A DNA stretch of 64,000 nt from NCBI GenBank assembly GCA_009779935.1, contig WRAX01000008.1, forward strand, positions 1 through 64,000, in the 5' to 3' direction. Below the pieces are notes generated by a model. That model saw nothing but the letters and a program-made list of their open reading frames with translations. It made no database searches and was not told where the DNA came from. The position numbers and the translations under genes were made by a program. Numbering within the stretch: position 1 is the first letter of the stretch; each line of letters opens with the position of its first letter. Below are positions 1 to 64,000 of the stretch, one piece after another. This DNA comes from Defluviitaleaceae bacterium (GTDB lineage Bacteria > Bacillota > Clostridia > Lachnospirales > WRAX01).

Positions 1-133
1 AAAACAGTATCAGAAAACGCAGGATTTTTATTCGATTGCAAGGAGCGAGGTTCCGTGCATACCCAGAGGTATGTGCGGGTTCTTGGGACGCAGTAAATCG
101 GATAAAAAGACAAGTTTAGTGATGCTGTTTTGG
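1..133. repeat. Family B palindromic repeat, copy 1 (left edge cut)
   Basis: Nearly identical to 12435-12573. It starts AAAACAGTATCA and ends TGCTGTTTTGGG, so the ends are inverted complements; the outermost bases lie outside the window. An inner stem (GTGCATACC / GGTATGTGC around CAGA) and the arms suggest the whole unit folds into a long hairpin. No credible protein is encoded. It looks like a non-autonomous MITE-like element. Confidence 0.8.
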
Positions 134-184
134 GATTGTTTGAGTATATAACACCCCCGCCCGCACCAATTCATATAATAACAA

Positions 185-227
185 TATAGCTAACGCACTT
201 CAAAGTCGTGATTGTGCGTTCGCTATA
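185..227 (+). promoter_or_regulatory. Family C leader hairpin, copy 1
   Basis: An inverted repeat (TATAGCTAACGCAC ... GTGCGTTCGCTATA, one mismatch) lies about 30 bases before the start at 256, just upstream of its ribosome binding site. A homologous hairpin lies in the same orientation relative to its gene at 36105-36149; the two share CGTGATTGTGCGTTCGCT. It may be an operator or an mRNA leader structure. Confidence 0.5.
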
Positions 228-255
228 AATAACTATATCCGAGGAGGTGAAGCAT

Positions 256-948
256 ATGTTCTTCCCCCGCCATCAACAAGCACCTGCCCAAATGCCCGCT
301 CATATGCCCCATCAAATGCCATATCCACAACAAAACCGCCAACAATGCCAATGCCCCGCATGTCAGCGGGCACCCAATTTTGCACCTAATCCGCATCGGC
401 ATATTCATCAGCATCCACATGCCCCGCCCCGTAGAGAAGGGCGGCCACGGCAGGCTCCCGCACACCGCATACCACAACCCGTGCTGCCACGGCAGGCGCA
501 TCCGCCGCAACCACAGCAAATGCCCCAACCCCAACAACCCTATCACGACCCATCCGTTCGTTTTGAGCCATTCCCGGAAGGGTTAACGCCCCCAAACCCG
601 GGCGCCCAAAACAACCCAAATAACCCGGGCACACAAGCCCCCTTGCAAACCTATATCCAAGGAGAAGCCAACAGCATCGCCTTCTACCAAAAATTGGCAA
701 GTGTTAGTGAAGGTCATAAACAACATATTTTAGATTTAATAGACCAAAAAAATAAAAACATTGCCCCCCTTATTGGGGCGCACCCGCCAAAAGAGCCTAA
801 TGTGGACAATGTAACAAGCTTTGAGCAAGGCCTTGCCTTTGCCCTGCGCCAAGAAAGCAAACTGCTACGGGAGGCCGCCCAAATAAAAAAAGGCGATGTA
901 ATAGCAAATAAAATAGCCGATATCGCCTATCTAATTTCATTAATGTAG
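256..948 (+). CDS. Pro/His-rich protein with C-terminal ferritin-like helices
   Basis: About 230 residues. The first ~125 are very rich in Pro, Gln, His and Asn; the last ~100 form a helical region (QTYIQGEANSIAFYQKLA) resembling the ferritin-like domain of small Firmicute, often spore-associated, proteins, but without a clear set of metal-binding Glu/His. The track starts at GTG 247, but that codon lies within the Shine-Dalgarno GAGGAGGTG; ATG 256 is the better start. Neighbouring SpoIID and CotF-like genes suggest a coat or envelope role, which is inference. The stop TAG is the first triplet of a REP element. Confidence 0.75.
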   Translation: MFFPRHQQAPAQMPAHMPHQMPYPQQNRQQCQCPACQRAPNFAPNPHRHIHQHPHAPPRREGRPRQAPAHRIPQPVLPRQAHPPQPQQMPQPQQPYHDPSVRFEPFPEGLTPPNPGAQNNPNNPGTQAPLQTYIQGEANSIAFYQKLASVSEGHKQHILDLIDQKNKNIAPLIGAHPPKEPNVDNVTSFEQGLAFALRQESKLLREAAQIKKGDVIANKIADIAYLISLM

Positions 949-992
949 GGTGTGGGGCAACGCAGGCAAACAGCCGTCTGCCCCCACCCTAC
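945..992. repeat. REP-like palindrome, long form, between convergent genes
   Basis: GTAGGGTGTGGGGC ... GCCCCCACCCTAC with a centre related to GCAACGCAGGC/GCCGTCTGC. The two arms supply the TAG stops of both convergent genes (948 and 989), and it is the only terminator-like structure between them. Confidence 0.75.
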
Positions 993-1672
993 AAACCTTC
1001 AATATACGTAAGGGTGGTATTTTTTGCAGGAAAACTTCTACCCTCCACCAGCTTTTTCAAGCCCGCCAGCTTTTCCTCTTCCCCATCCCCGGCATAAATA
1101 TCTGCCAAAAGCATATATGTTTGGGAAATTTCCGAGCCCATATCCACCGCAACTTCAAGCACTTTGCGGGCATCATCCCGCTCTTCTGCCGCCAGCAATG
1201 CCTCTGCCCAGTGGCACATGGCATGGATAAGGTTTACAAAGTTTTCCTCATAACGGGCAACAAATTCCAAATTTGTCCTTCCAAACATCTTTTTAAGCTC
1301 CACATTACTGGGGGGCGTTTCAAAGCGCAGCATTTTTTTATCTGCCGCTGCCAGCACCTTATTTTGCCACATATATGCGGGGTGGGGCTTCTCCCGCTGT
1401 TCTTCTGTATACTCCTTTACGGGCAGCTTGTCCACAGGTGCATGCAAAAACAACTCCTCCCCCACATCTTTGGGGCGTGTTTGGTTGGCATCATCATCCT
1501 CTGCAATCATATCCTCTGCACGGCTGCGTTTTTCCTCATTTCTGCGGCGTGCCAGCCTTGCCACCATGGCAAACAGCAAAACCAAAACCAAAACAGGCGC
1601 AAGCCCCACGGCAAAACGCCCCAAAAGGGTTTCCATAAAATTTGTGCCTAAAATACTTATTGTAAAGTCCAT
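989..1672 (-). CDS. Membrane-anchored helical protein of unknown function
   Basis: 227 residues from ATG 1672, which has GGGGTGA at good spacing; the track's start 13 codons upstream has no ribosome binding site. One membrane segment near residues 15-40 (VGLAPVLVLVLLFAMVARLA) is followed by a basic stop-transfer RRRNEEKR and an acidic helical domain. The C-terminal half (CHWAEALLAAEERDDARKVL) resembles tetratricopeptide-type helix pairs. I do not recognise a family. The stop lies in the REP element shared with the converging gene. Confidence 0.7.
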   Translation of the reverse strand: MDFTISILGTNFMETLLGRFAVGLAPVLVLVLLFAMVARLARRRNEEKRSRAEDMIAEDDDANQTRPKDVGEELFLHAPVDKLPVKEYTEEQREKPHPAYMWQNKVLAAADKKMLRFETPPSNVELKKMFGRTNLEFVARYEENFVNLIHAMCHWAEALLAAEERDDARKVLEVAVDMGSEISQTYMLLADIYAGDGEEEKLAGLKKLVEGRSFPAKNTTLTYIEGL

Positions 1673-1808
1673 ATTTGTCACCCCAAAAAATTTGTACTTC
1701 CATTCTAACACATTTTATGGCAAAATGGAATAGTAATATTTCCACCCCCATCCGCATAAAATTTCCCAATCAACTCTATACCAAAAACTTACAAATGAGG
1801 TGCAAAAT

Positions 1809-4121
1809 ATGTACAAGCGTTTGAAATTTGCTGCCCTAACATTCCTGCTTCTTACCTTAACCGCCTGCGGCACAGCCATTAGGGATTATTACCAAGGCTA
1901 TGGTGCCGCCTTTGTGCGGGATGCGCCCCCACCCTCCACCCCCGCAGGGGACCATATAGCCGCCACCCACGCCCTTGTGGCGCAAATGATAAACCTTGTG
2001 TTTGAAGGGTTTGAAAACCACGAAATACATGAAAACCACAACCAACCACTTGCATTAAGGGATGCCCAAACCCTGCTGGATAAACTGCATGATGCAAACC
2101 CAATACGCATTGGCATAACGGACGAAAATGCCCACATGCCCATATCCCTGGCGTTGTGGACAAGCCTTTACATACAATTACTGGAAAATATGGGCGGCTT
2201 GGCACAATTCGGCATCCGCCAACTGGATGCAGTAATCCTTGCTACCCCTGATATTAATACAAGCCTGCCGGCCGGCCATATAGTAACCACCCACGGGCAT
2301 TTTAACGCCGGCCTGCTGGATTTTACCCCATATCTGGATAATGAAGTTGCTTTGTTGCTCATTGGCGGCAACATCCTTGCCCCATCCGCCGTACAAAACC
2401 CCGCACCCACCTTGCAAAATGCTTTTATTGCAGAGCGTGGCACATCCACCATAACCATATTTGCCCACGGCATAGGGCGCACCTTTGATGCAGACCGCAA
2501 CATGCTGCGCAACCTACCCCAAGGGCAAATAGCCGATATTACCATAAGCAGCGGGCAAGCCTTAGCGGTGTATGTATTAAGCGAAACCATAACAGGTGCA
2601 GTGTTGGAGCTAAGTAATGGTTTTTTGGAGATTGAGGGCCTAGGGCGTTTGTCCATCCATGAAGGGTTTGCCATTTACTCCCTATTATCCAACCCCGTCA
2701 GCCTTGGCCGCCCGCACCAAATAACCATCGGCTACGATGTGGCGGAATTTGTTAAGCGGGATGGGCAAATAGCCGCCGCCATAATCCTGCGCCGCCCTGT
2801 GCCCGGGCAAATACGTGTGGTGTTGTCCACCACAGGTTTTCATTCCCGCATACACGAGGTGGTAGAATTGCGCAGTGCAGGCGGTTTGGAAATACACGCC
2901 CATGATGGGATAACCCAATTAGCCCCGGGGGAAATTTTCCGCCTTTCCTATCACAATGCCTATTTACTGGGCGGCGGGCGTTTAACCATAAAACCCCTAA
3001 CAGATGATAGGGTTGAGATTTTAACCATAACCCGCAACTGGCCCGGGGGCGCAAACCCCCAATATCGTGGTATTTTGGAAATTACCCACAGGGATGGGGG
3101 TTTTACCATTGTAAACCAACTGCCCTTGGAGCAATACCTGTATGCCGTAATCCCCAGCGAAATGCCCACCGTCTTTGGCTTGGAGCCCGCCAAAGCCCAA
3201 GCCGTAACCGCCCGCAGTTATGCCTACAACCAATTTTTTGCCAACCGTTTTTACCGCTACGGCGCAAATATATGTGATTCGGTTATGACGCAGGTTTACA
3301 ACAATATCCCCGAAACGGAGCTGGCAAGGCAGGCCACCCGTGCCACGGCAGGGTTGGTGCTTGCCCATAACGGGCAGGTTGTCAGCACCAACTATTTCTC
3401 CACCAGCGCAGGGCATACAGCGGATAGGGGGGATGTTTGGGTAAATTTTGAAACAGGCCTGCTGGATGCCCAAACGCCCGTATATCTTGCGGGTATGCCC
3501 CAAAACCTATCCATCGAAACAGGCAACTTGTGGGAGGAGGAGGCCGCAAGGGCGTTTTTCACCAACACAACCCTAACCGCTTTCGACAGTCAGTCCCCCT
3601 GGTTTCGCTGGCATTTTACGCTTACAAATTACCAGTTGGCACGTATTATAAACCAAAACCTACCCGCCCTATCCGCCCGCAGCCCCCAGCATTTTCAGCG
3701 GGTGGGGCAAGCGGCGGTATATCCCCCGCACACCATCTATACCATAGGGGATTTTGTTAGTTTGGAAGTGCTGCACCGTGGGCGTGGCGGCAATATTGGG
3801 CATATACAAATAAATGGTACAGAAGCCGCAATAACCGTGCGCACAGAATATTTAATACGCCGCCTGCTAACCCCGTCCCTGCCCGAAGGTATACCCCTGC
3901 ACCGCCACGCAGGTGCCGCCCCTGTAAACAACCATTTCATCCTGCCATCCACCTTCCTAACCTTTGATGCGGGCGCAAACAGCATAACCTTCCATGGCGG
4001 CGGCTTTGGCCACGGGGTGGGCATGTCCCAACACGGCGCATATGGCATGTCAAGGGCGGGTTATGATTTTGCAAGCATCCTGGCCCACTTCTACCCCCAA
4101 ACCCAGTTAATAAAGCCATAG
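1809..4121 (+). CDS. SpoIID/LytB-domain lipoprotein
   Basis: 770 residues. The N-terminus KFAALTFLLLTLTACG is a lipoprotein signal with lipobox LTAC. A poorly conserved region of ~400 residues is followed by a SpoIID domain from about residue 420: PLEQYLYAVIPSEMP contains the Glu that is catalytic in SpoIID lytic transglycosylases, followed by AKAQAVTARSYAY, FSTSAGHTAD and the closing GGGFGHGVGMSQHGAYG. SpoIID proteins cut denuded glycan strands during engulfment; the LytB-like versions act in wall turnover. The size and lipid anchor fit the latter as well. ATG 1809 is preferred to GTG 1800, which falls inside GAGGTG. The stop TAG opens a degenerate REP element. Confidence 0.9.
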   Translation: MYKRLKFAALTFLLLTLTACGTAIRDYYQGYGAAFVRDAPPPSTPAGDHIAATHALVAQMINLVFEGFENHEIHENHNQPLALRDAQTLLDKLHDANPIRIGITDENAHMPISLALWTSLYIQLLENMGGLAQFGIRQLDAVILATPDINTSLPAGHIVTTHGHFNAGLLDFTPYLDNEVALLLIGGNILAPSAVQNPAPTLQNAFIAERGTSTITIFAHGIGRTFDADRNMLRNLPQGQIADITISSGQALAVYVLSETITGAVLELSNGFLEIEGLGRLSIHEGFAIYSLLSNPVSLGRPHQITIGYDVAEFVKRDGQIAAAIILRRPVPGQIRVVLSTTGFHSRIHEVVELRSAGGLEIHAHDGITQLAPGEIFRLSYHNAYLLGGGRLTIKPLTDDRVEILTITRNWPGGANPQYRGILEITHRDGGFTIVNQLPLEQYLYAVIPSEMPTVFGLEPAKAQAVTARSYAYNQFFANRFYRYGANICDSVMTQVYNNIPETELARQATRATAGLVLAHNGQVVSTNYFSTSAGHTADRGDVWVNFETGLLDAQTPVYLAGMPQNLSIETGNLWEEEAARAFFTNTTLTAFDSQSPWFRWHFTLTNYQLARIINQNLPALSARSPQHFQRVGQAAVYPPHTIYTIGDFVSLEVLHRGRGGNIGHIQINGTEAAITVRTEYLIRRLLTPSLPEGIPLHRHAGAAPVNNHFILPSTFLTFDAGANSITFHGGGFGHGVGMSQHGAYGMSRAGYDFASILAHFYPQTQLIKP

Positions 4122-4141
4122 GGTGGGTAGCCCCCGCCCAC
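4119..4141. repeat. REP-like palindrome, degenerate
   Basis: TAGGGTGGGTAGCCCCCGCCCA; a worn copy whose first triplet is the stop codon of the SpoIID gene. Confidence 0.5.
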
Positions 4142-4168
4142 AAAAAACGCCCTAAGCGGGCGTTTTTT
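4142..4168. terminator. Rho-independent terminator
   Basis: AAAAAACGCCC, a 5-base loop, then GGGCGTTTTTT. The stem is symmetrical, with a T-run in both directions, so it can end the SpoIID transcript and block opposing transcription from the CotF-like pair. Confidence 0.9.
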
Positions 4169-4170
4169 GT

Positions 4171-4330
4171 GTTAGAGTGTATTCACATTAATGGGTCGCA
4201 CAGCTTATACCAATTCCAATTCGAAACATGGAAAAGGATATTTTGAAAATCGCAGGTTTCAGTGCGTTTTTAAAATGTGCTTTTCCATGATTGAGAATGG
4301 AATTGGTATTAATGTGAATACACCTCTAAC
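4171..4330. repeat. 22-base inverted repeat bracketing a family A element
   Basis: GTTAGAGTGTATTCACATTAAT (4171-4192) is matched, apart from one extra base, by its inverse at 4308-4330. The arms enclose 14 unique bases and the whole family A element. The right arm includes the stop codon of the CotF-like gene. It may be an older hairpin element that took an insertion. Confidence 0.6.
4207..4309. mobile_element. Family A MITE, copy 1
   Basis: 103 bp. The termini are ATACCAATTCCA and TGGAATTGGTAT; arms of about 43 bases pair imperfectly around the loop TCGCAGGTTTCAGTGCG. Further copies are at 20036, 24234, 36238, 43047 and 51960. A TA at each edge suggests a TA target duplication, as in Tc1/mariner-IS630-type elements (inference). 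No transposase is encoded. Confidence 0.85.
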
Positions 4331-4580
4331 TAAATGACTGGGTAAGTTGTGTTTTAAGTTGTGAAGATGCTGCCGAATCTGCCGGCGGTGCAGGCTGGTA
4401 ATACCCCTTTTGGTGGGCAATCTTATACAAGTCATATTGAAACTTTTCATCCGCATCCCGCATCTGTTGAAATGTTTGGCGCAGATTTTGGTTGTTGCAT
4501 TCCACAATGGTTTTTGCATATGTGCCCAGGCTGGATTTTACACCGGCCAGCACATCATTTACCATATCTTTTTCCTGCAT
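4326..4580 (-). CDS. CotF-family spore coat protein
   Basis: 84 residues. KDMVNDVLAGVKSSLGTYAK followed by helices ending in HQKGYY matches the core of CotF-type coat proteins (two-helix, ferritin-like fold). AAGGAG precedes the start. It lies 32 bases after a second, shorter CotF-like gene and they presumably form an operon. CotF proteins are assembled in the spore coat; expression from a mother-cell sigma factor would be expected, but I could not identify such a promoter confidently. Confidence 0.8.
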   Translation of the reverse strand: MQEKDMVNDVLAGVKSSLGTYAKTIVECNNQNLRQTFQQMRDADEKFQYDLYKIAHQKGYYQPAPPADSAASSQLKTQLTQSFS

Positions 4581-4612
4581 ATTCTTTTCACACTCCTTAT
4601 TCTTAATTTGGT

Positions 4613-4795
4613 TTACAGCATTCCCGCCAACTTTTGTGCGCTATTGGCAGCATCCTTTGCGGCCTTTTCAAACATTTGTTTAATTTGCGGGTCCGTGCAT
4701 TTTGATGCATAGTCGTTAAGTTTATGGGCGCAAGTAATATGCCCACCCGCAATCTCTCTAATAGAATTAAATTCCATTTGACTTAAGCCAGCCAT
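4613..4795 (-). CDS. Short CotF-like protein
   Basis: 60 residues from ATG 4795, which follows GAAGGAGGG; the track's longer version begins inside the terminator of the upstream gene. IREIAGGHITCAHKLNDYA and DPQIKQMFEKAAKDAANSAQ match the N-terminal helix pair of CotF-like proteins. It is the first gene of the two-gene coat operon. In this group a short and a long partner often occur together, possibly as subunits of one complex. Confidence 0.75.
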   Translation of the reverse strand: MAGLSQMEFNSIREIAGGHITCAHKLNDYASKCTDPQIKQMFEKAAKDAANSAQKLAGML

Positions 4796-4861
4796 CTCAT
4801 TCCCTCCTTCACAATATTTTCTATCAACAATATCATTAGCCAATCCCGCTACATTATTCAT

Positions 4862-4897
4862 AAAAAAATAAGGGCAACCGTATGGCCGCCCTTTTTT
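4862..4897 (-). terminator. Terminator after the GH26-like gene
   Basis: AAGGGC ... GCCCTT stem flanked by A/T runs, directly behind the stop at 4896; in the minus direction it ends in TTATTTTTTT. Confidence 0.8.
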
Positions 4898-6641
4898 ATC
4901 GTATGGTAATATACCCACCATTTTTATTCAGCATCAAATCCACTGTATGCAGCACATTCCCGTCATTTATGGCACGCACCGTAATTACATGCCCCCCATC
5001 GTTTATATGGGACAAGTCAAAACTGCGCCTATGGGGTGCGTAGCGGGAGCTACCAAGCCAATCACCGTTAAGGCGGTATTCCACAAGCAAATCACCCAAA
5101 TTAAGATGGGGCACATAAGTTAGCAAAACCACTGCATTTGCAGGCATTGTAGCGGTTTCTTCACATCCAAGGCGGGCAAAGCTGATATGTGATTGGGTTT
5201 GCCCCATGGGTATAAAAGGCGGCTGTGCCGTAAGCCGGCTATAAAGATAGCGTGCTTGGGGGAAGCTGCCGAAATGGAAATGCTGGTTTTCCCCCGCAAC
5301 ATGGGTGTTAAACCAAAACATGGCCTTAACTTGGGGAAACATTAGTGGTATGTAGGAATATATATGGCGCATCACAGGCATTGCCCAATGGGTTAAATCT
5401 TCACCATTCTGCACATTGTAAAGGGATACGCCCCCTTCGGTTATTATCAGCGGTTTGCGGTCCCCAAATTCTTCCGCCAGCTGGTGCACAAAGGCAAGGG
5501 GGTTTGCGTGATAGCCTGTGCGGCGCAAGGCGGCTGTGGCATCATCTGTATATGGGTTGCCCATAAAATACCTTGTGGTGTAAAGGGAAATGCCCACCCA
5601 ATCCACATAATCATCCCCGGGGTAAAACATTTGCCAATCCATCCCAAAGGCGGATATAAAGTTGACGGAATATACCATGGCAACATTGGGTGCCTCCTGC
5701 CGCATTATCTTTGTGATAAAACGGAATGCCTCAATAAACTCCTGCGGGTTTGCCGGGTTGCTCCACACATCCATTTCCGCCCCTACCCGCAACAGGATCG
5801 GTAGATTAAGTTCCTCTAAAAAGCGGGCGGCTTGGCGCACCATGGCTTCCTGCCCCGGCACATTTGCAAGGGTTGCCCCTTCATACAAAAAATTCCAAGC
5901 AATTTGTATAATTGCATAATCTTCCGGGTTTATGCCGTGTATGTGTTGGTTTGTATTAAGGTCATAAAGCACACGGCTGCGCATATCTTCAATCTCAAAT
6001 TCCACATAAATGGTTACGGCACTGGGGCGGTGCATACCGCTTATCACAGTGGCATTTCCCACCTGCTCCCCAAATAAAATGCCTTGGGCGGGTTCGTGTA
6101 AAGCCCCAAAGTATATGGTATGCCCACCATCCCCCGCCATTTCGGCAAAAACAGCGATGTGGGTGTTAAGCCCATCTAAGCGGTTGCGTATACGTGTGCG
6201 TGCAAACTCCATATCATCAGGGTTGCCGCCGATATGGGGCGTTAAGGCTTGGTAGGCATCCAAAAATGTGTATGCCATGGTATATGCCCAGCGCAAACCA
6301 TCCCCGTCCCCCAGATAGCCGTAATGGCGGGCAACCATATTGGAAACGGACCAAATATTGTTGATGATAAAGCCGTAACCTGTCACGTCCCCGCCCCAAT
6401 ATTCCGCCATTTGTGCGGCATCCCTACCATCCAGCCAAAAATTGATAACGCCCCGCCCGGCGGCTGTTATGGCGGCAGAATTGTTGTTATCCAACGCATT
6501 TGTGTAGGGGGCCAGCACCGCCCAAAACCCACGGGGCACGGCGGCCACATCCCCAAAACGTACAGCAAAAACGGTGGTTGCCGGCAAAACCATTAGGGCA
6601 ACCAAAGCCACTGCCGTAAAATATTTTATAAATTTAGGCAT
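4896..6641 (-). CDS. Secreted GH26-like glycoside hydrolase
   Basis: 581 residues with a cleavable signal peptide (KYFTAVALVALMVLPATTVFA). The central ~350 residues read as a TIM barrel of the GH26 (beta-mannanase) type: LLRVGAEMDVW carries a Glu near residue 289 in the acid/base position, and PLIITEGGVS carries a Glu near residue 402 in the nucleophile position. A beta-rich tail of ~100 residues follows (HVITVRAINDGNVLHTV), probably an accessory Ig-like domain. Substrate is a beta-mannan-like or related polysaccharide by family; the match is remote, so the specificity is open. It has its own TTGACT-N17-TATAAT promoter and terminator, so it is monocistronic. Confidence 0.7.
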   Translation of the reverse strand: MPKFIKYFTAVALVALMVLPATTVFAVRFGDVAAVPRGFWAVLAPYTNALDNNNSAAITAAGRGVINFWLDGRDAAQMAEYWGGDVTGYGFIINNIWSVSNMVARHYGYLGDGDGLRWAYTMAYTFLDAYQALTPHIGGNPDDMEFARTRIRNRLDGLNTHIAVFAEMAGDGGHTIYFGALHEPAQGILFGEQVGNATVISGMHRPSAVTIYVEFEIEDMRSRVLYDLNTNQHIHGINPEDYAIIQIAWNFLYEGATLANVPGQEAMVRQAARFLEELNLPILLRVGAEMDVWSNPANPQEFIEAFRFITKIMRQEAPNVAMVYSVNFISAFGMDWQMFYPGDDYVDWVGISLYTTRYFMGNPYTDDATAALRRTGYHANPLAFVHQLAEEFGDRKPLIITEGGVSLYNVQNGEDLTHWAMPVMRHIYSYIPLMFPQVKAMFWFNTHVAGENQHFHFGSFPQARYLYSRLTAQPPFIPMGQTQSHISFARLGCEETATMPANAVVLLTYVPHLNLGDLLVEYRLNGDWLGSSRYAPHRRSFDLSHINDGGHVITVRAINDGNVLHTVDLMLNKNGGYITIR

Positions 6642-6666
6642 AAATCAACCCCCTGTATTATGGGTA

Positions 6667-6695
6667 ATTATAACATAATCACCCAAAAAAGTCAA
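6667..6695 (-). promoter_or_regulatory. Sigma-A promoter of the GH26-like gene
   Basis: TTGACT, 17 bases, TATAAT on the minus strand; about 20 bases separate it from the ribosome binding site of the gene starting at 6641. Confidence 0.85.
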
Positions 6696-6717
6696 GTGCG
6701 GTTCAAAGCACCCCCAT

Positions 6718-7371
6718 CTACCGCCGCTCAAAATGGTGGTAATCCCTTGGGCTTTGCCAATTGCCGCCCCAAATCCACCCACGGCTGATAAATGCGGTGT
6801 AAACCACATCTCCACGCACAATCATCCCCGGGCGCACATGGCTTCTATCCAAATAGGCGGCACCTGCCGCAGGCCAAATGGTGGCCCCTCGTATATACGG
6901 GTTTTGTATGGGGTTTATATCAATTGCCATGCCAAAAGCGTGGCGGGAAAGCACATTGGTGCCTGCAATTGTACGAAAGTTAAAAGCAACGCTGTTGTTG
7001 GCCGCCATGGAATAATAGTCCAATGCCCCATAAAAATCAATAAGCTGCATCTGTGCAACGGGGAAGCGGGCTTCCCAAATCTCCTCAAAAATTTCCAGCA
7101 CCTCTTCACCAATTTCCGCCGCTACAATCATATGCCCCTGCCTATGTATGCCATAAAAATCCCAATGGGAAATGGTAAGATATGTTAAAAAATCAAGCCC
7201 AAAAGGTGCATGGCCATGGAAGCTGCTGCCATCAATAATCTCCACAATCTCCACAGGTATTGGCTGTTTGGCAAAAACAGGTGGTCGGGCATTTGCATAG
7301 CCCACAAACCCCGCAACAGCCAAGCAAATTGCAAAATTAACCACAAACAGCCCCATCTTAACATGGCTCAT
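6718..7371 (-). CDS. M15-family D-Ala-D-Ala carboxypeptidase-like protein
   Basis: 217 residues with an uncleaved or weakly cleaved N-terminal membrane segment (GLFVVNFAICLAVAGFVGYA). SRHAFGMAIDINP (about residues 138-150) provides the zinc His and Asp, and the C-terminal DYHHFE the second zinc His, as in VanY/peptidase M15 enzymes that trim peptidoglycan stem peptides. ATG 7371 follows GGAGGTGATTGG; the track's start lies between promoter and ribosome binding site. It has its own promoter and probably acts on the wall outside the membrane. Confidence 0.85.
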   Translation of the reverse strand: MSHVKMGLFVVNFAICLAVAGFVGYANARPPVFAKQPIPVEIVEIIDGSSFHGHAPFGLDFLTYLTISHWDFYGIHRQGHMIVAAEIGEEVLEIFEEIWEARFPVAQMQLIDFYGALDYYSMAANNSVAFNFRTIAGTNVLSRHAFGMAIDINPIQNPYIRGATIWPAAGAAYLDRSHVRPGMIVRGDVVYTAFISRGWIWGGNWQSPRDYHHFERR

Positions 7372-7388
7372 CCAATCACCTCCACACC

Positions 7389-7417
7389 ATTCTACCACCC
7401 CAAGCCCAAAAAGTCAA
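7389..7417 (-). promoter_or_regulatory. Sigma-A promoter of the M15 gene
   Basis: TTGACT, 17 bases, TAGAAT on the minus strand, just upstream of GGAGGTGATTGG. Confidence 0.75.
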
Positions 7418-7544
7418 ATTAACCCTAACAAATCACCCCACCCTTGATGAAATATGAGCATAAAAATCACGCATATCTTTTACCGAATTTCATGTGGAAT
7501 GAAAAACAACAAATCAACCAACCGCAAAAAATGTCAAACACCCC

Positions 7545-7573
7545 TTGCGCCCCCTGCCCTTTTGTGCTATTAT
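7545..7573 (+). promoter_or_regulatory. Sigma-A promoter of the GH18-like gene
   Basis: TTGCGC, 17 bases ending in TGC (extended -10), then TATTAT. The predicted start of transcription near 7580 gives a leader of about 30 bases. Confidence 0.75.
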
Positions 7574-7611
7574 AAACCACATGCAACAGTGCATAGAAAG
7601 GTAGTGATAAC

Positions 7612-9492
7612 TTGAATAAAAAAACAATTATATCCATATCCATTGTGGCGGCGATAGCCCTTATCGCCGTGGGCGTGCTAATTTTTACCATCTTCTTCCA
7701 AGATAGCGAAAATGGGGATGAGGGTGATTTTGTAAATATGACAGAAGTGGGCTTTTTCCAGCACTTTACCCATCTAAACCCCTCCAATATCCTAATCACC
7801 ATGGATGGGGAGTTTATAGGGGTACCAACCCCGCCCGCCCTAATTAACGGCAATATCTACCTGCCCGCCGATTTTTTGCGCACCCATGTGGATAGATACA
7901 TATTTTGGGAAGCGGATACAAACCGCCTAACCATCACCAGTCCCACCGAAATACACCGTTTTACCCCAAACGCCGCCACATTTACCACAAACTGGGTGCA
8001 GCATCAAATTGTCAGCCCCATCCAAAGGGTGGGCGATATGGCATTTGTGCCGGCAGATATGGTGGCGGCCAACTACCCCCTAATCCTTAATTTTCAACCG
8101 GAATATAATATACTTATAATAGAATCCTTAGAAAAAGTTAGGCATACATATTCTGCAAACTTTGCAACAGATGCAGATGATGACGCAAACGACGAAAACC
8201 CGCTGGAATGGACACCAATCCGCACCGCATCAGGGCTGCAACACCCCATAATAGCAAGGCTTGTGCAGGATGAGCGTGTAACACTAATCCGCCATGCGGG
8301 CGCATTTGCCTTTGTGCAAAACCAAAATGGGCTAACAGGCTATGTGCTTTCGGAGCATTTAATGCACCACAGCACCACGGCACCAATCACCGCCCCGCCC
8401 CGCCCCCGCAGGCAAATAACCCGCCCCGGCTTTGAAGGTAATATTAACATGGTGTGGCATCTTGTAACCAGCCCGGCCTCCGCCGCCAACCGTGATAACT
8501 GGTACACCATGCAGGGCGTAAATGTACTGTCCCCCACATGGCTATATTTTTGCCGCCCCAGTATGGACGGTACGATTATCAACTTTGGTAATCGGGAGTA
8601 TGTAACATGGGCACATGCCAATGGCATGGAAGTGTGGCCTATGATTTCCGATGCCTTTTTTAGCCCCGAAACAGGGCCCGAAGTTTTTACAAACGAAGCC
8701 GCCCGCCTTGCCCTAATGAATGCCGAAACAAGGGATTTTATTATAAACCAAATTATGGAAATGATACATCGCTACAATTGGGACGGTGTAAATGTGGACT
8801 ATGAAGCGTGGACAGTAGCCGAAGTTGACCATTTTATCCAATTCCTAAGGGAGCTTTCCGTGCCTATGAGCCAGGCAGGTGCGGTGCTTTCCGTAGCGGT
8901 TTTTAACCCCCTACACTTTAACCAATGGCGCAATTATCCCGATACCGCTGCTGCTGTGGATTTTTTAACAATAATGGCGTATGACGAGCATTATGGCAGT
9001 TCCGCCACCCCCGGCAGTGTGTCCAGCTTCCCTTTTGTGGAAACAGGCCTGCTAAACCTGTTGGATTGGGGCGTAGCACCCCATCAAATCGTAATTGGTT
9101 TGCCAACCTATATGCGTGTTTGGACAGAGCAGTTTAACACCACCACAGGCAACTGGGAATTGCTGCCACCCGGTCCCGGCGGCAACCCCCTACCCGAATT
9201 TTATCCATACAGGCGCACCCGCAGCGTGGGCATGCAGTTTGGCTACAATATCATCCGTGGCATGGGCGGGCAGTTTGAATGGGATTACATCCTGCGCCAA
9301 TACGTTGCCCATGTATACCACACCCACAATGGGGTAGAGTTGCGCACATCCGCCTGGCTAAACGACCTAAACAGCACCGAGGAAAAGTTGTCCCTAATAG
9401 GCCGCCACAACCTTGCAGGTGTAGTGTGGTGGCGCAAAGGCCTCGCCCTGCCTGCCATGTGGCCCTTCGCCCACGAAATTTTAAGTAAGTAG
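7612..9492 (+). CDS. GH18-like glycosidase with N-terminal anchor, stalk-type domains and SH3-like module
   Basis: 626 residues starting at TTG after GAAAGGTAGTG. Residues ~5-30 form a membrane anchor. Two copper-amine-oxidase-N-type repeats (TPPALINGNIYLPADFL, MAFVPADMVAA) and an SH3-like region (GAFAFVQNQNGLTGYVLSEHL) precede the GH18 barrel. The catalytic signature DGVNVDYE is near residue 390 with the Glu as acid; AYDEHYG and GLPTYMRVW are further barrel motifs. Related spore-cortex and wall enzymes hydrolyse N-acetylglucosamine linkages, so a peptidoglycan substrate is likely. The stop TAG begins a perfect REP palindrome that may serve as terminator. Confidence 0.85.
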   Translation: MNKKTIISISIVAAIALIAVGVLIFTIFFQDSENGDEGDFVNMTEVGFFQHFTHLNPSNILITMDGEFIGVPTPPALINGNIYLPADFLRTHVDRYIFWEADTNRLTITSPTEIHRFTPNAATFTTNWVQHQIVSPIQRVGDMAFVPADMVAANYPLILNFQPEYNILIIESLEKVRHTYSANFATDADDDANDENPLEWTPIRTASGLQHPIIARLVQDERVTLIRHAGAFAFVQNQNGLTGYVLSEHLMHHSTTAPITAPPRPRRQITRPGFEGNINMVWHLVTSPASAANRDNWYTMQGVNVLSPTWLYFCRPSMDGTIINFGNREYVTWAHANGMEVWPMISDAFFSPETGPEVFTNEAARLALMNAETRDFIINQIMEMIHRYNWDGVNVDYEAWTVAEVDHFIQFLRELSVPMSQAGAVLSVAVFNPLHFNQWRNYPDTAAAVDFLTIMAYDEHYGSSATPGSVSSFPFVETGLLNLLDWGVAPHQIVIGLPTYMRVWTEQFNTTTGNWELLPPGPGGNPLPEFYPYRRTRSVGMQFGYNIIRGMGGQFEWDYILRQYVAHVYHTHNGVELRTSAWLNDLNSTEEKLSLIGRHNLAGVVWWRKGLALPAMWPFAHEILSK

Positions 9493-9515
9493 GGTGGGGG
9501 CTTGCCCCCACCCTT
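9490..9515. repeat. REP-like palindrome, short form
   Basis: TAGGGTGGGGGC TT GCCCCCACCCTT, an almost perfect short hairpin whose first triplet is the stop codon of the GH18-like gene. Confidence 0.8.
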
Positions 9516-9562
9516 ATGCAAATACACTCATTACCGGGTAATAACAATTTCTCCACACAACC

Positions 9563-9598
9563 AAAAAATGCCGACACACTTACCCGTCGGCATCTTTT
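9563..9598. terminator. Bidirectional terminator
   Basis: AAAAAATGCCGAC ... GTCGGCATCTTTT; lies between converging genes and ends the M6 protease transcript, and probably read-through from the GH18 gene. Confidence 0.85.
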
Positions 9599-9640
9599 GA
9601 GGCTGCATTACACAGTATGCAGATTATTGTTAGGCAATGG

Positions 9641-11764
9641 TTACAATGCCAATTGTACCTGTCCACGGTCCCCATTGGGTACCACTGGTGCCATGTTGAT
9701 ATTTACCTGCATTGTAAAATCTCTTGCGCAAGATGTGCTAATACCCACATTTGTGTGCTGGGCAACGCCTTGCACATTGTAAAAATGGTTAGAAAGTAAT
9801 GTGGGGAAGTTAGGTGCGCTATGGAAATGGTCCCCAAAATTATTCCAATTGGAATTTACACTGGCCAAAAACTGGCTCTGATCCGCTTCACGCAAGGTTA
9901 CGGTGTGCTCACTGCCACGTATGTCCACATGGTAAATTAGCAAACCACCTGTGCCACGGGTTGCACCTGCCGGTACGCCCGGTGCGGCAACTGTCGCTAA
10001 TGGCGCATTTGCAGGGAAGCCAAACCAACCATAAAGGCCCATATCCCATCTGGTGCTCATCTGCCTGTTTTCGATGATGAAGAATTGGTAGTTACAGGTG
10101 CGGCTGGCAACCAAGATAATGTCTTGATTTGCTGTGCTTCCATTCAAAGTGGCAGAGCGCACTTGCCCTTGCCAATCGGTGGCTTCTATCACAATTGGGT
10201 TTACGAAACCAAGCTGCATTAAGCTCCATGCATCAAATGGTGCCGGGGTATGTCCCGGTGCAGGGTCGCCCGGTGACATAGACCAGTTTCCGTGGGCCAT
10301 AATGCTATATGGACCAAGACCCATACTGTCACCAAACAAGCAATACAAATCCGGTAAACCAAGTATATGTCCAAGCTCATGTACAACAGTTCCAATACCC
10401 ATAGTTATGCTGCGGGCTTGGGTTTCGCCGTATGCCATAAAGCGCATCCAGCCGTTCTGGCCTACATAGGAGCCTGCATAACTCCAAGCATGCGCCCAAA
10501 CTTGACCACGTCCGCCTGCATTGTAATTGTCTGCCGCTTCGCCGCCGGCAAAAATGGCAGCAACGGTAACACCGGCAAAATCAAAGCCTGTACCATGCAC
10601 AGCAGCAACTACAGAATTTATGATGTAGCGTGTACTAACATGGGCATTACCCGAATACCTTGCCCAATTAGGCATATGGTGGGGCGTATGTACGGTTGCA
10701 TGCACCACACCGGGGTGCTCCGATGGCCGCACGGTAACATCCCTGCCATGGGAAGCAACTCTACCACCACCTGTTACAGAGCCGGCAGGTACAAAAATGT
10801 CACGCCCGCCCGACATGTCGTTGAAAAAGTTGGCAACAGTGGCTGCTCCGGCAACTCTTCCGAAATACTTGTTGTGGTAGAAAGCCTGGCTTTCCGCCAT
10901 GGAAACATTGTCAAAATCAATCATCACAACCAAAAGCCGTTGGTTGTCCGCTGTCACGGCAGGCGCACGCAAATTCGGTGCGGACTGGCGTGGTGCGCCG
11001 GGTATGGCAGGTGTAATAGTCTGCCTTGGCTGGCCGGGCATAATCCCGTCCCTTGGGGCTTCCGGCTGGCCGGGAAAGCCAGGAACGCCCGGCGCAAAGG
11101 CCCAGGAGACCCCACCCGTGGTGGATGAGGTTGCTCCCAATGGCACAATGCTTTGTGTAGATGGCGGAGCCGCTTGTAAATCACGAATCATGCCCACATT
11201 GGAAATTGTTGGGGGCAGGATTGGCGGGCGCTCCGTATCGGGGCTTTGTCCTTGTCCCGGTGGCATAATTGGCCTTTGTGGTGCCTGTGGTTGTTGGATT
11301 GGATTGTTTGGCGTTGGTAGCATATCCCCCGGTTGCAGGGTTCTGCCGCCATTAGGTAAAAGTGGGCCATTAACGCCCGCCGGCCCTTGCAGGGTCGGGT
11401 CGTTTACATCCACTTGCCATGCGCCTGTGATAAGGTGACGGATATCACCTCTTTGGATACGTACATGGGCATCACCATCAAATGGCACACCGGCCAAATG
11501 GGGTGTTGGCAGCAATGCATTGTGGGTTGCACGTGCATAGTACCAGTTGCCGCTATCCTCATCAAAAACAACCACATTACCCTCTACATCCTCCCACCAA
11601 GAGAAGGAGCTTGTCCCACGCAAATGCAGGGTTATGGGCGTGCCATCCGCCTGTTGCTCCTGTATGGGGCGTGGGTTGGCGGGGGCGGCCGCAAGGGCAG
11701 TTGGCGTTAAAATTACGAAGGCCACAGCCAGAAATTTTAAGGCTGCAAATCTTAGCTTTTTCAT
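9641..11764 (-). CDS. Secreted M6-family metalloprotease (immune inhibitor A-like)
   Basis: 707 residues with a signal peptide (FLAVAFVILTPTALAA). A small N-terminal domain (SFSWWEDVEGNVVVFDEDSG) typical of M6 proteases is followed by a Pro/Gly-rich linker of about 150 residues and the catalytic domain. The zinc site HELGHILGLPDLY is near residue 464, followed by the Met-containing turn YSIMAHG. M6 enzymes degrade extracellular proteins. The promoter is full consensus and the ribosome binding site GAAGGAGGTGA is ideal, so high expression is expected. No S-layer or sorting motif is visible, suggesting release into the medium. Confidence 0.9.
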   Translation of the reverse strand: MKKLRFAALKFLAVAFVILTPTALAAAPANPRPIQEQQADGTPITLHLRGTSSFSWWEDVEGNVVVFDEDSGNWYYARATHNALLPTPHLAGVPFDGDAHVRIQRGDIRHLITGAWQVDVNDPTLQGPAGVNGPLLPNGGRTLQPGDMLPTPNNPIQQPQAPQRPIMPPGQGQSPDTERPPILPPTISNVGMIRDLQAAPPSTQSIVPLGATSSTTGGVSWAFAPGVPGFPGQPEAPRDGIMPGQPRQTITPAIPGAPRQSAPNLRAPAVTADNQRLLVVMIDFDNVSMAESQAFYHNKYFGRVAGAATVANFFNDMSGGRDIFVPAGSVTGGGRVASHGRDVTVRPSEHPGVVHATVHTPHHMPNWARYSGNAHVSTRYIINSVVAAVHGTGFDFAGVTVAAIFAGGEAADNYNAGGRGQVWAHAWSYAGSYVGQNGWMRFMAYGETQARSITMGIGTVVHELGHILGLPDLYCLFGDSMGLGPYSIMAHGNWSMSPGDPAPGHTPAPFDAWSLMQLGFVNPIVIEATDWQGQVRSATLNGSTANQDIILVASRTCNYQFFIIENRQMSTRWDMGLYGWFGFPANAPLATVAAPGVPAGATRGTGGLLIYHVDIRGSEHTVTLREADQSQFLASVNSNWNNFGDHFHSAPNFPTLLSNHFYNVQGVAQHTNVGISTSCARDFTMQVNINMAPVVPNGDRGQVQLAL

Positions 11765-11782
11765 AGTTCACCTCCTTCACCC

Positions 11783-11811
11783 ATTATACACCATCACGCA
11801 ATTTCTGTCAA
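11783..11811 (-). promoter_or_regulatory. Consensus sigma-A promoter of the M6 protease
   Basis: TTGACA, 17 bases, TATAAT on the minus strand, an exact consensus match. Confidence 0.9.
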
Positions 11812-11933
11812 GTACTTTTTCAAAATCCGTTATATTTTTTTGTTACAAGCCCGACCTCGTCAGTATACAGCGTTTCAAAGCTCGCAGTTTATCGTATGCT
11901 TCTGCTGCGAAAATCTCTATAATGTCGGTACGT

Positions 11934-12407
11934 TTACAAAATAAAATCAACATCTTTATTATCTGCATTATTCCAACCACGGATTGAGCAACAACAAGCT
12001 AAGCCTTTTGCATCGTTGTACACGCTTTCATAAAACACAACATTATCACCCGCAAAACTTCTTAGCAAAGATTCGCCCGAAGACATATCCAAATCGCCCA
12101 GATACCTACTTCCGCCACCAATGGCGATGCCTTCTTGAAAAAATTCAACAGCAACTTGTTTTCCGCCTAAAAAATCATTGATATATTCAATAAGACAGTT
12201 GATATTCTCATTCATGTCATCACCATAATCAAAGTGGGCGTGTTGGAACGAGAAAAAGAAAATAATGCCATCCAGATCCTCGTTGGAAACCCGTATATTC
12301 CCATCCCAAAACGGATTGACAATTGCAAAATAATCTATATCGTTAATAGCCTCTACTTTCGTTTCGTATCCCTTATATACTTCTGATAATTTCGCAAATA
12401 AATCCAT
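11934..12407 (-). CDS. Acidic small protein of unknown function
   Basis: 157 residues, acidic, rich in Asp and aromatic residues, with no signal or membrane segment. The pattern (DYFAIVNPFWDGNIRVSNED, SFQHAHFDYGDDMNENI) resembles solitary immunity-type or SUKH-like proteins only loosely, so I assign no function. AGGAGGT precedes ATG 12407. A family B repeat ends about 28 bases upstream of the start, so the gene's transcript must start in or run through that element. Codon use is more AT-rich than in its neighbours, consistent with acquisition. Confidence 0.6.
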   Translation of the reverse strand: MDLFAKLSEVYKGYETKVEAINDIDYFAIVNPFWDGNIRVSNEDLDGIIFFFSFQHAHFDYGDDMNENINCLIEYINDFLGGKQVAVEFFQEGIAIGGGSRYLGDLDMSSGESLLRSFAGDNVVFYESVYNDAKGLACCCSIRGWNNADNKDVDFIL

Positions 12408-12434
12408 TCTAATCTACCTCCTATACTCAAACGA

Positions 12435-12573
12435 CCCCAAAACAGTATCAGAAAACGCATGATTTTTATTCGATTGCAAGGAGCCAGGTTCCGTGCATAC
12501 CCAGAGGTATGTGCGGGTTCTTGGGACGCAGTAAATCGGATAAAAAGACAAGTTTAGTGATACTGTTTTGGGG
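12435..12573. repeat. Family B palindromic repeat, copy 2 (complete)
   Basis: 139 bp with terminal inverted repeats CCCCAAAACAGTATCA and TGATACTGTTTTGGGG. The interior is almost identical to 1-133, including the stem around CAGA. The ORF-track entry across it (12414-12626) is a shadow. Confidence 0.85.
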
Positions 12574-12719
12574 TTGCTTCCAGGAAACATAACCCACATA
12601 ACCCTTTTGTTTAGAAATAAACTCATTATTCAGCTTTTCTGCTGCATGCAAAAAGCCTGGTACAGATGCCCCTTTTTTTCAATGGATAAGAAGCACAATA
12701 AATATAGCCATTGTGGCCG

Positions 12720-15700
12720 CTACATAAACAGGGTCAGTTGCTCAGTTTCCGGTATGCCGTCCAGCACCCCATTGTCTTTTAACAGCTGCACCACATTCTT
12801 ATTAACCTTGGTGCGGCTTTTTAAGTCTTCTATGGAGAAAAATTCCCCTTCCTTACGTGCTTCCACAATTTGCTGGGCAACAGATTCGCCAAGCCCTGCC
12901 ACAGCGCACAAGGGCGGCATCAGCCCCCCATCTGTGATGATAAACTTATCCTCACTGGCGGTGTAGATGTTTAGCGGGGCAAATTTAAGCTCTCGGCTAT
13001 ACATCTCACTCACCAATTCCAATAAGTTGATAGACTTTTCTTCCTTAGTAGTGGCGTTTTTGCCAAGCTCTTGTATACGCTGCATCTCATTCCTGATAAC
13101 ATCCGGGCCCTTGCACATTACTTCATAATTAAATTCATCACTTTTAGCAGAAAAGGCTGCGGCGTAAAAGGCCAATGGGTGGTGTATTTTGTAATACGCC
13201 ATGCGCACCGCCATGGAAACATAAGCAACAGCATGCCCTTTGGGAAACATATATTTAATCTTGCGGCAGGATTCGATATACCATTTAGGTACATTGCAGG
13301 AGAGCATAAGTCTCTCCTCGTCCTCATTAACCCCCCGCCCTTTACGCACCTTTTCCGTTATGTTAAAGGCATCCTTATCAGCAAGCCCCTTGGAAATCAG
13401 ATACAACATAATATCATCACGTGTGGAAATAATTTCTTTTAGCGACAGCTTTTTATCCTTCATCAAATCCGCACCATTGTTAAGCCAAACATCCGTACCA
13501 TGGGACAAGCCCGACACGCAAACCAAATCCGCAAAGCTTTTGGGATTGGTGTCGCCCAGCATATCCCGCACAAATTTTGTACCAAATTCCGGCAGGCCAA
13601 GGGCAGTGGCTTTGCTAAACATGGAAATTGTCTTTTTATCCCCCAAATCCACTTCCATAGGGTCTATACCTGTATAGTCGTAAAGTAATTTAAGAATCGT
13701 CGGCACATCGTGCCCAAGCAAGTCCAGTTTTAACAGGTTTTCGTGTATGGAATGATAGTCAAAGTGGGTTGTGGTTACATCGGATTTTTGGTCATTAGCA
13801 GGGCGTTGTATTGGTGTAAATTCGTAAATACTGCGCCCCTTTGGCACAACCATAAGCCCCCCCGGGTGCTGGCCCGTTGTGCGTTTTATCCCTTCGCAAC
13901 CCACTGCAAGGCGGTTTATCTCCGCCGTGCGCTCGTTTCTGTTTTTTGCTTCCAAATACTTTTTAACATAACCAAAGGCGGTGCGGTTGGCTATGGTGCT
14001 TATGGTGCCCGCCTTAAATACATAACCCTGCCCCAGCAGCTCCTCCGCATAAGCATGGGCACGGGACTGGTATTCGCCGGAAAAGTTAAGGTCTATATCC
14101 GGCTCTTTATCCCCGTCAAAACCAAGAAAGGTTTCAAAGGGTATGGCATGCCCTTCCTTTTTCAGGGGTGCGGCGCAGTTTGGGCAGTTTTTAGCAGGCA
14201 TATCACAACCCGAGCCGCCGGCGTATTTTTTAACATCCACCGAATCAAAATCGGAATATTTACAGCTGGTGCAGATATAATGGGGCTCCAAGGGGTTAAC
14301 CTCTGTAATGCCCGACATGGTAGCAACAAGACTGGAACCAATAGATCCCCGAGAGCCCACCGTGTACCCATCTTCCATAGAGCGTTTTACCAACTTTTGG
14401 GCAATTATGTACATAACGGCAAAGTTGTTTTTGATGATGGAATCCAGCTCTTTTTGTATGCGGGCTTCCACAACGGGTGGTAGCTGGTCGCCGTAAATTT
14501 CACGGGCACGGCCCCACACCATCTCCTCCAACTCTTTATCCGACCCTTCGATAATGGGGGGGTATGTGCCTTTGGGGATTGGGCGGATGCCCTCTTCAAT
14601 ACTGTCCGCTATGGCGTTTGGGGTGGTGATAACCACTTTACGGGCAACTTCTTCGCCGAGATAGGCAAATTCTGCAAGCATTTCCTCGGTGGTGCGGAAG
14701 TATAGGGGGGGTTGGTTGTCCGCATCCTTAAAGCCATTGCCTGTTTGGATAATGCATCTGTAAATCTCATCCCCCGGGTCCATAAAATGCACATCCCCTG
14801 CGGCAACCACGGGTTTGCTGTATGTTTCGCCATATTCCACAATTTTGCGGTTGATATTTTCCAGCTGCTCCATACTTTCCACTTCATCATTGCGCAACAA
14901 AAATTCGTTGTTGGCAAGGGGCTGTATCTCAAAATAGTCATAAAAATGGGCAATTTCTTCAATTTGTTCTATGGAGCGGTTTTCACGCACTGCTGTATGC
15001 AATTCCCCCTGCTCACAGGCTGTACCTATCATCAACCCATCCCGCAGGGCGGTTAGCCGGCTTTTGGGTATGCGGGGGTATCTGTTAAAAAATTCCAAAT
15101 GTGATATTGATACAAGCTCATATAAATTGCGCATACCCGCTTGGTTTTTAACCAAAATGGTGGCATGCTTGGGGCGCAGGCTTTTAACATCAATTTCTTT
15201 GGAATAGCGCAAGTTTATCATATCCAGCGTTTCTATGCCCCGCTGTTTTAGTATTTCTATTTGCTGGGCAAAAATCTCCGCTAATGCTTTTGCATCATCA
15301 CTGGCTCTATGGTGGTTTTCCAAGGTAACATTATGGTGCTTTGCCATTGCCGCCAGGCCATGGCGGTGCAGGCCGGGAAACAGCGCACGGGACAGCTGCA
15401 AGGTACATAAATAGGGGTTATCCACCTCATAACCATAATTTAAGCCAAGGTGCTCCAAAAAACCCATGTCAAAATCGGCATTGTGGGCCACAAGTATGGA
15501 ATCGCCAACCCAGTCCATAAACTGGGGCAAAACCGCATCCAAGGTGGGCTTGCCCCGCAGCATATCATCTGTTATACTTGTAAGCTCCACAATCTTAGGG
15601 GCAAGGGGCACGCCCGGGTCCACAAAGGCGTGGAAAACATCACCAAACTTGCCATCCTTCATCTTAATTGCACCAATTTCAATTATTGTATTGGCTTCCC

Positions 15701-16661
15701 GGTTAAGGCCTGTTGTTTCCAAGTCAAACACCACAAATTCATCACTTAACTTGGCATTTTTAGGGCGCTGGGCGATTGTTACCGCCATATCATCCACCAA
15801 ATAGGCCTCCAACCCATAAATTACCTTAATGCCTGTTTTTTCCGCCGCATCCATAGCATCGGGAAAGGCCTGCACCACACCATGGTCGGTTATGGCAATG
15901 GCTTTGTGCCCCCATTCCTTTGCCCTTTTAATAAGGTCGGTTACAGGGGTTAAGGCATCCAGTTGGGACATGTTAGTGTGCATATGCAGCTCTACCCGCT
16001 TTTCCGGGGCATTGTCCACACGTTGCTCTTGCACCATTTCCCCTTCACCCAGCTTGTTTACCATTATATTAAGCTCGCCCGAAAACTTATCACGGCTTAC
16101 CTTGCCGGCAATTTTAACCACCGCACCAACTTTTAACAAATGCTCAAAATCTTTAATTTTATCCTTTGCCAAAAAATGTTTAAGGCTAATGGAGCTGGTA
16201 TTGTCGCTAATATCCAGCGTGTACATCATTTTGCCGCCCCTAACCTCCCTGCTGTCCGTACGGAAAATGCGGCCGCAAACCACCACATCCTCTTCATCCT
16301 CAAACTGGCTGTTAAGGGGCTTGGTTTCGCCGTTTATTTTGGCGGGTGCACGCCTTGGGGCTTGTTTTGGCGTTTCGGCGGGCTTAGGGGCGGGGCGGGG
16401 CACCGCCTCCGCCACCCTTGGCGGCGCAACAAAAGAAGGCACAATTTTAACAGCGGAAAGCATGCCAAAACGGGCGGATAAATCCGCCTCCAACCCTGCA
16501 ATGCTATCCAAACTTGTGCCTTGCTCCAATTTTATCCTAATTTCCAGCCACTTTTCACGGCTGTGGCAGTAAATATCTTCTACATAGGCGTTTTTTAGCC
16601 CTTCATTAAGCTGTAAATCCAACTTTTCAAAAACTTGCGAAATTTTTTTATTGTTTTCCAT
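12720..16661 (-). CDS. polC: DNA polymerase III alpha subunit, PolC type
   Basis: 1313 residues, shorter than B. subtilis PolC (about 1437) mainly in the N-terminal region. In order: N-terminal domain, OB fold (VVVCGRIFRTDSREVRGGKM), PHP domain (VELHMHTNMS, ITDHGVV; about 225-310), DEDD proofreading exonuclease (FVVFDLETTG, VAHNADFD, HRASDDAKAL; about 310-480), then the polymerase with SRGSIGSSLVATMSGITEVNPL, a Cys4 zinc motif (CTSC, CPNC), the catalytic DIDLNFSGEYQ and GQHPGGLMV. This is the replicative leading-strand polymerase of low-GC Gram-positives. ATG 16661 is preferred to GTG 16667, which overlaps the AAGGGGTG binding site. Confidence 0.97.
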   Translation of the reverse strand: MENNKKISQVFEKLDLQLNEGLKNAYVEDIYCHSREKWLEIRIKLEQGTSLDSIAGLEADLSARFGMLSAVKIVPSFVAPPRVAEAVPRPAPKPAETPKQAPRRAPAKINGETKPLNSQFEDEEDVVVCGRIFRTDSREVRGGKMMYTLDISDNTSSISLKHFLAKDKIKDFEHLLKVGAVVKIAGKVSRDKFSGELNIMVNKLGEGEMVQEQRVDNAPEKRVELHMHTNMSQLDALTPVTDLIKRAKEWGHKAIAITDHGVVQAFPDAMDAAEKTGIKVIYGLEAYLVDDMAVTIAQRPKNAKLSDEFVVFDLETTGLNREANTIIEIGAIKMKDGKFGDVFHAFVDPGVPLAPKIVELTSITDDMLRGKPTLDAVLPQFMDWVGDSILVAHNADFDMGFLEHLGLNYGYEVDNPYLCTLQLSRALFPGLHRHGLAAMAKHHNVTLENHHRASDDAKALAEIFAQQIEILKQRGIETLDMINLRYSKEIDVKSLRPKHATILVKNQAGMRNLYELVSISHLEFFNRYPRIPKSRLTALRDGLMIGTACEQGELHTAVRENRSIEQIEEIAHFYDYFEIQPLANNEFLLRNDEVESMEQLENINRKIVEYGETYSKPVVAAGDVHFMDPGDEIYRCIIQTGNGFKDADNQPPLYFRTTEEMLAEFAYLGEEVARKVVITTPNAIADSIEEGIRPIPKGTYPPIIEGSDKELEEMVWGRAREIYGDQLPPVVEARIQKELDSIIKNNFAVMYIIAQKLVKRSMEDGYTVGSRGSIGSSLVATMSGITEVNPLEPHYICTSCKYSDFDSVDVKKYAGGSGCDMPAKNCPNCAAPLKKEGHAIPFETFLGFDGDKEPDIDLNFSGEYQSRAHAYAEELLGQGYVFKAGTISTIANRTAFGYVKKYLEAKNRNERTAEINRLAVGCEGIKRTTGQHPGGLMVVPKGRSIYEFTPIQRPANDQKSDVTTTHFDYHSIHENLLKLDLLGHDVPTILKLLYDYTGIDPMEVDLGDKKTISMFSKATALGLPEFGTKFVRDMLGDTNPKSFADLVCVSGLSHGTDVWLNNGADLMKDKKLSLKEIISTRDDIMLYLISKGLADKDAFNITEKVRKGRGVNEDEERLMLSCNVPKWYIESCRKIKYMFPKGHAVAYVSMAVRMAYYKIHHPLAFYAAAFSAKSDEFNYEVMCKGPDVIRNEMQRIQELGKNATTKEEKSINLLELVSEMYSRELKFAPLNIYTASEDKFIITDGGLMPPLCAVAGLGESVAQQIVEARKEGEFFSIEDLKSRTKVNKNVVQLLKDNGVLDGIPETEQLTLFM

Positions 16662-16670
16662 GTCCACCCC

Positions 16671-16699
16671 TTGCGCTTTGGGCGCATTTGTGCTATACT
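16671..16699 (+). promoter_or_regulatory. Promoter of the putative antisense RNA
   Basis: TTGCGC, 17 bases, TATACT with an extended TG. It points at the 3' end of the toxin gene on the other strand and away from polC. No protein gene lies downstream of it on the plus strand. Confidence 0.65.
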
Positions 16700-16705
16700 C
16701 ATTAA

Positions 16706-16816
16706 AAGAGTTGGGGGCAAACCCAATTTCTTGGCCAACTAAGCGGTTGGCGTTTAGGTTAGTGCATAATCAAAATAACCGGCTACTGTAGTGAGGAGGC
16801 GGTTATTTCTTTTTGG
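16706..16816 (+). ncRNA. Putative type I antitoxin RNA
   Basis: Predicted from the promoter at 16671-16699 and a hairpin AATAACCG ... CGGTTATT followed by TCTTTTT (16774-16812), which in the opposite sense terminates the toxin mRNA. The transcript would be ~110 bases, contains the stem GCCAAC/GTTGGC (16734-16751), and is complementary to the toxin's 3' end. This converging, 3'-overlapping arrangement is that of TxpA/RatA-type systems. Ends are predicted, not measured. Confidence 0.6.
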
Positions 16817-16910
16817 AAATTATGTCAGCTATGTATACCATCAGCCCTATCAGCGCAATTAATAATGTTGATGCGCCGAAAATGACCATAATAATTTCAA
16901 AAGTTGACAT
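16803..16910 (-). CDS. Holin-like small membrane toxin (type I TA), missed by the ORF track
   Basis: 35 residues from ATG 16910 after GGGGGTGAG. It begins MSTFEIIMVIFG, continues as one hydrophobic helix (LLIALIGLMVYI) and ends in a basic tail IISKKK. This matches the short holin-like/TxpA-type toxin family, whose members start MSTFE and depolarise the membrane. The mRNA has its own full promoter (16997-17025) and an ~80-base leader containing a hairpin (AATTTGGG / CCCAAATT plus T-run) that could hold back translation. It lies between polC and a CxxC protein gene. Confidence 0.75.
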   Translation of the reverse strand: MSTFEIIMVIFGASTLLIALIGLMVYIADIISKKK

Positions 16911-16996
16911 AGGCTCACCCCCTTTCATGGGGCTTCACCAACCGCTGCTTATTAAATTAACCAAAAAAATTTGGGCTTGCCCTTGTCCCAAATTAT

Positions 16997-17025
16997 ATTA
17001 TAGCACAAACCCTTAGGGCTTTCAA
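16997..17025 (-). promoter_or_regulatory. Toxin promoter
   Basis: TTGAAA, 17 bases ending TGC, then TATAAT on the minus strand; an extended -10 promoter directly after the end of the gene at 17033. Confidence 0.8.
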
Positions 17026-17032
17026 CTTTTTT

Positions 17033-17326
17033 CTATTTCAACTTTTTCTTATTAAATGCCGATGGCACAAGGCGATAAGCCTCTTTTTTATCCTGTTTTG
17101 TGATATAGCGTGTTGCAATGCGCTCACCGCAAGCGGGGCAAAATATTGCCCCGTGAAATCGGGAAAAATCCACAGCCCCGTCAATTATACGGTCATTATA
17201 CATCTTTACCAGCCCACTTTCCCCCACTTTTTGGTAATGGGCAATAAAACCTTTGCAAGCAGCGCAGGTTATCACCAAAACATGGCTGCCACGTATTTTT
17301 TTCCGGTTTGGGTTCGGGTAAATCAC
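17033..17326 (-). CDS. Zinc-ribbon (CxxC...CPxC) protein of unknown function
   Basis: 97 residues from GTG 17326 after AAGGGGGG. Two Cys pairs, CAAC and CPAC, about 45 residues apart, likely bind one zinc. The rest is short and basic (KQDKKEAYRLV). Similar CxxC proteins are common in Clostridia without known function. Start and ribosome binding site are convincing; the function is unknown. Confidence 0.65.
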   Translation of the reverse strand: MIYPNPNRKKIRGSHVLVITCAACKGFIAHYQKVGESGLVKMYNDRIIDGAVDFSRFHGAIFCPACGERIATRYITKQDKKEAYRLVPSAFNKKKLK

Positions 17327-17327
17327 A

Positions 17328-17617
17328 TCAGTAACCCCCCTTAGTCATTTGTAAATATATCCATATTTCTGATGAATAGGCTGCCTGTATAGGCATAGGA
17401 GAATCCCCCATCTGTGACCTTATAAGGCTCGGTGTTATCTCATCTATTACAAACACTGTTTCGTAAGGAAAATAGGGATTGATATCAGGCATAACGGATG
17501 GCATAAACACACCAAAATCGGTATCATTTCTTAATTGCGGATTGTTAGGGTCGATGTAATTGGTATTTCACGTATATCGATCAACCCCGTCTCAACAGTC
17601 GGAAAAGGGGATAATTC
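17328..17617 (-). pseudogene. Remnant of an unrecognised gene
   Basis: An open frame of about 80 codons ending in SSEIWIYLQMTKGGY continues upstream of its only ATG to a TGA at 17570, and a neighbouring frame (PFPTVETGLIDIREIPITS) covers the preceding ~80 bases. The protein-like character of both pieces and the lack of a start or ribosome binding site suggest a frameshifted 3' fragment. I do not recognise the family. Confidence 0.4.
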
Positions 17618-17625
17618 TTTTCAAT

Positions 17626-18693
17626 TTACTCTCCCCCTATCATTTTCTCAATTTCCTCCAACAACACATCCGCCATATCCGCTTCGGGTATTTTGCGTAC
17701 AACCTGCCCTTTTTTGAATAATATGCCACTGCCTTTGCCACAGGCAATGCCTATATCACACTCCCTTGCTTCGCCGGGGCCGTTTACCGCACAGCCCATA
17801 ATGGCAATGCTGATGGGGGCTGTTATATGGGCAATGCGGCGGCGCACATCTTCTGCAAGGGGTATTAAATCCACCTCTGTACGGCCACAGGTGGGGCAGG
17901 ATATTATTTCGGGCCCAAAATTGCGCAGGCGCAGGGATTGCAGCAATTCTTTGGCGGCACGCACCTCCTCCACCGGGTCGGCGGTTAGGGAAATGCGCAA
18001 TGTGTCCCCCATGCCTTGTGTAAGCAAACCCGCAAGCCCGGCAGTGGACTTTATTGTGCCCGAATATAGGGTGCCTGCCTCGGTTATGCCGATATGCAGG
18101 GGATAATCCACCTGCGGGGCAAGTATTTGGTGGGCCGATAATGTCATGGGGATATTGCTTGCTTTCATGGATATTACAATATTATCAAAGTCCAAATCTT
18201 CTAAAATGCGCACATTTCTCAGGGCAGATTCTGCCAGCCCCTGCGCAGATGGGCCGTTAAACTTATCCACCAAATCCTGCTCCAAAGAACCCGAATTTAC
18301 ACCAACACGAATGGGTATGCCCCTTTTGCGGGCGGCATCCGCCACCGCCTTTACCCGCTCCAAACTACCAATATTGCCCGGGTTTATGCGTATTTTGTCC
18401 GCCCCTGCATCTATGGCGGCAATGGCCATATGGTGGTCAAAATGTATATCCGCCACCAGCGGTATATGGTCTATCTGTCTGCGTATTTGCTTAAAACCCT
18501 CGGCCGCCTCTTTTGTGTTTACTGTTACCCGCACAATTTCGCAACCCGCATCTGTTAATGCCTTTATTTGTGCCACAGTTGCGGCAACATCGGCGGTTTT
18601 TGTATTAGTCATGGATTGTATGGTGATAGGGCTGTCGCCGCCGATGGGAACGCCCCCAATGCGCACCACCCTTGATTTTCTGCGGTTATACAT
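17626..18693 (-). CDS. ispG: 4-hydroxy-3-methylbut-2-enyl diphosphate synthase
   Basis: 355 residues, full length for the Gram-positive form. It catalyses the reductive opening of MEcPP to HMBPP, the penultimate step of the MEP isoprenoid pathway. The N-terminal TIM barrel has IQSMTNTKTADV and KIRINPGNIG; the C-terminal 4Fe-4S domain has CPTCGRTEVD and GCAVNGPGE with the cluster cysteines and Glu. ATG 18693 overlaps the upstream Nudix gene's stop (TAATG), so the two are translationally coupled; uppP lies one gene further upstream. Confidence 0.97.
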   Translation of the reverse strand: MYNRRKSRVVRIGGVPIGGDSPITIQSMTNTKTADVAATVAQIKALTDAGCEIVRVTVNTKEAAEGFKQIRRQIDHIPLVADIHFDHHMAIAAIDAGADKIRINPGNIGSLERVKAVADAARKRGIPIRVGVNSGSLEQDLVDKFNGPSAQGLAESALRNVRILEDLDFDNIVISMKASNIPMTLSAHQILAPQVDYPLHIGITEAGTLYSGTIKSTAGLAGLLTQGMGDTLRISLTADPVEEVRAAKELLQSLRLRNFGPEIISCPTCGRTEVDLIPLAEDVRRRIAHITAPISIAIMGCAVNGPGEARECDIGIACGKGSGILFKKGQVVRKIPEADMADVLLEEIEKMIGGE

Positions 18694-19202
18694 TAAAAAG
18701 CCCCCTTGTGTGCTGCAAACAGCTTGTCCAAATAGGGATAATGGTGCAGGGGAATAAATTCCCCACCATCTATTAGTTGGCGTATTTTTGCTTCATCCGC
18801 CCACATTGCATCGCAGGTTTCTTCGGGGCACAGCACCACATCATTAATGTCCACATCCTGCCTAAAAACCCAAACATCAACAAATGCAGTTTTATCCGAA
18901 TTTATGAATTGGTGAAAAAGCTCACCCTTTGAAGGGTCAAGGTTAATGCCAATCTCCTCCTGCGTTTCTTTTAGGGCGGATGTTAAGCTGTCATCCCCCG
19001 CCACCGCCGAACCGCCCGTGCATTGCCAAAGCAAGGGCAAACTGATGCCCGCCGCCCTTTTTGAAATTAAAAAGTTGCCATGGCCATCCAAAATCCAAAC
19101 ATGGACAACTAAGTGAAAATCCCCCGCAGGCAGGGGTTGCCCCCGCCGGTGCAGGCGGCCTGTTTTTTGGCGGTTTTCGTCCAGCACATCCCACATTTCC
19201 AT
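18693..19202 (-). CDS. Nudix hydrolase (IDI/YfcD-like group)
   Basis: 169 residues. WDVLDENRQKTGRLHRRG and HLVVHVWILD match the Nudix subgroup often labelled isopentenyl-diphosphate isomerase-like. The Nudix box GGSAVAGDDSLTSALKETQEEIG has Asp at the first Glu position and Lys for the Arg, both conservative. Because it sits between ispG and uppP, a role in isoprenoid diphosphates is tempting, but most proteins of this subgroup are not proven isomerases. Coupled to ispG by TAATG overlap. Confidence 0.8.
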   Translation of the reverse strand: MEMWDVLDENRQKTGRLHRRGQPLPAGDFHLVVHVWILDGHGNFLISKRAAGISLPLLWQCTGGSAVAGDDSLTSALKETQEEIGINLDPSKGELFHQFINSDKTAFVDVWVFRQDVDINDVVLCPEETCDAMWADEAKIRQLIDGGEFIPLHHYPYLDKLFAAHKGAF

Positions 19203-19214
19203 ATTTATCCCCCA

Positions 19215-20024
19215 TTAAAATGCAAGTAAATAAACCCCAATGGCAATTGCCAAAATTAACACATAAAAAGCAAAATAGCGCAGTTTGGCTTTTTTAATTG
19301 CGGCCATCATAAATTTAACCGCCGCATATCCAGAAACCATAGCGGCGAAAAGCCCCGCAGCCAAGTTGGCAAAATTTATATCCGCCATAACCACATCATA
19401 ATCCCTTACAAGGCCTATGGTCTCCACTAACAAAGCCCCCAAAATGGCGGGTATGGACATTAGGAAAACAAACTTTGCCGCATCCGCCCTGTTAATGCCC
19501 CGTGCAAGTGCCGCCGTTATGGTGGAGCCCGAGCGGGAAATGCCCGGGAAAATGGCAACCGCCTGGGCCGCGCCAATACATAAGGCATCAAAATAGGTTA
19601 TATCTTCGGTATTTTTTTTGGTTTTTTTAATTCGGTCAGAAATAAGTAGTATTGTACCTGTCACCACAAAACCGGCGGCAAGGGCGGGTAAGCTGCCAAA
19701 GGCTTCGCCCACCACATTACGCAGTAAAAGCCCTGTAACCGCAATGGGCAAGCTGGCAACAACCAGCAAATATGTCATCTTTTGGAAGGGCTTACGTATT
19801 AATGCCCAAACATCCTTCCAAAACACCACAACCACAGGCACCAGCGTGCCAATATGCACCACAAGGGTAAACAACATGTCGTTACCAATGTTAAAGCCAT
19901 ATTGCCCCAAAGCCAAATGCCCGCTGGATGATACAGGCAAAAATTCCGTCAGCCCTTGTATTATGCCAAGGATTATTGCCTGCAACAGGGTCATGTCATA
20001 ATTTACCAACTCGTAAGCTTCCAT
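19215..20024 (-). CDS. uppP: Undecaprenyl-diphosphate phosphatase
   Basis: 269 residues with about eight membrane segments. FLPVSSSGHL and PGISRSGST are the two catalytic BacA/UppP motifs. It dephosphorylates undecaprenyl diphosphate to recycle the wall-lipid carrier, and can give bacitracin resistance. ATG 20024 follows GGGAGGC; the track's extra ten codons come from the adjoining family A repeat and are not expected to be translated. First gene of uppP-Nudix-ispG. Confidence 0.95.
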   Translation of the reverse strand: MEAYELVNYDMTLLQAIILGIIQGLTEFLPVSSSGHLALGQYGFNIGNDMLFTLVVHIGTLVPVVVVFWKDVWALIRKPFQKMTYLLVVASLPIAVTGLLLRNVVGEAFGSLPALAAGFVVTGTILLISDRIKKTKKNTEDITYFDALCIGAAQAVAIFPGISRSGSTITAALARGINRADAAKFVFLMSIPAILGALLVETIGLVRDYDVVMADINFANLAAGLFAAMVSGYAAVKFMMAAIKKAKLRYFAFYVLILAIAIGVYLLAF

Positions 20025-20035
20025 GCCAGCCTCCC

Positions 20036-20139
20036 ATACCAATTCCATTCTCAATCATGGAAAAGCACATTTTTGAAAACGCACTGAAACCTGCGATTTT
20101 CAAAATATCCTTTTCCATGTTTCGCATTGGAATTGGTAC
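20036..20139. mobile_element. Family A MITE, copy 2
   Basis: Inverted relative to copy 1. It ends 12 bases before the uppP start codon, so it now forms the 5' flank of the uppP-Nudix-ispG operon and may carry or displace its promoter. Confidence 0.85.
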
Positions 20140-20155
20140 CAGTATTATAATCCCT

Positions 20156-20734
20156 TTATCTTACTAAATTAAAGTTTTGGAAAATCCAATTACCATCAAC
20201 AAAAATCATATAAAAATCATGCACATCCACATAATCCACAGGCGACAAGGGGCCGCAACAAGGCGGCTCGGTGTGGATATTAACCGACACACGGTAAATC
20301 AGCTCATAATCACTAATATGGATGATTTCGTGGGTTTCTTCCCCTGCAAAAATATTGCTGCCCCTATCAGCGGCAATGCCATGCAAAACCCCGTCAAAAT
20401 CCCGATAACGCACAAATTCTCCAAAAAGCAAATCATCCGCCAAATCTGCAACAAAAAGTTGGCGCAAATGGGCTTCCAAATCCGCAAGTGTGCTTATGGT
20501 TTCATGGATAACGGGATGCCAGAAATTATCATAAGCATATATGCCCCCGTCCGCTTGCCAATCCACCTCCATGGTGGATTTTTGAAACCATGTTATGGCT
20601 TCCCTTGCACTTTCATAAATCGCTGCAATCCCGTCAGTCGAAACAGGGTGCGAAGATTGGTTCTCTCCGCACCCTGCCGCAACAAACAGCAATATTGTCA
20701 GCATTAGTACAACAATACGCAATTTGTTTTTCAT
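20156..20734 (-). CDS. Lipoprotein, possibly IseA-like
   Basis: 192 residues with signal LRIVVLMLTILLFVAAGCG and lipobox AAGC. The mature part (LRQLFVADLADDLL, FDGVLHGIAADRGSN, then a beta-rich end FYMIFVDGNWIFQNF) has the layout of the IseA domain, which inhibits cell-wall DL-endopeptidases, but I judge this from pattern only. It lies six bases after tsf on the same strand, so it may be read through from the rpsB-tsf operon. Confidence 0.65.
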   Translation of the reverse strand: MKNKLRIVVLMLTILLFVAAGCGENQSSHPVSTDGIAAIYESAREAITWFQKSTMEVDWQADGGIYAYDNFWHPVIHETISTLADLEAHLRQLFVADLADDLLFGEFVRYRDFDGVLHGIAADRGSNIFAGEETHEIIHISDYELIYRVSVNIHTEPPCCGPLSPVDYVDVHDFYMIFVDGNWIFQNFNLVR

Positions 20735-20739
20735 ATATG

Positions 20740-21663
20740 CTACCCCTGCATGGCTTTTGCAACTTCTTCTGCAAAATCCTCTTGCTTTTTTTCGATACCT
20801 GCGCCTTTTTCAAAGCACTCAAACTTTACAAGGTTAACGGTTGCGCCAACTTCTTTGGCAACACTTTCCACATAAGCCTTAACGGTCATGCTGGTGTCTT
20901 TAACATATTCCTGCTCCAACAGGCAAACTTCTTTCATTTGCTTGTTAATGCGCCCTTCCACCATTTTTTCGATTACTTGTGGTGGTTTGCTGGCATTGGC
21001 AGGGTCGTTTTTCGCCGCCGCATCCAAAATTTTGCGCTCGGACTCTAAATACTCCTGGTCAACATCTTCCACACGCAAATAGCGGGGGAAAAGTGCCGCA
21101 GTTTGCATGCACAGGTTGTAACCCATTTCCTTAACAGCATCATTGCTTGGCCCGTCCACTTCCAAAAGCACACCAATTTTGCCGCCGCCATGTACATAGC
21201 TGGTAATAACCTTATCTGTGTTAAAGCGCACAAAGCGGCGTATGTTAAGGTTTTCGCCTATGGTGGCAATTTTGCCCTTTAACACCTCTTCCACAGTACC
21301 GCCGCCTTTTGTCCACTGTTCTGCCATAAAGGCAGGCACATCAGCTGCGGCGGATGCGAACAACTGCTCTGCAACCTCGTCCACATAGGCCTTAAAATCG
21401 GGGTTTATGGCAACAAAGTCCGTTTCGCAGTTTACTTCCACCATAACGGCAGATTTGCCATCGTCCGCCATTTTAATGGCAACAACGCCCTCCGCCGCAA
21501 TACGGCCGGATTTTTTTGCGGCGGCCGCAAGGCCTTTTTCCCGCAAAAACTCCACAGCCTTTTTAATATCGCCGCCGGTTTCTTCCAAAGCTTTTTTACA
21601 ATCTGTCATACCCGAGCCTGTAAGCTCTCTCAACTCTTTAATCAACGCAGGTGTTGCAGCCAT
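20740..21663 (-). CDS. tsf: Elongation factor Ts
   Basis: 307 residues. The N-terminal UBA-like region (IKELRELTGSGMTDCKKALEE) and the core MVEVNCETDFVA are typical, as is KPPQVIEKMVEGRINK. It releases GDP from EF-Tu. ATG 21663 follows rpsB by two bases; the pair is a standard operon. Confidence 0.98.
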   Translation of the reverse strand: MAATPALIKELRELTGSGMTDCKKALEETGGDIKKAVEFLREKGLAAAAKKSGRIAAEGVVAIKMADDGKSAVMVEVNCETDFVAINPDFKAYVDEVAEQLFASAAADVPAFMAEQWTKGGGTVEEVLKGKIATIGENLNIRRFVRFNTDKVITSYVHGGGKIGVLLEVDGPSNDAVKEMGYNLCMQTAALFPRYLRVEDVDQEYLESERKILDAAAKNDPANASKPPQVIEKMVEGRINKQMKEVCLLEQEYVKDTSMTVKAYVESVAKEVGATVNLVKFECFEKGAGIEKKQEDFAEEVAKAMQG

Positions 21664-21665
21664 TG

Positions 21666-22433
21666 TTATTCCCCTTTCTCCTCACCTATAAGTGCTTCGT
21701 CACCAATTACATCGGCAGGCTCTACACTCTCTTCGCCTGCATCATTACTAACACCCTCACGGGTGGCAATTACAGCATCGGCAATAACGCCTGCAATCAG
21801 CTTAACTGCACGTATTGCATCGTCATTACCGGGGATGATGATGTCAACCTCATCCGGGTCGCAATTGGTATCCACAATAGCAACAATTGGTATGCCAAGG
21901 GAATTGGCCTCTTTAATCGCTAAATGCTCCTTACGGGTATCTACCACAAAAAGGGCATCGGGTATTCTCTTCATATCTTTTATGCCGCCCAGGTTTCTAT
22001 CCAGCTTTTCTTTTTCATGCAAAAGCTTGGCAACTTCTTTTTTGGGCAGGGCTTCAAAGGTTCCGTCTTGCTCCATTCTTTCCAAATCTTTTAGGCGTTT
22101 AACACGGCTTTGTATGGTTTGGAAGTTGGTAAGCATGCCGCCAAGCCAACGCTCGTTAATATAGTACATGCCGCAACGTAGGGCTTCTTCCCTGATGCTG
22201 TCTTGGGCCTGCTTTTTTGTGCCCACAAACAAAATTGTGCCGCCGCCGTTTAGTAGCTCCACCACATCATGGTAAGCCTTGTCCACCATTTTTACGGTTT
22301 TTTGCAGGTCAATAATGTAAATCCCATTACGCTCGGCAAAAATATATTCCGCCATCTTGGGATTCCATCGGCGGGTTTGGTGTCCAAAGTGTACACCCGC
22401 CTCCAACAGTTGTTTCATCGAAATTACGCCCAT
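21666..22433 (-). CDS. rpsB: 30S ribosomal protein S2
   Basis: 255 residues. [37 protein letters not shown] and the coiled-coil insertion are diagnostic. The acidic tail after [11 protein letters not shown] is variable in the family. GGAGGTG lies four bases before ATG 22433. Transcribed from 22528-22556 with a structured leader. Confidence 0.98.
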
Positions 22434-22521
22434 AAGGCACCTCCAGATTTTCCCTCCGCAGGCTTTGTTTCTCCAATGTTTCCCATCTGGAACGGCAAGC
22501 CTGCGTGTGAATTATTTACAA
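22434..22521 (-). promoter_or_regulatory. Structured rpsB mRNA leader
   Basis: In the minus sense the leader has GCAGGCTT pairing with AAGCCTGC, and CCAGAT inside that loop complementary to ATCTGG, which overlaps the GGAGG binding site. This would allow a translation-blocking form, as expected for autoregulation by S2 (inference). Confidence 0.5.
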
Positions 22522-22527
22522 ACAAGA

Positions 22528-22556
22528 ATTATACCATACATGCCCAAAAATTGCAA
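22528..22556 (-). promoter_or_regulatory. rpsB-tsf promoter
   Basis: TTGCAA, 17 bases, TATAAT on the minus strand. Confidence 0.85.
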
Positions 22557-22590
22557 GCAAAAATTTTGTTAAAATTTTCATAAACAACCC

Positions 22591-22619
22591 TTGACAGCAA
22601 GCCACAAAAGCCCTATAAT
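22591..22619 (+). promoter_or_regulatory. rny promoter
   Basis: TTGACA, 17 bases, TATAAT: exact consensus, divergent from the rpsB promoter with 34 bases between the two -35 boxes. Confidence 0.9.
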
Positions 22620-22688
22620 AAAGAATGGTGTGTTTACACCAATAATAAATAATTTGCTAAGGATAAGACCTTAGTAGGAGGTGCTGAC

Positions 22689-24230
22689 GTGGAGTTTGTA
22701 ATACCCATTATTGCGGGCGTTGTGGCTTTGGTTGTTGGCTTTCTCCTGGGCTTTATATATCGCAAAAATATCGCTGAAAAACTGACGGGTGCAGCCGAAA
22801 AAGCGGCCGAACTTATCAAGGAAGAGGCGCACAGAGAAGCCTCTGCCAAGAAAAAGGAGATTTTGCTGGAAGCCAAAGAAGAAAGCATCAAAACCAAAAA
22901 CGACATTGAAAGAGAAGTGAAAGAAAGGCGTGCAGAGGTGCAAAAGCACGAAAAACGCCTGATTCAAAAGGAAGAGCAGCTGGATAAAAAAGCCAATTCT
23001 TTCGAGAAAAAGGAAGAGCAACTGCAAAGAAAAATTGAAAGCCTTGATGAAAAAACGGTGGCAGCCGAAACCGCCCTTGCCAAGCAACAACAGGAATTGG
23101 AGCGGATTTCGGGCATGTCCAGCGAGCAAGCTAAGGACTTTTTGTTATCCAATATCGAAAACGAGGTTAGGGTGGAAGCCGCCCAAATGATTAAGGAAGC
23201 GGAAGCAAAAGCCAAGTTGGATGCGGATAAAAAGGCCAAAGAAATACTTGCAACTGCTGTACAACGCTGCGCTGTGGACCATGTTACAGAAACCAGCGTA
23301 TCCGTGGTGCAACTGCCTAATGATGAGATGAAAGGGCGCATTATCGGGCGTGAAGGGCGCAATATCCGCACATTGGAATCCCTTACGGGGATTGATTTGA
23401 TAATTGATGATACACCGGAAGCGGTAATTTTATCGGGCTTTGACCCGGTAAGGCGTGAAATTGCCAAAGTCGCCCTTGAAAAGTTGGTAGCAGATGGCAG
23501 GGTGCATCCCGCCCGTATCGAAGAAATGGTGGAAAAGGCCAAAAAAGAAGTGGAAGCATCCATCCGCGAGGAAGGCGAATCCGCTAGTATGGAAGTGGGC
23601 GTACACGGCCTGCATCCAGAACTTACACGCCTGCTGGGTAAGATGAAATTCCGCACAAGTTACGGCCAAAATGTGTTGCGCCATTCCATAGAAGTTGCCC
23701 ACCTTTGCGGCCTAATGGCAGGCGAGCTTGGTTTGGATATCACCCTTGCCAAACGTGCAGGACTTTTGCATGATATTGGCAAGGCCATAGACCATGAGCA
23801 GGAAGGCAGCCATGTATCCCTTGGGGCGGCATTGCTTAAAAAATACCGTGAATCGGAAATTATAATAAACGCTTGCGAAGCCCACCATGGGGATGTGGAA
23901 CCTACCAGCATCATGTCCGTACTGGTTATGGCAGCCGATGCCATTTCCGCCGCACGCCCGGGTGCAAGGCGTGAAACGCTGGAATCTTATATCAAACGCC
24001 TCCAAAAACTGGAAGAAATTGCAAATTCCTTTGACGGGGTGGAAAAAACCTTCGCCATACAAGCCGGGCGGGAATTGCGCCTTATCGTCGTCCCCGAAAC
24101 TGTGGATGACAGCGGCATGACCCTGCTTGCCCGTGAAGTGGCAAAGCGCATCGAAACTGAGGTTGAATATCCGGGCAATATCAAAATAAACTTAATTAGA
24201 GAAACAAGGGCTATTGAGTATGCAAAGTAA
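22689..24230 (+). CDS. rny: Ribonuclease Y
   Basis: 513 residues from GTG 22689 after AGGAGGTG. N-terminal membrane segment ([19 protein letters not shown]), a long Glu/Lys-rich coiled coil, a KH domain ([17 protein letters not shown]) and an HD domain ([20 protein letters not shown]) with the catalytic His-Asp. RNase Y starts bulk mRNA decay in Firmicutes from the membrane. Typical length. The family A repeat begins four bases after the stop. Confidence 0.97.
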
Positions 24231-24233
24231 CTA

Positions 24234-24336
24234 ATACCAATTCCAATTCGAAACATGGAAAAGGATATTTTGAAAATCGCAGGTTTCAGTGCGTTTTCAA
24301 AATGTGCTTTTCCATGATTGAGAATGGAATTGGTAT
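24234..24336. mobile_element. Family A MITE, copy 3
   Basis: Same orientation as copy 1; starts four bases after rny and may form the 3' end hairpin of its mRNA. The ORF-track start at 24302 lies inside the element and is not a real start. Confidence 0.85.
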
Positions 24337-24412
24337 AAATAACGTATGGGCAGGGGAAACCTTGCCCATTTATAATATTTCCCGCCATTCGGGGGTTGGT
24401 AAAGAGGATGCT

Positions 24413-25194
24413 ATGGACATCAAAATGATTGTATGCGATTTGGACAGCACTTTGTTGCGTACGGACAAAACCGTGTCAAAACGCACTTTGGAAGCAATAG
24501 AGAGGTGCCGTGGGCAGGGCATTATATTTGCCATTGCCACGGCACGTTCCGAAAAATTTCCAAATACGCCACCCAAAGCCTGCGACCTGATGTGCTGATA
24601 ACAGCAGGGGGCGGCTTGGCAAGGCATAATGGGCGCATTATACACGAAGCCATGTTAAGCGCAGATGACACAAATGCACTAGCTGCCAAGCTGCTTCAAG
24701 TGGACGGCATCGGATATATTAACATAGAAACGGCGGATGGGCATTTCGTCAGTAAGCCCATAGACCTCAGCAATCCCCAATGGAAGGGTTACGAGTCCAC
24801 AATTGTTGCAGACTTTTCCCAAGGCACCCTTGGCAAAACCCCAAAAATCGCAGCCGAAATGCCTAAACCAGAAGCAGTTAGGGATATTATTGTGCAATTT
24901 CCCCATGTGGCGGCAATGGGCTACACCGGTGAGCATTGGGTTACTTTTGCAAATAAAAATGCCACCAAATGGCAGGCGATTATGGCAGTAGCTGCCCATT
25001 TACAAATTGGCACAGAAAACATTGCCGCCTTCGGTGATGACATGAATGACGTGGAGATGCTAGAAAAATGTGGCATAGGTGTTGCCATGGATAATGGCGT
25101 TGACCAAGCCAAGGCGGTTGCAAACTTTGTATGCGCCAGCAATGATGATGACGGCATAGCACAATGGATTGAGGAGAATTTGTCATGGACATAA
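24413..25194 (+). pseudogene. Cof-type HAD phosphatase, frameshifted
   Basis: Starts at ATG 24413 (MDIKMIVCDLDST). The frame breaks near 24551-24558 in an A5/T3 run: one frame reads IFAIATARSEK, the next continues ISKYATQSLRPDVLITAGGG to the end (AAFGDDMNDVEMLE). Together they make a full HAD-IIB sugar-phosphatase-type protein parallel to the next gene, with the catalytic DLDG changed to DLDS. The stop overlaps the next start (ATGGACATAA). Either a recent pseudogene or a single-base sequencing error. Confidence 0.8.
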
Positions 25195-25970
25195 AAATGA
25201 TTGTGTGTGATTTGGATGGGACGCTTTTGCGGTCGGATAAAACCGTGTCGGAGCGCACCCTGGATGTGCTTGCAAAGTGTCGGCAACGTGGCATTAAGTT
25301 TGCCGTGGCCACGGCACGGTCTAAGTTTAACTTGGAGAAGGTAATGGATGAAGTTATGCCAGATGTGTTAATTTACCACGGCGGGGCGGTGGCTATGGCA
25401 AACGGGGTTAAACTGCGGGAAAGTATTATGGATTCGGACCTTGCCACCAAACTTATGGCAAGCATATTAAAGCGTGGGGCAACCAGATTTTCTGGCGAAA
25501 GTGATGAAGGGTATTTTTATTATGGTGAAAGAATAAGCTATGCCGACTTTCTTGAAGGGCTTGGGCTTGAAGTGGCGGAAATCGACCCAGGTAATACCTC
25601 TTTGCCACCTTTGCATAAAATTGGGGCGATTGTGGATGTTGACAAAGCCAAGGAAGTGCTGGAAGCCCATCCCGAGGTTGGGATGATTGCTTACACAGGC
25701 GAATCCTGGGTGCGCTTCGCCCTTAAAGATGCCACAAAATGGAGGGCAATTGAAGCAGTGGCGGCACATTTGGGCATTGACACGGCAAATATCGCCGCCT
25801 TTGGTGATGATTGGAATGATGTGGAAATGATTGAGAATTGCGGCATTGGCGTTGCTATGGCTAATGGCATTGACCAAGCCAAGGCAGTTGCAAACTTTGT
25901 ATGCGCCAGCAATGATGATGACGGCATAGCACAATGGATTGAGAATCATTTACGTAGGGTGGGGTCTTGA
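25185..25970 (+). CDS. Cof-type HAD phosphatase
   Basis: 261 residues. DLDGTLLRSD (nucleophile Asp and motif I), ATARS (motif II), and AAFGDDWNDVEMIE (motif IV) place it in the HAD-IIB/Cof family of sugar- or nucleotide-phosphate phosphatases. It is a tandem duplicate of the previous gene; the last ~75 bases before the stop are almost identical at the DNA level although the middle differs, suggesting gene conversion. The C-terminal residues RRVGS are encoded by a REP element. Confidence 0.9.
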   Translation: MDIKMIVCDLDGTLLRSDKTVSERTLDVLAKCRQRGIKFAVATARSKFNLEKVMDEVMPDVLIYHGGAVAMANGVKLRESIMDSDLATKLMASILKRGATRFSGESDEGYFYYGERISYADFLEGLGLEVAEIDPGNTSLPPLHKIGAIVDVDKAKEVLEAHPEVGMIAYTGESWVRFALKDATKWRAIEAVAAHLGIDTANIAAFGDDWNDVEMIENCGIGVAMANGIDQAKAVANFVCASNDDDGIAQWIENHLRRVGS

Positions 25971-25978
25971 CCCCACCC
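25954..25978. repeat. REP-like palindrome read as the C-terminus of the HAD gene
   Basis: GTAGGGTGGGGTC TT GACCCCACCC. It is translated in a frame where TAG is not a stop, and the gene ends at TGA within the loop. Confidence 0.75.
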
Positions 25979-26021
25979 AGTCCGAAAGACGTATAATTAA
26001 TGGAGAATACCTTTGATGCAA

Positions 26022-26065
26022 TAGGGCGGGGGCAGTCGGCTATCGCCTGGGCTGCACCACCCTAC
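26022..26065. repeat. REP-like palindrome, long form
   Basis: TAGGGCGGGGGC ... CACCACCCTAC with the centre AGTCGGCTATCGCCTGGG. It lies in the 110-base gap between the HAD and DUF2161 genes, where I see nothing else. Confidence 0.7.
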
Positions 26066-26105
26066 ACTCACCTAAAATTATTTGAAAAAGGGCAAGGTTA
26101 GACAC

Positions 26106-26810
26106 ATGCAAAATTTCAAAGAATTGGATATGTACCCACCCATAAAAGCCCATTTTGAAGAGCTTGGTTTTGCCGTTAAAGGTGAAGTTAAGGGGTTGGA
26201 TGCGGCATTAATGCGGGATGGGCAAATGTGGGCAGTGGAGATGAAAAAGGGCTTTAACACCACCTTGCTATATCAAGCACTAAACCGGCAAAAGGCTGTA
26301 AATGCTGTGTTTGTGGCCATTCCCCGCCATGTTTTTATGCGCAGGCGTGGGCATATATTGCATATTTTGGAAAAATTATCCTTGGGATTGGTGACTGTAG
26401 CCATGGACAGCCCTGCGCAGTTGGTGGACATACACTTAATGCCAAATATCACCAGCAGACGCAATTCCAAGGCATCTAAGGCTTTGCTGGCGGAGTTTGC
26501 AGGGCGCAATTTTGATGATAATGTGGGTGGATCCGCTAAAACAAAGCTTTTGACCGTTTATCGGGAAAAAGCGTTGCAGGTGGCTTGTGCATTGGATGCA
26601 TTAGGGTGGGGGCAAGCACCCACCCTACGGGGGTTGGGTTGTCCTGATAATACATACAGTATTTTGCGAATGAATACTTATGGATGGTTTGAGAAGGTGG
26701 GCAAGGCAACCTATGCCCTGTCGGATGCGGGCAAAGCAGCACTGGATGACCCCATGTTTGCCCGTGTTGTTGCGTTTTATAGGAAGGAGAGCGGCAATGC
26801 TGAAATATGA
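26106..26810 (+). CDS. DUF2161-type PD-(D/E)XK nuclease-like protein
   Basis: 234 residues from ATG 26106 (the track begins at TTG 26082). YPPIKAHFEELGFAVKGEVKGLDAALM and WAVEMKKGF show a PD-(D/E)XK core (Asp, then E-x-K), as in DUF2161 proteins. AIPRHVFMRRRGHI follows. A C-terminal winged-helix-like region follows, interrupted by GWGQAPTLRG, which is translated REP sequence. It overlaps the Mrr gene by 14 bases, so the two are probably one functional unit, perhaps restriction or DNA repair. Confidence 0.75.
   Translation: MQNFKELDMYPPIKAHFEELGFAVKGEVKGLDAALMRDGQMWAVEMKKGFNTTLLYQALNRQKAVNAVFVAIPRHVFMRRRGHILHILEKLSLGLVTVAMDSPAQLVDIHLMPNITSRRNSKASKALLAEFAGRNFDDNVGGSAKTKLLTVYREKALQVACALDALGWGQAPTLRGLGCPDNTYSILRMNTYGWFEKVGKATYALSDAGKAALDDPMFARVVAFYRKESGNAEI
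26602..26628. repeat. REP-like palindrome inside a coding sequence
   Basis: TAGGGTGGGGGCAAGCACCCACCCTA lies in frame within the DUF2161 gene and adds about nine residues (GWGQAPTLR) between two predicted structural elements. Confidence 0.75.
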
Positions 26811-27747
26811 AGATTTAAAGAAAAGTCCTGACGGGATGCCCACTTGGGATTCCCTTATACCTGTGGTTATGGCATTTGCCGTGCAGGAAGGTAGTTGGAA
26901 AGGGCGGGAGTTTAGGCAAAAAGTGGCAGACCACATTAATCTGCCCGATAATTTGCGCTACAAGACTTATGAAAATGGAAGCGGCATCGTTATAGAAGAC
27001 AGAGCCGGCTGGGCAATGAGCCGCTTAAGAGTTGCCGGACTTTTGCATATTCCCCGGCGTGGTTTTGGGGAAGTGACGGATTTAGGGCGACAACTATATG
27101 AAAAACATGGCGATAAGCTTGATGATAATATCGCCCGCCAGCAAAAGGGCTTTATAGAAAGACACCAGATGTTGCAGGAAAGGAAAAATAACAACGAATC
27201 CGTTGACCAAGCACCCATTTATGATGATGCGGAAAGTTTTGAGGAAGTCATGTCCGCATTGGAAACCCATCACAAAGATGAGGTGGCAACCCAGCTATTG
27301 GAGCGGATTTACAACGAAAGCCCCGTCTTTTTTGAACATTTAGCAGTTAAACTTTTGGAGGCGATGGGATATAAAGGTACCGGCAGCCTTGCAAAAGTAA
27401 CATCACCCACCAGGGATGGGGGTATTGACGGCGTTATCAACCAAGACCCCTTAGGCATTGGGCGTGTATATATACAGGCAAAACGATACCAGCGGGCAAA
27501 CAAGGTCGGCCGCCCTGATATTGATGCGTTTTATGGTGCATTAAGACGGGAGCGGGCTGACAGGGGTGTATTTATCACATCTTCCGGTTTTTCTAAGGAT
27601 GCCGAGGAAGCCGCTAAGGACTTTTCCATCGTCACAATTAACGGTATACAGTTAACGAATTTTATGCTGCAATACGGCGTTGGTGTGCGTGTGGAGCGCA
27701 CCTATCATCTATATGATATTGATGAGGAGTTTTTTGAGTTGGATTAA
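26797..27747 (+). CDS. mrr: Mrr-family restriction endonuclease
   Basis: 316 residues from ATG 26797, after AGGAAGGAGAG. The N-terminal Mrr_N winged-helix domain (WDSLIPVVMAFAVQEG) is followed by the catalytic domain: FEHLAVKLLEAMGY, then GGIDGVINQD ... VYIQAKRY with the D and QxK residues, and RGVFITSSGFS. Mrr is a type IV enzyme that cuts modified DNA. It overlaps the DUF2161 gene, and no methyltransferase is nearby, which fits type IV action. Confidence 0.9.
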   Translation: MLKYEDLKKSPDGMPTWDSLIPVVMAFAVQEGSWKGREFRQKVADHINLPDNLRYKTYENGSGIVIEDRAGWAMSRLRVAGLLHIPRRGFGEVTDLGRQLYEKHGDKLDDNIARQQKGFIERHQMLQERKNNNESVDQAPIYDDAESFEEVMSALETHHKDEVATQLLERIYNESPVFFEHLAVKLLEAMGYKGTGSLAKVTSPTRDGGIDGVINQDPLGIGRVYIQAKRYQRANKVGRPDIDAFYGALRRERADRGVFITSSGFSKDAEEAAKDFSIVTINGIQLTNFMLQYGVGVRVERTYHLYDIDEEFFELD

Positions 27748-27772
27748 TTTGTCCTTGATATGATTGCATGCG

Positions 27773-27815
27773 CAGGGGGACAGTCGGCTATCGCCTGCGT
27801 TGCCCCCACCCTACC
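27773..27815. repeat. REP-like palindrome, long form
   Basis: Centre CAGTCGGCTATCGCCTGCG, ending GCCCCCACCCTACC. In the minus sense its TAG is the stop codon of the XRE regulator gene. Confidence 0.75.
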
Positions 27816-28284
27816 GGTTGCGGCTGGTTGCAGTGGTTATGCTGACGGCACTGGGAATTAGAAAAACTATCCAAGCCGGGTGCCACAAACCCCAAATAAA
27901 GCCCGCCAAAAGAAAAACGATAGTTGCCACAGACCATACATTGATGGTTATATTGCGACCGCTTCTGGTGGTTATTATCAAATCACCTTCATCATCATCG
28001 TCGTCGTCATCGTCATCGTCGGGCAGGCGGCGGCGCACGGTGTGTGCCGCTGCAGGCACAGGGGCAGGGGCATGCGCAGGTATTGCATTGGTGTTTTTTA
28101 ACAAATAATCGGTGGTAACATTAAAAATTTCGCTTAAAGCCACCATGTTCGGCAGGTCGGGCACACTTTCATCAGTTTCCCATTTGGATATGGATTGGCG
28201 GGATACGCCTAATTGTTCTGCAAGTTGTTCTTGAGACAGGTTTTTTTGTTTGCGCAGTATCTGGATTTTTTCGCCAAGTTTCAT
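27811..28284 (-). CDS. XRE-family regulator with membrane C-terminus and poly-Asp tract
   Basis: 157 residues from ATG 28284 after AGGAGGCG. The HTH ([20 protein letters not shown]) covers residues ~5-60. A Pro/Ala-rich linker and a run of ten Asp follow, encoded by an imperfect GAC/GAT repeat prone to length change. Two hydrophobic segments ([19 protein letters not shown]) make the C-terminus membrane-bound. Such proteins can act as membrane-tethered sensors. It converges on the DUF2161-mrr pair and may regulate it (inference). Its stop TAG belongs to a REP element. Confidence 0.85.
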
Positions 28285-28304
28285 GGTATCGCCTCCTGTG
28301 GGAT

Positions 28305-28349
28305 GGGGTGGGGGCAATCGGCCGTCGCCTGCGTTGCCCCCACCCTACC
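28305..28349. repeat. REP-like palindrome, long form
   Basis: GGGGTGGGGGCAATCGG ... CGTTGCCCCCACCCTACC, directly upstream of the XRE gene's ribosome binding site; here it is not at a stop codon. Confidence 0.75.
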
Positions 28350-28424
28350 ATTTTATGTGTTTATATTAAAAAAATCAACCAAGTTTGGTTGGCATGGCCG
28401 CAACCGGTGGTTGCAAGTTGGTTT

Positions 28425-29801
28425 TTATGCAAGGATTAGGGCAAGCAATTCCCCAATATTGGCAACGCCGAGGATTTTTACCCCACCCGGGCGTTTAATA
28501 CCCTTTAAGTTGGCTTGTGGGATAATAATTTCTGTAAAAGCTAATTTTGCGGCTTCGTCAATACGTTTTTGTGTATGGTTTACAGCACGCACTTCGCCTG
28601 TTAACCCCACTTCGCCAAAAATTAGGGTTTCGGGGTTTATGGGCTTGTTTTTGTAACTGGATGCAATGGCGGCAATGGCGGCAAGATCGGCAGCAGGTTC
28701 GGTTAACTTCATACCGCCTGCTACATTTACATAACTATCCGCTTGGCTTAAATACAACCTGCAACGCTTTTCCAGCATGGCAAGCAGCATATTAATGCGG
28801 TTATAATCCATGCCGCTTACCACACGGCGGGGGTTGGGGGCTTTGGTAGGGGCAACAAGTGCTTGCACTTCCGCTAAAATAGGGCGGCTACCCTCCATAG
28901 CGCAAGTGATGATGGAGCCCGGCGCATCCAGCGGGCGGCCTGTTAACATATATTCGGATGGGTTGGTAATGGGTTTTAAGCCACCTTCGTCCATTTCAAA
29001 AATGCCAATTTCGCCGGTGCCGCCAAAACGGTTTTTAACCGCACGGATAATGCGGAAGCCCCCATGGCGTTCGCCCTCAAAATACAGCACACAGTCCACC
29101 ATATGCTCCAAAATTTTAGGGCCTGCAATTGCCCCTTCTTTGGTAACATGCCCAACAATGATGGTTGCCATGCCCCGCTCTTTTGCAAGGCGCATAAAAA
29201 ACGCCGTTGCCTCCCGCACTTGGGTTACAGAGCCCGCAGCGGACGTAAGGTCGCTGTGCATCATAGTTTGAATAGAGTCGATTACAAGCAAATGGGGGCT
29301 TAAACGGTGTATTTCACCTTCGATAGCGGCAAGGTCGCTTTCCGCTAATATATAGGTATTTTCGCCAAATTGCCCAAGGCGGGCGGCACGCAGGTTTATT
29401 TGCCCTGCCGATTCCTCCCCGGATACATATAGGATGGTAAATGGCTTGTTTTGGCAAATTTGCAATAGGATGGTGGATTTGCCAATACCGGGCTCCCCGC
29501 CCAATAGCATTAGAGAGCCGGGGACGATGCCGCCCGACAGCACCCTGTCCAGCTCCGTTAAGCCTGTGGGGAATTTTTCGTCTGCTATGGATTTTATTTC
29601 GCTAAGGCGGGTTGATGTGCCCGTGGATGGGGTGGGGGCAAATCGGCCACCGCCTGCGTGTCCACGCCCTATGGTTTTTTTGGCAATAGCAACGGATTCT
29701 TCAAAGGTGTTGTAGGCATGGCAGGCGGGGCATTTGCCAAGCCACCGACCCGTTTCGTGGCCGCAGGCACTACATGTAAAAATTGTTTTAGTCTTGGGCA
29801 T
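28425..29801 (-). CDS. radA: DNA repair protein RadA
   Basis: About 458 residues. N-terminal zinc motif (CSACGHETGRWLGKCPAC), Walker A GGEPGIGKST, the RadA KNRFG motif, and a Lon-protease-like C-terminal domain (FGEVGLTGEVRAV). RadA promotes branch migration during recombination. Between the zinc and ATPase domains the linker contains GHAGGGRFAPTP, encoded by a REP element. The start may be ATG 29801 or the ATG five codons upstream; both overlap the end of the upstream hlyC-type gene. Confidence 0.95.
   Translation of the reverse strand: MPKTKTIFTCSACGHETGRWLGKCPACHAYNTFEESVAIAKKTIGRGHAGGGRFAPTPSTGTSTRLSEIKSIADEKFPTGLTELDRVLSGGIVPGSLMLLGGEPGIGKSTILLQICQNKPFTILYVSGEESAGQINLRAARLGQFGENTYILAESDLAAIEGEIHRLSPHLLVIDSIQTMMHSDLTSAAGSVTQVREATAFFMRLAKERGMATIIVGHVTKEGAIAGPKILEHMVDCVLYFEGERHGGFRIIRAVKNRFGGTGEIGIFEMDEGGLKPITNPSEYMLTGRPLDAPGSIITCAMEGSRPILAEVQALVAPTKAPNPRRVVSGMDYNRINMLLAMLEKRCRLYLSQADSYVNVAGGMKLTEPAADLAAIAAIASSYKNKPINPETLIFGEVGLTGEVRAVNHTQKRIDEAAKLAFTEIIIPQANLKGIKRPGGVKILGVANIGELLALILA
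29628..29672. repeat. REP-like palindrome inside radA
   Basis: A worn long-form copy (GGGGTGGGGGCAAATCGGCC ... CGCCTGCGTGTCC) translated as the interdomain linker of RadA. Confidence 0.65.
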
Positions 29802-31104
29802 CTTCTTCCTCTTCATCAGTTGCGGGGGCGGGTATTTTTGCCCGCAGGCTGGCTATTATGCCCCTTTCCAAGGTTTCTACGGTAAAGGACATGTCGTTAT
29901 ACTCAATAACCTCGCCTTCTTCGGGTATGTAATCCCGTAGGCCCATCACATAACCCGCCACCGTGTCATAATCTTCGGAGGTCAGTTCACGCTCAAAAAA
30001 CTTATTAAAATCATCAAGGCGCACAGTGCCTGCAATGATATATTCATCTTGGTTGCCCGTAGGGGCTATTTCGGTTTTTTTGGTTTGTTGCTCTTCTTGG
30101 TCATCTTCATCAAAAATATCGCCCACAATGGTTTCCACCAAATCTTCTATGGTGCAAAGCCCTTGTGTGCCGCCAAATTCGTCTTTTATAATGGCAATGG
30201 TTGCCCCTTCGTGCTTCATACGTGCAAAAAGGGAGGAAAGGGTGTGGTATTCCATGGCGATAAAGGGTATGCGCATAAAATCTTCCAGCTTAAAATTTTC
30301 CCTGTCCGATTCCAAGATAAAATCTTTGAAGTTGATGGTGCCCTTAATATCGTCCACATCTTCATCATAAACAGGCAGGCGGGAAAAACGCTCTTCCTTA
30401 AAAACTTCCAAAACTTGGTTATAATTACTGTTTATATGCACGGCCACCATGTCCACACGGGGGGTCATAATATCCCGCACATCCCCGTCCTTAAATCCCA
30501 GTACGGCTTCCAGCATTTCGCTTTCTTCTTCTTCGATAACCGACTCCTCAGTGGACATTTCGATGTATGTTTTAAGCTCTTGCTTCTTTTGTTCTTGCTC
30601 CTCCGCATCATCCTTACTGTCCATAAACGAAAAAACTTTGTTTATTACAGCATTTAGCACATTACTAATAGGGGAGAGGATAAAAACCACCCAAGAAATA
30701 GGGCGGGACACAAAAAGGCTTATACGCCCGGGGTTTTTTGTGGCAATAACCTTTGGCATAATATCACCAAAAACAATTACCACAACAGATGTGATAGCTG
30801 TGGCTATGGCCACATTGCGCACCTCGGTTTCGTAACTAGTGGAGATGTGGATGGCAAAACTGGTTACAATGGTTGTTAGTAAAATTGTAACCATATTATT
30901 GCCGATGAGAACAGATGATAAAAGCCTATCCTTTTTACCAACAAGCTTTTCCACAGCATTTGCCCGTTTTTTACCTTCCTCTTTCAGCCTGCGCACAGTT
31001 ACGTTGCTAACGGAGGTTAGGGCGGTTTCGCTCATAGAAAACAGGAAACCAAATAACAAAAGGACAAAAGCAAAAATCACCTGCCCCGTACTACCAGATG
31101 GCAC
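29788..31104 (-). CDS. HlyC/CorC (CNNM-type) CBS-domain transporter
   Basis: 438 residues from GTG 31104 after AAGGAGTGG. Four membrane segments of a DUF21 domain (FSMSETALTSVS at the start), then two CBS domains (VREDIMTPR-type motif VRDIMTPRVDMVA) and a CorC_HlyC domain (DEFGGTQGLCTIEDLVETIVGDI). The family exports or senses Mg2+/Co2+. Overlaps radA and shares the promoter at 31137-31165. Confidence 0.92.
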   Translation of the reverse strand: MPSGSTGQVIFAFVLLLFGFLFSMSETALTSVSNVTVRRLKEEGKKRANAVEKLVGKKDRLLSSVLIGNNMVTILLTTIVTSFAIHISTSYETEVRNVAIATAITSVVVIVFGDIMPKVIATKNPGRISLFVSRPISWVVFILSPISNVLNAVINKVFSFMDSKDDAEEQEQKKQELKTYIEMSTEESVIEEEESEMLEAVLGFKDGDVRDIMTPRVDMVAVHINSNYNQVLEVFKEERFSRLPVYDEDVDDIKGTINFKDFILESDRENFKLEDFMRIPFIAMEYHTLSSLFARMKHEGATIAIIKDEFGGTQGLCTIEDLVETIVGDIFDEDDQEEQQTKKTEIAPTGNQDEYIIAGTVRLDDFNKFFERELTSEDYDTVAGYVMGLRDYIPEEGEVIEYNDMSFTVETLERGIIASLRAKIPAPATDEEEEDAQD

Positions 31105-31136
31105 TTACACCACTCCTTAGAATGTATTTATATAAC

Positions 31137-31165
31137 AGTATATCATAAGCTTATGGAAATTTCAA
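31137..31165 (-). promoter_or_regulatory. Promoter of the hlyC-radA operon
   Basis: TTGAAA, 17 bases, TATACT on the minus strand, about 25 bases upstream of the binding site. Confidence 0.7.
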
Positions 31166-31192
31166 CCACAATATTTGGATTGGATTGATGAT

Positions 31193-31222
31193 AAAAACCA
31201 CGCCGCCAAAGACGTGGTTTAA
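31193..31222. terminator. Terminator
   Basis: AAAACCACG, 10-base loop, CGTGGTTTAA; ends the 32.9-31.2 kb transcript before the hlyC promoter. Confidence 0.75.
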
Positions 31223-31231
31223 TATACTAAA

Positions 31232-31798
31232 TTATTCAATCCGAAAGTGTTGCTGTATTCGCTCTCTCGCCTCTTCGGGCGTGGATGCACCAACTGCAAT
31301 AGTGCGTGATGAAGCGCCGGCACCCAAGTATGGAGCATGAACCACAATTATACTATCCCGCATCAAAAATCTTGAAGAGATAAAACCGAAAACATTCATG
31401 TCAGCCCAGCTTTCGCCTTCTCTTGGATAAAACAGCGATGCCATACGAAAGCCTTGTGACGATGGATTTTGAAACACCAAATCCCAACTTAACGGCCTAT
31501 GTGTTTCGGGATATTCCAAAATCTTGATTGTGCCGCTAAATGTAGTACTCATAGAAAAAACATTTATGCTGTACCTGCCGTTAATCATTACGGTTCTGTA
31601 TTCTATGTGGTTGGGGTCGTCACGAGCAATTTCTATGGAAGCGGCTTCTATGTCTATTGGTATGGAGATGTTAGATATAACTATAATGGCAAGCACAAAC
31701 ACTAAAAACATAATGAAAAGTGTGAGTATAACAATTTTGAATATCCGTTGGGCTTTTGTTGGTGGAGCCCACGGGTTACCATACGTTGATACTATCAT
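31232..31798 (-). CDS. Single-span membrane protein of unknown function
   Basis: 188 residues. A short cytoplasmic N-terminus (NPWAPPTKAQRIF), one membrane segment (IVILTLFIMFLVFVLAIIVIS), then ~140 extracellular residues with a beta-rich pattern (GTIKILEYPETHRPLSWDLVF). No recognised domain. It starts four bases after the preceding exported-protein gene, so the two form an operon and may work together. Confidence 0.65.
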   Translation of the reverse strand: MIVSTYGNPWAPPTKAQRIFKIVILTLFIMFLVFVLAIIVISNISIPIDIEAASIEIARDDPNHIEYRTVMINGRYSINVFSMSTTFSGTIKILEYPETHRPLSWDLVFQNPSSQGFRMASLFYPREGESWADMNVFGFISSRFLMRDSIIVVHAPYLGAGASSRTIAVGASTPEEARERIQQHFRIE

Positions 31799-31802
31799 TA
31801 TG

Positions 31803-32915
31803 CTACCAGACTTGAAGCCAATATGTTGTTGGTCTTATTATAGTAACATGTAGAGGCAGAGACACCAAACTATAATTGTGAATGAGTGTATCCAGAAACC
31901 TAAAATCAGCGTGATGCCATCCTTCGCTATGTAAAGCAAAGTGGTTGCTGCTAAACGACCTGGAATCCCATGAAGTGACTATATTTCCTGACATTTGTGT
32001 TGGAAATTGCACCCATCCTTGTGTGCGACCAGCAATTCTATCGATTTGAGCCATTGGAATGAAGGCTCGACCAGGCCACCTATTATTCACATCTTCCATT
32101 AAAATGGTTCTTGTGGTTATGTATCCAACAAATTGATTTGATATTGTATTGCCTGCAACATTACCTATTCTGATATTAAAAGGTGCATTAACAAACCCAC
32201 TTGTAAGGTTTTGGATATTTCCTAAAAAAGAGGATATAGCAGAAACGGGTCCACCCATAACTTCAAAACCAACCTGAGCAACCGCCCAAGCGAACTGAGA
32301 CCAATTTACAGAAGAATGAACATTATTCATAACCTGTTGTGTGTTTATAGGTATTGCAACATCAATAAATCTAAACTGAAAACCTCTATACGTAGTAAAG
32401 AAATGGCCATACCGAGAAGTGTCTACAAAGGGCTCAAAATTAGTTCGGCTTGATGGTGGCACTGAAAATATAATGCCGGGGATATCCAAACCATCATCTA
32501 TAAGCATTTGCACCCTGTGCAGGGCAAGGGCATATAAATCATTATTTAATAGATTAAGAGCCTCGCAACTATCCAGTTGCCTTGCTTCCAGCACCCCTAT
32601 TTCACTAAACAGCTGAGTATTGTCTTGTAAATCAAAAGCGTTGAATGGTGAGTAATGTTGAGTGTGCATATCATAATCACAACCGAAGAATGCTTCCACG
32701 AGGTATCCAGCAATTTCATCGAATACCACCCCATTAAAGTGATCCACTTCCACAACGAATAATGGTATACTGCTTAGTTTTGAAAAATCTAATGCAGATG
32801 CGCTAAATTCATCGATTGTTTGAAATTCATTAGAAAATTCTTCGGCTTGCAAAGGAACGGCAAAACCCAAAGCCATAACAGCTACCATAAATAACGATAA
32901 AACTCTCTTTCGCAT
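31803..32915 (-). CDS. Secreted protein of unknown function
   Basis: 370 residues with a clear signal peptide (LSLFMVAVMALGFAVPLQAEE). The mature protein is not from a family I recognise; it has aromatic-rich segments (YGHFFTTYRGFQFRFIDVAI) and a Gly/Ser/hydrophobic stretch (EVMGGPVSAISSFLGNIQ) that might insert in membranes. Base composition is visibly more AT-rich than surrounding genes, pointing to acquisition. AGGAGGAATTT precedes the start and the promoter is full consensus. Confidence 0.7.
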   Translation of the reverse strand: MRKRVLSLFMVAVMALGFAVPLQAEEFSNEFQTIDEFSASALDFSKLSSIPLFVVEVDHFNGVVFDEIAGYLVEAFFGCDYDMHTQHYSPFNAFDLQDNTQLFSEIGVLEARQLDSCEALNLLNNDLYALALHRVQMLIDDGLDIPGIIFSVPPSSRTNFEPFVDTSRYGHFFTTYRGFQFRFIDVAIPINTQQVMNNVHSSVNWSQFAWAVAQVGFEVMGGPVSAISSFLGNIQNLTSGFVNAPFNIRIGNVAGNTISNQFVGYITTRTILMEDVNNRWPGRAFIPMAQIDRIAGRTQGWVQFPTQMSGNIVTSWDSRSFSSNHFALHSEGWHHADFRFLDTLIHNYSLVSLPLHVTIIRPTTYWLQVW

Positions 32916-33015
32916 AACAAATTCCTCCTATGTATTTAGTGTGTTGCGGTATATCCGCAATCCCGCTTTTGGGGCGGCTGTACATTCCAGCCCCTTCACA
33001 TCACGTGATACTAAT

Positions 33016-33044
33016 ATTATATACATATATATACACTATGTCAA
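33016..33044 (-). promoter_or_regulatory. Consensus promoter of the secreted-protein operon
   Basis: TTGACA, 17 AT-rich bases, TATAAT on the minus strand. The ~95-base leader contains two hairpins (TTGCGG/CCGCAA and GGGGCTGG/CCGCCCC). Confidence 0.85.
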
Positions 33045-33087
33045 GGAGAACTATAAGCAAATTTCGCCAAAATTCTAACCTAATAAT

Positions 33088-33187
33088 ATGTGTTTCGTTA
33101 ACGAAAAATGTCGGGTATGTGAAAATGGGGTTATTACACTGGAAAGGAGGTGAAAAAGTGAGAGCTTTCTCATTAAAACCATTATGA
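33088..33187 (+). CDS. Two possible overlapping mini-ORFs with a perfect Shine-Dalgarno
   Basis: ATG 33088 opens a 21-codon ORF (starting MCFVNEKCRVCENG, three Cys). Its last codons and TGA lie within AAAGGAGGTGA, and GTG 33158 then opens a 9-codon ORF. The binding site is the best match to the anti-SD in the window, yet no long gene follows on the plus strand. It may be a leader or toxin-like peptide pair, or the relic of a deleted gene. I see nothing else in 33045-33248. Confidence 0.3.
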
Positions 33188-33248
33188 AACTATCACACAA
33201 TTTTGTCAACATAAGTTTATAATTTTTATGCACGTTAGTTATACCGAA

Positions 33249-34862
33249 CTAATAGCAAGCAATAGACGAATCGCAACGGGGCTCGCAACCGCCGATTAAC
33301 ACACCGTTTTGGCTGTTGCGCCAGATGATTTGACCACGCCCAAAGCCGCCACTGTCCAGTGCTACGCTTATGTTGTGGCCACGTCGGGCAAGCCCTTGGG
33401 CGATGTGCATAGGAAAGCCATGCTCTATGGTAAAATTTTTGCCTTCCATCCATTGCCAGCGGGGGGCATCCAGGCTGGCTTGGGGATTTAAGCCGAAATC
33501 CACCGTATTCATCACCATTTGCAGGTGGCCTTGGGGCTGCATATAGCCGCCCATAACCCCAAAGGGGCCCACGGCCTGCCCGTCCTTGGTCATAAAGCCG
33601 GGGATGATGGTATGCAGGGTTTTTTTACCACCGCTTAGAGCATTGGGGTGGGTGGGGTCCAAACTAAAATCCGCCCCTCGGTTTTGCAGGGCAATGCCTG
33701 TGCCGGGGACAACAATACCCGAGCCAAAACCCATATAATTACTTTGTATAAAGCTTATCATATTACCTTCCCCATCGGCGGCGCAAAGGTATACAGTGCC
33801 GCCGGGGGTTGGGGCATGCACAAGGGGCTCGCCTGCTGTATCTGTTATTTGGTAGCGAAGCTTTTCAGCAAAAGTCTCGCTTAATAAGTCCGCCGGGTCA
33901 AATTGCATATGGGCGGGGTCGGTTACATGGTATTTTGTGGCGGCAAAGGCCAGCTTCATGGCTTCAAATTGTCGGTGCAGGCTCAACTCGCAGTCCCTGT
34001 GGGTAAAATCCCATGTTTTTAGGGTGTTTAGGGCGATAAGGGCGGCTATGCCCTGTCCATTGGGGGGCATCTCCCATACATCATAACCACGGTAGTTTAC
34101 GCTTATTGGGGCATCCCAGCTGTTTTTATGGGCTACAAGGTCTTCTTTTGTAATATAGCCGCCGTGTTTGGCGGCATGGGTTGCAATTTCATCTGCCAGT
34201 GCGCCTGTGTAAAAGCTTGCGGCATTGGTTTTACTTAGTTCTTCCAAGGTATTGGCGTGGCCTTCCAGCTTCCAAATATCGCCAATTTGGGGGGCTTTGC
34301 CGTTTTTGGTAAAGGTGGCTTGCCACCCATCAAATTCTGCCCCTTGGTTTTTTGCATATGCTACCGCTGCCCGCTCCCAAAAATACCCAACAGCAGGGGA
34401 GATGGGGAAGCCATATCGGGCGTAGTTTATGGCAGGCTTTAAGGTATCGGTCAAAGGTAAATTGCCAAATTTTGCGGACAAATCCGCCCACGCAGATGGT
34501 GCGCCGGGCACGGTAACGGGTGCATAGCCCATTTTTGGCATGGTATCATGCCCTGCATCCCGCATTTTTTCCAAGGTTATACCCATGGGGGCCTTTCCGC
34601 TGGCGTTAAGACCATGTAGTTTGCGCTCTTTTTCAATCCATATTAGGGCAAAAACATCGCCGCCAATACCGTTGCTTGTGGACTCTACCACCGTTAGGGT
34701 TGCGGCGGCGGCTATGGCTGCATCTATGGCATTGCCGCCGTTTTTTAGTATGTCCAGCCCCGCCTGTGCGGCAAGGGGTTGGCTGGTGGCCACCATGCCC
34801 TTTTGGGCATATTGCACCATGCGTCGGGATGGGTGGGGGTAGGTGTTGGGGTTCTGGTTCAT
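33249..34862 (-). CDS. ggt: Gamma-glutamyltransferase family protein
   Basis: 537 residues with no signal peptide, unlike secreted GGTs. MVATSQPLAAQAGLDILKNGGNAIDAAIA is the typical beginning; TPGGTVYLCAADGEGNM holds the autoprocessing and catalytic Thr, and GGKKTLHTIIPGF and GVMGGYMQPQGH are later motifs. Members cleave gamma-glutamyl compounds or related amides. The start codon overlaps the upstream HD gene's stop (TAATG). Confidence 0.9.
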   Translation of the reverse strand: MNQNPNTYPHPSRRMVQYAQKGMVATSQPLAAQAGLDILKNGGNAIDAAIAAAATLTVVESTSNGIGGDVFALIWIEKERKLHGLNASGKAPMGITLEKMRDAGHDTMPKMGYAPVTVPGAPSAWADLSAKFGNLPLTDTLKPAINYARYGFPISPAVGYFWERAAVAYAKNQGAEFDGWQATFTKNGKAPQIGDIWKLEGHANTLEELSKTNAASFYTGALADEIATHAAKHGGYITKEDLVAHKNSWDAPISVNYRGYDVWEMPPNGQGIAALIALNTLKTWDFTHRDCELSLHRQFEAMKLAFAATKYHVTDPAHMQFDPADLLSETFAEKLRYQITDTAGEPLVHAPTPGGTVYLCAADGEGNMISFIQSNYMGFGSGIVVPGTGIALQNRGADFSLDPTHPNALSGGKKTLHTIIPGFMTKDGQAVGPFGVMGGYMQPQGHLQMVMNTVDFGLNPQASLDAPRWQWMEGKNFTIEHGFPMHIAQGLARRGHNISVALDSGGFGRGQIIWRNSQNGVLIGGCEPRCDSSIACY

Positions 34863-36082
34863 TAAAAATCCTCCTTTGCAAAATAGCCCATGTGGTAATC
34901 ATAATTACCCATGTTTGGCGGGGTTATAAGGGATTTTGTAAGCAGTTCGCCGGCATTGCCCTGCTTGTCAAACAAAAAAATTTCATCTTTGCCAAGGCGG
35001 TATGTAAGCTTTTCCTCCGCCCCATGGGCTTTAATTTCAAAGGCATAATACTGCTTAAAAGCATCGGGTAAGGCATTGTATTTATCTTTGGTAATTTCTT
35101 TGTACAACTTGCGGTGGTAAAGCCCGCCGGCAAGGGTTTCCAGCACCTCGTCCCCGCAGTTTGTAAGGCATGACAGTAACATATAAAAATGTTCGTCCGA
35201 TACGGACAAAAAGTCCTGTAAATCAGCATTTCCCGCAAAAACCTTGCCCATGCCGATGGATGGGTAGCAGCATTTTCCAACCTGACAAAGGCGGGTGAAG
35301 AGTAGTTTAAGCATTTGTTGTGCCACAAGGCTGGTTTTGTGCAGATACACGTTTTTAAGCATATAAATCCTTGCCATAACAAAATCTTCCGCTACCGATG
35401 TGCCTTTGCCCTCATCCAACCCAATTACCACACGCCCGTTATAAATGCCCACGGTAAGCATATTTAACAGCCATTCCAAGTCAAAACGCCCGTATCCGGA
35501 GCCCGTCATATGGCTATCCCTTAAAAGATAGTCCATTTTATCCACATCAATTGTGCTGTCAATTATCCTGCCCGAATGGCTGTGGGCAGGGTGGGATGTT
35601 AGAATATTGCAGACGATTATGGGCGCATCCGGATTGTAGGCAGTTAGCAGGCGGTTTATTTCCGTATCACCAAGTATTATTTGCTTCGTCCACGTTTCGT
35701 GGTGGATGCCGGTTAGCTCTTCCGTTACATGGGATAGAATACCATGGCCAATATCATGCAGCAGGGCAGCAACCACCGCCAAAGGCGCATCCCGCCTAAT
35801 TTCTGCAAAAAAGGCTGTTTTTTTAGGGCAGGGTTGCGTTTTACTTTCCAGTGCCAAAATTTGGGCAATAACCCGCTTGGCAAGGTATGCCACGCCAATG
35901 GAATGGGCAAAGCGGGTGTGGGTGGCATTGGGATAGGCAAAATCCGCCATACCAAGCTGCTTTATGCGCCTTAGCCGCTGAAATTCTTTGCTGTCTATTA
36001 AATCGATTATTAGGTTGTTTACAACATCATCACCCATGTCAAGGTTAATAACATCATGTACGGGACAGCGGAAAATTTTCAC
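34862..36082 (-). CDS. HD-domain phosphohydrolase (dGTPase-like)
   Basis: 406 residues from GTG 36082 after GGAGGTGGCAT. FQRLRRIKQLGMADFAYPNATHTRFAHSIGV and LLHDIGHGILSHVTEEL are the HD-domain metal and substrate motifs seen in YwfO/dGTPase-like proteins; STIDVDKMDYLLRD follows. Such proteins hydrolyse dNTPs or related nucleotides. First gene of the HD-ggt operon; the family C leader hairpin lies 23 bases upstream. Confidence 0.9.
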   Translation of the reverse strand: MKIFRCPVHDVINLDMGDDVVNNLIIDLIDSKEFQRLRRIKQLGMADFAYPNATHTRFAHSIGVAYLAKRVIAQILALESKTQPCPKKTAFFAEIRRDAPLAVVAALLHDIGHGILSHVTEELTGIHHETWTKQIILGDTEINRLLTAYNPDAPIIVCNILTSHPAHSHSGRIIDSTIDVDKMDYLLRDSHMTGSGYGRFDLEWLLNMLTVGIYNGRVVIGLDEGKGTSVAEDFVMARIYMLKNVYLHKTSLVAQQMLKLLFTRLCQVGKCCYPSIGMGKVFAGNADLQDFLSVSDEHFYMLLSCLTNCGDEVLETLAGGLYHRKLYKEITKDKYNALPDAFKQYYAFEIKAHGAEEKLTYRLGKDEIFLFDKQGNAGELLTKSLITPPNMGNYDYHMGYFAKEDF

Positions 36083-36104
36083 ATGCCACCTCCAAAAATT
36101 AGGT

Positions 36105-36149
36105 TATACAGCGAACGCACAATCACGCTTTTCAGGTACGTTCGCTATA
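36105..36149 (-). promoter_or_regulatory. Family C leader hairpin, copy 2
   Basis: In the minus sense TATAGCGAACGTACC ... GTGATTGTGCGTTCGCTGTATA, homologous to 185-227 and in the same orientation to its gene. Confidence 0.5.
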
Positions 36150-36237
36150 CCTGTCGTTAGTTTATTTGCCACTGTTTCTTAGAGCCTGTTTAGCATCTTT
36201 TTGCCGGCGGATTTGTGGGGCGGTCTTCCGTCTTTCA

Positions 36238-36340
36238 ATACCAATTCCAATTCGAAACATGGAAAAGGATATTTTGAAAATCGCAGGTTTCAGTGCGTTT
36301 TCAAAATGTGCTTTTCCATGATTGAGAATGGAATTGGTAC
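36238..36340. mobile_element. Family A MITE, copy 4
   Basis: Same orientation as copy 1, in the 36150-36490 intergenic stretch. That stretch otherwise holds only the hairpin at 36436-36481 and GCGTCC/GGACGC. Confidence 0.85.
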
Positions 36341-36435
36341 AAGAAGCGTCCCGGACGCCATATGCCCATAAGCGCATAAAGAGGGTGCGACGCAGAAAAA
36401 CGTAAAATTAGCCGCAAGGGCGGAGATAACGGTAG

Positions 36436-36481
36436 GCAACACAAAAGCAGATATTTTTTATGGCATATGCTTTTGTGTTGC
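36436..36481 (-). terminator. Long hairpin after the acetyltransferase gene
   Basis: GCAACACAAAAGCA, 18-base loop, TGCTTTTGTGTTGC: a perfect 14-base stem ten bases after the stop at 36491. It has no long T-run, so it is either a terminator or an mRNA-stabilising end. Confidence 0.55.
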
Positions 36482-36490
36482 ATTTTACGC

Positions 36491-36967
36491 TTACTTGATT
36501 AAAACATGGTTATTGTTTTTTTCGCAAATTTCACCAGTGCCGGTGTACCCGATACTTAACCAAAAGGCATCATTGGAAGAAGTTAGGTAAATATACGGAA
36601 CAGACAATCTTTTTAGTTCATCCTCAGCATGAGCAACAAGGGTTTTGCCATAACCTTGTTTGCGACAGTCTTTGCGAATGTACATCTCTCTTATAAAACC
36701 ATAACCCTCTTTTTCACACCAATCACTTTTTGGGCTATCTATCTGATACATAATGAAACCCATCGGGGAGCCATCTATGTGCAAGATGTCAAGATAGGTG
36801 ATGGCATCTTTAACGCTTTGTATCATTGCTTTGCACATCCTAATAGGCGGGTTGTTATAGAGTGGTTCTTTCAAATCTTCAATGAAATACACCCCAACCA
36901 TCTGTGCAAAAGCGTCAAAATCTGAATCAGTGAATTTTTTTATCACTATTTTTGGTTGTTTTATCAT
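36491..36967 (-). CDS. GNAT-family N-acetyltransferase
   Basis: 158 residues from ATG 36967 after AAGGAG; the track's extra 52 codons upstream are not coding. GFIREMYIRKDCRKQGYGKTLVAHAEDEL is the acetyl-CoA binding motif A, and LTSSNDAFWLSIGYT the closing region. Substrate unknown. The DNA is more AT-rich than neighbours. The 36968-37293 stretch upstream holds no gene that I can see. Confidence 0.85.
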   Translation of the reverse strand: MIKQPKIVIKKFTDSDFDAFAQMVGVYFIEDLKEPLYNNPPIRMCKAMIQSVKDAITYLDILHIDGSPMGFIMYQIDSPKSDWCEKEGYGFIREMYIRKDCRKQGYGKTLVAHAEDELKRLSVPYIYLTSSNDAFWLSIGYTGTGEICEKNNNHVLIK

Positions 36968-37293
36968 AAACACTCTCCTTAAATTTTTGCGGAAAGTTAT
37001 GTTGAAATCACTCTCCGTGTTAAGATGGCAGCTGCTTTGTTTATCATAATAAATCATTCCCCTTTCAATTATTAGAATATCTATATCAACGCAAGAAAAA
37101 CTTGCGGAGTTTTTGCTGCACATAAATGCGATAAAGGGCGATCGTCCTTAGAACCTGTTACATAAGTGCGCTCTTTGTTTTAGTTCCTCAGCCAGTAAAG
37201 ATATTATATCACATCAATGATGCTTGTTGCCAGTTTATTCGGATTGCATTATTTCCGCCCAACACAGCGCACATCCTATTAGCTATTTTCATC

Positions 37294-38051
37294 TTACTTT
37301 ACAAGGTAGCTGCTCTCTATGCGTTCAAGATAGTCTTTAAAAGGTGCGGTAAACACCCTTGCATCATAAAAGGTGTTTTGGATTAAAGCTAAATTCTTCA
37401 TCTGTTCTGTAATTGGTTTAAGAAATCCCTCAAACTCGTCAAGTAATTTTTTTGCTGGTTTTCTGGAATTTAGCCCTTTGGTGCAACTTACTATTGTATC
37501 ACGAACAACCCTCCAATGCCTATCAAACAAATAATCCCTTCCCATGAGAACTGAAGAGCCGAAATCACATAGTTTTAACACGGTTTTATTTTCAAATTTC
37601 CCATACTCCTTTTTATCAGTACATTTTTTGCATGCGCATCCCCGTGGAAAGCGTTAATGGATGATGTTTCTTCGATGGCTTGCAAGTAACGCCTTAATAT
37701 CCAGCAAATATATAAAGGGTCTTTATCGGCAATATGAACACATAGGGTTTCTCCTTCAAAATACTCCATGCAGGAGATGGTGTATCCGTGAAACATGTGA
37801 GCAGCATATACTTTAATTGCATATTTCTCATCAGCTTTAACTGTTCTGCGTAGCTCGTTAACGGCTTGCTCTTCTCCCTTTACATCCCCGCTTTTAGTGA
37901 ATATTTTGAGTGCCTCGCAACGATCCAGCATGGGGTTGTGCATTAGATAAACTTCGCCGTTGGCACCCCCTCCTATTCGTTCAACGGCATTAAGGTTTGG
38001 ATACCCTTCGGTGCCGATTAATAGCTTTCCGTTCTTAATATTAATATCCAC
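37294..38051 (-). pseudogene. Eukaryotic-type protein kinase domain, split by a frameshift
   Basis: 37575-38051 encodes the N-lobe and catalytic loop (GGGANGEVYLM, EALKIF with the ATP Lys, NAFHGDAHAKNVL). 37294-37581 continues in another frame with LKLCDFGSS, the DFG motif. The frame change falls at 37611-37630 near a run of six T (A on the coding strand). Reading EYGKFENKTV between them restores a complete small kinase, so the loss is a single-base event or a sequencing error. It has its own consensus-like promoter. Confidence 0.75.
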
Positions 38052-38105
38052 AAGGGCAACTCCTTAAAGCGAAATTGGTCATATCCATAATACCCGCTTG
38101 GTACT

Positions 38106-38134
38106 ATTATAGCATGCCTGCGGGGAATTTGCAA
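38106..38134 (-). promoter_or_regulatory. Promoter of the kinase gene
   Basis: TTGCAA, 17 bases, TATAAT (extended TGC) on the minus strand. Confidence 0.8.
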
Positions 38135-38263
38135 ATGGTGTTGGCAGGCGGTGCAAGGTGGTATAATTTGTTTATTGATAATCTCGCATAATTTTCAATA
38201 AATTTCGGATTGGAATACATGTATTACATCACCCGCTGCAAAAAATGTCAGATTTTGAAAACC

Positions 38264-38292
38264 TTGCAAAACTTAGCAGGTTGTGTTATAAT
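38264..38292 (+). promoter_or_regulatory. pepD promoter
   Basis: TTGCAA, 17 bases, TATAAT on the plus strand, about 25 bases before the binding site. Confidence 0.8.
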
Positions 38293-38330
38293 TTTGAGAT
38301 GTAACTTTGACTATGCAGGAGGATGTTGTG

Positions 38331-39788
38331 ATGAGCGTTTTGAAAGATTTGCAACCAACGGATGTTTTTGGATATTTTGAGATGATTTGCGGCATACCCC
38401 ACGGCTCCAAAGACGAGAAGGCGTTAAGTGATGCCATTAAGGCTTGGGCGGAAAATTTGGGGCTTTGGGTGCATCAAGATGATGTGTTTAATTTGATTAT
38501 TAAAAAGCCCGCAAGCGAAGGTTTTGAGGGTGCAAAGCCCGTTATTTTGCAGGCGCATATTGATATGGTTTGTGAAAAAAATGCTAATGTGGACTTTGAT
38601 TTTAAGACACAAGGGCTTAATTTGCTTATTGACGGGGATTTTGTTAAAGCAGATGGTACCACCCTTGGTGCGGACAATGGCATTGGCACAGCAATGATAA
38701 TGGCCGTTTTAGCAGATAAAACAATAAAGCACCCCCCCATAGAAGCAGTGCTTACCACTGTGGAAGAAGCCGGCATGGACGGAGCCAAAGGCCTGGACAT
38801 TAACCTTTTGGAAGGGCGGCGGATGATTAATTTGGATAGCTCGGAGGACGGGATATTTTGCAGTGGCTGCGCCGGCGGCGGCAAGGTTACGGTAAAACTG
38901 CCTATTAAAAGCACAACATCTGCCGAAGGGGCCAACACATCTGTCACTTTGTTTGTTAGCGGGCTAAAAGGCGGCCATTCCGGTGCCGATGTGCATTTGG
39001 AGCGGGGCAATAGCAATAAAATCCTCGGGCAGGTGCTGCACAGCCTAACAAGCCCCTTTGAAATTGCGGAAATCGGCGGGGGAAGCAAGGATAACGCCAT
39101 CCCCAGGGAGGCATGGGCTAATCTTATTGTCACCAAATCCTGCCTTGATTTGCTTTGGGTGGAATTGGAGCATATAGAAGCCACCTATAAAGCCGAACTT
39201 GCCACATCCGACCCCGATGTATCCATTAAATTCATTAATGTGAGGCAGGTAGAGGAGGCTGTGCCGGTTTTTTCCAAACAAACCCATGATGCGGTGATTG
39301 ATTTGCTTTTGCTTATCCCCTTCGGCCCCGCCCATTATAGCGTGGACCTGCCCGGCTTAGTGGAAACATCCAATAACTTAGGGGTTGTGACTGTTAAGGA
39401 TGATTTTGTGGTGATAACCTGTGCAGTGCGTAGCAGTGTAGAAAGCCGCAAAAAATCCCTATGCGCAAGGATTGAGCGGTTAGGGCAGCTTATGGGGGCG
39501 GAATGTATCGTGTCTGACGGGTATCCCGGTTGGGCATACAACCCCGTTTCGCCTATCCGTGAAACTTTTAAGCGGGTTTGGGAGGGGCAGTTTGGTACAC
39601 CACCCAAGGTTATGGCAATCCATGCAGGGCTTGAATGCGGGATTTTTGACAGCCGCCTGCCCGGGCTTGATATGATTTCTTTTGGGCCCGATATTTTTGA
39701 CCTTCATACGCCTGATGAGCGTGTTAGCATTTCCAGCGTTGCTAAGAACCAGCAGTTTTTGGTGGCGGTATTGGAAGCATTGAAATAA
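38331..39788 (+). CDS. pepD: Aminoacyl-histidine dipeptidase (M20 family)
   Basis: 485 residues from ATG 38331 after GCAGGAGGATG; the track starts eight codons early, across the binding site. ILQAHIDMVCEKN supplies the first zinc His and Asp, LGADNGIGTAM the bridging Asp, and TTVEEAGMDGA the catalytic Glu pair; GGHSGADVHLERGNSNK is the dimerisation-domain His. PepD cleaves Xaa-His and similar dipeptides in the cytoplasm. Monocistronic, with its own promoter and terminator. Confidence 0.95.
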   Translation: MSVLKDLQPTDVFGYFEMICGIPHGSKDEKALSDAIKAWAENLGLWVHQDDVFNLIIKKPASEGFEGAKPVILQAHIDMVCEKNANVDFDFKTQGLNLLIDGDFVKADGTTLGADNGIGTAMIMAVLADKTIKHPPIEAVLTTVEEAGMDGAKGLDINLLEGRRMINLDSSEDGIFCSGCAGGGKVTVKLPIKSTTSAEGANTSVTLFVSGLKGGHSGADVHLERGNSNKILGQVLHSLTSPFEIAEIGGGSKDNAIPREAWANLIVTKSCLDLLWVELEHIEATYKAELATSDPDVSIKFINVRQVEEAVPVFSKQTHDAVIDLLLLIPFGPAHYSVDLPGLVETSNNLGVVTVKDDFVVITCAVRSSVESRKKSLCARIERLGQLMGAECIVSDGYPGWAYNPVSPIRETFKRVWEGQFGTPPKVMAIHAGLECGIFDSRLPGLDMISFGPDIFDLHTPDERVSISSVAKNQQFLVAVLEALK

Positions 39789-39798
39789 TATTGACCCA

Positions 39799-39832
39799 AA
39801 TAACCCCCGACAAATGTTGTCGGGGGTTATTT
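39799..39832. terminator. Bidirectional terminator
   Basis: AATAACCCCCGACA, AATG, TTGTCGGGGGTTATT between converging pepD and deoD. Confidence 0.9.
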
Positions 39833-39848
39833 GGGGTTTTGGTATAGT

Positions 39849-40556
39849 CTATCTATTAATCGCTGTTTCTAATGCAATACCCATCATATCGGTAAAACTC
39901 TCCTGCCGCTCCTTGGCACTGGTTGCTTCGTGGGTAAAAACCAAGTCGGAAACGGTAAGGATGGCAAGGGCTTTTTTGCCCATACGTGCGGCGGTGGCAT
40001 ATAGCCCTGCCGCTTCCATTTCCACCGCTAAAACCCCCATTTTTTGCCACTTTTTCAAGGCATCCGGGTCATCGCCGTAAAATACATCACTGGTAACTAC
40101 ATTGCCCACATGCACTGCACTTTTCGTGCTTTTTGCGGCTTTTGCGGCAGCCAAAACCAGTCCAAAATCTGCAATGGGTGCAAATGTGCCATTTATGCCG
40201 TATTGGCTTATGAAATTAGAATCCGTACAAGCCCCTTGGGCAATAACAATATCCCGTAAATTAACCCCATCGGCAATTCCTCCCGCTGTGCCCACACGGA
40301 TGATGGCATCCACCCCATAAAACTTAAAAAGCTCATAAGCATAAATCCCTATGGATGGTATCCCCATACCCGAACCCATGACGGATAACCTTTTGCCCTT
40401 ATATTCGCCTGTATACCCAAGCATGCCCCGCACGCCGTTAAATTTATGCGCATTATCCAAAAAGTTTTCCGCAATAAACTTGGCCCTAAGGGGGTCGCCG
40501 GGCATTAATACGGTTTCTGCAATTTCCCCAACCTTTGCTTCTATATGTGGTGTCAT
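39849..40556 (-). CDS. deoD: Purine-nucleoside phosphorylase, DeoD type
   Basis: 235 residues, the normal length, from ATG 40556, nine bases after GGAGG (an in-frame ATG at 40562 is too close). VLMPGDPLRAK binds phosphate; GSGMGIPSIGIYAYELF and VLAVEMEAAGLYA are nucleoside-site motifs, and LTVSDLV carries the catalytic Asp. It splits purine (deoxy)nucleosides for salvage. Last gene of a four-gene operon. Confidence 0.96.
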   Translation of the reverse strand: MTPHIEAKVGEIAETVLMPGDPLRAKFIAENFLDNAHKFNGVRGMLGYTGEYKGKRLSVMGSGMGIPSIGIYAYELFKFYGVDAIIRVGTAGGIADGVNLRDIVIAQGACTDSNFISQYGINGTFAPIADFGLVLAAAKAAKSTKSAVHVGNVVTSDVFYGDDPDALKKWQKMGVLAVEMEAAGLYATAARMGKKALAILTVSDLVFTHEATSAKERQESFTDMMGIALETAINR

Positions 40557-40561
40557 AATCA

Positions 40562-40954
40562 TCAACCTCCAAGCCCCAGCATATTCTTTTTGCAATTGCT
40601 GGACGCATACCAGCTGCAATCGCCGCAAATATCATCCATCATTTCCGCTGTCATCTTTTCTTTAATTCCATCTATCAGTTTGTGGTACATATAAGATTTT
40701 TCCTTTAAGCCAAAATATTCTATAACCTTACTATCCATCGCCTTTACCTTGTCATTGGTTTGGCAAAGGTCGCACCCCAGCATTAGCGGGCATTTACAAC
40801 AAATATCGTCGGTAGAAAAAACAATATCCACCATCGCATCCCTGTCCTTGCTTAAAAGCTGTACAACGTCATCCATATTCTTTACAAACTCTTCGCTATA
40901 CCCTTTGCCTTCGTAACCTTGTATGCATAGCAGGTGGTGCGGCCGCAATCTCAT
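40562..40954 (-). CDS. DUF1284 cysteine-rich protein
   Basis: 130 residues. RLRPHHLLCIQGYEGKGYSE is the DUF1284 signature. Cys pattern CCKCPLMLGCDLC and CGDCSWYASSNC suggests an iron-sulfur cluster or zinc. Function unknown. Tightly packed between the membrane protein gene and deoD. Confidence 0.8.
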   Translation of the reverse strand: MRLRPHHLLCIQGYEGKGYSEEFVKNMDDVVQLLSKDRDAMVDIVFSTDDICCKCPLMLGCDLCQTNDKVKAMDSKVIEYFGLKEKSYMYHKLIDGIKEKMTAEMMDDICGDCSWYASSNCKKNMLGLGG

Positions 40955-40968
40955 AATATTCCATCCCT

Positions 40969-41460
40969 CTAAATCAAAATTTCGAATAAAGAATTGCCCG
41001 TAATTACAAAATTACCAAAATATACTAAATGTATCATCAACAATGCCCGGTGGGTGGTTAGTTTATACTCCTCCTCCACCCTTTCCCCGCCCATGGCGCG
41101 GTGCAGCTTGTCCTTGTTGCGAACCATATCTATCAAAGCAATCAAAAATATCAACACAGACAGCAAGGTGAAAAGTATATGGTTTATAGCAAAAATACTG
41201 CCAATAATATAACCTTGCGAAAGAAACAGTGCGGTAAAAAGTACGCCCCTACCCATTGCGGGATTACTGCGCACAATCTCTTCACTAATCCCCTTATCAA
41301 AATCCCCTTCTATTTGGTCAAGGGATTTTACCTTAAAATCCCCGCCCGCCGGGGCGTTGCTTTTTGCCTTGCCTTTTCTTATTATGGCACCCGCCACCCC
41401 CAGTACAAAAACAAGTAGGTTAAGTGCCCAAAGTATCACAATAAACGCCATCACGCTCAC
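40969..41460 (-). CDS. Membrane protein of unknown function
   Basis: 163 residues with about four membrane segments (VILWALNLLVFVLGVAGAII; FTALFLSQGYIIGSIFAI; ILFTLLSVLIFLIALI; ALLMIHLVYFGNFVI) and a charged loop after the first. No family recognised. It starts five bases after the TPR gene's stop, so it belongs to the TPR-deoD operon. Confidence 0.7.
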   Translation of the reverse strand: MSVMAFIVILWALNLLVFVLGVAGAIIRKGKAKSNAPAGGDFKVKSLDQIEGDFDKGISEEIVRSNPAMGRGVLFTALFLSQGYIIGSIFAINHILFTLLSVLIFLIALIDMVRNKDKLHRAMGGERVEEEYKLTTHRALLMIHLVYFGNFVITGNSLFEILI

Positions 41461-41464
41461 ACCA

Positions 41465-42616
41465 CTATCCCATTTTGCGATAATCCTTCTTAAACCGGGT
41501 TAAAATTTTATGCAAAATATCTTGATAATCTTTGGTGCGCCCTTGGGCTTTGCGTATGCGTGCCTGCTCCAATAAAACTGCGGGGTTTTCTGGTGCCATG
41601 GCAATAGCACGGGAAATTGCCCAGTGCGCCTTTACCAAATCATAATCCTGCCGGTGGTATGCGGCAAGCAATGTCCATAAATCCGCCTTATTTTTCTCTG
41701 TCACCACGGCCTTTTCCAATGCTTTTATTGCCCCCGGCAAGTTACCCGCCTGTGCGTGATATGCCGCTTGTTTTTTCAAAAACTCTAACCCCTGCTGGTT
41801 TTCGGGTATTTGTGCTAAATTGCCCAATGCCTTATCAAATTGGCGCACCCGCATAAAACAGTCGCTAATACGGTAAATATAGGCATGTGCAGGGTCTTGT
41901 GCAAGGGCGGCTTGGTATGCCTTCATAGCCCCAAAATAATTGCGCTGGTGAAATTGTATTTCCCCTTGAAAATACAGCATTTCGGGGTGGTTGCGGTCCT
42001 CCGCTTGTAAAATAAGTTCGTTAGCCCCATCAAAGTCGCCTGCCAAAATGGTAGCTTCGATAAGGTTAAGGCGCAATTGCTGGGATTTGGGGTCCGCAGA
42101 CAATGCCTTAGCAAAATACTGGGTTGATGTGGTCACATCACCTGCCTGCAAAAGCGCAATGCCCGCATTATTCCACAAAGGCACATTTTCCTGGTGTTTT
42201 AGGGCTTTGGCATAAAAACCGTAAGCACGCTCTCCGTCACCCGCATCTAACCAAAAATCGCCCTGTTCTTTATATTTCTCCCAAATATGCCGCTTTTCCC
42301 ATGCTGTCAGTTCCTTTTGCAGCCCGGCAAGGGCATCTTGGGGCAGATAATCCGTGGTGGATAAAAATGACAAAAAAGCCATGGTGGCATTTTCCATCAC
42401 AGCCAAATCCCGCATTTTGACAGCAATATGATGCAATCCAAGCCCTTCTACCCATTGCACAAAAGGGGTTGCCAAAAAATCCTCCATAGACTGTCGCCAG
42501 TAGTGCAAACAGTGGTACAAAGCCTCTTCCAGCGAATAAACTTTTATGCCTGTCATATTAAATTCATAGGGATTGCGGTTCTCCTCTTGCGAAACACAAA
42601 GATACAAATCAGCCAT
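41465..42616 (-). CDS. TPR-repeat protein, possibly leaderless
   Basis: 383 residues from ATG 42616. The N-terminal ~75 residues (DLYLCVSQEENRNPYEFNMTGIKVYSLEEAL) form a conserved domain that I recall from Clostridial TPR proteins, some near Hsp70-type genes. From about residue 120 there are several TPR units (NVPLWNNAGIALLQAGDV; MAPENPAVLLEQARIRKAQG). Likely a protein-protein scaffold in the cytoplasm. The promoter's -10 ends six bases before ATG, so transcription should begin at the start codon itself. A link to the Hsp70 island at 46-64 kb is speculative. Confidence 0.75.
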   Translation of the reverse strand: MADLYLCVSQEENRNPYEFNMTGIKVYSLEEALYHCLHYWRQSMEDFLATPFVQWVEGLGLHHIAVKMRDLAVMENATMAFLSFLSTTDYLPQDALAGLQKELTAWEKRHIWEKYKEQGDFWLDAGDGERAYGFYAKALKHQENVPLWNNAGIALLQAGDVTTSTQYFAKALSADPKSQQLRLNLIEATILAGDFDGANELILQAEDRNHPEMLYFQGEIQFHQRNYFGAMKAYQAALAQDPAHAYIYRISDCFMRVRQFDKALGNLAQIPENQQGLEFLKKQAAYHAQAGNLPGAIKALEKAVVTEKNKADLWTLLAAYHRQDYDLVKAHWAISRAIAMAPENPAVLLEQARIRKAQGRTKDYQDILHKILTRFKKDYRKMG

Positions 42617-42622
42617 AACCCT

Positions 42623-42651
42623 ATTATACCACGCCACAGCGCACATCGCAA
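42623..42651 (-). promoter_or_regulatory. Promoter of the TPR-deoD operon
   Basis: TTGCGA, 17 bases, TATAAT on the minus strand. The predicted +1 falls on the A of ATG 42616. Confidence 0.8.
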
Positions 42652-42667
42652 CAAATTTCTTTTAGAA

Positions 42668-42982
42668 TTATGCCGACATAGTAGCGCACTTGAAAATAAG
42701 CATACCATCATCCACATAATAAACAGCAATTTTGCTTTTTATATGCCAACCCAGTGTTTCCCGCAATTCTTTGGGCAGGGTTATCCTACCAATCTCATCA
42801 ACTTTTGCTTCAAAGTATTGTGTGGGGTCATCATTTTTAGTTTCAACTTGCAGTATTAAGATATTATCCAAGGGCTTTAAGCTTAATCCCGAACCAACTT
42901 CAAGCCCCAACCTTTCCCTCAGTTCAATGTGAAAGGCTATCTTTCCAAGCTCATCAATGGTTCTTGCGCTGTATCTTTCCAT
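42668..42982 (-). CDS. Tandem AbrB/SpoVT-domain protein
   Basis: 104 residues with two swapped-hairpin DNA-binding units in one chain: IDELGKIAFHIELRERLGL and VDEIGRITLPKELRETLGW. Single-domain AbrB proteins form dimers to make one DNA-binding unit, so this fusion could make one alone. Both units keep the GRIxLPxELRxxLG pattern, the first more degenerate. Probable transition-state-type transcription regulator; targets unknown. Confidence 0.85.
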   Translation of the reverse strand: MERYSARTIDELGKIAFHIELRERLGLEVGSGLSLKPLDNILILQVETKNDDPTQYFEAKVDEIGRITLPKELRETLGWHIKSKIAVYYVDDGMLIFKCATMSA

Positions 42983-43046
42983 AAAAAATACCCACCTTTC
43001 TGTCTATTATTTGTCGGGTGTAAGAAGTGCTTGACAAATAGACCTG

Positions 43047-43149
43047 ATACCAATTCCATTCTCAATCATGGAAAAGCACATTTTGAAAACGCACTAAAAC
43101 CTGCGATTTTCAAAATATCCTTTTCCATGTTTCGAATTGGAATTGGTAT
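43047..43149. mobile_element. Family A MITE, copy 5
   Basis: Inverted relative to copy 1, between the AbrB-like gene's upstream region and the 3' end of the cysteine-desulfurase gene. Confidence 0.85.
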
Positions 43150-43175
43150 TAGTCAAGAAGTTTTTTATTGTGACA

Positions 43176-44297
43176 TCAAGCGCAAATTCCTTTTATGCAG
43201 CGGATGATATAACCAACCTCTTCCAAGGTGTTAAAATGGCCAAAAGAAAAGCGCACCGTGCCGTGGGGATATGTGCCCAGCGTTTTATGGGCATTGGGAG
43301 AGCAGTGCAGGCCGCAACGGGTCATTATGCCATATTCGCCATCTAAAAGTGCGGCAACCTCCGCATTATCCCGCCCTTTGAAGTTAAGGGAAACCACGGC
43401 GGTTCTGCCAACCACATCCTTTTTGCCGATGATATCCACGCCGCATATTTTATCTACGCCTTCTATAAATCTTTTTACCAGCACCATCTCTTTTTCAAAA
43501 ATCGCTGTAACCCCTACCTCCAAAATATATTCCAAGGATTTTTTAAGTCCCATAATGGCGGGCAGGTTAATTGTGCCTGCTTCAAATTTATCAGGCAAAA
43601 AGTGGGGCTGGTCCAGCTGGTGGGAAGCACTGCCCGTGCCGCCAGTTATAGTTGGGTCGATAAGCCCGGCAAAATCATCTTTTACAAGAAAACCGCCCAA
43701 GCCCTGTGGCGCAAGCAAGCCCTTATGGGCGGTAAAGGCAAGGGCATCAATAAATTCCATATCAATATCCATCACCCCGGCCGTTTGTGCAGCATCTACA
43801 ATAAACCGCACACCATGCCTTTTGCAAATTTCCCCAACTTTATTTATCGGGAAAATTGTGCCGCATACATTGGATGCGTGGGTCATAACCACAGCTTTTG
43901 TGGCCGGTTTAATCATTTTTTCTATTTGTTTCAAATCCGTAACCATATCATAAGTAACGCCTGCCTGCGCCAGCCTGTGCAGGGGGCGCATAAGGCCGTT
44001 ATGTTCCATTGTTGTGGTAATAACGTGGTCACCACTTTTCAAAAAGCCTTGCAAAATCATGTTTAGGGAATATGTAATGCTTGGCGTAAAAATTACATTT
44101 CTGGGATTGTTAAATTTGAACAACCCGCACAAAAGCTGCCTTGTTCGCAAAACCTCCCCCCCAATGTTGTAGGATGCTTCATAACCGCCCCTGCCCACAT
44201 TGTAGCCACCGTTCACCAGAAAATCCTTAACAGCATCAGCCACACCCGGTGCCTTCGGGAATGATGTGGAGCCATTATCTGCATATACCTTATTCAC
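43176..44297 (-). CDS. Cysteine desulfurase family aminotransferase (selenium-cluster type)
   Basis: 373 residues. YADNGSTSFPKAPGV is the typical opening, TTMEHNGLMRPL and DAAQTAGV bind PLP, AHKGLLAPQGLGG has the PLP Lys, and TRCGLHCSP the active Cys near the end. This class V enzyme is like the EF2568-type desulfurases found beside selenium genes, and may release selenium or sulfur from (seleno)cysteine for the divergent yedE-yedF-DUF3343 operon. Confidence 0.9.
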   Translation of the reverse strand: MNKVYADNGSTSFPKAPGVADAVKDFLVNGGYNVGRGGYEASYNIGGEVLRTRQLLCGLFKFNNPRNVIFTPSITYSLNMILQGFLKSGDHVITTTMEHNGLMRPLHRLAQAGVTYDMVTDLKQIEKMIKPATKAVVMTHASNVCGTIFPINKVGEICKRHGVRFIVDAAQTAGVMDIDMEFIDALAFTAHKGLLAPQGLGGFLVKDDFAGLIDPTITGGTGSASHQLDQPHFLPDKFEAGTINLPAIMGLKKSLEYILEVGVTAIFEKEMVLVKRFIEGVDKICGVDIIGKKDVVGRTAVVSLNFKGRDNAEVAALLDGEYGIMTRCGLHCSPNAHKTLGTYPHGTVRFSFGHFNTLEEVGYIIRCIKGICA

Positions 44298-44339
44298 ACT
44301 ACCTTACCCCCTGTTCCATCAAAAATCCTAATGGGTTTT

Positions 44340-44392
44340 ATTATACACATAAATAATCCCTATTTGCAAGTATAAATTTTACATGCTATAAT
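44340..44392. promoter_or_regulatory. Divergent promoters sharing one palindromic -35 box
   Basis: TTGCAA at 44364-44369 is its own reverse complement. To the right it is followed by 17 bases and TATAAT (44387-44392); to the left, on the minus strand, by 18 bases and TATAAT (44345-44340). The two promoters serve yedE and the desulfurase gene. Confidence 0.7.
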
Positions 44393-44500
44393 AGACCTGT
44401 CCACTAACCTCATTTGTCATCTTTCCGACTTATTTTTCACCCGGTATGCGTGGAAAGGTCTAATTTTAATATAAAACTTGGATAGGATGTGAATTGCATT

Positions 44501-45571
44501 ATGGTTAAAAAACTTGCTTTGCCTGCAGTTGGTGCGCTGTTTGCCATCGCTTCTCTTATTTTGGTAGCTTGCGGCAACCCGGGCAATATGGGGCTTTGTG
44601 TTGCCTGCTTTTTACGGGACACGGCAGGTGCCCTCGGCTTGCACGGGGCAGAGGCGGTGCAATACGCCCGGCCTGAAATAATCGGCATTGTGCTTGGCGC
44701 TATGATAGTATCACTAATAACACGGGAATTTTCCTCCAAAGGCGGCTCTGCCCCTATAACCCGCTTTGTGCTGGGTGCTTGCGTAATGGTTGGTGCACTA
44801 ATTTTCCTTGGTTGCCCTACACGCATGGTATTGCGCATTGCAGGGGGAGACCTTAATGCAATCGTAGGCCTTTTCGGCTTTGCGGCAGGTATTTTCGGCG
44901 GCATATTCTTCTTAAACAAGGGTTTTACATTAAAACGTACATACACCATATCCAAAACAGATGGCTTTGCCCTTCCTGTCATGTCTTTGTTGTTGTTAGT
45001 TGCCTTGCTGTTTTTCCCCATGCTTCTTAATTTTTCCGAGGCGGGGCCCGGGGCAATGCGTGCACCAATTTTCCTAGCCCTTGGCATAGGGCTTGTAATG
45101 GGCGGTGTGGGCTTTATCAGCCGTTTGTGTTTTGTGGCAGGTATTAGGGATAGTGCGTTTTTCAAAAACTTTTCCATGCTATTTGCTTTTGTGGCATTAT
45201 TGGTGGTTGCCACCGTTGGTAATATTATCATGGGTAATTTTAACCTTGGTTTGGAAGGGCATCCCGTTGCCCACACAGATGGGTTATGGAACTTTTTAGG
45301 GCTTGCCCTTGTGGGGTTGGGCTCTGTACTATTGGGCGGCTGCCCCTTCCGCCAAGTGGTATTGGCAGGCGGCGGCAATACAGATTCGGTAACCGCAGTG
45401 TTTGGGATGATTTTCGGTGCAGCCCTTGCCCACAACCTTTCCCTCGCCTCCTCCGCAGCAGGGGTTAGCGAAAGGGGCCCGGTAGGCTTTGCCGTTGCCG
45501 CCGTGCTTATGGTTGGTATTGCCGTGTACAACACATTTTTTAACAAAGATAAGAAAGCAGGGAAGGTTTAA
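44501..45571 (+). CDS. yedE: YedE-type selenium/sulfur transporter
   Basis: 356 residues from ATG 44501, after AGGATGTGA. About ten membrane segments. GNMGLCVACFLRDTAG and GGCPFRQVVLAGGGNTDS contain the conserved channel cysteines of the YedE/YeeE family. In selenium gene clusters this protein is proposed to import a selenium compound. It heads an operon with yedF and a DUF3343 gene. Confidence 0.92.
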   Translation: MVKKLALPAVGALFAIASLILVACGNPGNMGLCVACFLRDTAGALGLHGAEAVQYARPEIIGIVLGAMIVSLITREFSSKGGSAPITRFVLGACVMVGALIFLGCPTRMVLRIAGGDLNAIVGLFGFAAGIFGGIFFLNKGFTLKRTYTISKTDGFALPVMSLLLLVALLFFPMLLNFSEAGPGAMRAPIFLALGIGLVMGGVGFISRLCFVAGIRDSAFFKNFSMLFAFVALLVVATVGNIIMGNFNLGLEGHPVAHTDGLWNFLGLALVGLGSVLLGGCPFRQVVLAGGGNTDSVTAVFGMIFGAALAHNLSLASSAAGVSERGPVGFAVAAVLMVGIAVYNTFFNKDKKAGKV

Positions 45572-45572
45572 T

Positions 45573-45782
45573 ATGACAATTTTGGATGCACGGGGCATTT
45601 CCTGCCCGGAACCTATGGTGATGCTGAAACAAGCCCTAAACAACCAAAGGGAGCTAACCTTGATGCTGGACAGCAAAAATGCCCTTGCCAACTGCGAGGA
45701 GTATGCCAAGAAGCAAAACTGTACAGTAACAATCAAAACCGAGGGTGATGAGTATGAGTTGCATATCAAAGCCAATGGATAA
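45573..45782 (+). CDS. yedF: SirA/YedF sulfurtransferase-like protein
   Basis: 69 residues from ATG 45573; the track's extra N-terminus belongs to yedE's reading area. LDARGISCPEPMVMLKQAL contains the CPxP motif whose Cys carries sulfur or selenium. The last three codons overlap the DUF3343 start. Confidence 0.93.
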   Translation: MTILDARGISCPEPMVMLKQALNNQRELTLMLDSKNALANCEEYAKKQNCTVTIKTEGDEYELHIKANG

Positions 45783-46002
45783 TTACATAGCCACATTTTT
45801 TAGCCATTTTGATGCCCTAATGTTTTGTGAGCACTTGAAAGAACAGGGCGTGGCAGCCAAAATGATGCCCGTGCCAAGAAAGGTCAGCTCTTCTTGCGGC
45901 ACATGCGTATCCTTTACAACAGAAACAGAAATCAATTTCGACCAGCACGAAGTTGATGCGGTTTTTGTGGAAACTTTTGGTGAGTTTAGGCAAATAGCAT
46001 AA
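45775..46002 (+). CDS. DUF3343 protein
   Basis: 75 residues from ATG 45775, overlapping yedF by eight bases. YIATFFSHFDALMFCEHLK is the family opening; SSSCGTCVSF carries a CxxC pair that may hand over selenium. DUF3343 proteins occur next to YedF in selenium-using Clostridia. Confidence 0.88.
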   Translation: MDNYIATFFSHFDALMFCEHLKEQGVAAKMMPVPRKVSSSCGTCVSFTTETEINFDQHEVDAVFVETFGEFRQIA

Positions 46003-46028
46003 TACTCACTTCCTGTCAAAATATCACC

Positions 46029-46071
46029 AAAAACACGCCATTGCAGGCTTTACCCGCAATGGCGTGTTTTT
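46029..46071. terminator. Strong bidirectional terminator
   Basis: AAAAACACGCCATTGC, 11-base loop, GCAATGGCGTGTTTTT between the selenium operon and the converging Hsp70-island genes. Confidence 0.93.
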
Positions 46072-46074
46072 GGT

Positions 46075-48150
46075 TTACAGCCGCACAAGCTCTGCAATGC
46101 TGGCGGCAATGTTATCAAGTATATCATGGAATTTGTCTGATAAGTCATAAAATTTACCATAGGGCTTGGTTACAGGGTCATAGGCCTCGATGGATTCCCT
46201 GTCCTTACGAGCCACAACATATGTCACCACATTTTGTGCCGCAAGCATGTCACAAATATCCTGCACACTTTTTCCCGAATGGGTTGGTACATGGGGCGGC
46301 GCATCGGTAATCAGTATAAAAATGCTTTGTGTGCCGGCCTCCCGACCGCCGGTGTTTAACAGCTCCACCGCAGTTTCCAGCGAATCCAAAGCGGATTCGG
46401 GTATGTCCCCGCCATAGGTACGCGGAATATTTTTAACCTGTTTTTGGAACTTAACCACATCGCTGGTAAAGTTGTAAACGCTCATTTTCTCTTTCTCATT
46501 CAAATCCCCAAAGCCGATAAGGCCCAGCTTAAAGCTTGCCCCCTTGCTGGCAAGGATTTGGGAAAACTCTATGGCACGGTCTTTAACCCCATTAATATAT
46601 GTGTCCATACTGCCTGTTGTATCAATGCAGAAAACCACATTAACATTGCCGCCGCCCGCACCCGTTTCCCGGCTGGTTGGCGGGGCAGTAAACTTGGTGC
46701 GGTCAAATTCTGCCCGTTTTTCGTTGCCTGTGGCAATGTCTTTTACATACACTTCAAAAAGGTTGTTTTCGTCAATGGCGTAGGTTATCTCAATTTGGGT
46801 AGCACCTGTAAGCCCTGTTAAAACAACGCTTCCCATGTATTTCTTATCATCCTCATACCCCGCTTCCCATTGGTACACATCCACATTAACCGTGGGTGCG
46901 CCCGTTGCGGCAAAATTGGCATCAGAAATTTTAGCGGGTATGGCTGTGCCCATGGGGATAATAGGTATAAGCCCCTTTTCCTTGGTGGCAACATTAATTA
47001 CCGCCTCTGTACCAAAAATTTGGCGGGTTATTTGCCCAACCTTAACATTACTGCTGGGCAGGTGTATTAAATAGTTGTAAATTGCCGCACCCATGGCAAC
47101 AGATTTGGCAGGGTCGGTTGCCCTGTACGGCTCTTTTAGAAAGCCTGCCACCATGCGGCGCACCATGGGGATAAGGGTGCTGCCGCCCACAAGTATTACT
47201 TTGGAAATCTCATCCGCATGGCAATTTGCCCGCTTTAACGCCTCTTCAATAATATCCCGGCTACGGTCCACATATTTGCGGATAATTGCTTCAAACTCCT
47301 CCCGGCTAATTTCCAGGGACAAGTTTTGCGGCACGCTATCATGGATAACCAGTGGATTTATGCGTATCTGTGCCTTATTTGTGCCTGATAGCTTCTTTTT
47401 AACGCTTTCCGCTTCAAATTTTAGCTTTTGCAGCACGCGCTTGCGCTCGGCATTGTCCAGCCCATCCAAATCAAGGCTGTTTTGTTGCTTAAACTTTTCC
47501 TTCATCCATCGGATAAGCTCCGAATCAAAATCGTCGCCACCAAGGGACATGTCCCCCACATTTGACAATTCCTGGAAAATTTCTTCCCCATTTTCATCCT
47601 TTCCCACACGTAGCACGCAAGCATCAAATGTACCGCCGCCCATGTCATAAACCAACAGGGTTTGGGCATATCCCTGGCGAAAACCGTATTCGATAGCGGC
47701 CGCAAGGGGTTCGCTAAGCAAAAAAACATTCTTAAAGCCAGCCAAAAGCCCCGCTTGGCGGGTGGCAAAAATTTGCCTGTCATTAAAATAGGCGGGGTGG
47801 GTTATAACCACCTCGCTAAACATTTCGCCTGCCTGCTCCTCGGCGGCAAGTTTTAGCTTGCGCAAAATATCCCCACTTATCTCCTCAGGGGTTTTTTCAA
47901 TTTCACCAATCATCACACGCTCGTCGCTGCCCATCATCCGTTTAACGGACATTACGGTGGCTTCCGGGTAAATTATTGCCCCGCTTTTCGCCTCCGCCCC
48001 AACAACGGTGCCTTCTTCCATATAACTAACTACCGACGGCAAAATTTCATCCGCCCCGTCAATCTTCACAACCTCCAACACATCGCCGCTGTCCTTGTAG
48101 ATGATGGCAACGCTGTTGGTTGTTCCTAAATCTATTCCTAAATAGCTCAT
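46075..48150 (-). CDS. Hsp70-von Willebrand A fusion protein
   Basis: 691 residues from ATG 48150; the track's 33 upstream codons come from the REP/ribosome-binding region. Residues ~1-375 are an intact Hsp70 ATPase: GIDLGTTNSVAI, VYDMGGGTFDACVL, LVGGSTLIPMV. Residues ~385-490 read as the substrate-binding beta domain. The helical lid is absent; instead a vWA domain starts near 503 with a complete MIDAS: DTTGSM (510), TYGGD (~579) and ITDAPP (~616). The protein could bind clients or partners through metal-dependent vWA contacts. Last gene of the long minus-strand run. Not the housekeeping DnaK. Confidence 0.92.
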   Translation of the reverse strand: MSYLGIDLGTTNSVAIIYKDSGDVLEVVKIDGADEILPSVVSYMEEGTVVGAEAKSGAIIYPEATVMSVKRMMGSDERVMIGEIEKTPEEISGDILRKLKLAAEEQAGEMFSEVVITHPAYFNDRQIFATRQAGLLAGFKNVFLLSEPLAAAIEYGFRQGYAQTLLVYDMGGGTFDACVLRVGKDENGEEIFQELSNVGDMSLGGDDFDSELIRWMKEKFKQQNSLDLDGLDNAERKRVLQKLKFEAESVKKKLSGTNKAQIRINPLVIHDSVPQNLSLEISREEFEAIIRKYVDRSRDIIEEALKRANCHADEISKVILVGGSTLIPMVRRMVAGFLKEPYRATDPAKSVAMGAAIYNYLIHLPSSNVKVGQITRQIFGTEAVINVATKEKGLIPIIPMGTAIPAKISDANFAATGAPTVNVDVYQWEAGYEDDKKYMGSVVLTGLTGATQIEITYAIDENNLFEVYVKDIATGNEKRAEFDRTKFTAPPTSRETGAGGGNVNVVFCIDTTGSMDTYINGVKDRAIEFSQILASKGASFKLGLIGFGDLNEKEKMSVYNFTSDVVKFQKQVKNIPRTYGGDIPESALDSLETAVELLNTGGREAGTQSIFILITDAPPHVPTHSGKSVQDICDMLAAQNVVTYVVARKDRESIEAYDPVTKPYGKFYDLSDKFHDILDNIAASIAELVRL

Positions 48151-48180
48151 ATTTTTTTCCTCCTTATTTTCACGTTTATT

Positions 48181-48206
48181 TAGGCGGGGGCAAGCCCCCA
48201 CCCTAC
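48181..48206. repeat. REP-like palindrome, short form
   Basis: TAGGCGGGGGC AA GCCCCCACCCTA between the serpin and Hsp70-vWA genes; the serpin's stop TAG is its outer triplet. Confidence 0.8.
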
Positions 48207-49537
48207 GGTTGGTTAACCACGCCTGTGAAGAGTATTTGGTTGCCGCCATCGATGGTGTTTTTGTGCAGTATGAAGGCGAAGGGACGGTTGCATATCATTT
48301 CAAAGGTTGTTTGGGCTGGTGGCGGCGCACTTTCGGCAACGGCTATCATTAGGGTTACGGCGGCGGCGGTTGCGCCCTCTTCATCCAGCTCTATCAATGC
48401 TGTTTGCATTGCATCACTTAGCCACACACGGGGTGGGCCAACTGCCAGCAAACCATTTTCCCCTGATAGGGGTGCGGCAAACTCATCAAACAGTGGTATG
48501 CCCATGTTGGTTAACACATATGGTAAATTGTTGTGGTTGTTTTCTATGCTAAACCGGGGCAATACCAGCCTACCTTGGGCCAGTTGCTTGTTTTCCCGGG
48601 CTAACATATGCTCAAAATATTCCAAGGTCATGGATGCCAATAGGCCTGTGGCATCCCCATTTTTTGGCAGCATTATGGTTATGCCGCCGCCTGTTTCAAA
48701 GTTTAATGTTAAAGCCTGTGTCACGTCATCCTCAAAGTATAACACAGGGTCATGCTCTTGCCAAGCCATTTCCATTAGATAGGCTTGATTGATTAGGTGC
48801 ATACCGTAAAAGTTACCCCTTTGGGTTAAAGCAGGGTCAAATTTGCGCCACCAGCTGTCAGAAAAATATATGGCATTGGCGATGACGGCGGCGGTTCGCT
48901 CATCAAAATCCTTCGGTGATACCATTTGGTATATCAGCCCATAAGTGTTATCATAAGCCCAGCGGTTTATGGCATATGCTGCATGGTAATGCAGAAAGTC
49001 CACATTCATAATACCACCTTGGTAATAGTCCGCAAAAATTTGGGCAAAGGCTTGGTTTATGGTAACACGCTGGCTGGCGAACATGCCATTAGCAATGTGC
49101 AGGGGGTTTGGCCAATCGGGGTTATGGCGGCGTGCAGCCTGATTTGTTAGGTCGAACAACATGCGGGCGGCGGCTTGGTTTACCGCATCTGCTTCGCTTC
49201 CCTTGGCCCCAATGGCTTCCAGCAGGGCGGGTCTATGGGTTTCGTTTGTAACATTGGCAAGTGCCGCCAAAGGCATCCAAACAGAGAAGGGAGAGGCTAT
49301 AAAGTTTTCGTCACCCATATCTGCAAGCAGTGCGGCGGACAGGCGAAAGGCAAAGTCATTAGCACCCCTTGCCACATCCTGATGGATGGGTTGCCCCCAG
49401 TTGGTTGCCCCCAAGTTTGGCGGAGGGGCAGCTACTGGCACTACTGTGGATGCCCCTTGGTATTCTTGTTCCAAATTGCCGCAAGCTGTAAAAAACAAGC
49501 AAATTGCAAATAATGTTCCAATTAACCTTTGCTTCAT
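48203..49537 (-). CDS. Serpin lipoprotein
   Basis: 444 residues with lipoprotein signal LFAICLFFTACG. The serpin fold is covered fully: NDFAFRLSAALLAD, NFIASPFSVWMPLAALAN, AVIANAIYFSDSWW, and near the end the hinge ELDEEGATAAAVT, a reactive loop (LMIAVAESAPPPAQ) and RPFAFILHKNT. The hinge alanines fit an inhibitory serpin; the hydrophobic loop suggests an elastase- or subtilisin-like target. Anchored outside the cell, it would protect against host or competitor proteases. Confidence 0.93.
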   Translation of the reverse strand: MKQRLIGTLFAICLFFTACGNLEQEYQGASTVVPVAAPPPNLGATNWGQPIHQDVARGANDFAFRLSAALLADMGDENFIASPFSVWMPLAALANVTNETHRPALLEAIGAKGSEADAVNQAAARMLFDLTNQAARRHNPDWPNPLHIANGMFASQRVTINQAFAQIFADYYQGGIMNVDFLHYHAAYAINRWAYDNTYGLIYQMVSPKDFDERTAAVIANAIYFSDSWWRKFDPALTQRGNFYGMHLINQAYLMEMAWQEHDPVLYFEDDVTQALTLNFETGGGITIMLPKNGDATGLLASMTLEYFEHMLARENKQLAQGRLVLPRFSIENNHNNLPYVLTNMGIPLFDEFAAPLSGENGLLAVGPPRVWLSDAMQTALIELDEEGATAAAVTLMIAVAESAPPPAQTTFEMICNRPFAFILHKNTIDGGNQILFTGVVNQP

Positions 49538-49558
49538 TGGTTTTCCTCCTTCACCACT

Positions 49559-50677
49559 CTACGGAATAAGCAGTTCAAAGCGCAAAGTGCCCCTAAACAG
49601 CTCCCCATATCCGTTGCGGTATAGGGGTGCGCCAAAGTCTATATAAGCATATCTTCCATCGTGGATTATTTGATACATGCCCACGCCATATTGGGGTAAT
49701 TTGTCGATATACCCTAAAAGTTGCCAGCTATCGCCTTGGTTGGTGCTGTAAAAGATGGATGCAGGCCGGTAATAACCTTGGTATGACAGGAAAATGGCAT
49801 AAACTACCCCGTGGGCATAAATCATATCATAAGCGGGGCCGTAAAATTTTGGTTCTATATTCAAAGATACGTTAAATTCCCCCGTTTGTCTGTTATGGTG
49901 GGCAATGCCCATCCATGGGCCGCCATCCAGCCCCCAAAGTATATGGCTTTCAAAAGCAATGGCAGATGTGGGTAAAAAGCCGTAAATCACAGTTTTCCAA
50001 CTATCACCCAAATCTTGTGATCGGATGATGCGGGCGTTTTGCCCATCCCCTATGGCTTGGTAAACAACACCATCGGGGGCGATTATTAACTTATGGTTAT
50101 GATGGTCTATTTGTCGGCCGGGGTCAAAAACAACTTCCCAATTTTTACCAAAATCTGTGGAATGGTAGATGCGTCGAGCATTATCACCATAGCCTTTATA
50201 GCCGTATTCGGAAACGAACATGGTGCCGTTTTGGCTTGCTATATTCCACCAAATCACCGCTCCGGACTGGACATTAAGTACCTTTTCCCAACTTTCGCCA
50301 CCATCTTCTGATCTAAACAGTTGGTTTGTTCCAATTTCCGCCCAACGGTCTTCTGCAACGGAAACAAAGATGTTTCGTGCATCATCCACATGCACAGCCT
50401 GTATGGGCATGGCAAAGGCATAAACGCTTTGCCAGTCTTCCCCGTGGTTGTTGGAATTTATTAGGTTGCCCGTGCGAAATTCCGCCGCCCAAAGATAATC
50501 CTCACAAGCTGCCATGGGTATCAACCCTGCAATAAAAGCGTAATCCACAACAAAATCCACAAAGTTTTCCGCCGGGCGGGCATCTACGGTTACAGGCGTG
50601 GTTTGCTGACTGTTATTGCCGCAAGCTGCCAAAAACAGCCCAATCATCAGCAATACACCTACACACAAACGTTTCAT
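49559..50677 (-). CDS. BNR/Asp-box beta-propeller lipoprotein
   Basis: 372 residues with lipobox LAAC (GVLLMIGLFLAACG). At least five Asp-box turns (SEDGGESW, STDFGKNW, SQDLGDSW, STNQGDSW, NNHGEDW) indicate a sialidase-type propeller. The Arg triad and other catalytic residues of sialidases are not apparent, so it is more likely a binding or scaffold protein. ATGA overlap with the upstream acetyltransferase couples the two; the serpin follows by 21 bases. Confidence 0.85.
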   Translation of the reverse strand: MKRLCVGVLLMIGLFLAACGNNSQQTTPVTVDARPAENFVDFVVDYAFIAGLIPMAACEDYLWAAEFRTGNLINSNNHGEDWQSVYAFAMPIQAVHVDDARNIFVSVAEDRWAEIGTNQLFRSEDGGESWEKVLNVQSGAVIWWNIASQNGTMFVSEYGYKGYGDNARRIYHSTDFGKNWEVVFDPGRQIDHHNHKLIIAPDGVVYQAIGDGQNARIIRSQDLGDSWKTVIYGFLPTSAIAFESHILWGLDGGPWMGIAHHNRQTGEFNVSLNIEPKFYGPAYDMIYAHGVVYAIFLSYQGYYRPASIFYSTNQGDSWQLLGYIDKLPQYGVGMYQIIHDGRYAYIDFGAPLYRNGYGELFRGTLRFELLIP

Positions 50678-51201
50678 GCGTTATATTCCTCTGCTAAAAT
50701 GGCATACACGGCTTCGTCTACCCATTCTTTATCCACCCTTGCCCAAAACTTTTTAATATGCAGGGCTTCCCGCCGCATTCCGTTGCGCTCCATAATACGG
50801 TAACTACCGTAATTTACAGCAGCGCAGGGGGCGGTTATGCGGCGTAAATTAAGCTCCTTAAAGCCGTATCTAATCAGTTTGGCGCAAATTTCTGTGCCAA
50901 ACCCTTGCTTGTGGTGGTTTTTGTGCAAAACCCAGCCCAGCTCCCCCGTATCACCTGCGCTATCAGGGTAAATGCCGCAACTGCCGATAACTGCGCCACT
51001 TTCTTTTGATACAACAGCAAAATCCATACCTTTGCGCACGGTTTTAAGGTAGTCCCTTGTCTGCTCCATTGTATTGGGCCCCCAAGCCATCCAGCGCACA
51101 TTTTCCGGGCAGGACCCCCAAGAGTAAAAGGCATCCGCATCATCCAATGTTGCAAGGCGCAAAATTAGCCTTTCTGTTTCCAGTTTCTCACAAAAATTCA
51201 T
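50674..51201 (-). CDS. RimJ/RimL-type GNAT acetyltransferase
   Basis: 175 residues from ATG 51201. LETERLILRLATLDDADAFYSW and GELGWVLHKNHHKQGFGTEICAKLIRYGF are the signature regions of the RimJ/RimL group, which acetylates protein N-termini or small molecules. Starts in the TAATATG just after the preceding gene's stop, so co-translated with it. Confidence 0.9.
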   Translation of the reverse strand: MNFCEKLETERLILRLATLDDADAFYSWGSCPENVRWMAWGPNTMEQTRDYLKTVRKGMDFAVVSKESGAVIGSCGIYPDSAGDTGELGWVLHKNHHKQGFGTEICAKLIRYGFKELNLRRITAPCAAVNYGSYRIMERNGMRREALHIKKFWARVDKEWVDEAVYAILAEEYNA

Positions 51202-51202
51202 A

Positions 51203-51781
51203 TTATCCCTCCATCCCCGCCGCCAAAACATCGGGGTGCATTTTATAAAATTCTTCCTTGGTAACGGAAAAGGTCAAATCGTCATAACGCTTACCGCCAA
51301 CCCGCCGTATGCCCCGTATGCGGCCAATTTCTTCCATGCCAATCTTTTGTGCAAGTCCCATCATGGGCAAATTGCCCGACCAGGTTTGGCAATAAATCTC
51401 ATCCGCATAACTGTTTGCAAAATGGTAGTGTATCCATAAAATCAGCGCATTTGCAGCATGCCCCTTACCCCTTGCATCCGCCGGCGGTATGCCGATGCCC
51501 ACGGCCAGCAGGTGGGGCATTGTGTCAATAAAATAACGGTTTACGCCGCCGATATGCCGCCCATTCTCATCATCAATTTTTAAGGCACTGTACACCTTCG
51601 GGGGGTTGGTTTGCAATCTTTCCAAATACATACGCTGTTGCGCCATATGCACATCCACGGGTATGTCATCCTCCCAGGGGGCATCCCAGTTAAGCCACTC
51701 CGTCTCCACCGAATGCCATCGCTCTTCATCCGCTAAATCCGATTGGCGCATAGGGCGCAAGGTTATGTTTTTATAGGTCAT
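51203..51781 (-). CDS. GNAT acetyltransferase
   Basis: 192 residues. TLRPMRQSDLADEERWHS opens the fold; GIGIPPADARGKGHAANALILW is the acetyl-CoA loop. Its ATG overlaps the last codon of the decayed S41 gene (TAATG), showing that it was once third or fourth in a working operon behind the S41 peptidases. Substrate unknown. Confidence 0.85.
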   Translation of the reverse strand: MTYKNITLRPMRQSDLADEERWHSVETEWLNWDAPWEDDIPVDVHMAQQRMYLERLQTNPPKVYSALKIDDENGRHIGGVNRYFIDTMPHLLAVGIGIPPADARGKGHAANALILWIHYHFANSYADEIYCQTWSGNLPMMGLAQKIGMEEIGRIRGIRRVGGKRYDDLTFSVTKEEFYKMHPDVLAAGMEG

Positions 51782-52237
51782 TAAAAGTCCCCTCCCTCAA
51801 TCAACACCAGCACCGTTGCAAGCCTTGCAGTTAAAAAATATCAGTCTGGGTGGCAAATTCGTAGCCGTTGCGGCCTATTTTGTTCGTTAAGTTATTTGTG
51901 TGGCGGTTTCTGTCTCTGAAAAATTATGCTCGTCCACAATAATCCATAGTTTGCCATTAATACCAATTCCAATTCGAAACATGGAAAAGGATATTTTGAA
52001 AATCGCAGGTTTCAGTGCGTTTTCAAAATGTGCTTTTCCATGATTGAGAATGGAATTGGTATAAAGAGCCAGCAGCAAACTCGGGACGGGGTTTTACAGG
52101 GATGGCAAAGTTTCCATGCACGGTTGCAACCCATAGGGTTGGAGGAAGGAGTGGAAGAAATTAGCATCAAGCATAAACAAGTGTCCAAAACTATTAAGAG
52201 GAAAGTCGTTTTCTAATATATAAAATATAATCTCCAT
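51781..52237 (-). pseudogene. Decayed third S41 peptidase gene, interrupted by a family A MITE
   Basis: Not visible in the ORF track. Upstream of the repeat the minus strand reads IIFYILENDFPLNSFGHLFML and, in another frame, VKPRPEFAAGSL, matching the neighbours' LFHILENNFPLL, FGHFFLLD and DNPASREFYGS. Downstream it reads KLWIIVDEHNFSETE, IGRNGYEFATQTDIF and, frameshifted, LATVLVLIEGGDF, matching KIWLLVDGRNFSAAD, LGRNGYEFVTQPDI and LATVLALIEEGDF. A large internal deletion, frameshifts and the MITE disable it. Confidence 0.85.
51960..52062. mobile_element. Family A MITE, copy 6, inside the S41 pseudogene
   Basis: Same orientation as copy 1. S41-like sequence on both sides shows that the element sits inside a former gene. 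Confidence 0.88.
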
Positions 52238-52239
52238 AA

Positions 52240-53430
52240 TCAGTAGCCTCCCTCTTCGATAAGTGCCAGCACTGTTGTTAGCGCACTCATGTTCTCACGG
52301 TTAAAAATATCCGGTTGGGTTACGAATTCGTAGCCATTGCGCCCAAGATGGTCCGTGCTGTACACCCCCTGAAAACGCCCTGCAATGCCTGTGTTTGGCA
52401 GGGCAAACACAATGGGTTGCCAACCAATGCCTGCCCCACCTGTGGGCTCGCCTACAATGGTGGCAAAGCCCGTTTGCCGGGTTACAACCGCCGCAAAGTC
52501 GGCCGCGGAAAAGTTGCGGCCATCCACCAACAGCCATATTTTGCCATCAAATCCCACAGCATCCTCTGATGGGTATATGGTGCTTTCGGCATGGAAGTGG
52601 TAGGTAAACAGGGGTACATCATCCGGGTGCAGATAGGGCAAACCCGCCAGCACCTCCGCCGCCACCGGGGCAAAGCCTGTTTGCTCCCCATGGAACAACC
52701 CAATATGCTCCCCATCCATAATAAAAAAGTTGGCGGAGTATGTAGCGGGCGCATCAATCAAAAACTGCATTAGCACAATGGGAAAATAACCGGAGCTACC
52801 CCCGCCGTTGCCCCTAATATCAATTATCAAGTGGCTGTAACCTGCAACACTTTGCAAGAACGGGAAAACAATCTCCCCGTCATGCTCAATATTGCCATGA
52901 TTAAAGGAATTGATGGTAATAAGGGCAATACGCCCCTCCTCAATACTTTCGGTGCGCACATTGCCCTGCCGCACCACATCAAATCCGCCACTATCACCAA
53001 TCCAAGCCGGCGCACTGCCATAAAACTCCCGTGATGCGGGATTGTCCAGCACATCGCCCCAGGGCGTGTCCGGCCATAGATGCATATAATACCAATCCAC
53101 ATCAAAAAGGGATAAGTGCCCAAACCCCCTAAAATGCTGGAAAAAATGCCTTTCCAGATTAGCGTAAAACATTTGGTCTGTCCAGCGTCTGTTATAAGTC
53201 ATTTGTCGCATATTCTCCATAAGCTCCCCCACATCAATGCCCAATGCCCGTTCTGCACTATTAAGCAGGGGGCAATTGCTTTCAAGAATGTGGAATAGAT
53301 AGTCTAAATCCTCTAAAAATCGGGCTTGTGGGTGGTGCTGGGGTTCATAATATTCCGCCTGCCCGTCACTGCTGCACGCCGCCAAAACCAGTCCAAGCAA
53401 TAACATTAGCCCAATATACATACGTTTCAT
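52240..53430 (-). CDS. S41-family peptidase lipoprotein, copy 2
   Basis: 396 residues from ATG 53430, with lipobox LAAC (MLLLGLVLAACSSD). HLIIDIRGNGGGSSGYFP is the S41 strand-loop and VDGRNFSAADFAA contains the candidate catalytic Ser, followed by VGEPTGGAGIGWQP. No PDZ domain is visible, unlike CtpA, so it resembles the tricorn-core-like S41 lipoproteins. Tandem paralog of the next gene, 33 bases downstream of it. Confidence 0.88.
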   Translation of the reverse strand: MKRMYIGLMLLLGLVLAACSSDGQAEYYEPQHHPQARFLEDLDYLFHILESNCPLLNSAERALGIDVGELMENMRQMTYNRRWTDQMFYANLERHFFQHFRGFGHLSLFDVDWYYMHLWPDTPWGDVLDNPASREFYGSAPAWIGDSGGFDVVRQGNVRTESIEEGRIALITINSFNHGNIEHDGEIVFPFLQSVAGYSHLIIDIRGNGGGSSGYFPIVLMQFLIDAPATYSANFFIMDGEHIGLFHGEQTGFAPVAAEVLAGLPYLHPDDVPLFTYHFHAESTIYPSEDAVGFDGKIWLLVDGRNFSAADFAAVVTRQTGFATIVGEPTGGAGIGWQPIVFALPNTGIAGRFQGVYSTDHLGRNGYEFVTQPDIFNRENMSALTTVLALIEEGGY

Positions 53431-53463
53431 TGGATTATACCCCCACCTAACAATATGCACAAT

Positions 53464-54684
53464 CTAAAAATCGCCTTCTTCGATAAGTGCCAGCACAGTC
53501 GCCAGCGCATCCATACCTTGGCGGTTTAAGATATCTGGCTGGGTCACAAATTCATAACCATTACGGCCCAAACTGTCTGTACTATACACGCCTTGGAAGC
53601 GGCCTGCAATGCCTGTGTTTGGCAAAACGAACACTATGGGGTCAACACCAATGCCCGCACCGCCCGTTGGCTCTCCCACAATAGTAGCAAAGCCTGTTTG
53701 GCGGGCAATGGTCGCAGCATAATCTGCTGCAGAAAAGTTGCGGCCATCCACCAACAGCCATATTTTGCCATTAAAGCCCACGGCATAGTCCGAAGGATGT
53801 ATAGTGGATTCAATTGTGGCATAATATCTCAAAAATCCCGCATCATCGGGATGCAAATAAGGTAACTCGGCCACAAATCCATAAGAAATTGGGTTAAAAC
53901 TAATGTCATTCCAAGGAAGGGGTTTGGCGTTGTAAAACCGCCGCACATGGTCACCATCCATGGTGAAGAAGTGATAGTGATATGTCAATGGTTGGTCAAT
54001 CAAATACTGCATAAAGTTTTGGGGAAAGTAAGACGAACTGCCGCCCCCATTGCCCCTTATGTCAATTATCAAATGTTCATAATCTGCCACACTTTCCAAA
54101 AAGGGCAGTATAATTTCCCTGTCAACCGTGATATTGTCACGCATAAAGGAATTAATCGCAATGCGGGCAATGCGCCCTTCTTCCACACTTTCGGCGTGCA
54201 CATTTTCTTGTGCAACAAATTCCCCTTGTTGCCCAAAATCGGCTTCCATCATGCCAAAAATATTACGGGAAGCAGGGTTGTCCAGCACATCCGTCCATGG
54301 GCTATCCGGCAAAACATGTAGGATAAGGTGATAAAACCAATCATCCAAAAGGAAAAAGTGTCCAAAACCCCCAAAATGGTTTACGAAGTGGCTGTGTAGG
54401 TTTTGCTGGAACTGGCGGTTATTCCAGCGTCCATTATACGTGCGTTGGTGCATATCCGCCTTTAATTCATCCACATCAATACCCAAGTTGCGCTGTGCGG
54501 CATTAAGTAGGGGGAAGTTGTTTTCCAGGATGTGGAATAAATAGTCCAAATCCTCTAAAAATTGGGCTTGGGGATGCACCTCGTATTGCACTTCTGCCTC
54601 GTAAGGCAATGGCAGTTCTTCCTCGCCACAAGCCGCCAAAAATAGCCCTAATAAGCATATTATTCCGAAATACCAACGCTTCAT
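53464..54684 (-). CDS. S41-family peptidase lipoprotein, copy 1
   Basis: 406 residues from ATG 54684, lipobox LAAC (ICLLGLFLAACGEE). HLIIDIRGNGGGSSSYFP and VDGRNFSAADYAATIARQTGFATIVGEPTGG as in the paralog. Start codon overlaps the end of the Mrr-type nuclease gene (ATGA-type, four bases), so this lipoprotein is translated together with the Hsp70-nuclease pair. Confidence 0.88.
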   Translation of the reverse strand: MKRWYFGIICLLGLFLAACGEEELPLPYEAEVQYEVHPQAQFLEDLDYLFHILENNFPLLNAAQRNLGIDVDELKADMHQRTYNGRWNNRQFQQNLHSHFVNHFGGFGHFFLLDDWFYHLILHVLPDSPWTDVLDNPASRNIFGMMEADFGQQGEFVAQENVHAESVEEGRIARIAINSFMRDNITVDREIILPFLESVADYEHLIIDIRGNGGGSSSYFPQNFMQYLIDQPLTYHYHFFTMDGDHVRRFYNAKPLPWNDISFNPISYGFVAELPYLHPDDAGFLRYYATIESTIHPSDYAVGFNGKIWLLVDGRNFSAADYAATIARQTGFATIVGEPTGGAGIGVDPIVFVLPNTGIAGRFQGVYSTDSLGRNGYEFVTQPDILNRQGMDALATVLALIEEGDF

Positions 54685-55181
54685 AATCCACCCCCACCTC
54701 TTATCGCTTTCTCCAACCAATTCCTGTCCCATAAAAGTATTTCCATGCGCCCTGCCGCTTCTTTTGCGCTTTGGGTAAAGTGTTGGTTGGTTAGCACTGC
54801 GCCCACATCCGCCTCATAAAAAGCCTTGCCCGCAAAAACCTCCTGCACGGCTCTGTTGCCCACATTGGATGCCTGCCGCTTGCACTGTATGGCATAGGTA
54901 TCGCCGCCCTTTTGCGCCAAAATATCCACGCCTTGGTCGCCGCTGCCCTTTGTAACCTCCACTTTACCAAAACCCGCCCTGCGCAACATTTCGGCGCAAA
55001 ACCACTCAAATTCATGCCCGTCCATCCTATCAATGCGCTTGTATGCCTTTTTAAGCCGCCTACGTTTAAGCTTTACGCAAACAACAATAAGCAACACAAT
55101 AAGCATGGCAAAAATGGCGGCTGTAAGCTCCCATTCGCTGACAAGTAAGTGCAAAAATGAATGCAACCTTTCAAAGCCCAT
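54681..55181 (-). CDS. Membrane-anchored Mrr-type nuclease
   Basis: 166 residues. One membrane segment (LTAAIFAMLIVLLIVVCVKL) followed by basic RRRLKKAYKR, then an Mrr_cat PD-(D/E)XK domain: FEWFCAEMLRRAGF, GSGDQGVDILA (Asp) and YAIQCKRQ (QxK). The anchor keeps the nuclease at the inner face of the membrane. Its ATG overlaps the Hsp70 stop (TAATG), an arrangement that suggests linked function. Confidence 0.9.
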   Translation of the reverse strand: MGFERLHSFLHLLVSEWELTAAIFAMLIVLLIVVCVKLKRRRLKKAYKRIDRMDGHEFEWFCAEMLRRAGFGKVEVTKGSGDQGVDILAQKGGDTYAIQCKRQASNVGNRAVQEVFAGKAFYEADVGAVLTNQHFTQSAKEAAGRMEILLWDRNWLEKAIRGGGGL

Positions 55182-56821
55182 TATTTGCCCACAACACGCT
55201 TGTTAAAACGGGACGGGTCAAAGCTTTCGTTATATCCGGACGGTTCATATCCATCACCAAAGCCCATGTCCTCCACGGCACCTTTTACAAGCCCGCCCTC
55301 TTCCTCCACCAAAAGTGTAACTTTTAGGCGGGTTTTGCCGCTGGGTCTTTGGGGCAGGCCAACAATGGCAACCTCGCCAATCAGCTTGCAATCATCAATG
55401 GTATCGTTTTTGTCCATGCGCTCCATAATTTTCAGGTCAAGCCCTGTCATATCCTCCGGCAAATCCCCGGACAGGGTAAAAGCATGACTTTTCTTAGCCA
55501 GCGCATAGGGTGTACCACGGCGTATCATAGGGAAAAATGACCGTTTTGTGCCATTGTGTATTTCCAGCCCAATATCGTGGGGTACGGTTACTTCAAATTC
55601 CACTTCCGGCGTTGCATCTTCGGCTTCCATATCAGCACTATGCAAAAGCCCCATTTTCATGGCGGCATAATACGTCGCCCCCAGCGAAATATCAAGGGCG
55701 GGCCGCTCGCTTACATAAACCTTATTTTCATCATTAAAAATTTCGATAAACATATCCCGTATCCAGGGCATTTGGCTGCTGCCGCCTTCCAACAGCACCC
55801 TATCCACCTGATCCGGGTATACCGCCCCTGTATAAGCTTCCCGTAGGCATTTTTGTACCAGCTTACGGGTTTTATCAATAAAGTCACTGCATAGCTCCTC
55901 AAACTGCTCCCTTGTTAAAAGCTCCACAAAAGGCGGTATACAAAAGGTGAAAGGTATACGGAAGGATTTAACCCCGCTTAGCCGCTCCTTGGCCTCCCTT
56001 GCCCTTAGCACAAGCTCTGCGCCATTTTCCGGGGCAATATCCGCCGGCTTTATGCCATTTTTTTCCTCGATAAGCCGCAGGCATTTGGCCAGCAAAATGT
56101 CGTCAATATTATCGCCGCCATGTTGCGCCTCGCCCCCCTCCGAAATCACTTGCAGGCGTATTTTGGCATCATTTTTTTCCACCACATGAAACAGGGTAAT
56201 ATCCAGCGTGCCGCCGCCAAAGTCAAAAACAAGTATTTTTTCATCCTGTGCCAGCTCCCTACGGAAATTGTAGGCAAGTGCGGCGGCCTTTGGCTCTTCC
56301 ATCAGGCAAATAAGCTTGTCCCCAAGCCCTGCAATTTCCACCGCCCGCATGGTGGCTTTTTTAGCCGAATCGTCAAAATCATAAGGCACAGAAACCACAA
56401 GTCCCGCAATCTCCGCCTTGGGATTTAGGCTATGGCAATAATCCACCAGCTCTGTTAAAATCTTAGCAGAAATCTCCTCGGGAAGCAGTGCCTGCCCGCC
56501 CAGCTCCACACGCTCGTCTGTCCCCATTTTGCGCTTAATGCTGCGTATTGTGGTTTCGGGGTAAATTTTAATGCTGCGCCAAGCTTCCTCACCCACAACC
56601 CATTCACCTTCGCCACCATCTTCGGGGCGATACTGCACAACAGAAGGCAGTGGTATTTTACCAAAACCATTACTGGTGTCAATGGGTTCCGGCCGTTTGC
56701 TGCCCCCGTCCCAAAAACTTATAACGGAATTGGTGGTGCCTAAATCTATGCCTAAAATATACCAATCCTCTGGCAAATTGCCCTTGCCGGCTATTTCTTC
56801 CCGATATTTTTCCCAGTTCAT
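55181..56821 (-). CDS. Lidless Hsp70 (DnaK-like) protein
   Basis: 546 residues from ATG 56821 after AAGGAGG. After a ~20-residue leader (MNWEKYREEI) comes a complete ATPase domain: LGIDLGTTNSVISF, VSVPYDFDDSAKKAT, EEPKAAALAYNF, LVFDFGGGTLDITLF and LLEGGSSQMPWI. A beta domain of ~120 residues follows, with no helical lid. The tail EDMGFGDGYEPSGYNESF is shared with the degenerate paralog. Likely an active ATPase that binds partners rather than unfolded chains in general. Confidence 0.93.
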   Translation of the reverse strand: MNWEKYREEIAGKGNLPEDWYILGIDLGTTNSVISFWDGGSKRPEPIDTSNGFGKIPLPSVVQYRPEDGGEGEWVVGEEAWRSIKIYPETTIRSIKRKMGTDERVELGGQALLPEEISAKILTELVDYCHSLNPKAEIAGLVVSVPYDFDDSAKKATMRAVEIAGLGDKLICLMEEPKAAALAYNFRRELAQDEKILVFDFGGGTLDITLFHVVEKNDAKIRLQVISEGGEAQHGGDNIDDILLAKCLRLIEEKNGIKPADIAPENGAELVLRAREAKERLSGVKSFRIPFTFCIPPFVELLTREQFEELCSDFIDKTRKLVQKCLREAYTGAVYPDQVDRVLLEGGSSQMPWIRDMFIEIFNDENKVYVSERPALDISLGATYYAAMKMGLLHSADMEAEDATPEVEFEVTVPHDIGLEIHNGTKRSFFPMIRRGTPYALAKKSHAFTLSGDLPEDMTGLDLKIMERMDKNDTIDDCKLIGEVAIVGLPQRPSGKTRLKVTLLVEEEGGLVKGAVEDMGFGDGYEPSGYNESFDPSRFNKRVVGK

Positions 56822-56944
56822 TTTAGTACCTCCTTATCCTGTTACCTTTTTCATCCAAATGCTTTATCTAAAGCTTGTGAACATGTTGTAGAGCGTAATT
56901 TGCGAAAGATGAAATAGTGCTATAAAGGCTTATGCTTATAGTCT

Positions 56945-57394
56945 TTACAATCCTATATTCTCCTTTAACCCCATATAATTACCTGCATTTGGAAAGTTGT
57001 TATCTATAATATCAATAAATTTTTCGGAAAATCCAAAGTCGATAAGATTGTGAAAATCAACATATTCAACATCACTTATTGGATTCTCCTCAAACTCATT
57101 GGTAGGTAAAATTATATCCCCTCTTATCTTTTTCATCAAAAATGTAATGTGTAAAACAGGTGGAGTGCAGTCAATTTTATCACATATATACAACAACTTT
57201 TCAACCTCTGTAACAAGCCCTGTTTCCTCTATCAATTCTCTTTTTATCGCTTCTTCGAGTAATTCGCCAGCGTCTACCCGTCCGCCTGGTAATGACCATT
57301 GTCTATTCGGATTTACTTTTTGTTTCACTAAAAGAACTTTTTTATTTTCAATCAATATACCTGTTACTCTTATTTGAAAATTGTACTTATCCAA
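56945..57394 (-). CDS. Nudix hydrolase
   Basis: 149 residues from TTG 57394, eight bases after GGGGG; the track's ATG 57439 lies in a hairpin region. The Nudix box GGRVDAGELLEEAIKRELIEETG is perfect. VLLVKQKVNPNRQWSLPGG is typical of MutT-like enzymes acting on nucleotide diphosphates. The DNA is much more AT-rich than the Hsp70 genes on both sides, so it is probably a later insertion. Confidence 0.85.
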   Translation of the reverse strand: MDKYNFQIRVTGILIENKKVLLVKQKVNPNRQWSLPGGRVDAGELLEEAIKRELIEETGLVTEVEKLLYICDKIDCTPPVLHITFLMKKIRGDIILPTNEFEENPISDVEYVDFHNLIDFGFSEKFIDIIDNNFPNAGNYMGLKENIGL

Positions 57395-57459
57395 AAATAT
57401 AACCCCCGAAAATGTAAATTTTACGCACGTACCTCGCAAGCATTACCTCTTAATAATGC

Positions 57460-58992
57460 TTACCTCGCCACATCTGCATCAAAGGTATAATTTTCTACAT
57501 ACCCCGTAGCGGGAAAAATTTCCCCAAAACCAAGGTCTTTAACCCGCACGGCAAAGGTTTCGGCGGTTTTGGCTTCCAAATCAAGGGCAATGCGGGTTGT
57601 GCCTGCGGGGCGTTTTGGCAGGCCTTTTAATGCCGCCGTGCCAAGGGGTCGGGTTTTGCCCTTTTCGTCCCGCAAAAGCAATTCCACTTCCGCATCTTCG
57701 CCACGGGCGATAAGGTGGGCGGTTTTGGGCTTTTGCCACAGCCAGCTGCCCCGCTCCATTAGGGTGTGGAAGTTGCTCTTGCCCTGCTGCACAATGTTAA
57801 TGCCCACATCAAAGGGTAATTTATTGCCATCTTCTATGATAATGTTTGGTAGTTTTATTAGCGATAACTGGTTGGCGGCATATAGGGTTGCCCCCCCGGC
57901 CAATATACCCTTTGGGTTTTTATGGAAATGGGTGGCGGGGAATATCTCACCAACAACACGCCTTGCCCAGGGCATTTCAAATCCGCCGCCCGTGCAAATC
58001 ACATCAATATGCGCCCCATCCGTGCCAGTGGTTAGTTTTTTAACAAATTCGGCAAGGCGTTTTTCCCATGGCTTGGTCATATCCTTAATTTGCGCCTGGG
58101 TAACCGTTTTTGCAAAGGGTGGGTGTACAAAGTTATAATAAAGCTTGGTATCCCTTCCCCCGTCTTGGTTTAGCAGCATATCACGGTAGCTGTGGGCAAA
58201 GGTAAAAATTTGCTCCCGCTCCCGCTTGGTCATTTTATCCGGTTGCACGCCCTGCTCTTTGCAATAATAGATGGCAAGCAGGTTGTAAATGGCTTCATCA
58301 ATATCAGCACAGCCCATCTCCTGGTTAAAGTCCGAGGCAAGGCAAGTTATTCCCGCAAAATCCGCACCAATTTCGTATAATCCGCCACGCATACCCCTGC
58401 TGCCAAAATCCAGCCACAGGATGTTGCCATGGGGTTTACCAATTCCATTTGCTGCACAATAGTACAGCACGGCTTGCCGCTCCTCAATCAGCCCGATAAG
58501 GGAGCTTGCATAGCCCGCCCGCCCAAATGCGGCGGTTAGGGCATCCCTTGCATCACTTGCAATAAAGTCCGGCACAACAGCAGTTATACCTGCAACCGTA
58601 GCCTTGGGGTTAATATTGCGGCAATTTCCAATAAGTTCCCGCAAATAAATGCTTACAATTTCTATAACCGACTTGCCCCCATCACCAATATCAAGGTAGG
58701 CGGCTTCCCCAAGCCTGCCCGCAAAATTTGTAAGCAGGGCATCCGAGCCATTGGCGTTTAATATGGCATATTCGCCAAAAATCCACTCCCTGCCTGCGGT
58801 GATGTGCTGCAAAGCCGTTGGCGGGCAGGGCTTGCCGTAACCCCCCGAAATGTCCAAAATCTCCGGGGCGCCCCGCAATGGGTCAAAATAAGAAATGGCA
58901 GATGTGGCATCGCCCAAATCCACACCCAGCACAAAAAAATCCTCATCCATTTTTCCGTTTATAAAATGTTCCCGGTGTTTTTTCCAGTCCAT
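57460..58992 (-). CDS. Degenerate Hsp70-like protein
   Basis: 510 residues from ATG 58992 after AGGAGGTG. It opens MDWKKHREHF, like the lidless Hsp70 (MNWEKYREEI). The fold is recognisable (VLGVDLGDATSAISYF, GITAVVPDFIASDARDAL, ICTGGGFEMPWARRVVG) but the ATPase is damaged: DLGTTNS is DLGDATS and DLGGGTFD is DFGSRGMRG. The tail KDLGFGEIFPATGYVENY matches its paralog's end. Likely a non-hydrolysing partner or regulator. A hairpin AAGCATTA/TAATGCTT lies directly at its stop. Confidence 0.88.
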   Translation of the reverse strand: MDWKKHREHFINGKMDEDFFVLGVDLGDATSAISYFDPLRGAPEILDISGGYGKPCPPTALQHITAGREWIFGEYAILNANGSDALLTNFAGRLGEAAYLDIGDGGKSVIEIVSIYLRELIGNCRNINPKATVAGITAVVPDFIASDARDALTAAFGRAGYASSLIGLIEERQAVLYYCAANGIGKPHGNILWLDFGSRGMRGGLYEIGADFAGITCLASDFNQEMGCADIDEAIYNLLAIYYCKEQGVQPDKMTKREREQIFTFAHSYRDMLLNQDGGRDTKLYYNFVHPPFAKTVTQAQIKDMTKPWEKRLAEFVKKLTTGTDGAHIDVICTGGGFEMPWARRVVGEIFPATHFHKNPKGILAGGATLYAANQLSLIKLPNIIIEDGNKLPFDVGINIVQQGKSNFHTLMERGSWLWQKPKTAHLIARGEDAEVELLLRDEKGKTRPLGTAALKGLPKRPAGTTRIALDLEAKTAETFAVRVKDLGFGEIFPATGYVENYTFDADVAR

Positions 58993-59201
58993 ACCACACC
59001 TCCTATCCTTATAACCTACGTTCAATAATGGGTTGTGCAAATTTTCGAGCCTGATTTTTTACCAATCAAAGAAGGTTAGTCCGCCATGCCCTAAGTCACA
59101 CAAAGATTTGTCTGACGCAGAACGGCGGAAAATCAGCCGAAAAGATATGCAACAGCTTATTGAACATAAGCTCTTAATGTTTGCGGGCGCAAATCCCCGT
59201 T

Positions 59202-59621
59202 TTAATGCGCATCTTGTTGCCTAAAAACTTCCATGATATACTTACGGGGATCCTCCAAGTCCACATGTACCAGCCCGTGCAAATGGTTAATACTGCGCAA
59301 TCCGCCCAGCATGTGGCTTTTGGTGGTTACTGTGTGGTGCACCCCGGCTTGGTCTGTATAAGCAAATTCGATAATATATCCCGAGCCAATTATGTTAAAA
59401 CCCTTAGCACGTATGCCCATAGGCACAGCATTGTAAGTCTTACCGTGGTTTTTAAGCCTTATTAATTTGATATGCGCCCGCAAAAACATGATGCAAAAAA
59501 ACACGCCAAGCCCCAATAAAATGGCGGACAAAAGCCAGTCATCCAGCAGAAAAAAGAATAACACACTGCCAATTAAGGCGGTTATGATTACCACGGGTTC
59601 GCTTCTTGTTAATGGTTTCAT
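59202..59621 (-). CDS. Membrane protein, DUF3592-like
   Basis: 139 residues. Two membrane segments (PVVIITALIGSVLFFFLLDDW, AILLGLGVFFCIMFLRA) and a soluble beta-rich domain ending LVHVDLEDPRKYIMEVFRQ. The closing motif matches the next gene's VYVDRDDPDKYEVEVFRK, so the two are paralogs. The 59041-59201 gap downstream holds no gene I can support. Confidence 0.65.
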   Translation of the reverse strand: MKPLTRSEPVVIITALIGSVLFFFLLDDWLLSAILLGLGVFFCIMFLRAHIKLIRLKNHGKTYNAVPMGIRAKGFNIIGSGYIIEFAYTDQAGVHHTVTTKSHMLGGLRSINHLHGLVHVDLEDPRKYIMEVFRQQDAH

Positions 59622-59666
59622 TGGTTTCCTCCATAATCATCTATGTTAGCGGTAATCCTTGTCAAG

Positions 59667-60017
59667 CTATGCTTTATCCACGCCCTTGCGAAAAACTTCC
59701 ACTTCATATTTATCGGGGTCGTCCCTGTCCACATAAACCATGGCGTGCAAACCTTCTGCCCCGTCCCCCATGCGCATCACATACAATCTGCTGCGCACAA
59801 GCTGGCGTTCGCCCATTTGGTTTATATAAGCACATTCCGCCTTTGCCCCACTGGCAAAATCCCCATGGGAATAGCTGCCATACCAAGCACCGTTGTAAAA
59901 ACCGACAATTTCGGCATCATAACGCACACCTTCATCTTTTAGGCGGTTAAGCCGCCGCTTGCCCTTGTTGTATATGGCAAGTATTGCTGTTACTTTTCTT
60001 ATTGGTCTAACTTTCAT
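59667..60017 (-). CDS. Small DUF3592-like protein
   Basis: 116 residues from ATG 60017 after GGGTGGGTGG. YDAEIVGFYNGAWYGSYSHG and the end VYVDRDDPDKYEVEVF fit the soluble part of DUF3592-type proteins; only a weak hydrophobic stretch (VTAILAIY) remains at the N-terminus. Twelve bases after the GrpE-fusion gene, hence co-transcribed. Confidence 0.6.
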   Translation of the reverse strand: MKVRPIRKVTAILAIYNKGKRRLNRLKDEGVRYDAEIVGFYNGAWYGSYSHGDFASGAKAECAYINQMGERQLVRSRLYVMRMGDGAEGLHAMVYVDRDDPDKYEVEVFRKGVDKA

Positions 60018-60028
60018 AGCCACCCACC

Positions 60029-61882
60029 CTATCTTGCAGCTATTACATTGGCGCGGGTTATAATCCGCTCCCCTTGCCTGTATCCGCTATTCATGGTTTT
60101 TATAATTTCGCCTTTTTTGAAGCCTTCTTGCACCTCTGCCATTAGCACCTCATGCTCCTTGGCATTAAAGGTTTCGTGGGCCTTTGGCGCAATTTTTTCA
60201 ATGCCATGGCGGATAAGTATTTGCTCAAGGTTTTTATGTTGTTTGTCAATTTCCACCACAAATTCCAAAATTTGCACATCACATGCTTCCCGCAGGCGGG
60301 ATACGGAATAGTGCATAATCTCCTCGAAAGTGGACAGCTCGAAAAAAAGGTTGTCCCGCTTAAAGGTTAGTACCTTTTTGTCCAGCGGCTCCTCCCGTTT
60401 TGCCCAAGCTTTGCGGGCTTCTTCTTGCTGGCTTGTGCAAAATTCATCCAAAACCTCTTTAACAAATTTTGCGCCAAAAGCCCCTTCCAGCAGGCGGTTT
60501 GCCACAAATTCTTCACCACACCCTTCCCCATAGGCCTGGGGCACTTCCTCGGGAAAGCCTTCAATGATGGCTGATATTTCTTCGCCTAACTGCTCCGCCC
60601 CGTCTTTAATAGCATCAATTTTAATGCTCACAGTTTCCGCCACGCCTTTGATTATATCCTTCTCGTCCTGTGCCAAAAAGTGCTCCTTTCCATCCTCAAA
60701 AAACGTCACGATTTCGGCAAAGGCTCCGGCGCACTCCTGTGCTAATTGGTTAATTTGGAAGGCTGTTTTTTTGGCAAAATACACCCGTTGCACAGCAAGC
60801 TTTTTGTCAAAATCTCCCAAGCGGTTATTTAGGGTAGTTGCTACTGCTTCCGCAAAAGGTGTGTGCTTTTCCTTGCGTGCGGCCTTAAAATGTTCAAAAA
60901 TAACGGCCAAATCAGGGAAAATAGCAGCTTCTTCATAAATCTCCCCAAAACCCTCAAAGGTTTCTGCATCCACAGGGGTTTTGCCTAAGTTTTCCTTATT
61001 GTGGGCGGCAGTTTCTAAAAACGCACGGTTTATGCGCCCTGCAACCTGCCCTTCTTGCTGGTAACACTCCCGCAATGCACCCAGCACCTCATCTAAAAAT
61101 GCGGTTTCTTCGGGTGTTGCGCCCCCATCCCAAGCAATTTTTTCCAATGCCATGGCCTGCACCACAATAATTTGGCGCAAAATTTCAATCTCTTCCTTCA
61201 ACAGGTTGTGGTAGGTGGATACTTGCTGGCGAAGCTCCAAATTATTAAGGTTTGTAAGCTTTGTTTCCAGCCCACGGCGATAAACGCCGTAAAAAGGCTC
61301 TTCACAAAAATCTTGCAAGCCTTTTGTTATATTAAAAACATTTTTTTCCAAATCATCAAATCCAATATCGTGGCACAGTAAAACCTTGCGCATATCCAGC
61401 AAAAGCCCTGCTCTTCTTTCCCAATCCCGGTATTCCTTTACAATTTCACCCATTTGCCCGGCAACTTGGGTAGCGACCATTGCGGCAATTTCCTTTTTTT
61501 CCGCCTGAATGGGATTAATTTCCAAATCATTATCACAAAGCATTAGGCGGGACATTATAAGGTCGTAAATACCTTCCCAAATACCCTTAATTTCGAGGGT
61601 TGTGATAATTGTGCCTGATTTTAGATGGCGATCCGCCACCTGCCTGTACACCTGCATTATATTGGTATAGCAGTCAAAAATTTCCACATCAAAAGCGGAC
61701 AGGGACAGCTCCCCGCCATCATCTTCGGCAATTTTCGTGCCAACGGCGGCTTTTATGCGCCGAAAAAACTCATCTTCCCTTGCCAAAACAAATCTATCCA
61801 AAAAGGCGCAAAGTCCCATCCATTTTCCAAATATTGCATTTTCACGGGCAAGCCCCGTGTTTTTGCTGTTTTTCTTTGTCAA
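60029..61882 (-). CDS. Large helical protein with C-terminal GrpE-like domain
   Basis: About 617 residues. The start is uncertain: TTG 61882 lies nine bases after AAAGGTG; the track uses TTG 61909. Residues ~1-540 are predicted almost wholly helical with no family I recognise. The last ~65 residues (ILIRHGIEKI, FNAKEHEVLM, GEIIKTMNSGYRQGERIITRANVIAAR) match the GrpE beta domain that pries ADP from Hsp70. It is therefore a candidate dedicated exchange factor for the Hsp70 proteins of this island. Confidence 0.8.
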   Translation of the reverse strand: MTKKNSKNTGLARENAIFGKWMGLCAFLDRFVLAREDEFFRRIKAAVGTKIAEDDGGELSLSAFDVEIFDCYTNIMQVYRQVADRHLKSGTIITTLEIKGIWEGIYDLIMSRLMLCDNDLEINPIQAEKKEIAAMVATQVAGQMGEIVKEYRDWERRAGLLLDMRKVLLCHDIGFDDLEKNVFNITKGLQDFCEEPFYGVYRRGLETKLTNLNNLELRQQVSTYHNLLKEEIEILRQIIVVQAMALEKIAWDGGATPEETAFLDEVLGALRECYQQEGQVAGRINRAFLETAAHNKENLGKTPVDAETFEGFGEIYEEAAIFPDLAVIFEHFKAARKEKHTPFAEAVATTLNNRLGDFDKKLAVQRVYFAKKTAFQINQLAQECAGAFAEIVTFFEDGKEHFLAQDEKDIIKGVAETVSIKIDAIKDGAEQLGEEISAIIEGFPEEVPQAYGEGCGEEFVANRLLEGAFGAKFVKEVLDEFCTSQQEEARKAWAKREEPLDKKVLTFKRDNLFFELSTFEEIMHYSVSRLREACDVQILEFVVEIDKQHKNLEQILIRHGIEKIAPKAHETFNAKEHEVLMAEVQEGFKKGEIIKTMNSGYRQGERIITRANVIAAR

Positions 61883-61921
61883 AATTTTCAACACCTTTAC
61901 GGGGCGCAAGCCCGAGAGGAT

Positions 61922-62584
61922 TTACCCCTCGAGCTTCGCCAATTCTGCTTCAATATTCTTAATAACCGCTTTGGTTTGCGGCTTGTTATGCCCTGATATG
62001 GCAATTTCAAAATCCAGCTTTTTCCAAAAATCCACCGTGGCACGAAAATCGTTCATATCCCCATAAATTTCGGGTATAATCTTGTCCATGGTGTCCCCAA
62101 TATTATCACCGGCATACAGCACCTTATCCACTGTATCAATAATACTGATACTACACGGGCTATGCCCCGGTGTGTGAAAAATGCTTATACCGTCATCGGC
62201 AAAGTGCATCTCACCCTCAAAAGTTAGGTTTGGCGGGCACTTTCGCACATCACCATCCACATATTCGGCATTTTTAGCAACCACATCACCCCAATGCTTG
62301 GCAAGCATTTCCTGCGCTATCTTGTGCCCAATAATCAAGCCTTTTTCGAACACATGGTTGCCCCAAACATGGTCCCAGCAAGCATGGGTGTTTATAGCAA
62401 TTATGGGTTTATCATCCCCCGCCAAATACTCCAAAACAGGCGCAACGCTGTTGCTGCCAAATCCCGTATCAATCAAGTAATTGCGGTGCTTGCCCAAAAT
62501 TAGCCCCATATTAAGGTCAAAGCCCCACCGGACAATGGGCTGGCTAAACATTACATGCCTGCCGGTTATTCTAATTGGCTTCAT
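61922..62584 (-). CDS. Metallo-beta-lactamase-fold hydrolase
   Basis: 220 residues from ATG 62584 after GGGGAGGGG. NYLIDTGFGSNS and the metal motif THACWDHVWGN, where the second His of HxHxDH is Cys; then HTPGHSPCS, LYAGDNIGD and SGHNKPQ complete the ligand set. Cytoplasmic, substrate unknown. The upstream gap to 62756 holds nothing I can identify. Confidence 0.85.
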   Translation of the reverse strand: MKPIRITGRHVMFSQPIVRWGFDLNMGLILGKHRNYLIDTGFGSNSVAPVLEYLAGDDKPIIAINTHACWDHVWGNHVFEKGLIIGHKIAQEMLAKHWGDVVAKNAEYVDGDVRKCPPNLTFEGEMHFADDGISIFHTPGHSPCSISIIDTVDKVLYAGDNIGDTMDKIIPEIYGDMNDFRATVDFWKKLDFEIAISGHNKPQTKAVIKNIEAELAKLEG

Positions 62585-62755
62585 GTAGCCCCTCCCCAAT
62601 TTCGGCTTGACAGAATCATCCGAAGCTCTTGTTGGTTTCTTGTGTTCAAGGTATTCCCCTTGCTTTTTGTGCAATCCGGCCAAAACGGTTTTTGATGCCG
62701 CCCTTAGGGAGCTATAATGGGCTTTGGTGGCATTTTCTCATCAACATGCAGGTTA

Positions 62756-63439
62756 TCAAGCAGAAAAATACTCTTGCCAAGGCTCCAAAGAAGCTTCCAT
62801 CATGGCAATCACTCCACCTATTTGCGGCTTACTGTGTCCGGAAAGGCAAATATTAAAATCATACTGTTTGTAGGTATTAACCACTTTATGGAAATTGACA
62901 ACATCTTTGCCCCAAGGATATGCCTTGCCATCCTCAAAACCAAAATTGTCACCAATATGCAGAATTTTGTCCACGCTGTCGTAAATACTTATACAGCATT
63001 CGGTGTGAAAAGGAGTGTGGAGCAAGGTCAACCCATCTTCTGGAAAGTACATCACATCTTCAAATGTGACATTTGGCAAGGTTTTGCGAACTGCGCCGTC
63101 AGTAATACAACCCTTTTCAAGCACCCATTTTGCAGCTTCTTCCCAACCCTGGTCAATCTTTTTGCGTGCCAGCGAATGGGCAATAATCAAACCGCTTTCA
63201 AAAGCGCAATTGCCATAAACATGGTCCCAATCACCGTGGGTGTTGATGACGATTAGGGGTTTTGGGCAGCCCTTAACAATTTCCAATAGAGGCAGTGGGC
63301 TGTTTGCGCCCACCCCCGTGTCAATTAAAAAGTTATGCTTATCACCACATATCAACGCTAAGTTTACAGTAGCTTCGTGGGATTCTTTAACCGTTAATTC
63401 ATAAGTCCTATCAGTTATTTTAATCGGTTTCATCTCCAT
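62756..63439 (-). CDS. Metallo-beta-lactamase-fold hydrolase, paralog
   Basis: 227 residues from ATG 63439, six bases after GGGAGG. NFLIDTGVGANS, NTHGDWDHVYGN (second His replaced by Asp), HTPFHTECC, LHIGDNFGF and SGHSKPQ parallel the previous gene throughout, so they are tandem duplicates that have diverged at the same metal ligand. Confidence 0.85.
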   Translation of the reverse strand: MEMKPIKITDRTYELTVKESHEATVNLALICGDKHNFLIDTGVGANSPLPLLEIVKGCPKPLIVINTHGDWDHVYGNCAFESGLIIAHSLARKKIDQGWEEAAKWVLEKGCITDGAVRKTLPNVTFEDVMYFPEDGLTLLHTPFHTECCISIYDSVDKILHIGDNFGFEDGKAYPWGKDVVNFHKVVNTYKQYDFNICLSGHSKPQIGGVIAMMEASLEPWQEYFSA

Positions 63440-63470
63440 ACAAATCCTCCCTTGGGCGGGGGAAGCCCCA

Positions 63471-63494
63471 GGTGGGGGCAAGCACCCACCCTAC
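63471..63494. repeat. REP-like palindrome, short form
   Basis: GGTGGGGGC AA GCACCCACCCTA; a second half-copy GGGCGGGGGAAGCCCC sits directly before it at 63455. The outer TAG is the stop of the partial Hsp70 gene. Confidence 0.75.
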
Positions 63495-64000
63495 GAGTAC
63501 AGGGCATCAACGGATAGTTCTGTGGTTGCCCCGTCTGTGCTGGTGGATTTTGCAGTAACTTTCAACATATTGTCCTGCCCAACGGTAAAGATAACCTTTA
63601 CCTTCTCCGTACCCTTAGGGGCTTGGGGAATGCCACGCAAGCTTGTACCCGCCAAACGCTTCATGCCAGACTGGGACACAAGTGGATTTTCGCCCACAGC
63701 TTCCGTGCTTTCATAAACCACAATCGCCATAGACGGCACATTGTCGTGGTTTGTTGTTAGAAGCTCGCCCGCCTCCACAACCAGCCCTTCACGTGGGATA
63801 TCAACACCTGCGGCTACAATTTCCATAAAGCGGCGGCCGGCAATTTCCAAGCCCAGCGGGTGGATGGTTTTCTCTTGTACGGTTGGCCCTTTTACGGTTG
63901 GCATCATTATCATATTGCAATAATAGGCCGCACCTTGGGATATGGACAAAGCGGGACTAATTTTAGACTTAAACGGCTCTTTGCCAAACTTTTCTGCAAT
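63491..64000 (-). CDS. Hsp70-family protein, C-terminal part (runs off the window)
   Basis: The frame is open to the window edge (169 residues plus stop); the track's start at 63949 is an internal TTG. EKFGKEPFKSKISPALSISQGAAYY is the end of the ATPase domain, followed by a substrate-binding beta domain: HPLGLEIAGRRFMEIV, GTSLRGIPQAPKGTEKVKVIFTV, MLKVTAKSTSTDG. It stops right after the beta domain with no helical lid. It may be another lidless Hsp70; the N-terminus is needed to judge whether this is the housekeeping dnaK, which is unlikely without a lid. Confidence 0.88.
   Translation of the reverse strand: MAEKFGKEPFKSKISPALSISQGAAYYCNMIMMPTVKGPTVQEKTIHPLGLEIAGRRFMEIVAAGVDIPREGLVVEAGELLTTNHDNVPSMAIVVYESTEAVGENPLVSQSGMKRLAGTSLRGIPQAPKGTEKVKVIFTVGQDNMLKVTAKSTSTDGATTELSVDALYS

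Follow-up and report, generated by a model that had tools for sequence, protein, structure and literature searches.

In Myxococcus xanthus, a second GrpE homologue, GrpS (MXAN_6672), shares an operon with the specialised DnaK paralogue MxDnaK2 (MXAN_6671) (PMC11019930, PMC10313047). In Nostoc, DnaK1-DnaJ3-GrpE forms a specialised Hsp70 system for type IV pili, which relies on the one general GrpE together with a J-protein cognate to it (PMC9239167), and the GAP1-N2 GTPase conflict systems of Firmicutes and Actinobacteria occur in neighbourhoods where HSP70 and GrpE are combined with TPR or FNIII proteins (PMC7159879). For canonical GrpE, known complexes show the stalk of the protein touching the linker region of Hsp70 (PMC12987570). 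In M. tuberculosis GrpE, the stalk region that includes the signature N[YF]RKR counts most for DnaK binding, which its mutation greatly reduced, and His181 belongs to a DnaK-facing patch (PMC10803776).

The window analysed here, the first 64,000 nucleotides of contig WRAX01000008.1 of a Defluviitaleaceae bacterium, encodes a long helical protein with a C-terminal GrpE domain, which we call GrpEx. With the canonical GrpEs of E. coli, Geobacillus and M. tuberculosis, GrpEx shares a homologous C-terminal domain, including the elements F[DN]..xH, G...II and GY, as well as Hsp70 gene neighbours. However, canonical GrpE is ~200 aa long and GrpEx ~610 aa, GrpEx lacks N[YF]RKR and falls in a separate clade, and its operon has no DnaJ, unlike the canonical locus, of which a grpE copy persists elsewhere. 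Like GrpS, GrpEx is a second GrpE homologue beside a specialised DnaK paralogue; compared by description, GrpS is a conserved GrpE domain for which no large helical extension is mentioned, whereas GrpEx has one, and GrpS-MxDnaK2 is a bicistron in a genome with 16 J-domain proteins, against one in the GrpEx host. The GAP1-N2 systems share the combination of HSP70, GrpE and TPR genes, but Pfam scans of the nine GrpEx operon proteins found no GTPase domain, and the operon holds three Hsp70s plus a pseudo-Hsp70 and no DnaJ fusion. The Nostoc system likewise gives a specialised Hsp70 its own job beside the housekeeping DnaK, but does so with the general GrpE and a J-protein, while the GrpEx operon has its own GrpE and no J-protein. 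A further comparison comes from three loci of the same bacterial order (L127:9642-14887, L128:6480-10048 and L129:231-4171) in which an Hsp70 of ~570 aa and a J-domain-TPR protein accompany a short divergent GrpE, the J domain at L129 being assigned from a reading of the sequence alone. Each appears to form a complete dedicated triad separate from the GrpEx operon: here too a dedicated Hsp70 is paired with a divergent GrpE of its own that lacks N[YF]RKR, but this GrpE has 171-200 aa and lies outside the GrpEx clade, and the J-domain-TPR protein is present. GrpEx and its operon stand out by the large helical N-terminus of the protein, the number of Hsp70s, the presence of a pseudo-Hsp70 and the lack of a J-protein. 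A literature search returned nothing relevant on DUF5716 or DUF5717, two families encoded in the operon, and nothing on the operon itself.

The reading frame of GrpEx stays open as far as position 61909, beyond a TTG codon at 61882; since a 70%-identical orthologue has an ATG at the equivalent position, we set the start at this TTG. The first-pass annotation of the window had claimed a GrpE pattern in the last ~65 residues of the 617-residue product and had proposed a profile search of its C-terminal end. That search confirmed the pattern, with residues 511-614 matching positions 66-162 of the 165-position Pfam GrpE profile (PF01025) at 53.3 bits and E 3.3e-14, around twice the curated cut-off of 25.8 bits. 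The beta-wing was correctly recognised, but its ~65 residues understate the similarity, because the match also covers the helices preceding the wing. The domain is laid out as the end of a long helix, short helices and the beta-wing, and carries the motifs STFEEI..YSVSRLRE, FNAKEHEVLMAE, KGEIIK..NSGY and RANVIAAR. All 24 members of the GrpEx family alignment match the GrpE profile, and hhalign of the C-terminal part against 31 canonical GrpEs of the order gave E 4e-10 at a probability of 97%. The GrpEx sequence of the window found no match when searched directly against the PDB; a profile of the 24 members retrieved GrpE 4ani at E 3e-4. Median identity to the window protein is 53% in the GrpE domain and 21% in the N-terminus, with the same direction in 40 of 40 pairs. 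AlphaFold, given alignments of five sequences, produced low-confidence models of GrpEx (mean pLDDT 59 and 52), which place a long helix, a helix and beta strands in the order expected of GrpE. When the C-terminal model is compared with PDB folds, each of the top ten places goes to GrpE or GrpEL1 (best E 0.0097, probability 0.69). A fold other than GrpE, which the earlier annotation had named as the outcome that would speak against it, was thus not what emerged, although models with a pLDDT of 52-59 make this a weak test, and the fold matches may be taken to agree with the sequence and not as independent proof. The low confidence of the models and the mostly helical make-up of a protein of no recognised family could be read as a chance or decayed resemblance in a long helical protein of unrelated role; given E 3e-14, 24 of 24 matching homologues, the hhalign E of 4e-10 and ten best folds that are all GrpE, we regard this explanation as scarcely credible and have rejected it. 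The C-terminal end of GrpEx thus qualifies as a true GrpE domain.

The remainder of the protein is different, as had been proposed at the outset: the first ~510 residues have no known-family match in Pfam, in the window protein or in the family members, and the N-terminal ~440 residues compared by profile-profile alignment with canonical GrpE score a probability of 1%, that is, no similarity. A match of the N-terminus to PriC (E 0.022) was discarded as falling under the cut-off and missing from other members. Apart from GrpE, PDB relatives of this region were limited to helical proteins that are either designed or generic and to a few other weak matches, with E from 0.0016 up. Whole-protein length varies from 166 to 645 aa among GrpEx homologues, all of which keep the GrpE domain. 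The shortest, of 166 aa (L126:2906-3406) and 279 aa (L123), occupy the same operon slot with little beyond that domain, and the dispersal of short forms over the tree suggests repeated shortening of GrpEx.

Table 1. Features of the GrpEx operon in the window (positions in the window unless stated otherwise)
Feature	Position	Strand	Remarks
Hsp70C, C-terminal 169 residues	63491..64000	minus	full 556-aa gene to contig position 65161 (= L004:3492-5162); full gene Pfam HSP70 246 bits; in relatives it usually lies just upstream of GrpEx
GrpEx, helical, 617 aa, GrpE domain at the C-terminus	60029..61882	minus	TTG start
GrpEx N-terminus (~510 residues), predicted to be helical throughout, matching no recognised family	60353..61882	minus	length varies among relatives
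GrpE domain of GrpEx, residues 511-614	60041..60352	minus	Pfam PF01025 53.3 bits; hhalign
Two small proteins, 139 and 118 aa	59202..60023	minus	inserted between GrpEx and DUF5716
DUF5716 protein, pseudo-Hsp70	57460..59040	minus	Pfam PF18980 93.8 bits; usual downstream neighbour of GrpEx
Hsp70A	55181..56821	minus	Pfam HSP70 198 bits; ATPase motifs intact
Hsp70-VWA	46075..48249	minus	Pfam HSP70 319 bits and VWA; has the Hsp70 ATPase and substrate domains
TPR protein	41465..42646	minus	Pfam TPR; orthologue of the gene after Hsp70-VWA in relatives

Across 40 GrpEx neighbourhoods from relatives, the gene order is conserved (Table 1 gives the members within the window). A predicted membrane protein (~375 aa) heads the operon and is followed by a DUF5717 pair (DUF5717_N, ~392 aa, and DUF5717/TPR, ~905 aa), Hsp70C (~559 aa), GrpEx (~610 aa), DUF5716 (~520 aa), Hsp70A (~546 aa), Hsp70-VWA (~693 aa) and a TPR protein (~390 aa), for which phmmer found matches in 22 neighbourhoods. 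Hsp70C lies before GrpEx in 31 of the 40 loci, 7 of the remaining ones being contig ends, and DUF5716 after it in 36; loci without the expected neighbour mostly reflect contig ends or unrecognised neighbours. The gaps around GrpEx are usually shorter than 50 bases. The operon extends past the end of the window, and the island is thus larger than first described. Insertions interrupt the operon within the window: two metallo-beta-lactamase-fold proteins, the two small proteins, a NUDIX-like ORF and an Mrr-type nuclease, together with several secreted-looking proteins between Hsp70A and Hsp70-VWA. Hsp70-VWA, which directly follows Hsp70A in most relatives, is here cut off from the other operon genes by insertions, while the 139- and 118-aa proteins are confined to the closest relatives and stand outside the conserved operon. 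The interrupting stretch (48203-54732) appears to hold lipoprotein-like ORFs, with candidate serpin-like, beta-propeller-like, two GNAT-like and two S41-like peptidase ORFs among them. The Mrr-type nuclease (54681-55181) has a membrane segment, adjoins Hsp70A and is not conserved in the operons of relatives. Farther along, putative cysteine desulfurase-like, YedE-like, TusA-like and small DUF3343-like ORFs stand in a row (43176-46002), recalling what may be a selenium or sulfur transfer cluster. Two other identities for the island were considered and set aside: PADLOC found no convincing defence system, just weak matches to the Hsp70s and the Mrr-type nuclease, and as for mobile-element cargo, a plasmid match is absent and the operon is stable across the order.

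GrpEx and Hsp70A nearly always occur together. Among 295 genomes of the order, 87 have both GrpEx and Hsp70A, 7 GrpEx alone, 4 Hsp70A alone and 197 neither (Fisher p 9e-61, uncorrected for shared ancestry and with many of the genomes being incomplete MAGs). About a third of the relatives thus carry this second, very large GrpE. In a set of 96 relatives, 46 have GrpEx and 44 have Hsp70A, each of these 44 with GrpEx as well; in both exceptions a contig end cuts the operon. The two genes co-occur even when unlinked (G019, G053, G082 and others of family f5), though part of the co-occurrence may come from the whole operon being lost or gained at once. That GrpEx is almost always found with the operon Hsp70s points to an undescribed dedicated Hsp70 machine beside the normal one, in which GrpEx is, in our judgement, quite probably the nucleotide-exchange factor of its own operon's Hsp70s, forming a second machine next to DnaK-DnaJ-GrpE. 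All GrpEx homologues form a single clade apart from canonical GrpE (support 97/91), and named relatives of GrpEx are encoded in MAGs titled Defluviitaleaceae and Clostridiales. Among 399 genomes sampled evenly across the phylum, GrpEx was found in the window's own genome only (E 1e-20) and DUF5716 was confined to the same order; the GrpEx system looks order-specific. Family f6 departs from the pattern: the four of its loci that were read all keep the DUF5716, DUF5717 and TPR genes, with GrpEx not found there, and in the four genomes DUF5716 is also a genome match in every case and Hsp70A was not found. This reduced operon (L119-L122) has a single fused DUF5717 of ~1200 aa, a DUF5716 of ~430 aa and the TPR protein, a trio that must have a role of its own.

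The genome of the host, a gut bacterium, (2.1 Mb, 53 contigs, 94% complete) carries canonical grpE, dnaK and dnaJ together on another contig, C1, and it is because this normal locus lies elsewhere that GrpEx counts as a second GrpE; canonical GrpE is present in essentially every genome of the relatives examined. The true Hsp70s of the genome number four, namely DnaK and the three of the GrpEx operon, two more partial matches (on C5 and C2) being short. The second grpE therefore sits in an operon with non-housekeeping Hsp70s while the canonical set is kept apart, as expected of a dedicated Hsp70-GrpE pair. Pfam finds one J-domain protein in this one 94%-complete genome, the DnaJ of the dnaK locus, and no ORF of the 40 neighbourhoods has an HPD motif near its start; with no cognate J-domain protein seen in it, the operon would make up a pair and not a complete Hsp70 triad. 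One could suppose that GrpEx, having a GrpE domain in a genome that also encodes canonical DnaK, is a second exchange factor for this DnaK or a backup of canonical GrpE. We consider this highly improbable, as canonical grpE is retained alongside it, the DnaK-binding stalk motif is gone, and GrpEx is nearly always missing where Hsp70A is missing, even though DnaK is present. The first-pass suggestion that the island's Hsp70s have a specialised exchange factor in this protein, on the other hand, gains support from the profile match, the separate canonical set, the place in the operon and the co-occurrence, all of which would fit such a role.

Under closer inspection, GrpEx departs from canonical GrpE at sites that matter for DnaK binding. 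The stalk signature N[YF]RKR occurs in 31 of 31 canonical GrpEs and in 0 of 44 GrpEx proteins, which puts GrpEx outside the canonical subfamily; it is best classed as a GrpE-superfamily homologue, not a canonical GrpE. Without the signature, its binding to Hsp70 must differ or could be lost. In the last strand, canonical R[YHP]S is replaced by [LV]RAN, so that the conserved arginine is shifted one residue later, to the position of M. tuberculosis His181 (by hand mapping from the GY motif). The Hsp70s of the operon have changed as well. None of 94 fits the canonical hydrophobic linker pattern that the genome's own DnaK fits, and the helical lid is missing from Hsp70A, Hsp70C and Hsp70-VWA, a von Willebrand A domain replacing it in the last; this Hsp70-VWA arrangement is conserved across the order. 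Since the stalk of GrpE touches the linker region, loss of the stalk motif and loss of the linker would fit together. With few exceptions, orthologues of Hsp70A, Hsp70C and Hsp70-VWA retain the phosphate and adenosine motifs, and therefore a nucleotide cycle exists for an exchange factor to serve; the Hsp70-like DUF5716 has lost all of these ATPase motifs in 37 of 37 orthologues. The absence of the stalk signature from all members, the alteration of the conserved strand (RAN versus R[YHP]S) at the DnaK-facing end and the pseudo-Hsp70 adjoining GrpEx would also suit a domain that keeps its fold and its docking to Hsp70 but not exchange, as a scaffold or assembly factor holding Hsp70C, Hsp70A or DUF5716. 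We think this, the main alternative, unlikely, given that the GrpE domain is so much better conserved than the N-terminus, that the Hsp70 ATPase motifs are intact, and that DUF5716, which persists without GrpEx in f6, is not an obligate partner.

If GrpEx is a dedicated exchange factor, its C-terminal helical bundle and beta-wing would bind the nucleotide-binding domain (NBD) of the cognate Hsp70, open the nucleotide cleft and free ADP, as GrpE does for DnaK; homology and gene linkage make cleft opening and ADP release a likely activity of the protein. Its most likely partner is Hsp70C, with Hsp70-VWA and Hsp70A as further candidates, and Hsp70C is at least as good a candidate as the two Hsp70s (at 46075 and 55181) named originally. 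The loop of NBD subdomain IIB is shortened in Hsp70A, and its length in Hsp70C and Hsp70-VWA is closer to DnaK than in Hsp70A or DUF5716. The long helical N-terminus might stand in for the canonical stalk as a variable scaffold or tether, bringing exchange to an assembly of DUF5717, TPR and membrane proteins; this role is a guess from the anatomy of GrpEx, as is, from the predicted membrane protein heading the operon, that of a membrane-linked chaperone machine. It is tempting to speculate on an undescribed, order-specific and J-protein-free machine of three lidless Hsp70s and a pseudo-Hsp70, with GrpE-family control, a helical scaffold in place of the stalk, and membrane anchoring via the DUF5717, TPR and membrane proteins, a composite picture that we hold tentatively, at slightly less than even confidence. 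Were GrpEx indeed the exchange factor of such Hsp70s, a large group of anaerobic gut bacteria would possess an additional Hsp70 machine served by an exchange factor of its own, and three protein families, DUF5716, DUF5717 and the GrpEx N-terminus, would share a common context. Because the GrpEx stalk signature and the Hsp70 linker have changed together, the operon would also serve as a natural test of which GrpE parts exchange requires, and of whether Hsp70s can cycle without a J-protein. As a minor observation, two Hsp70A matches (G018:C25:39377-40999, in L123, and G086:C117:1620-3209) contain one in-frame stop each, TGA and TAA, respectively, and may be pseudogenes, sequencing errors or cases of recoding.
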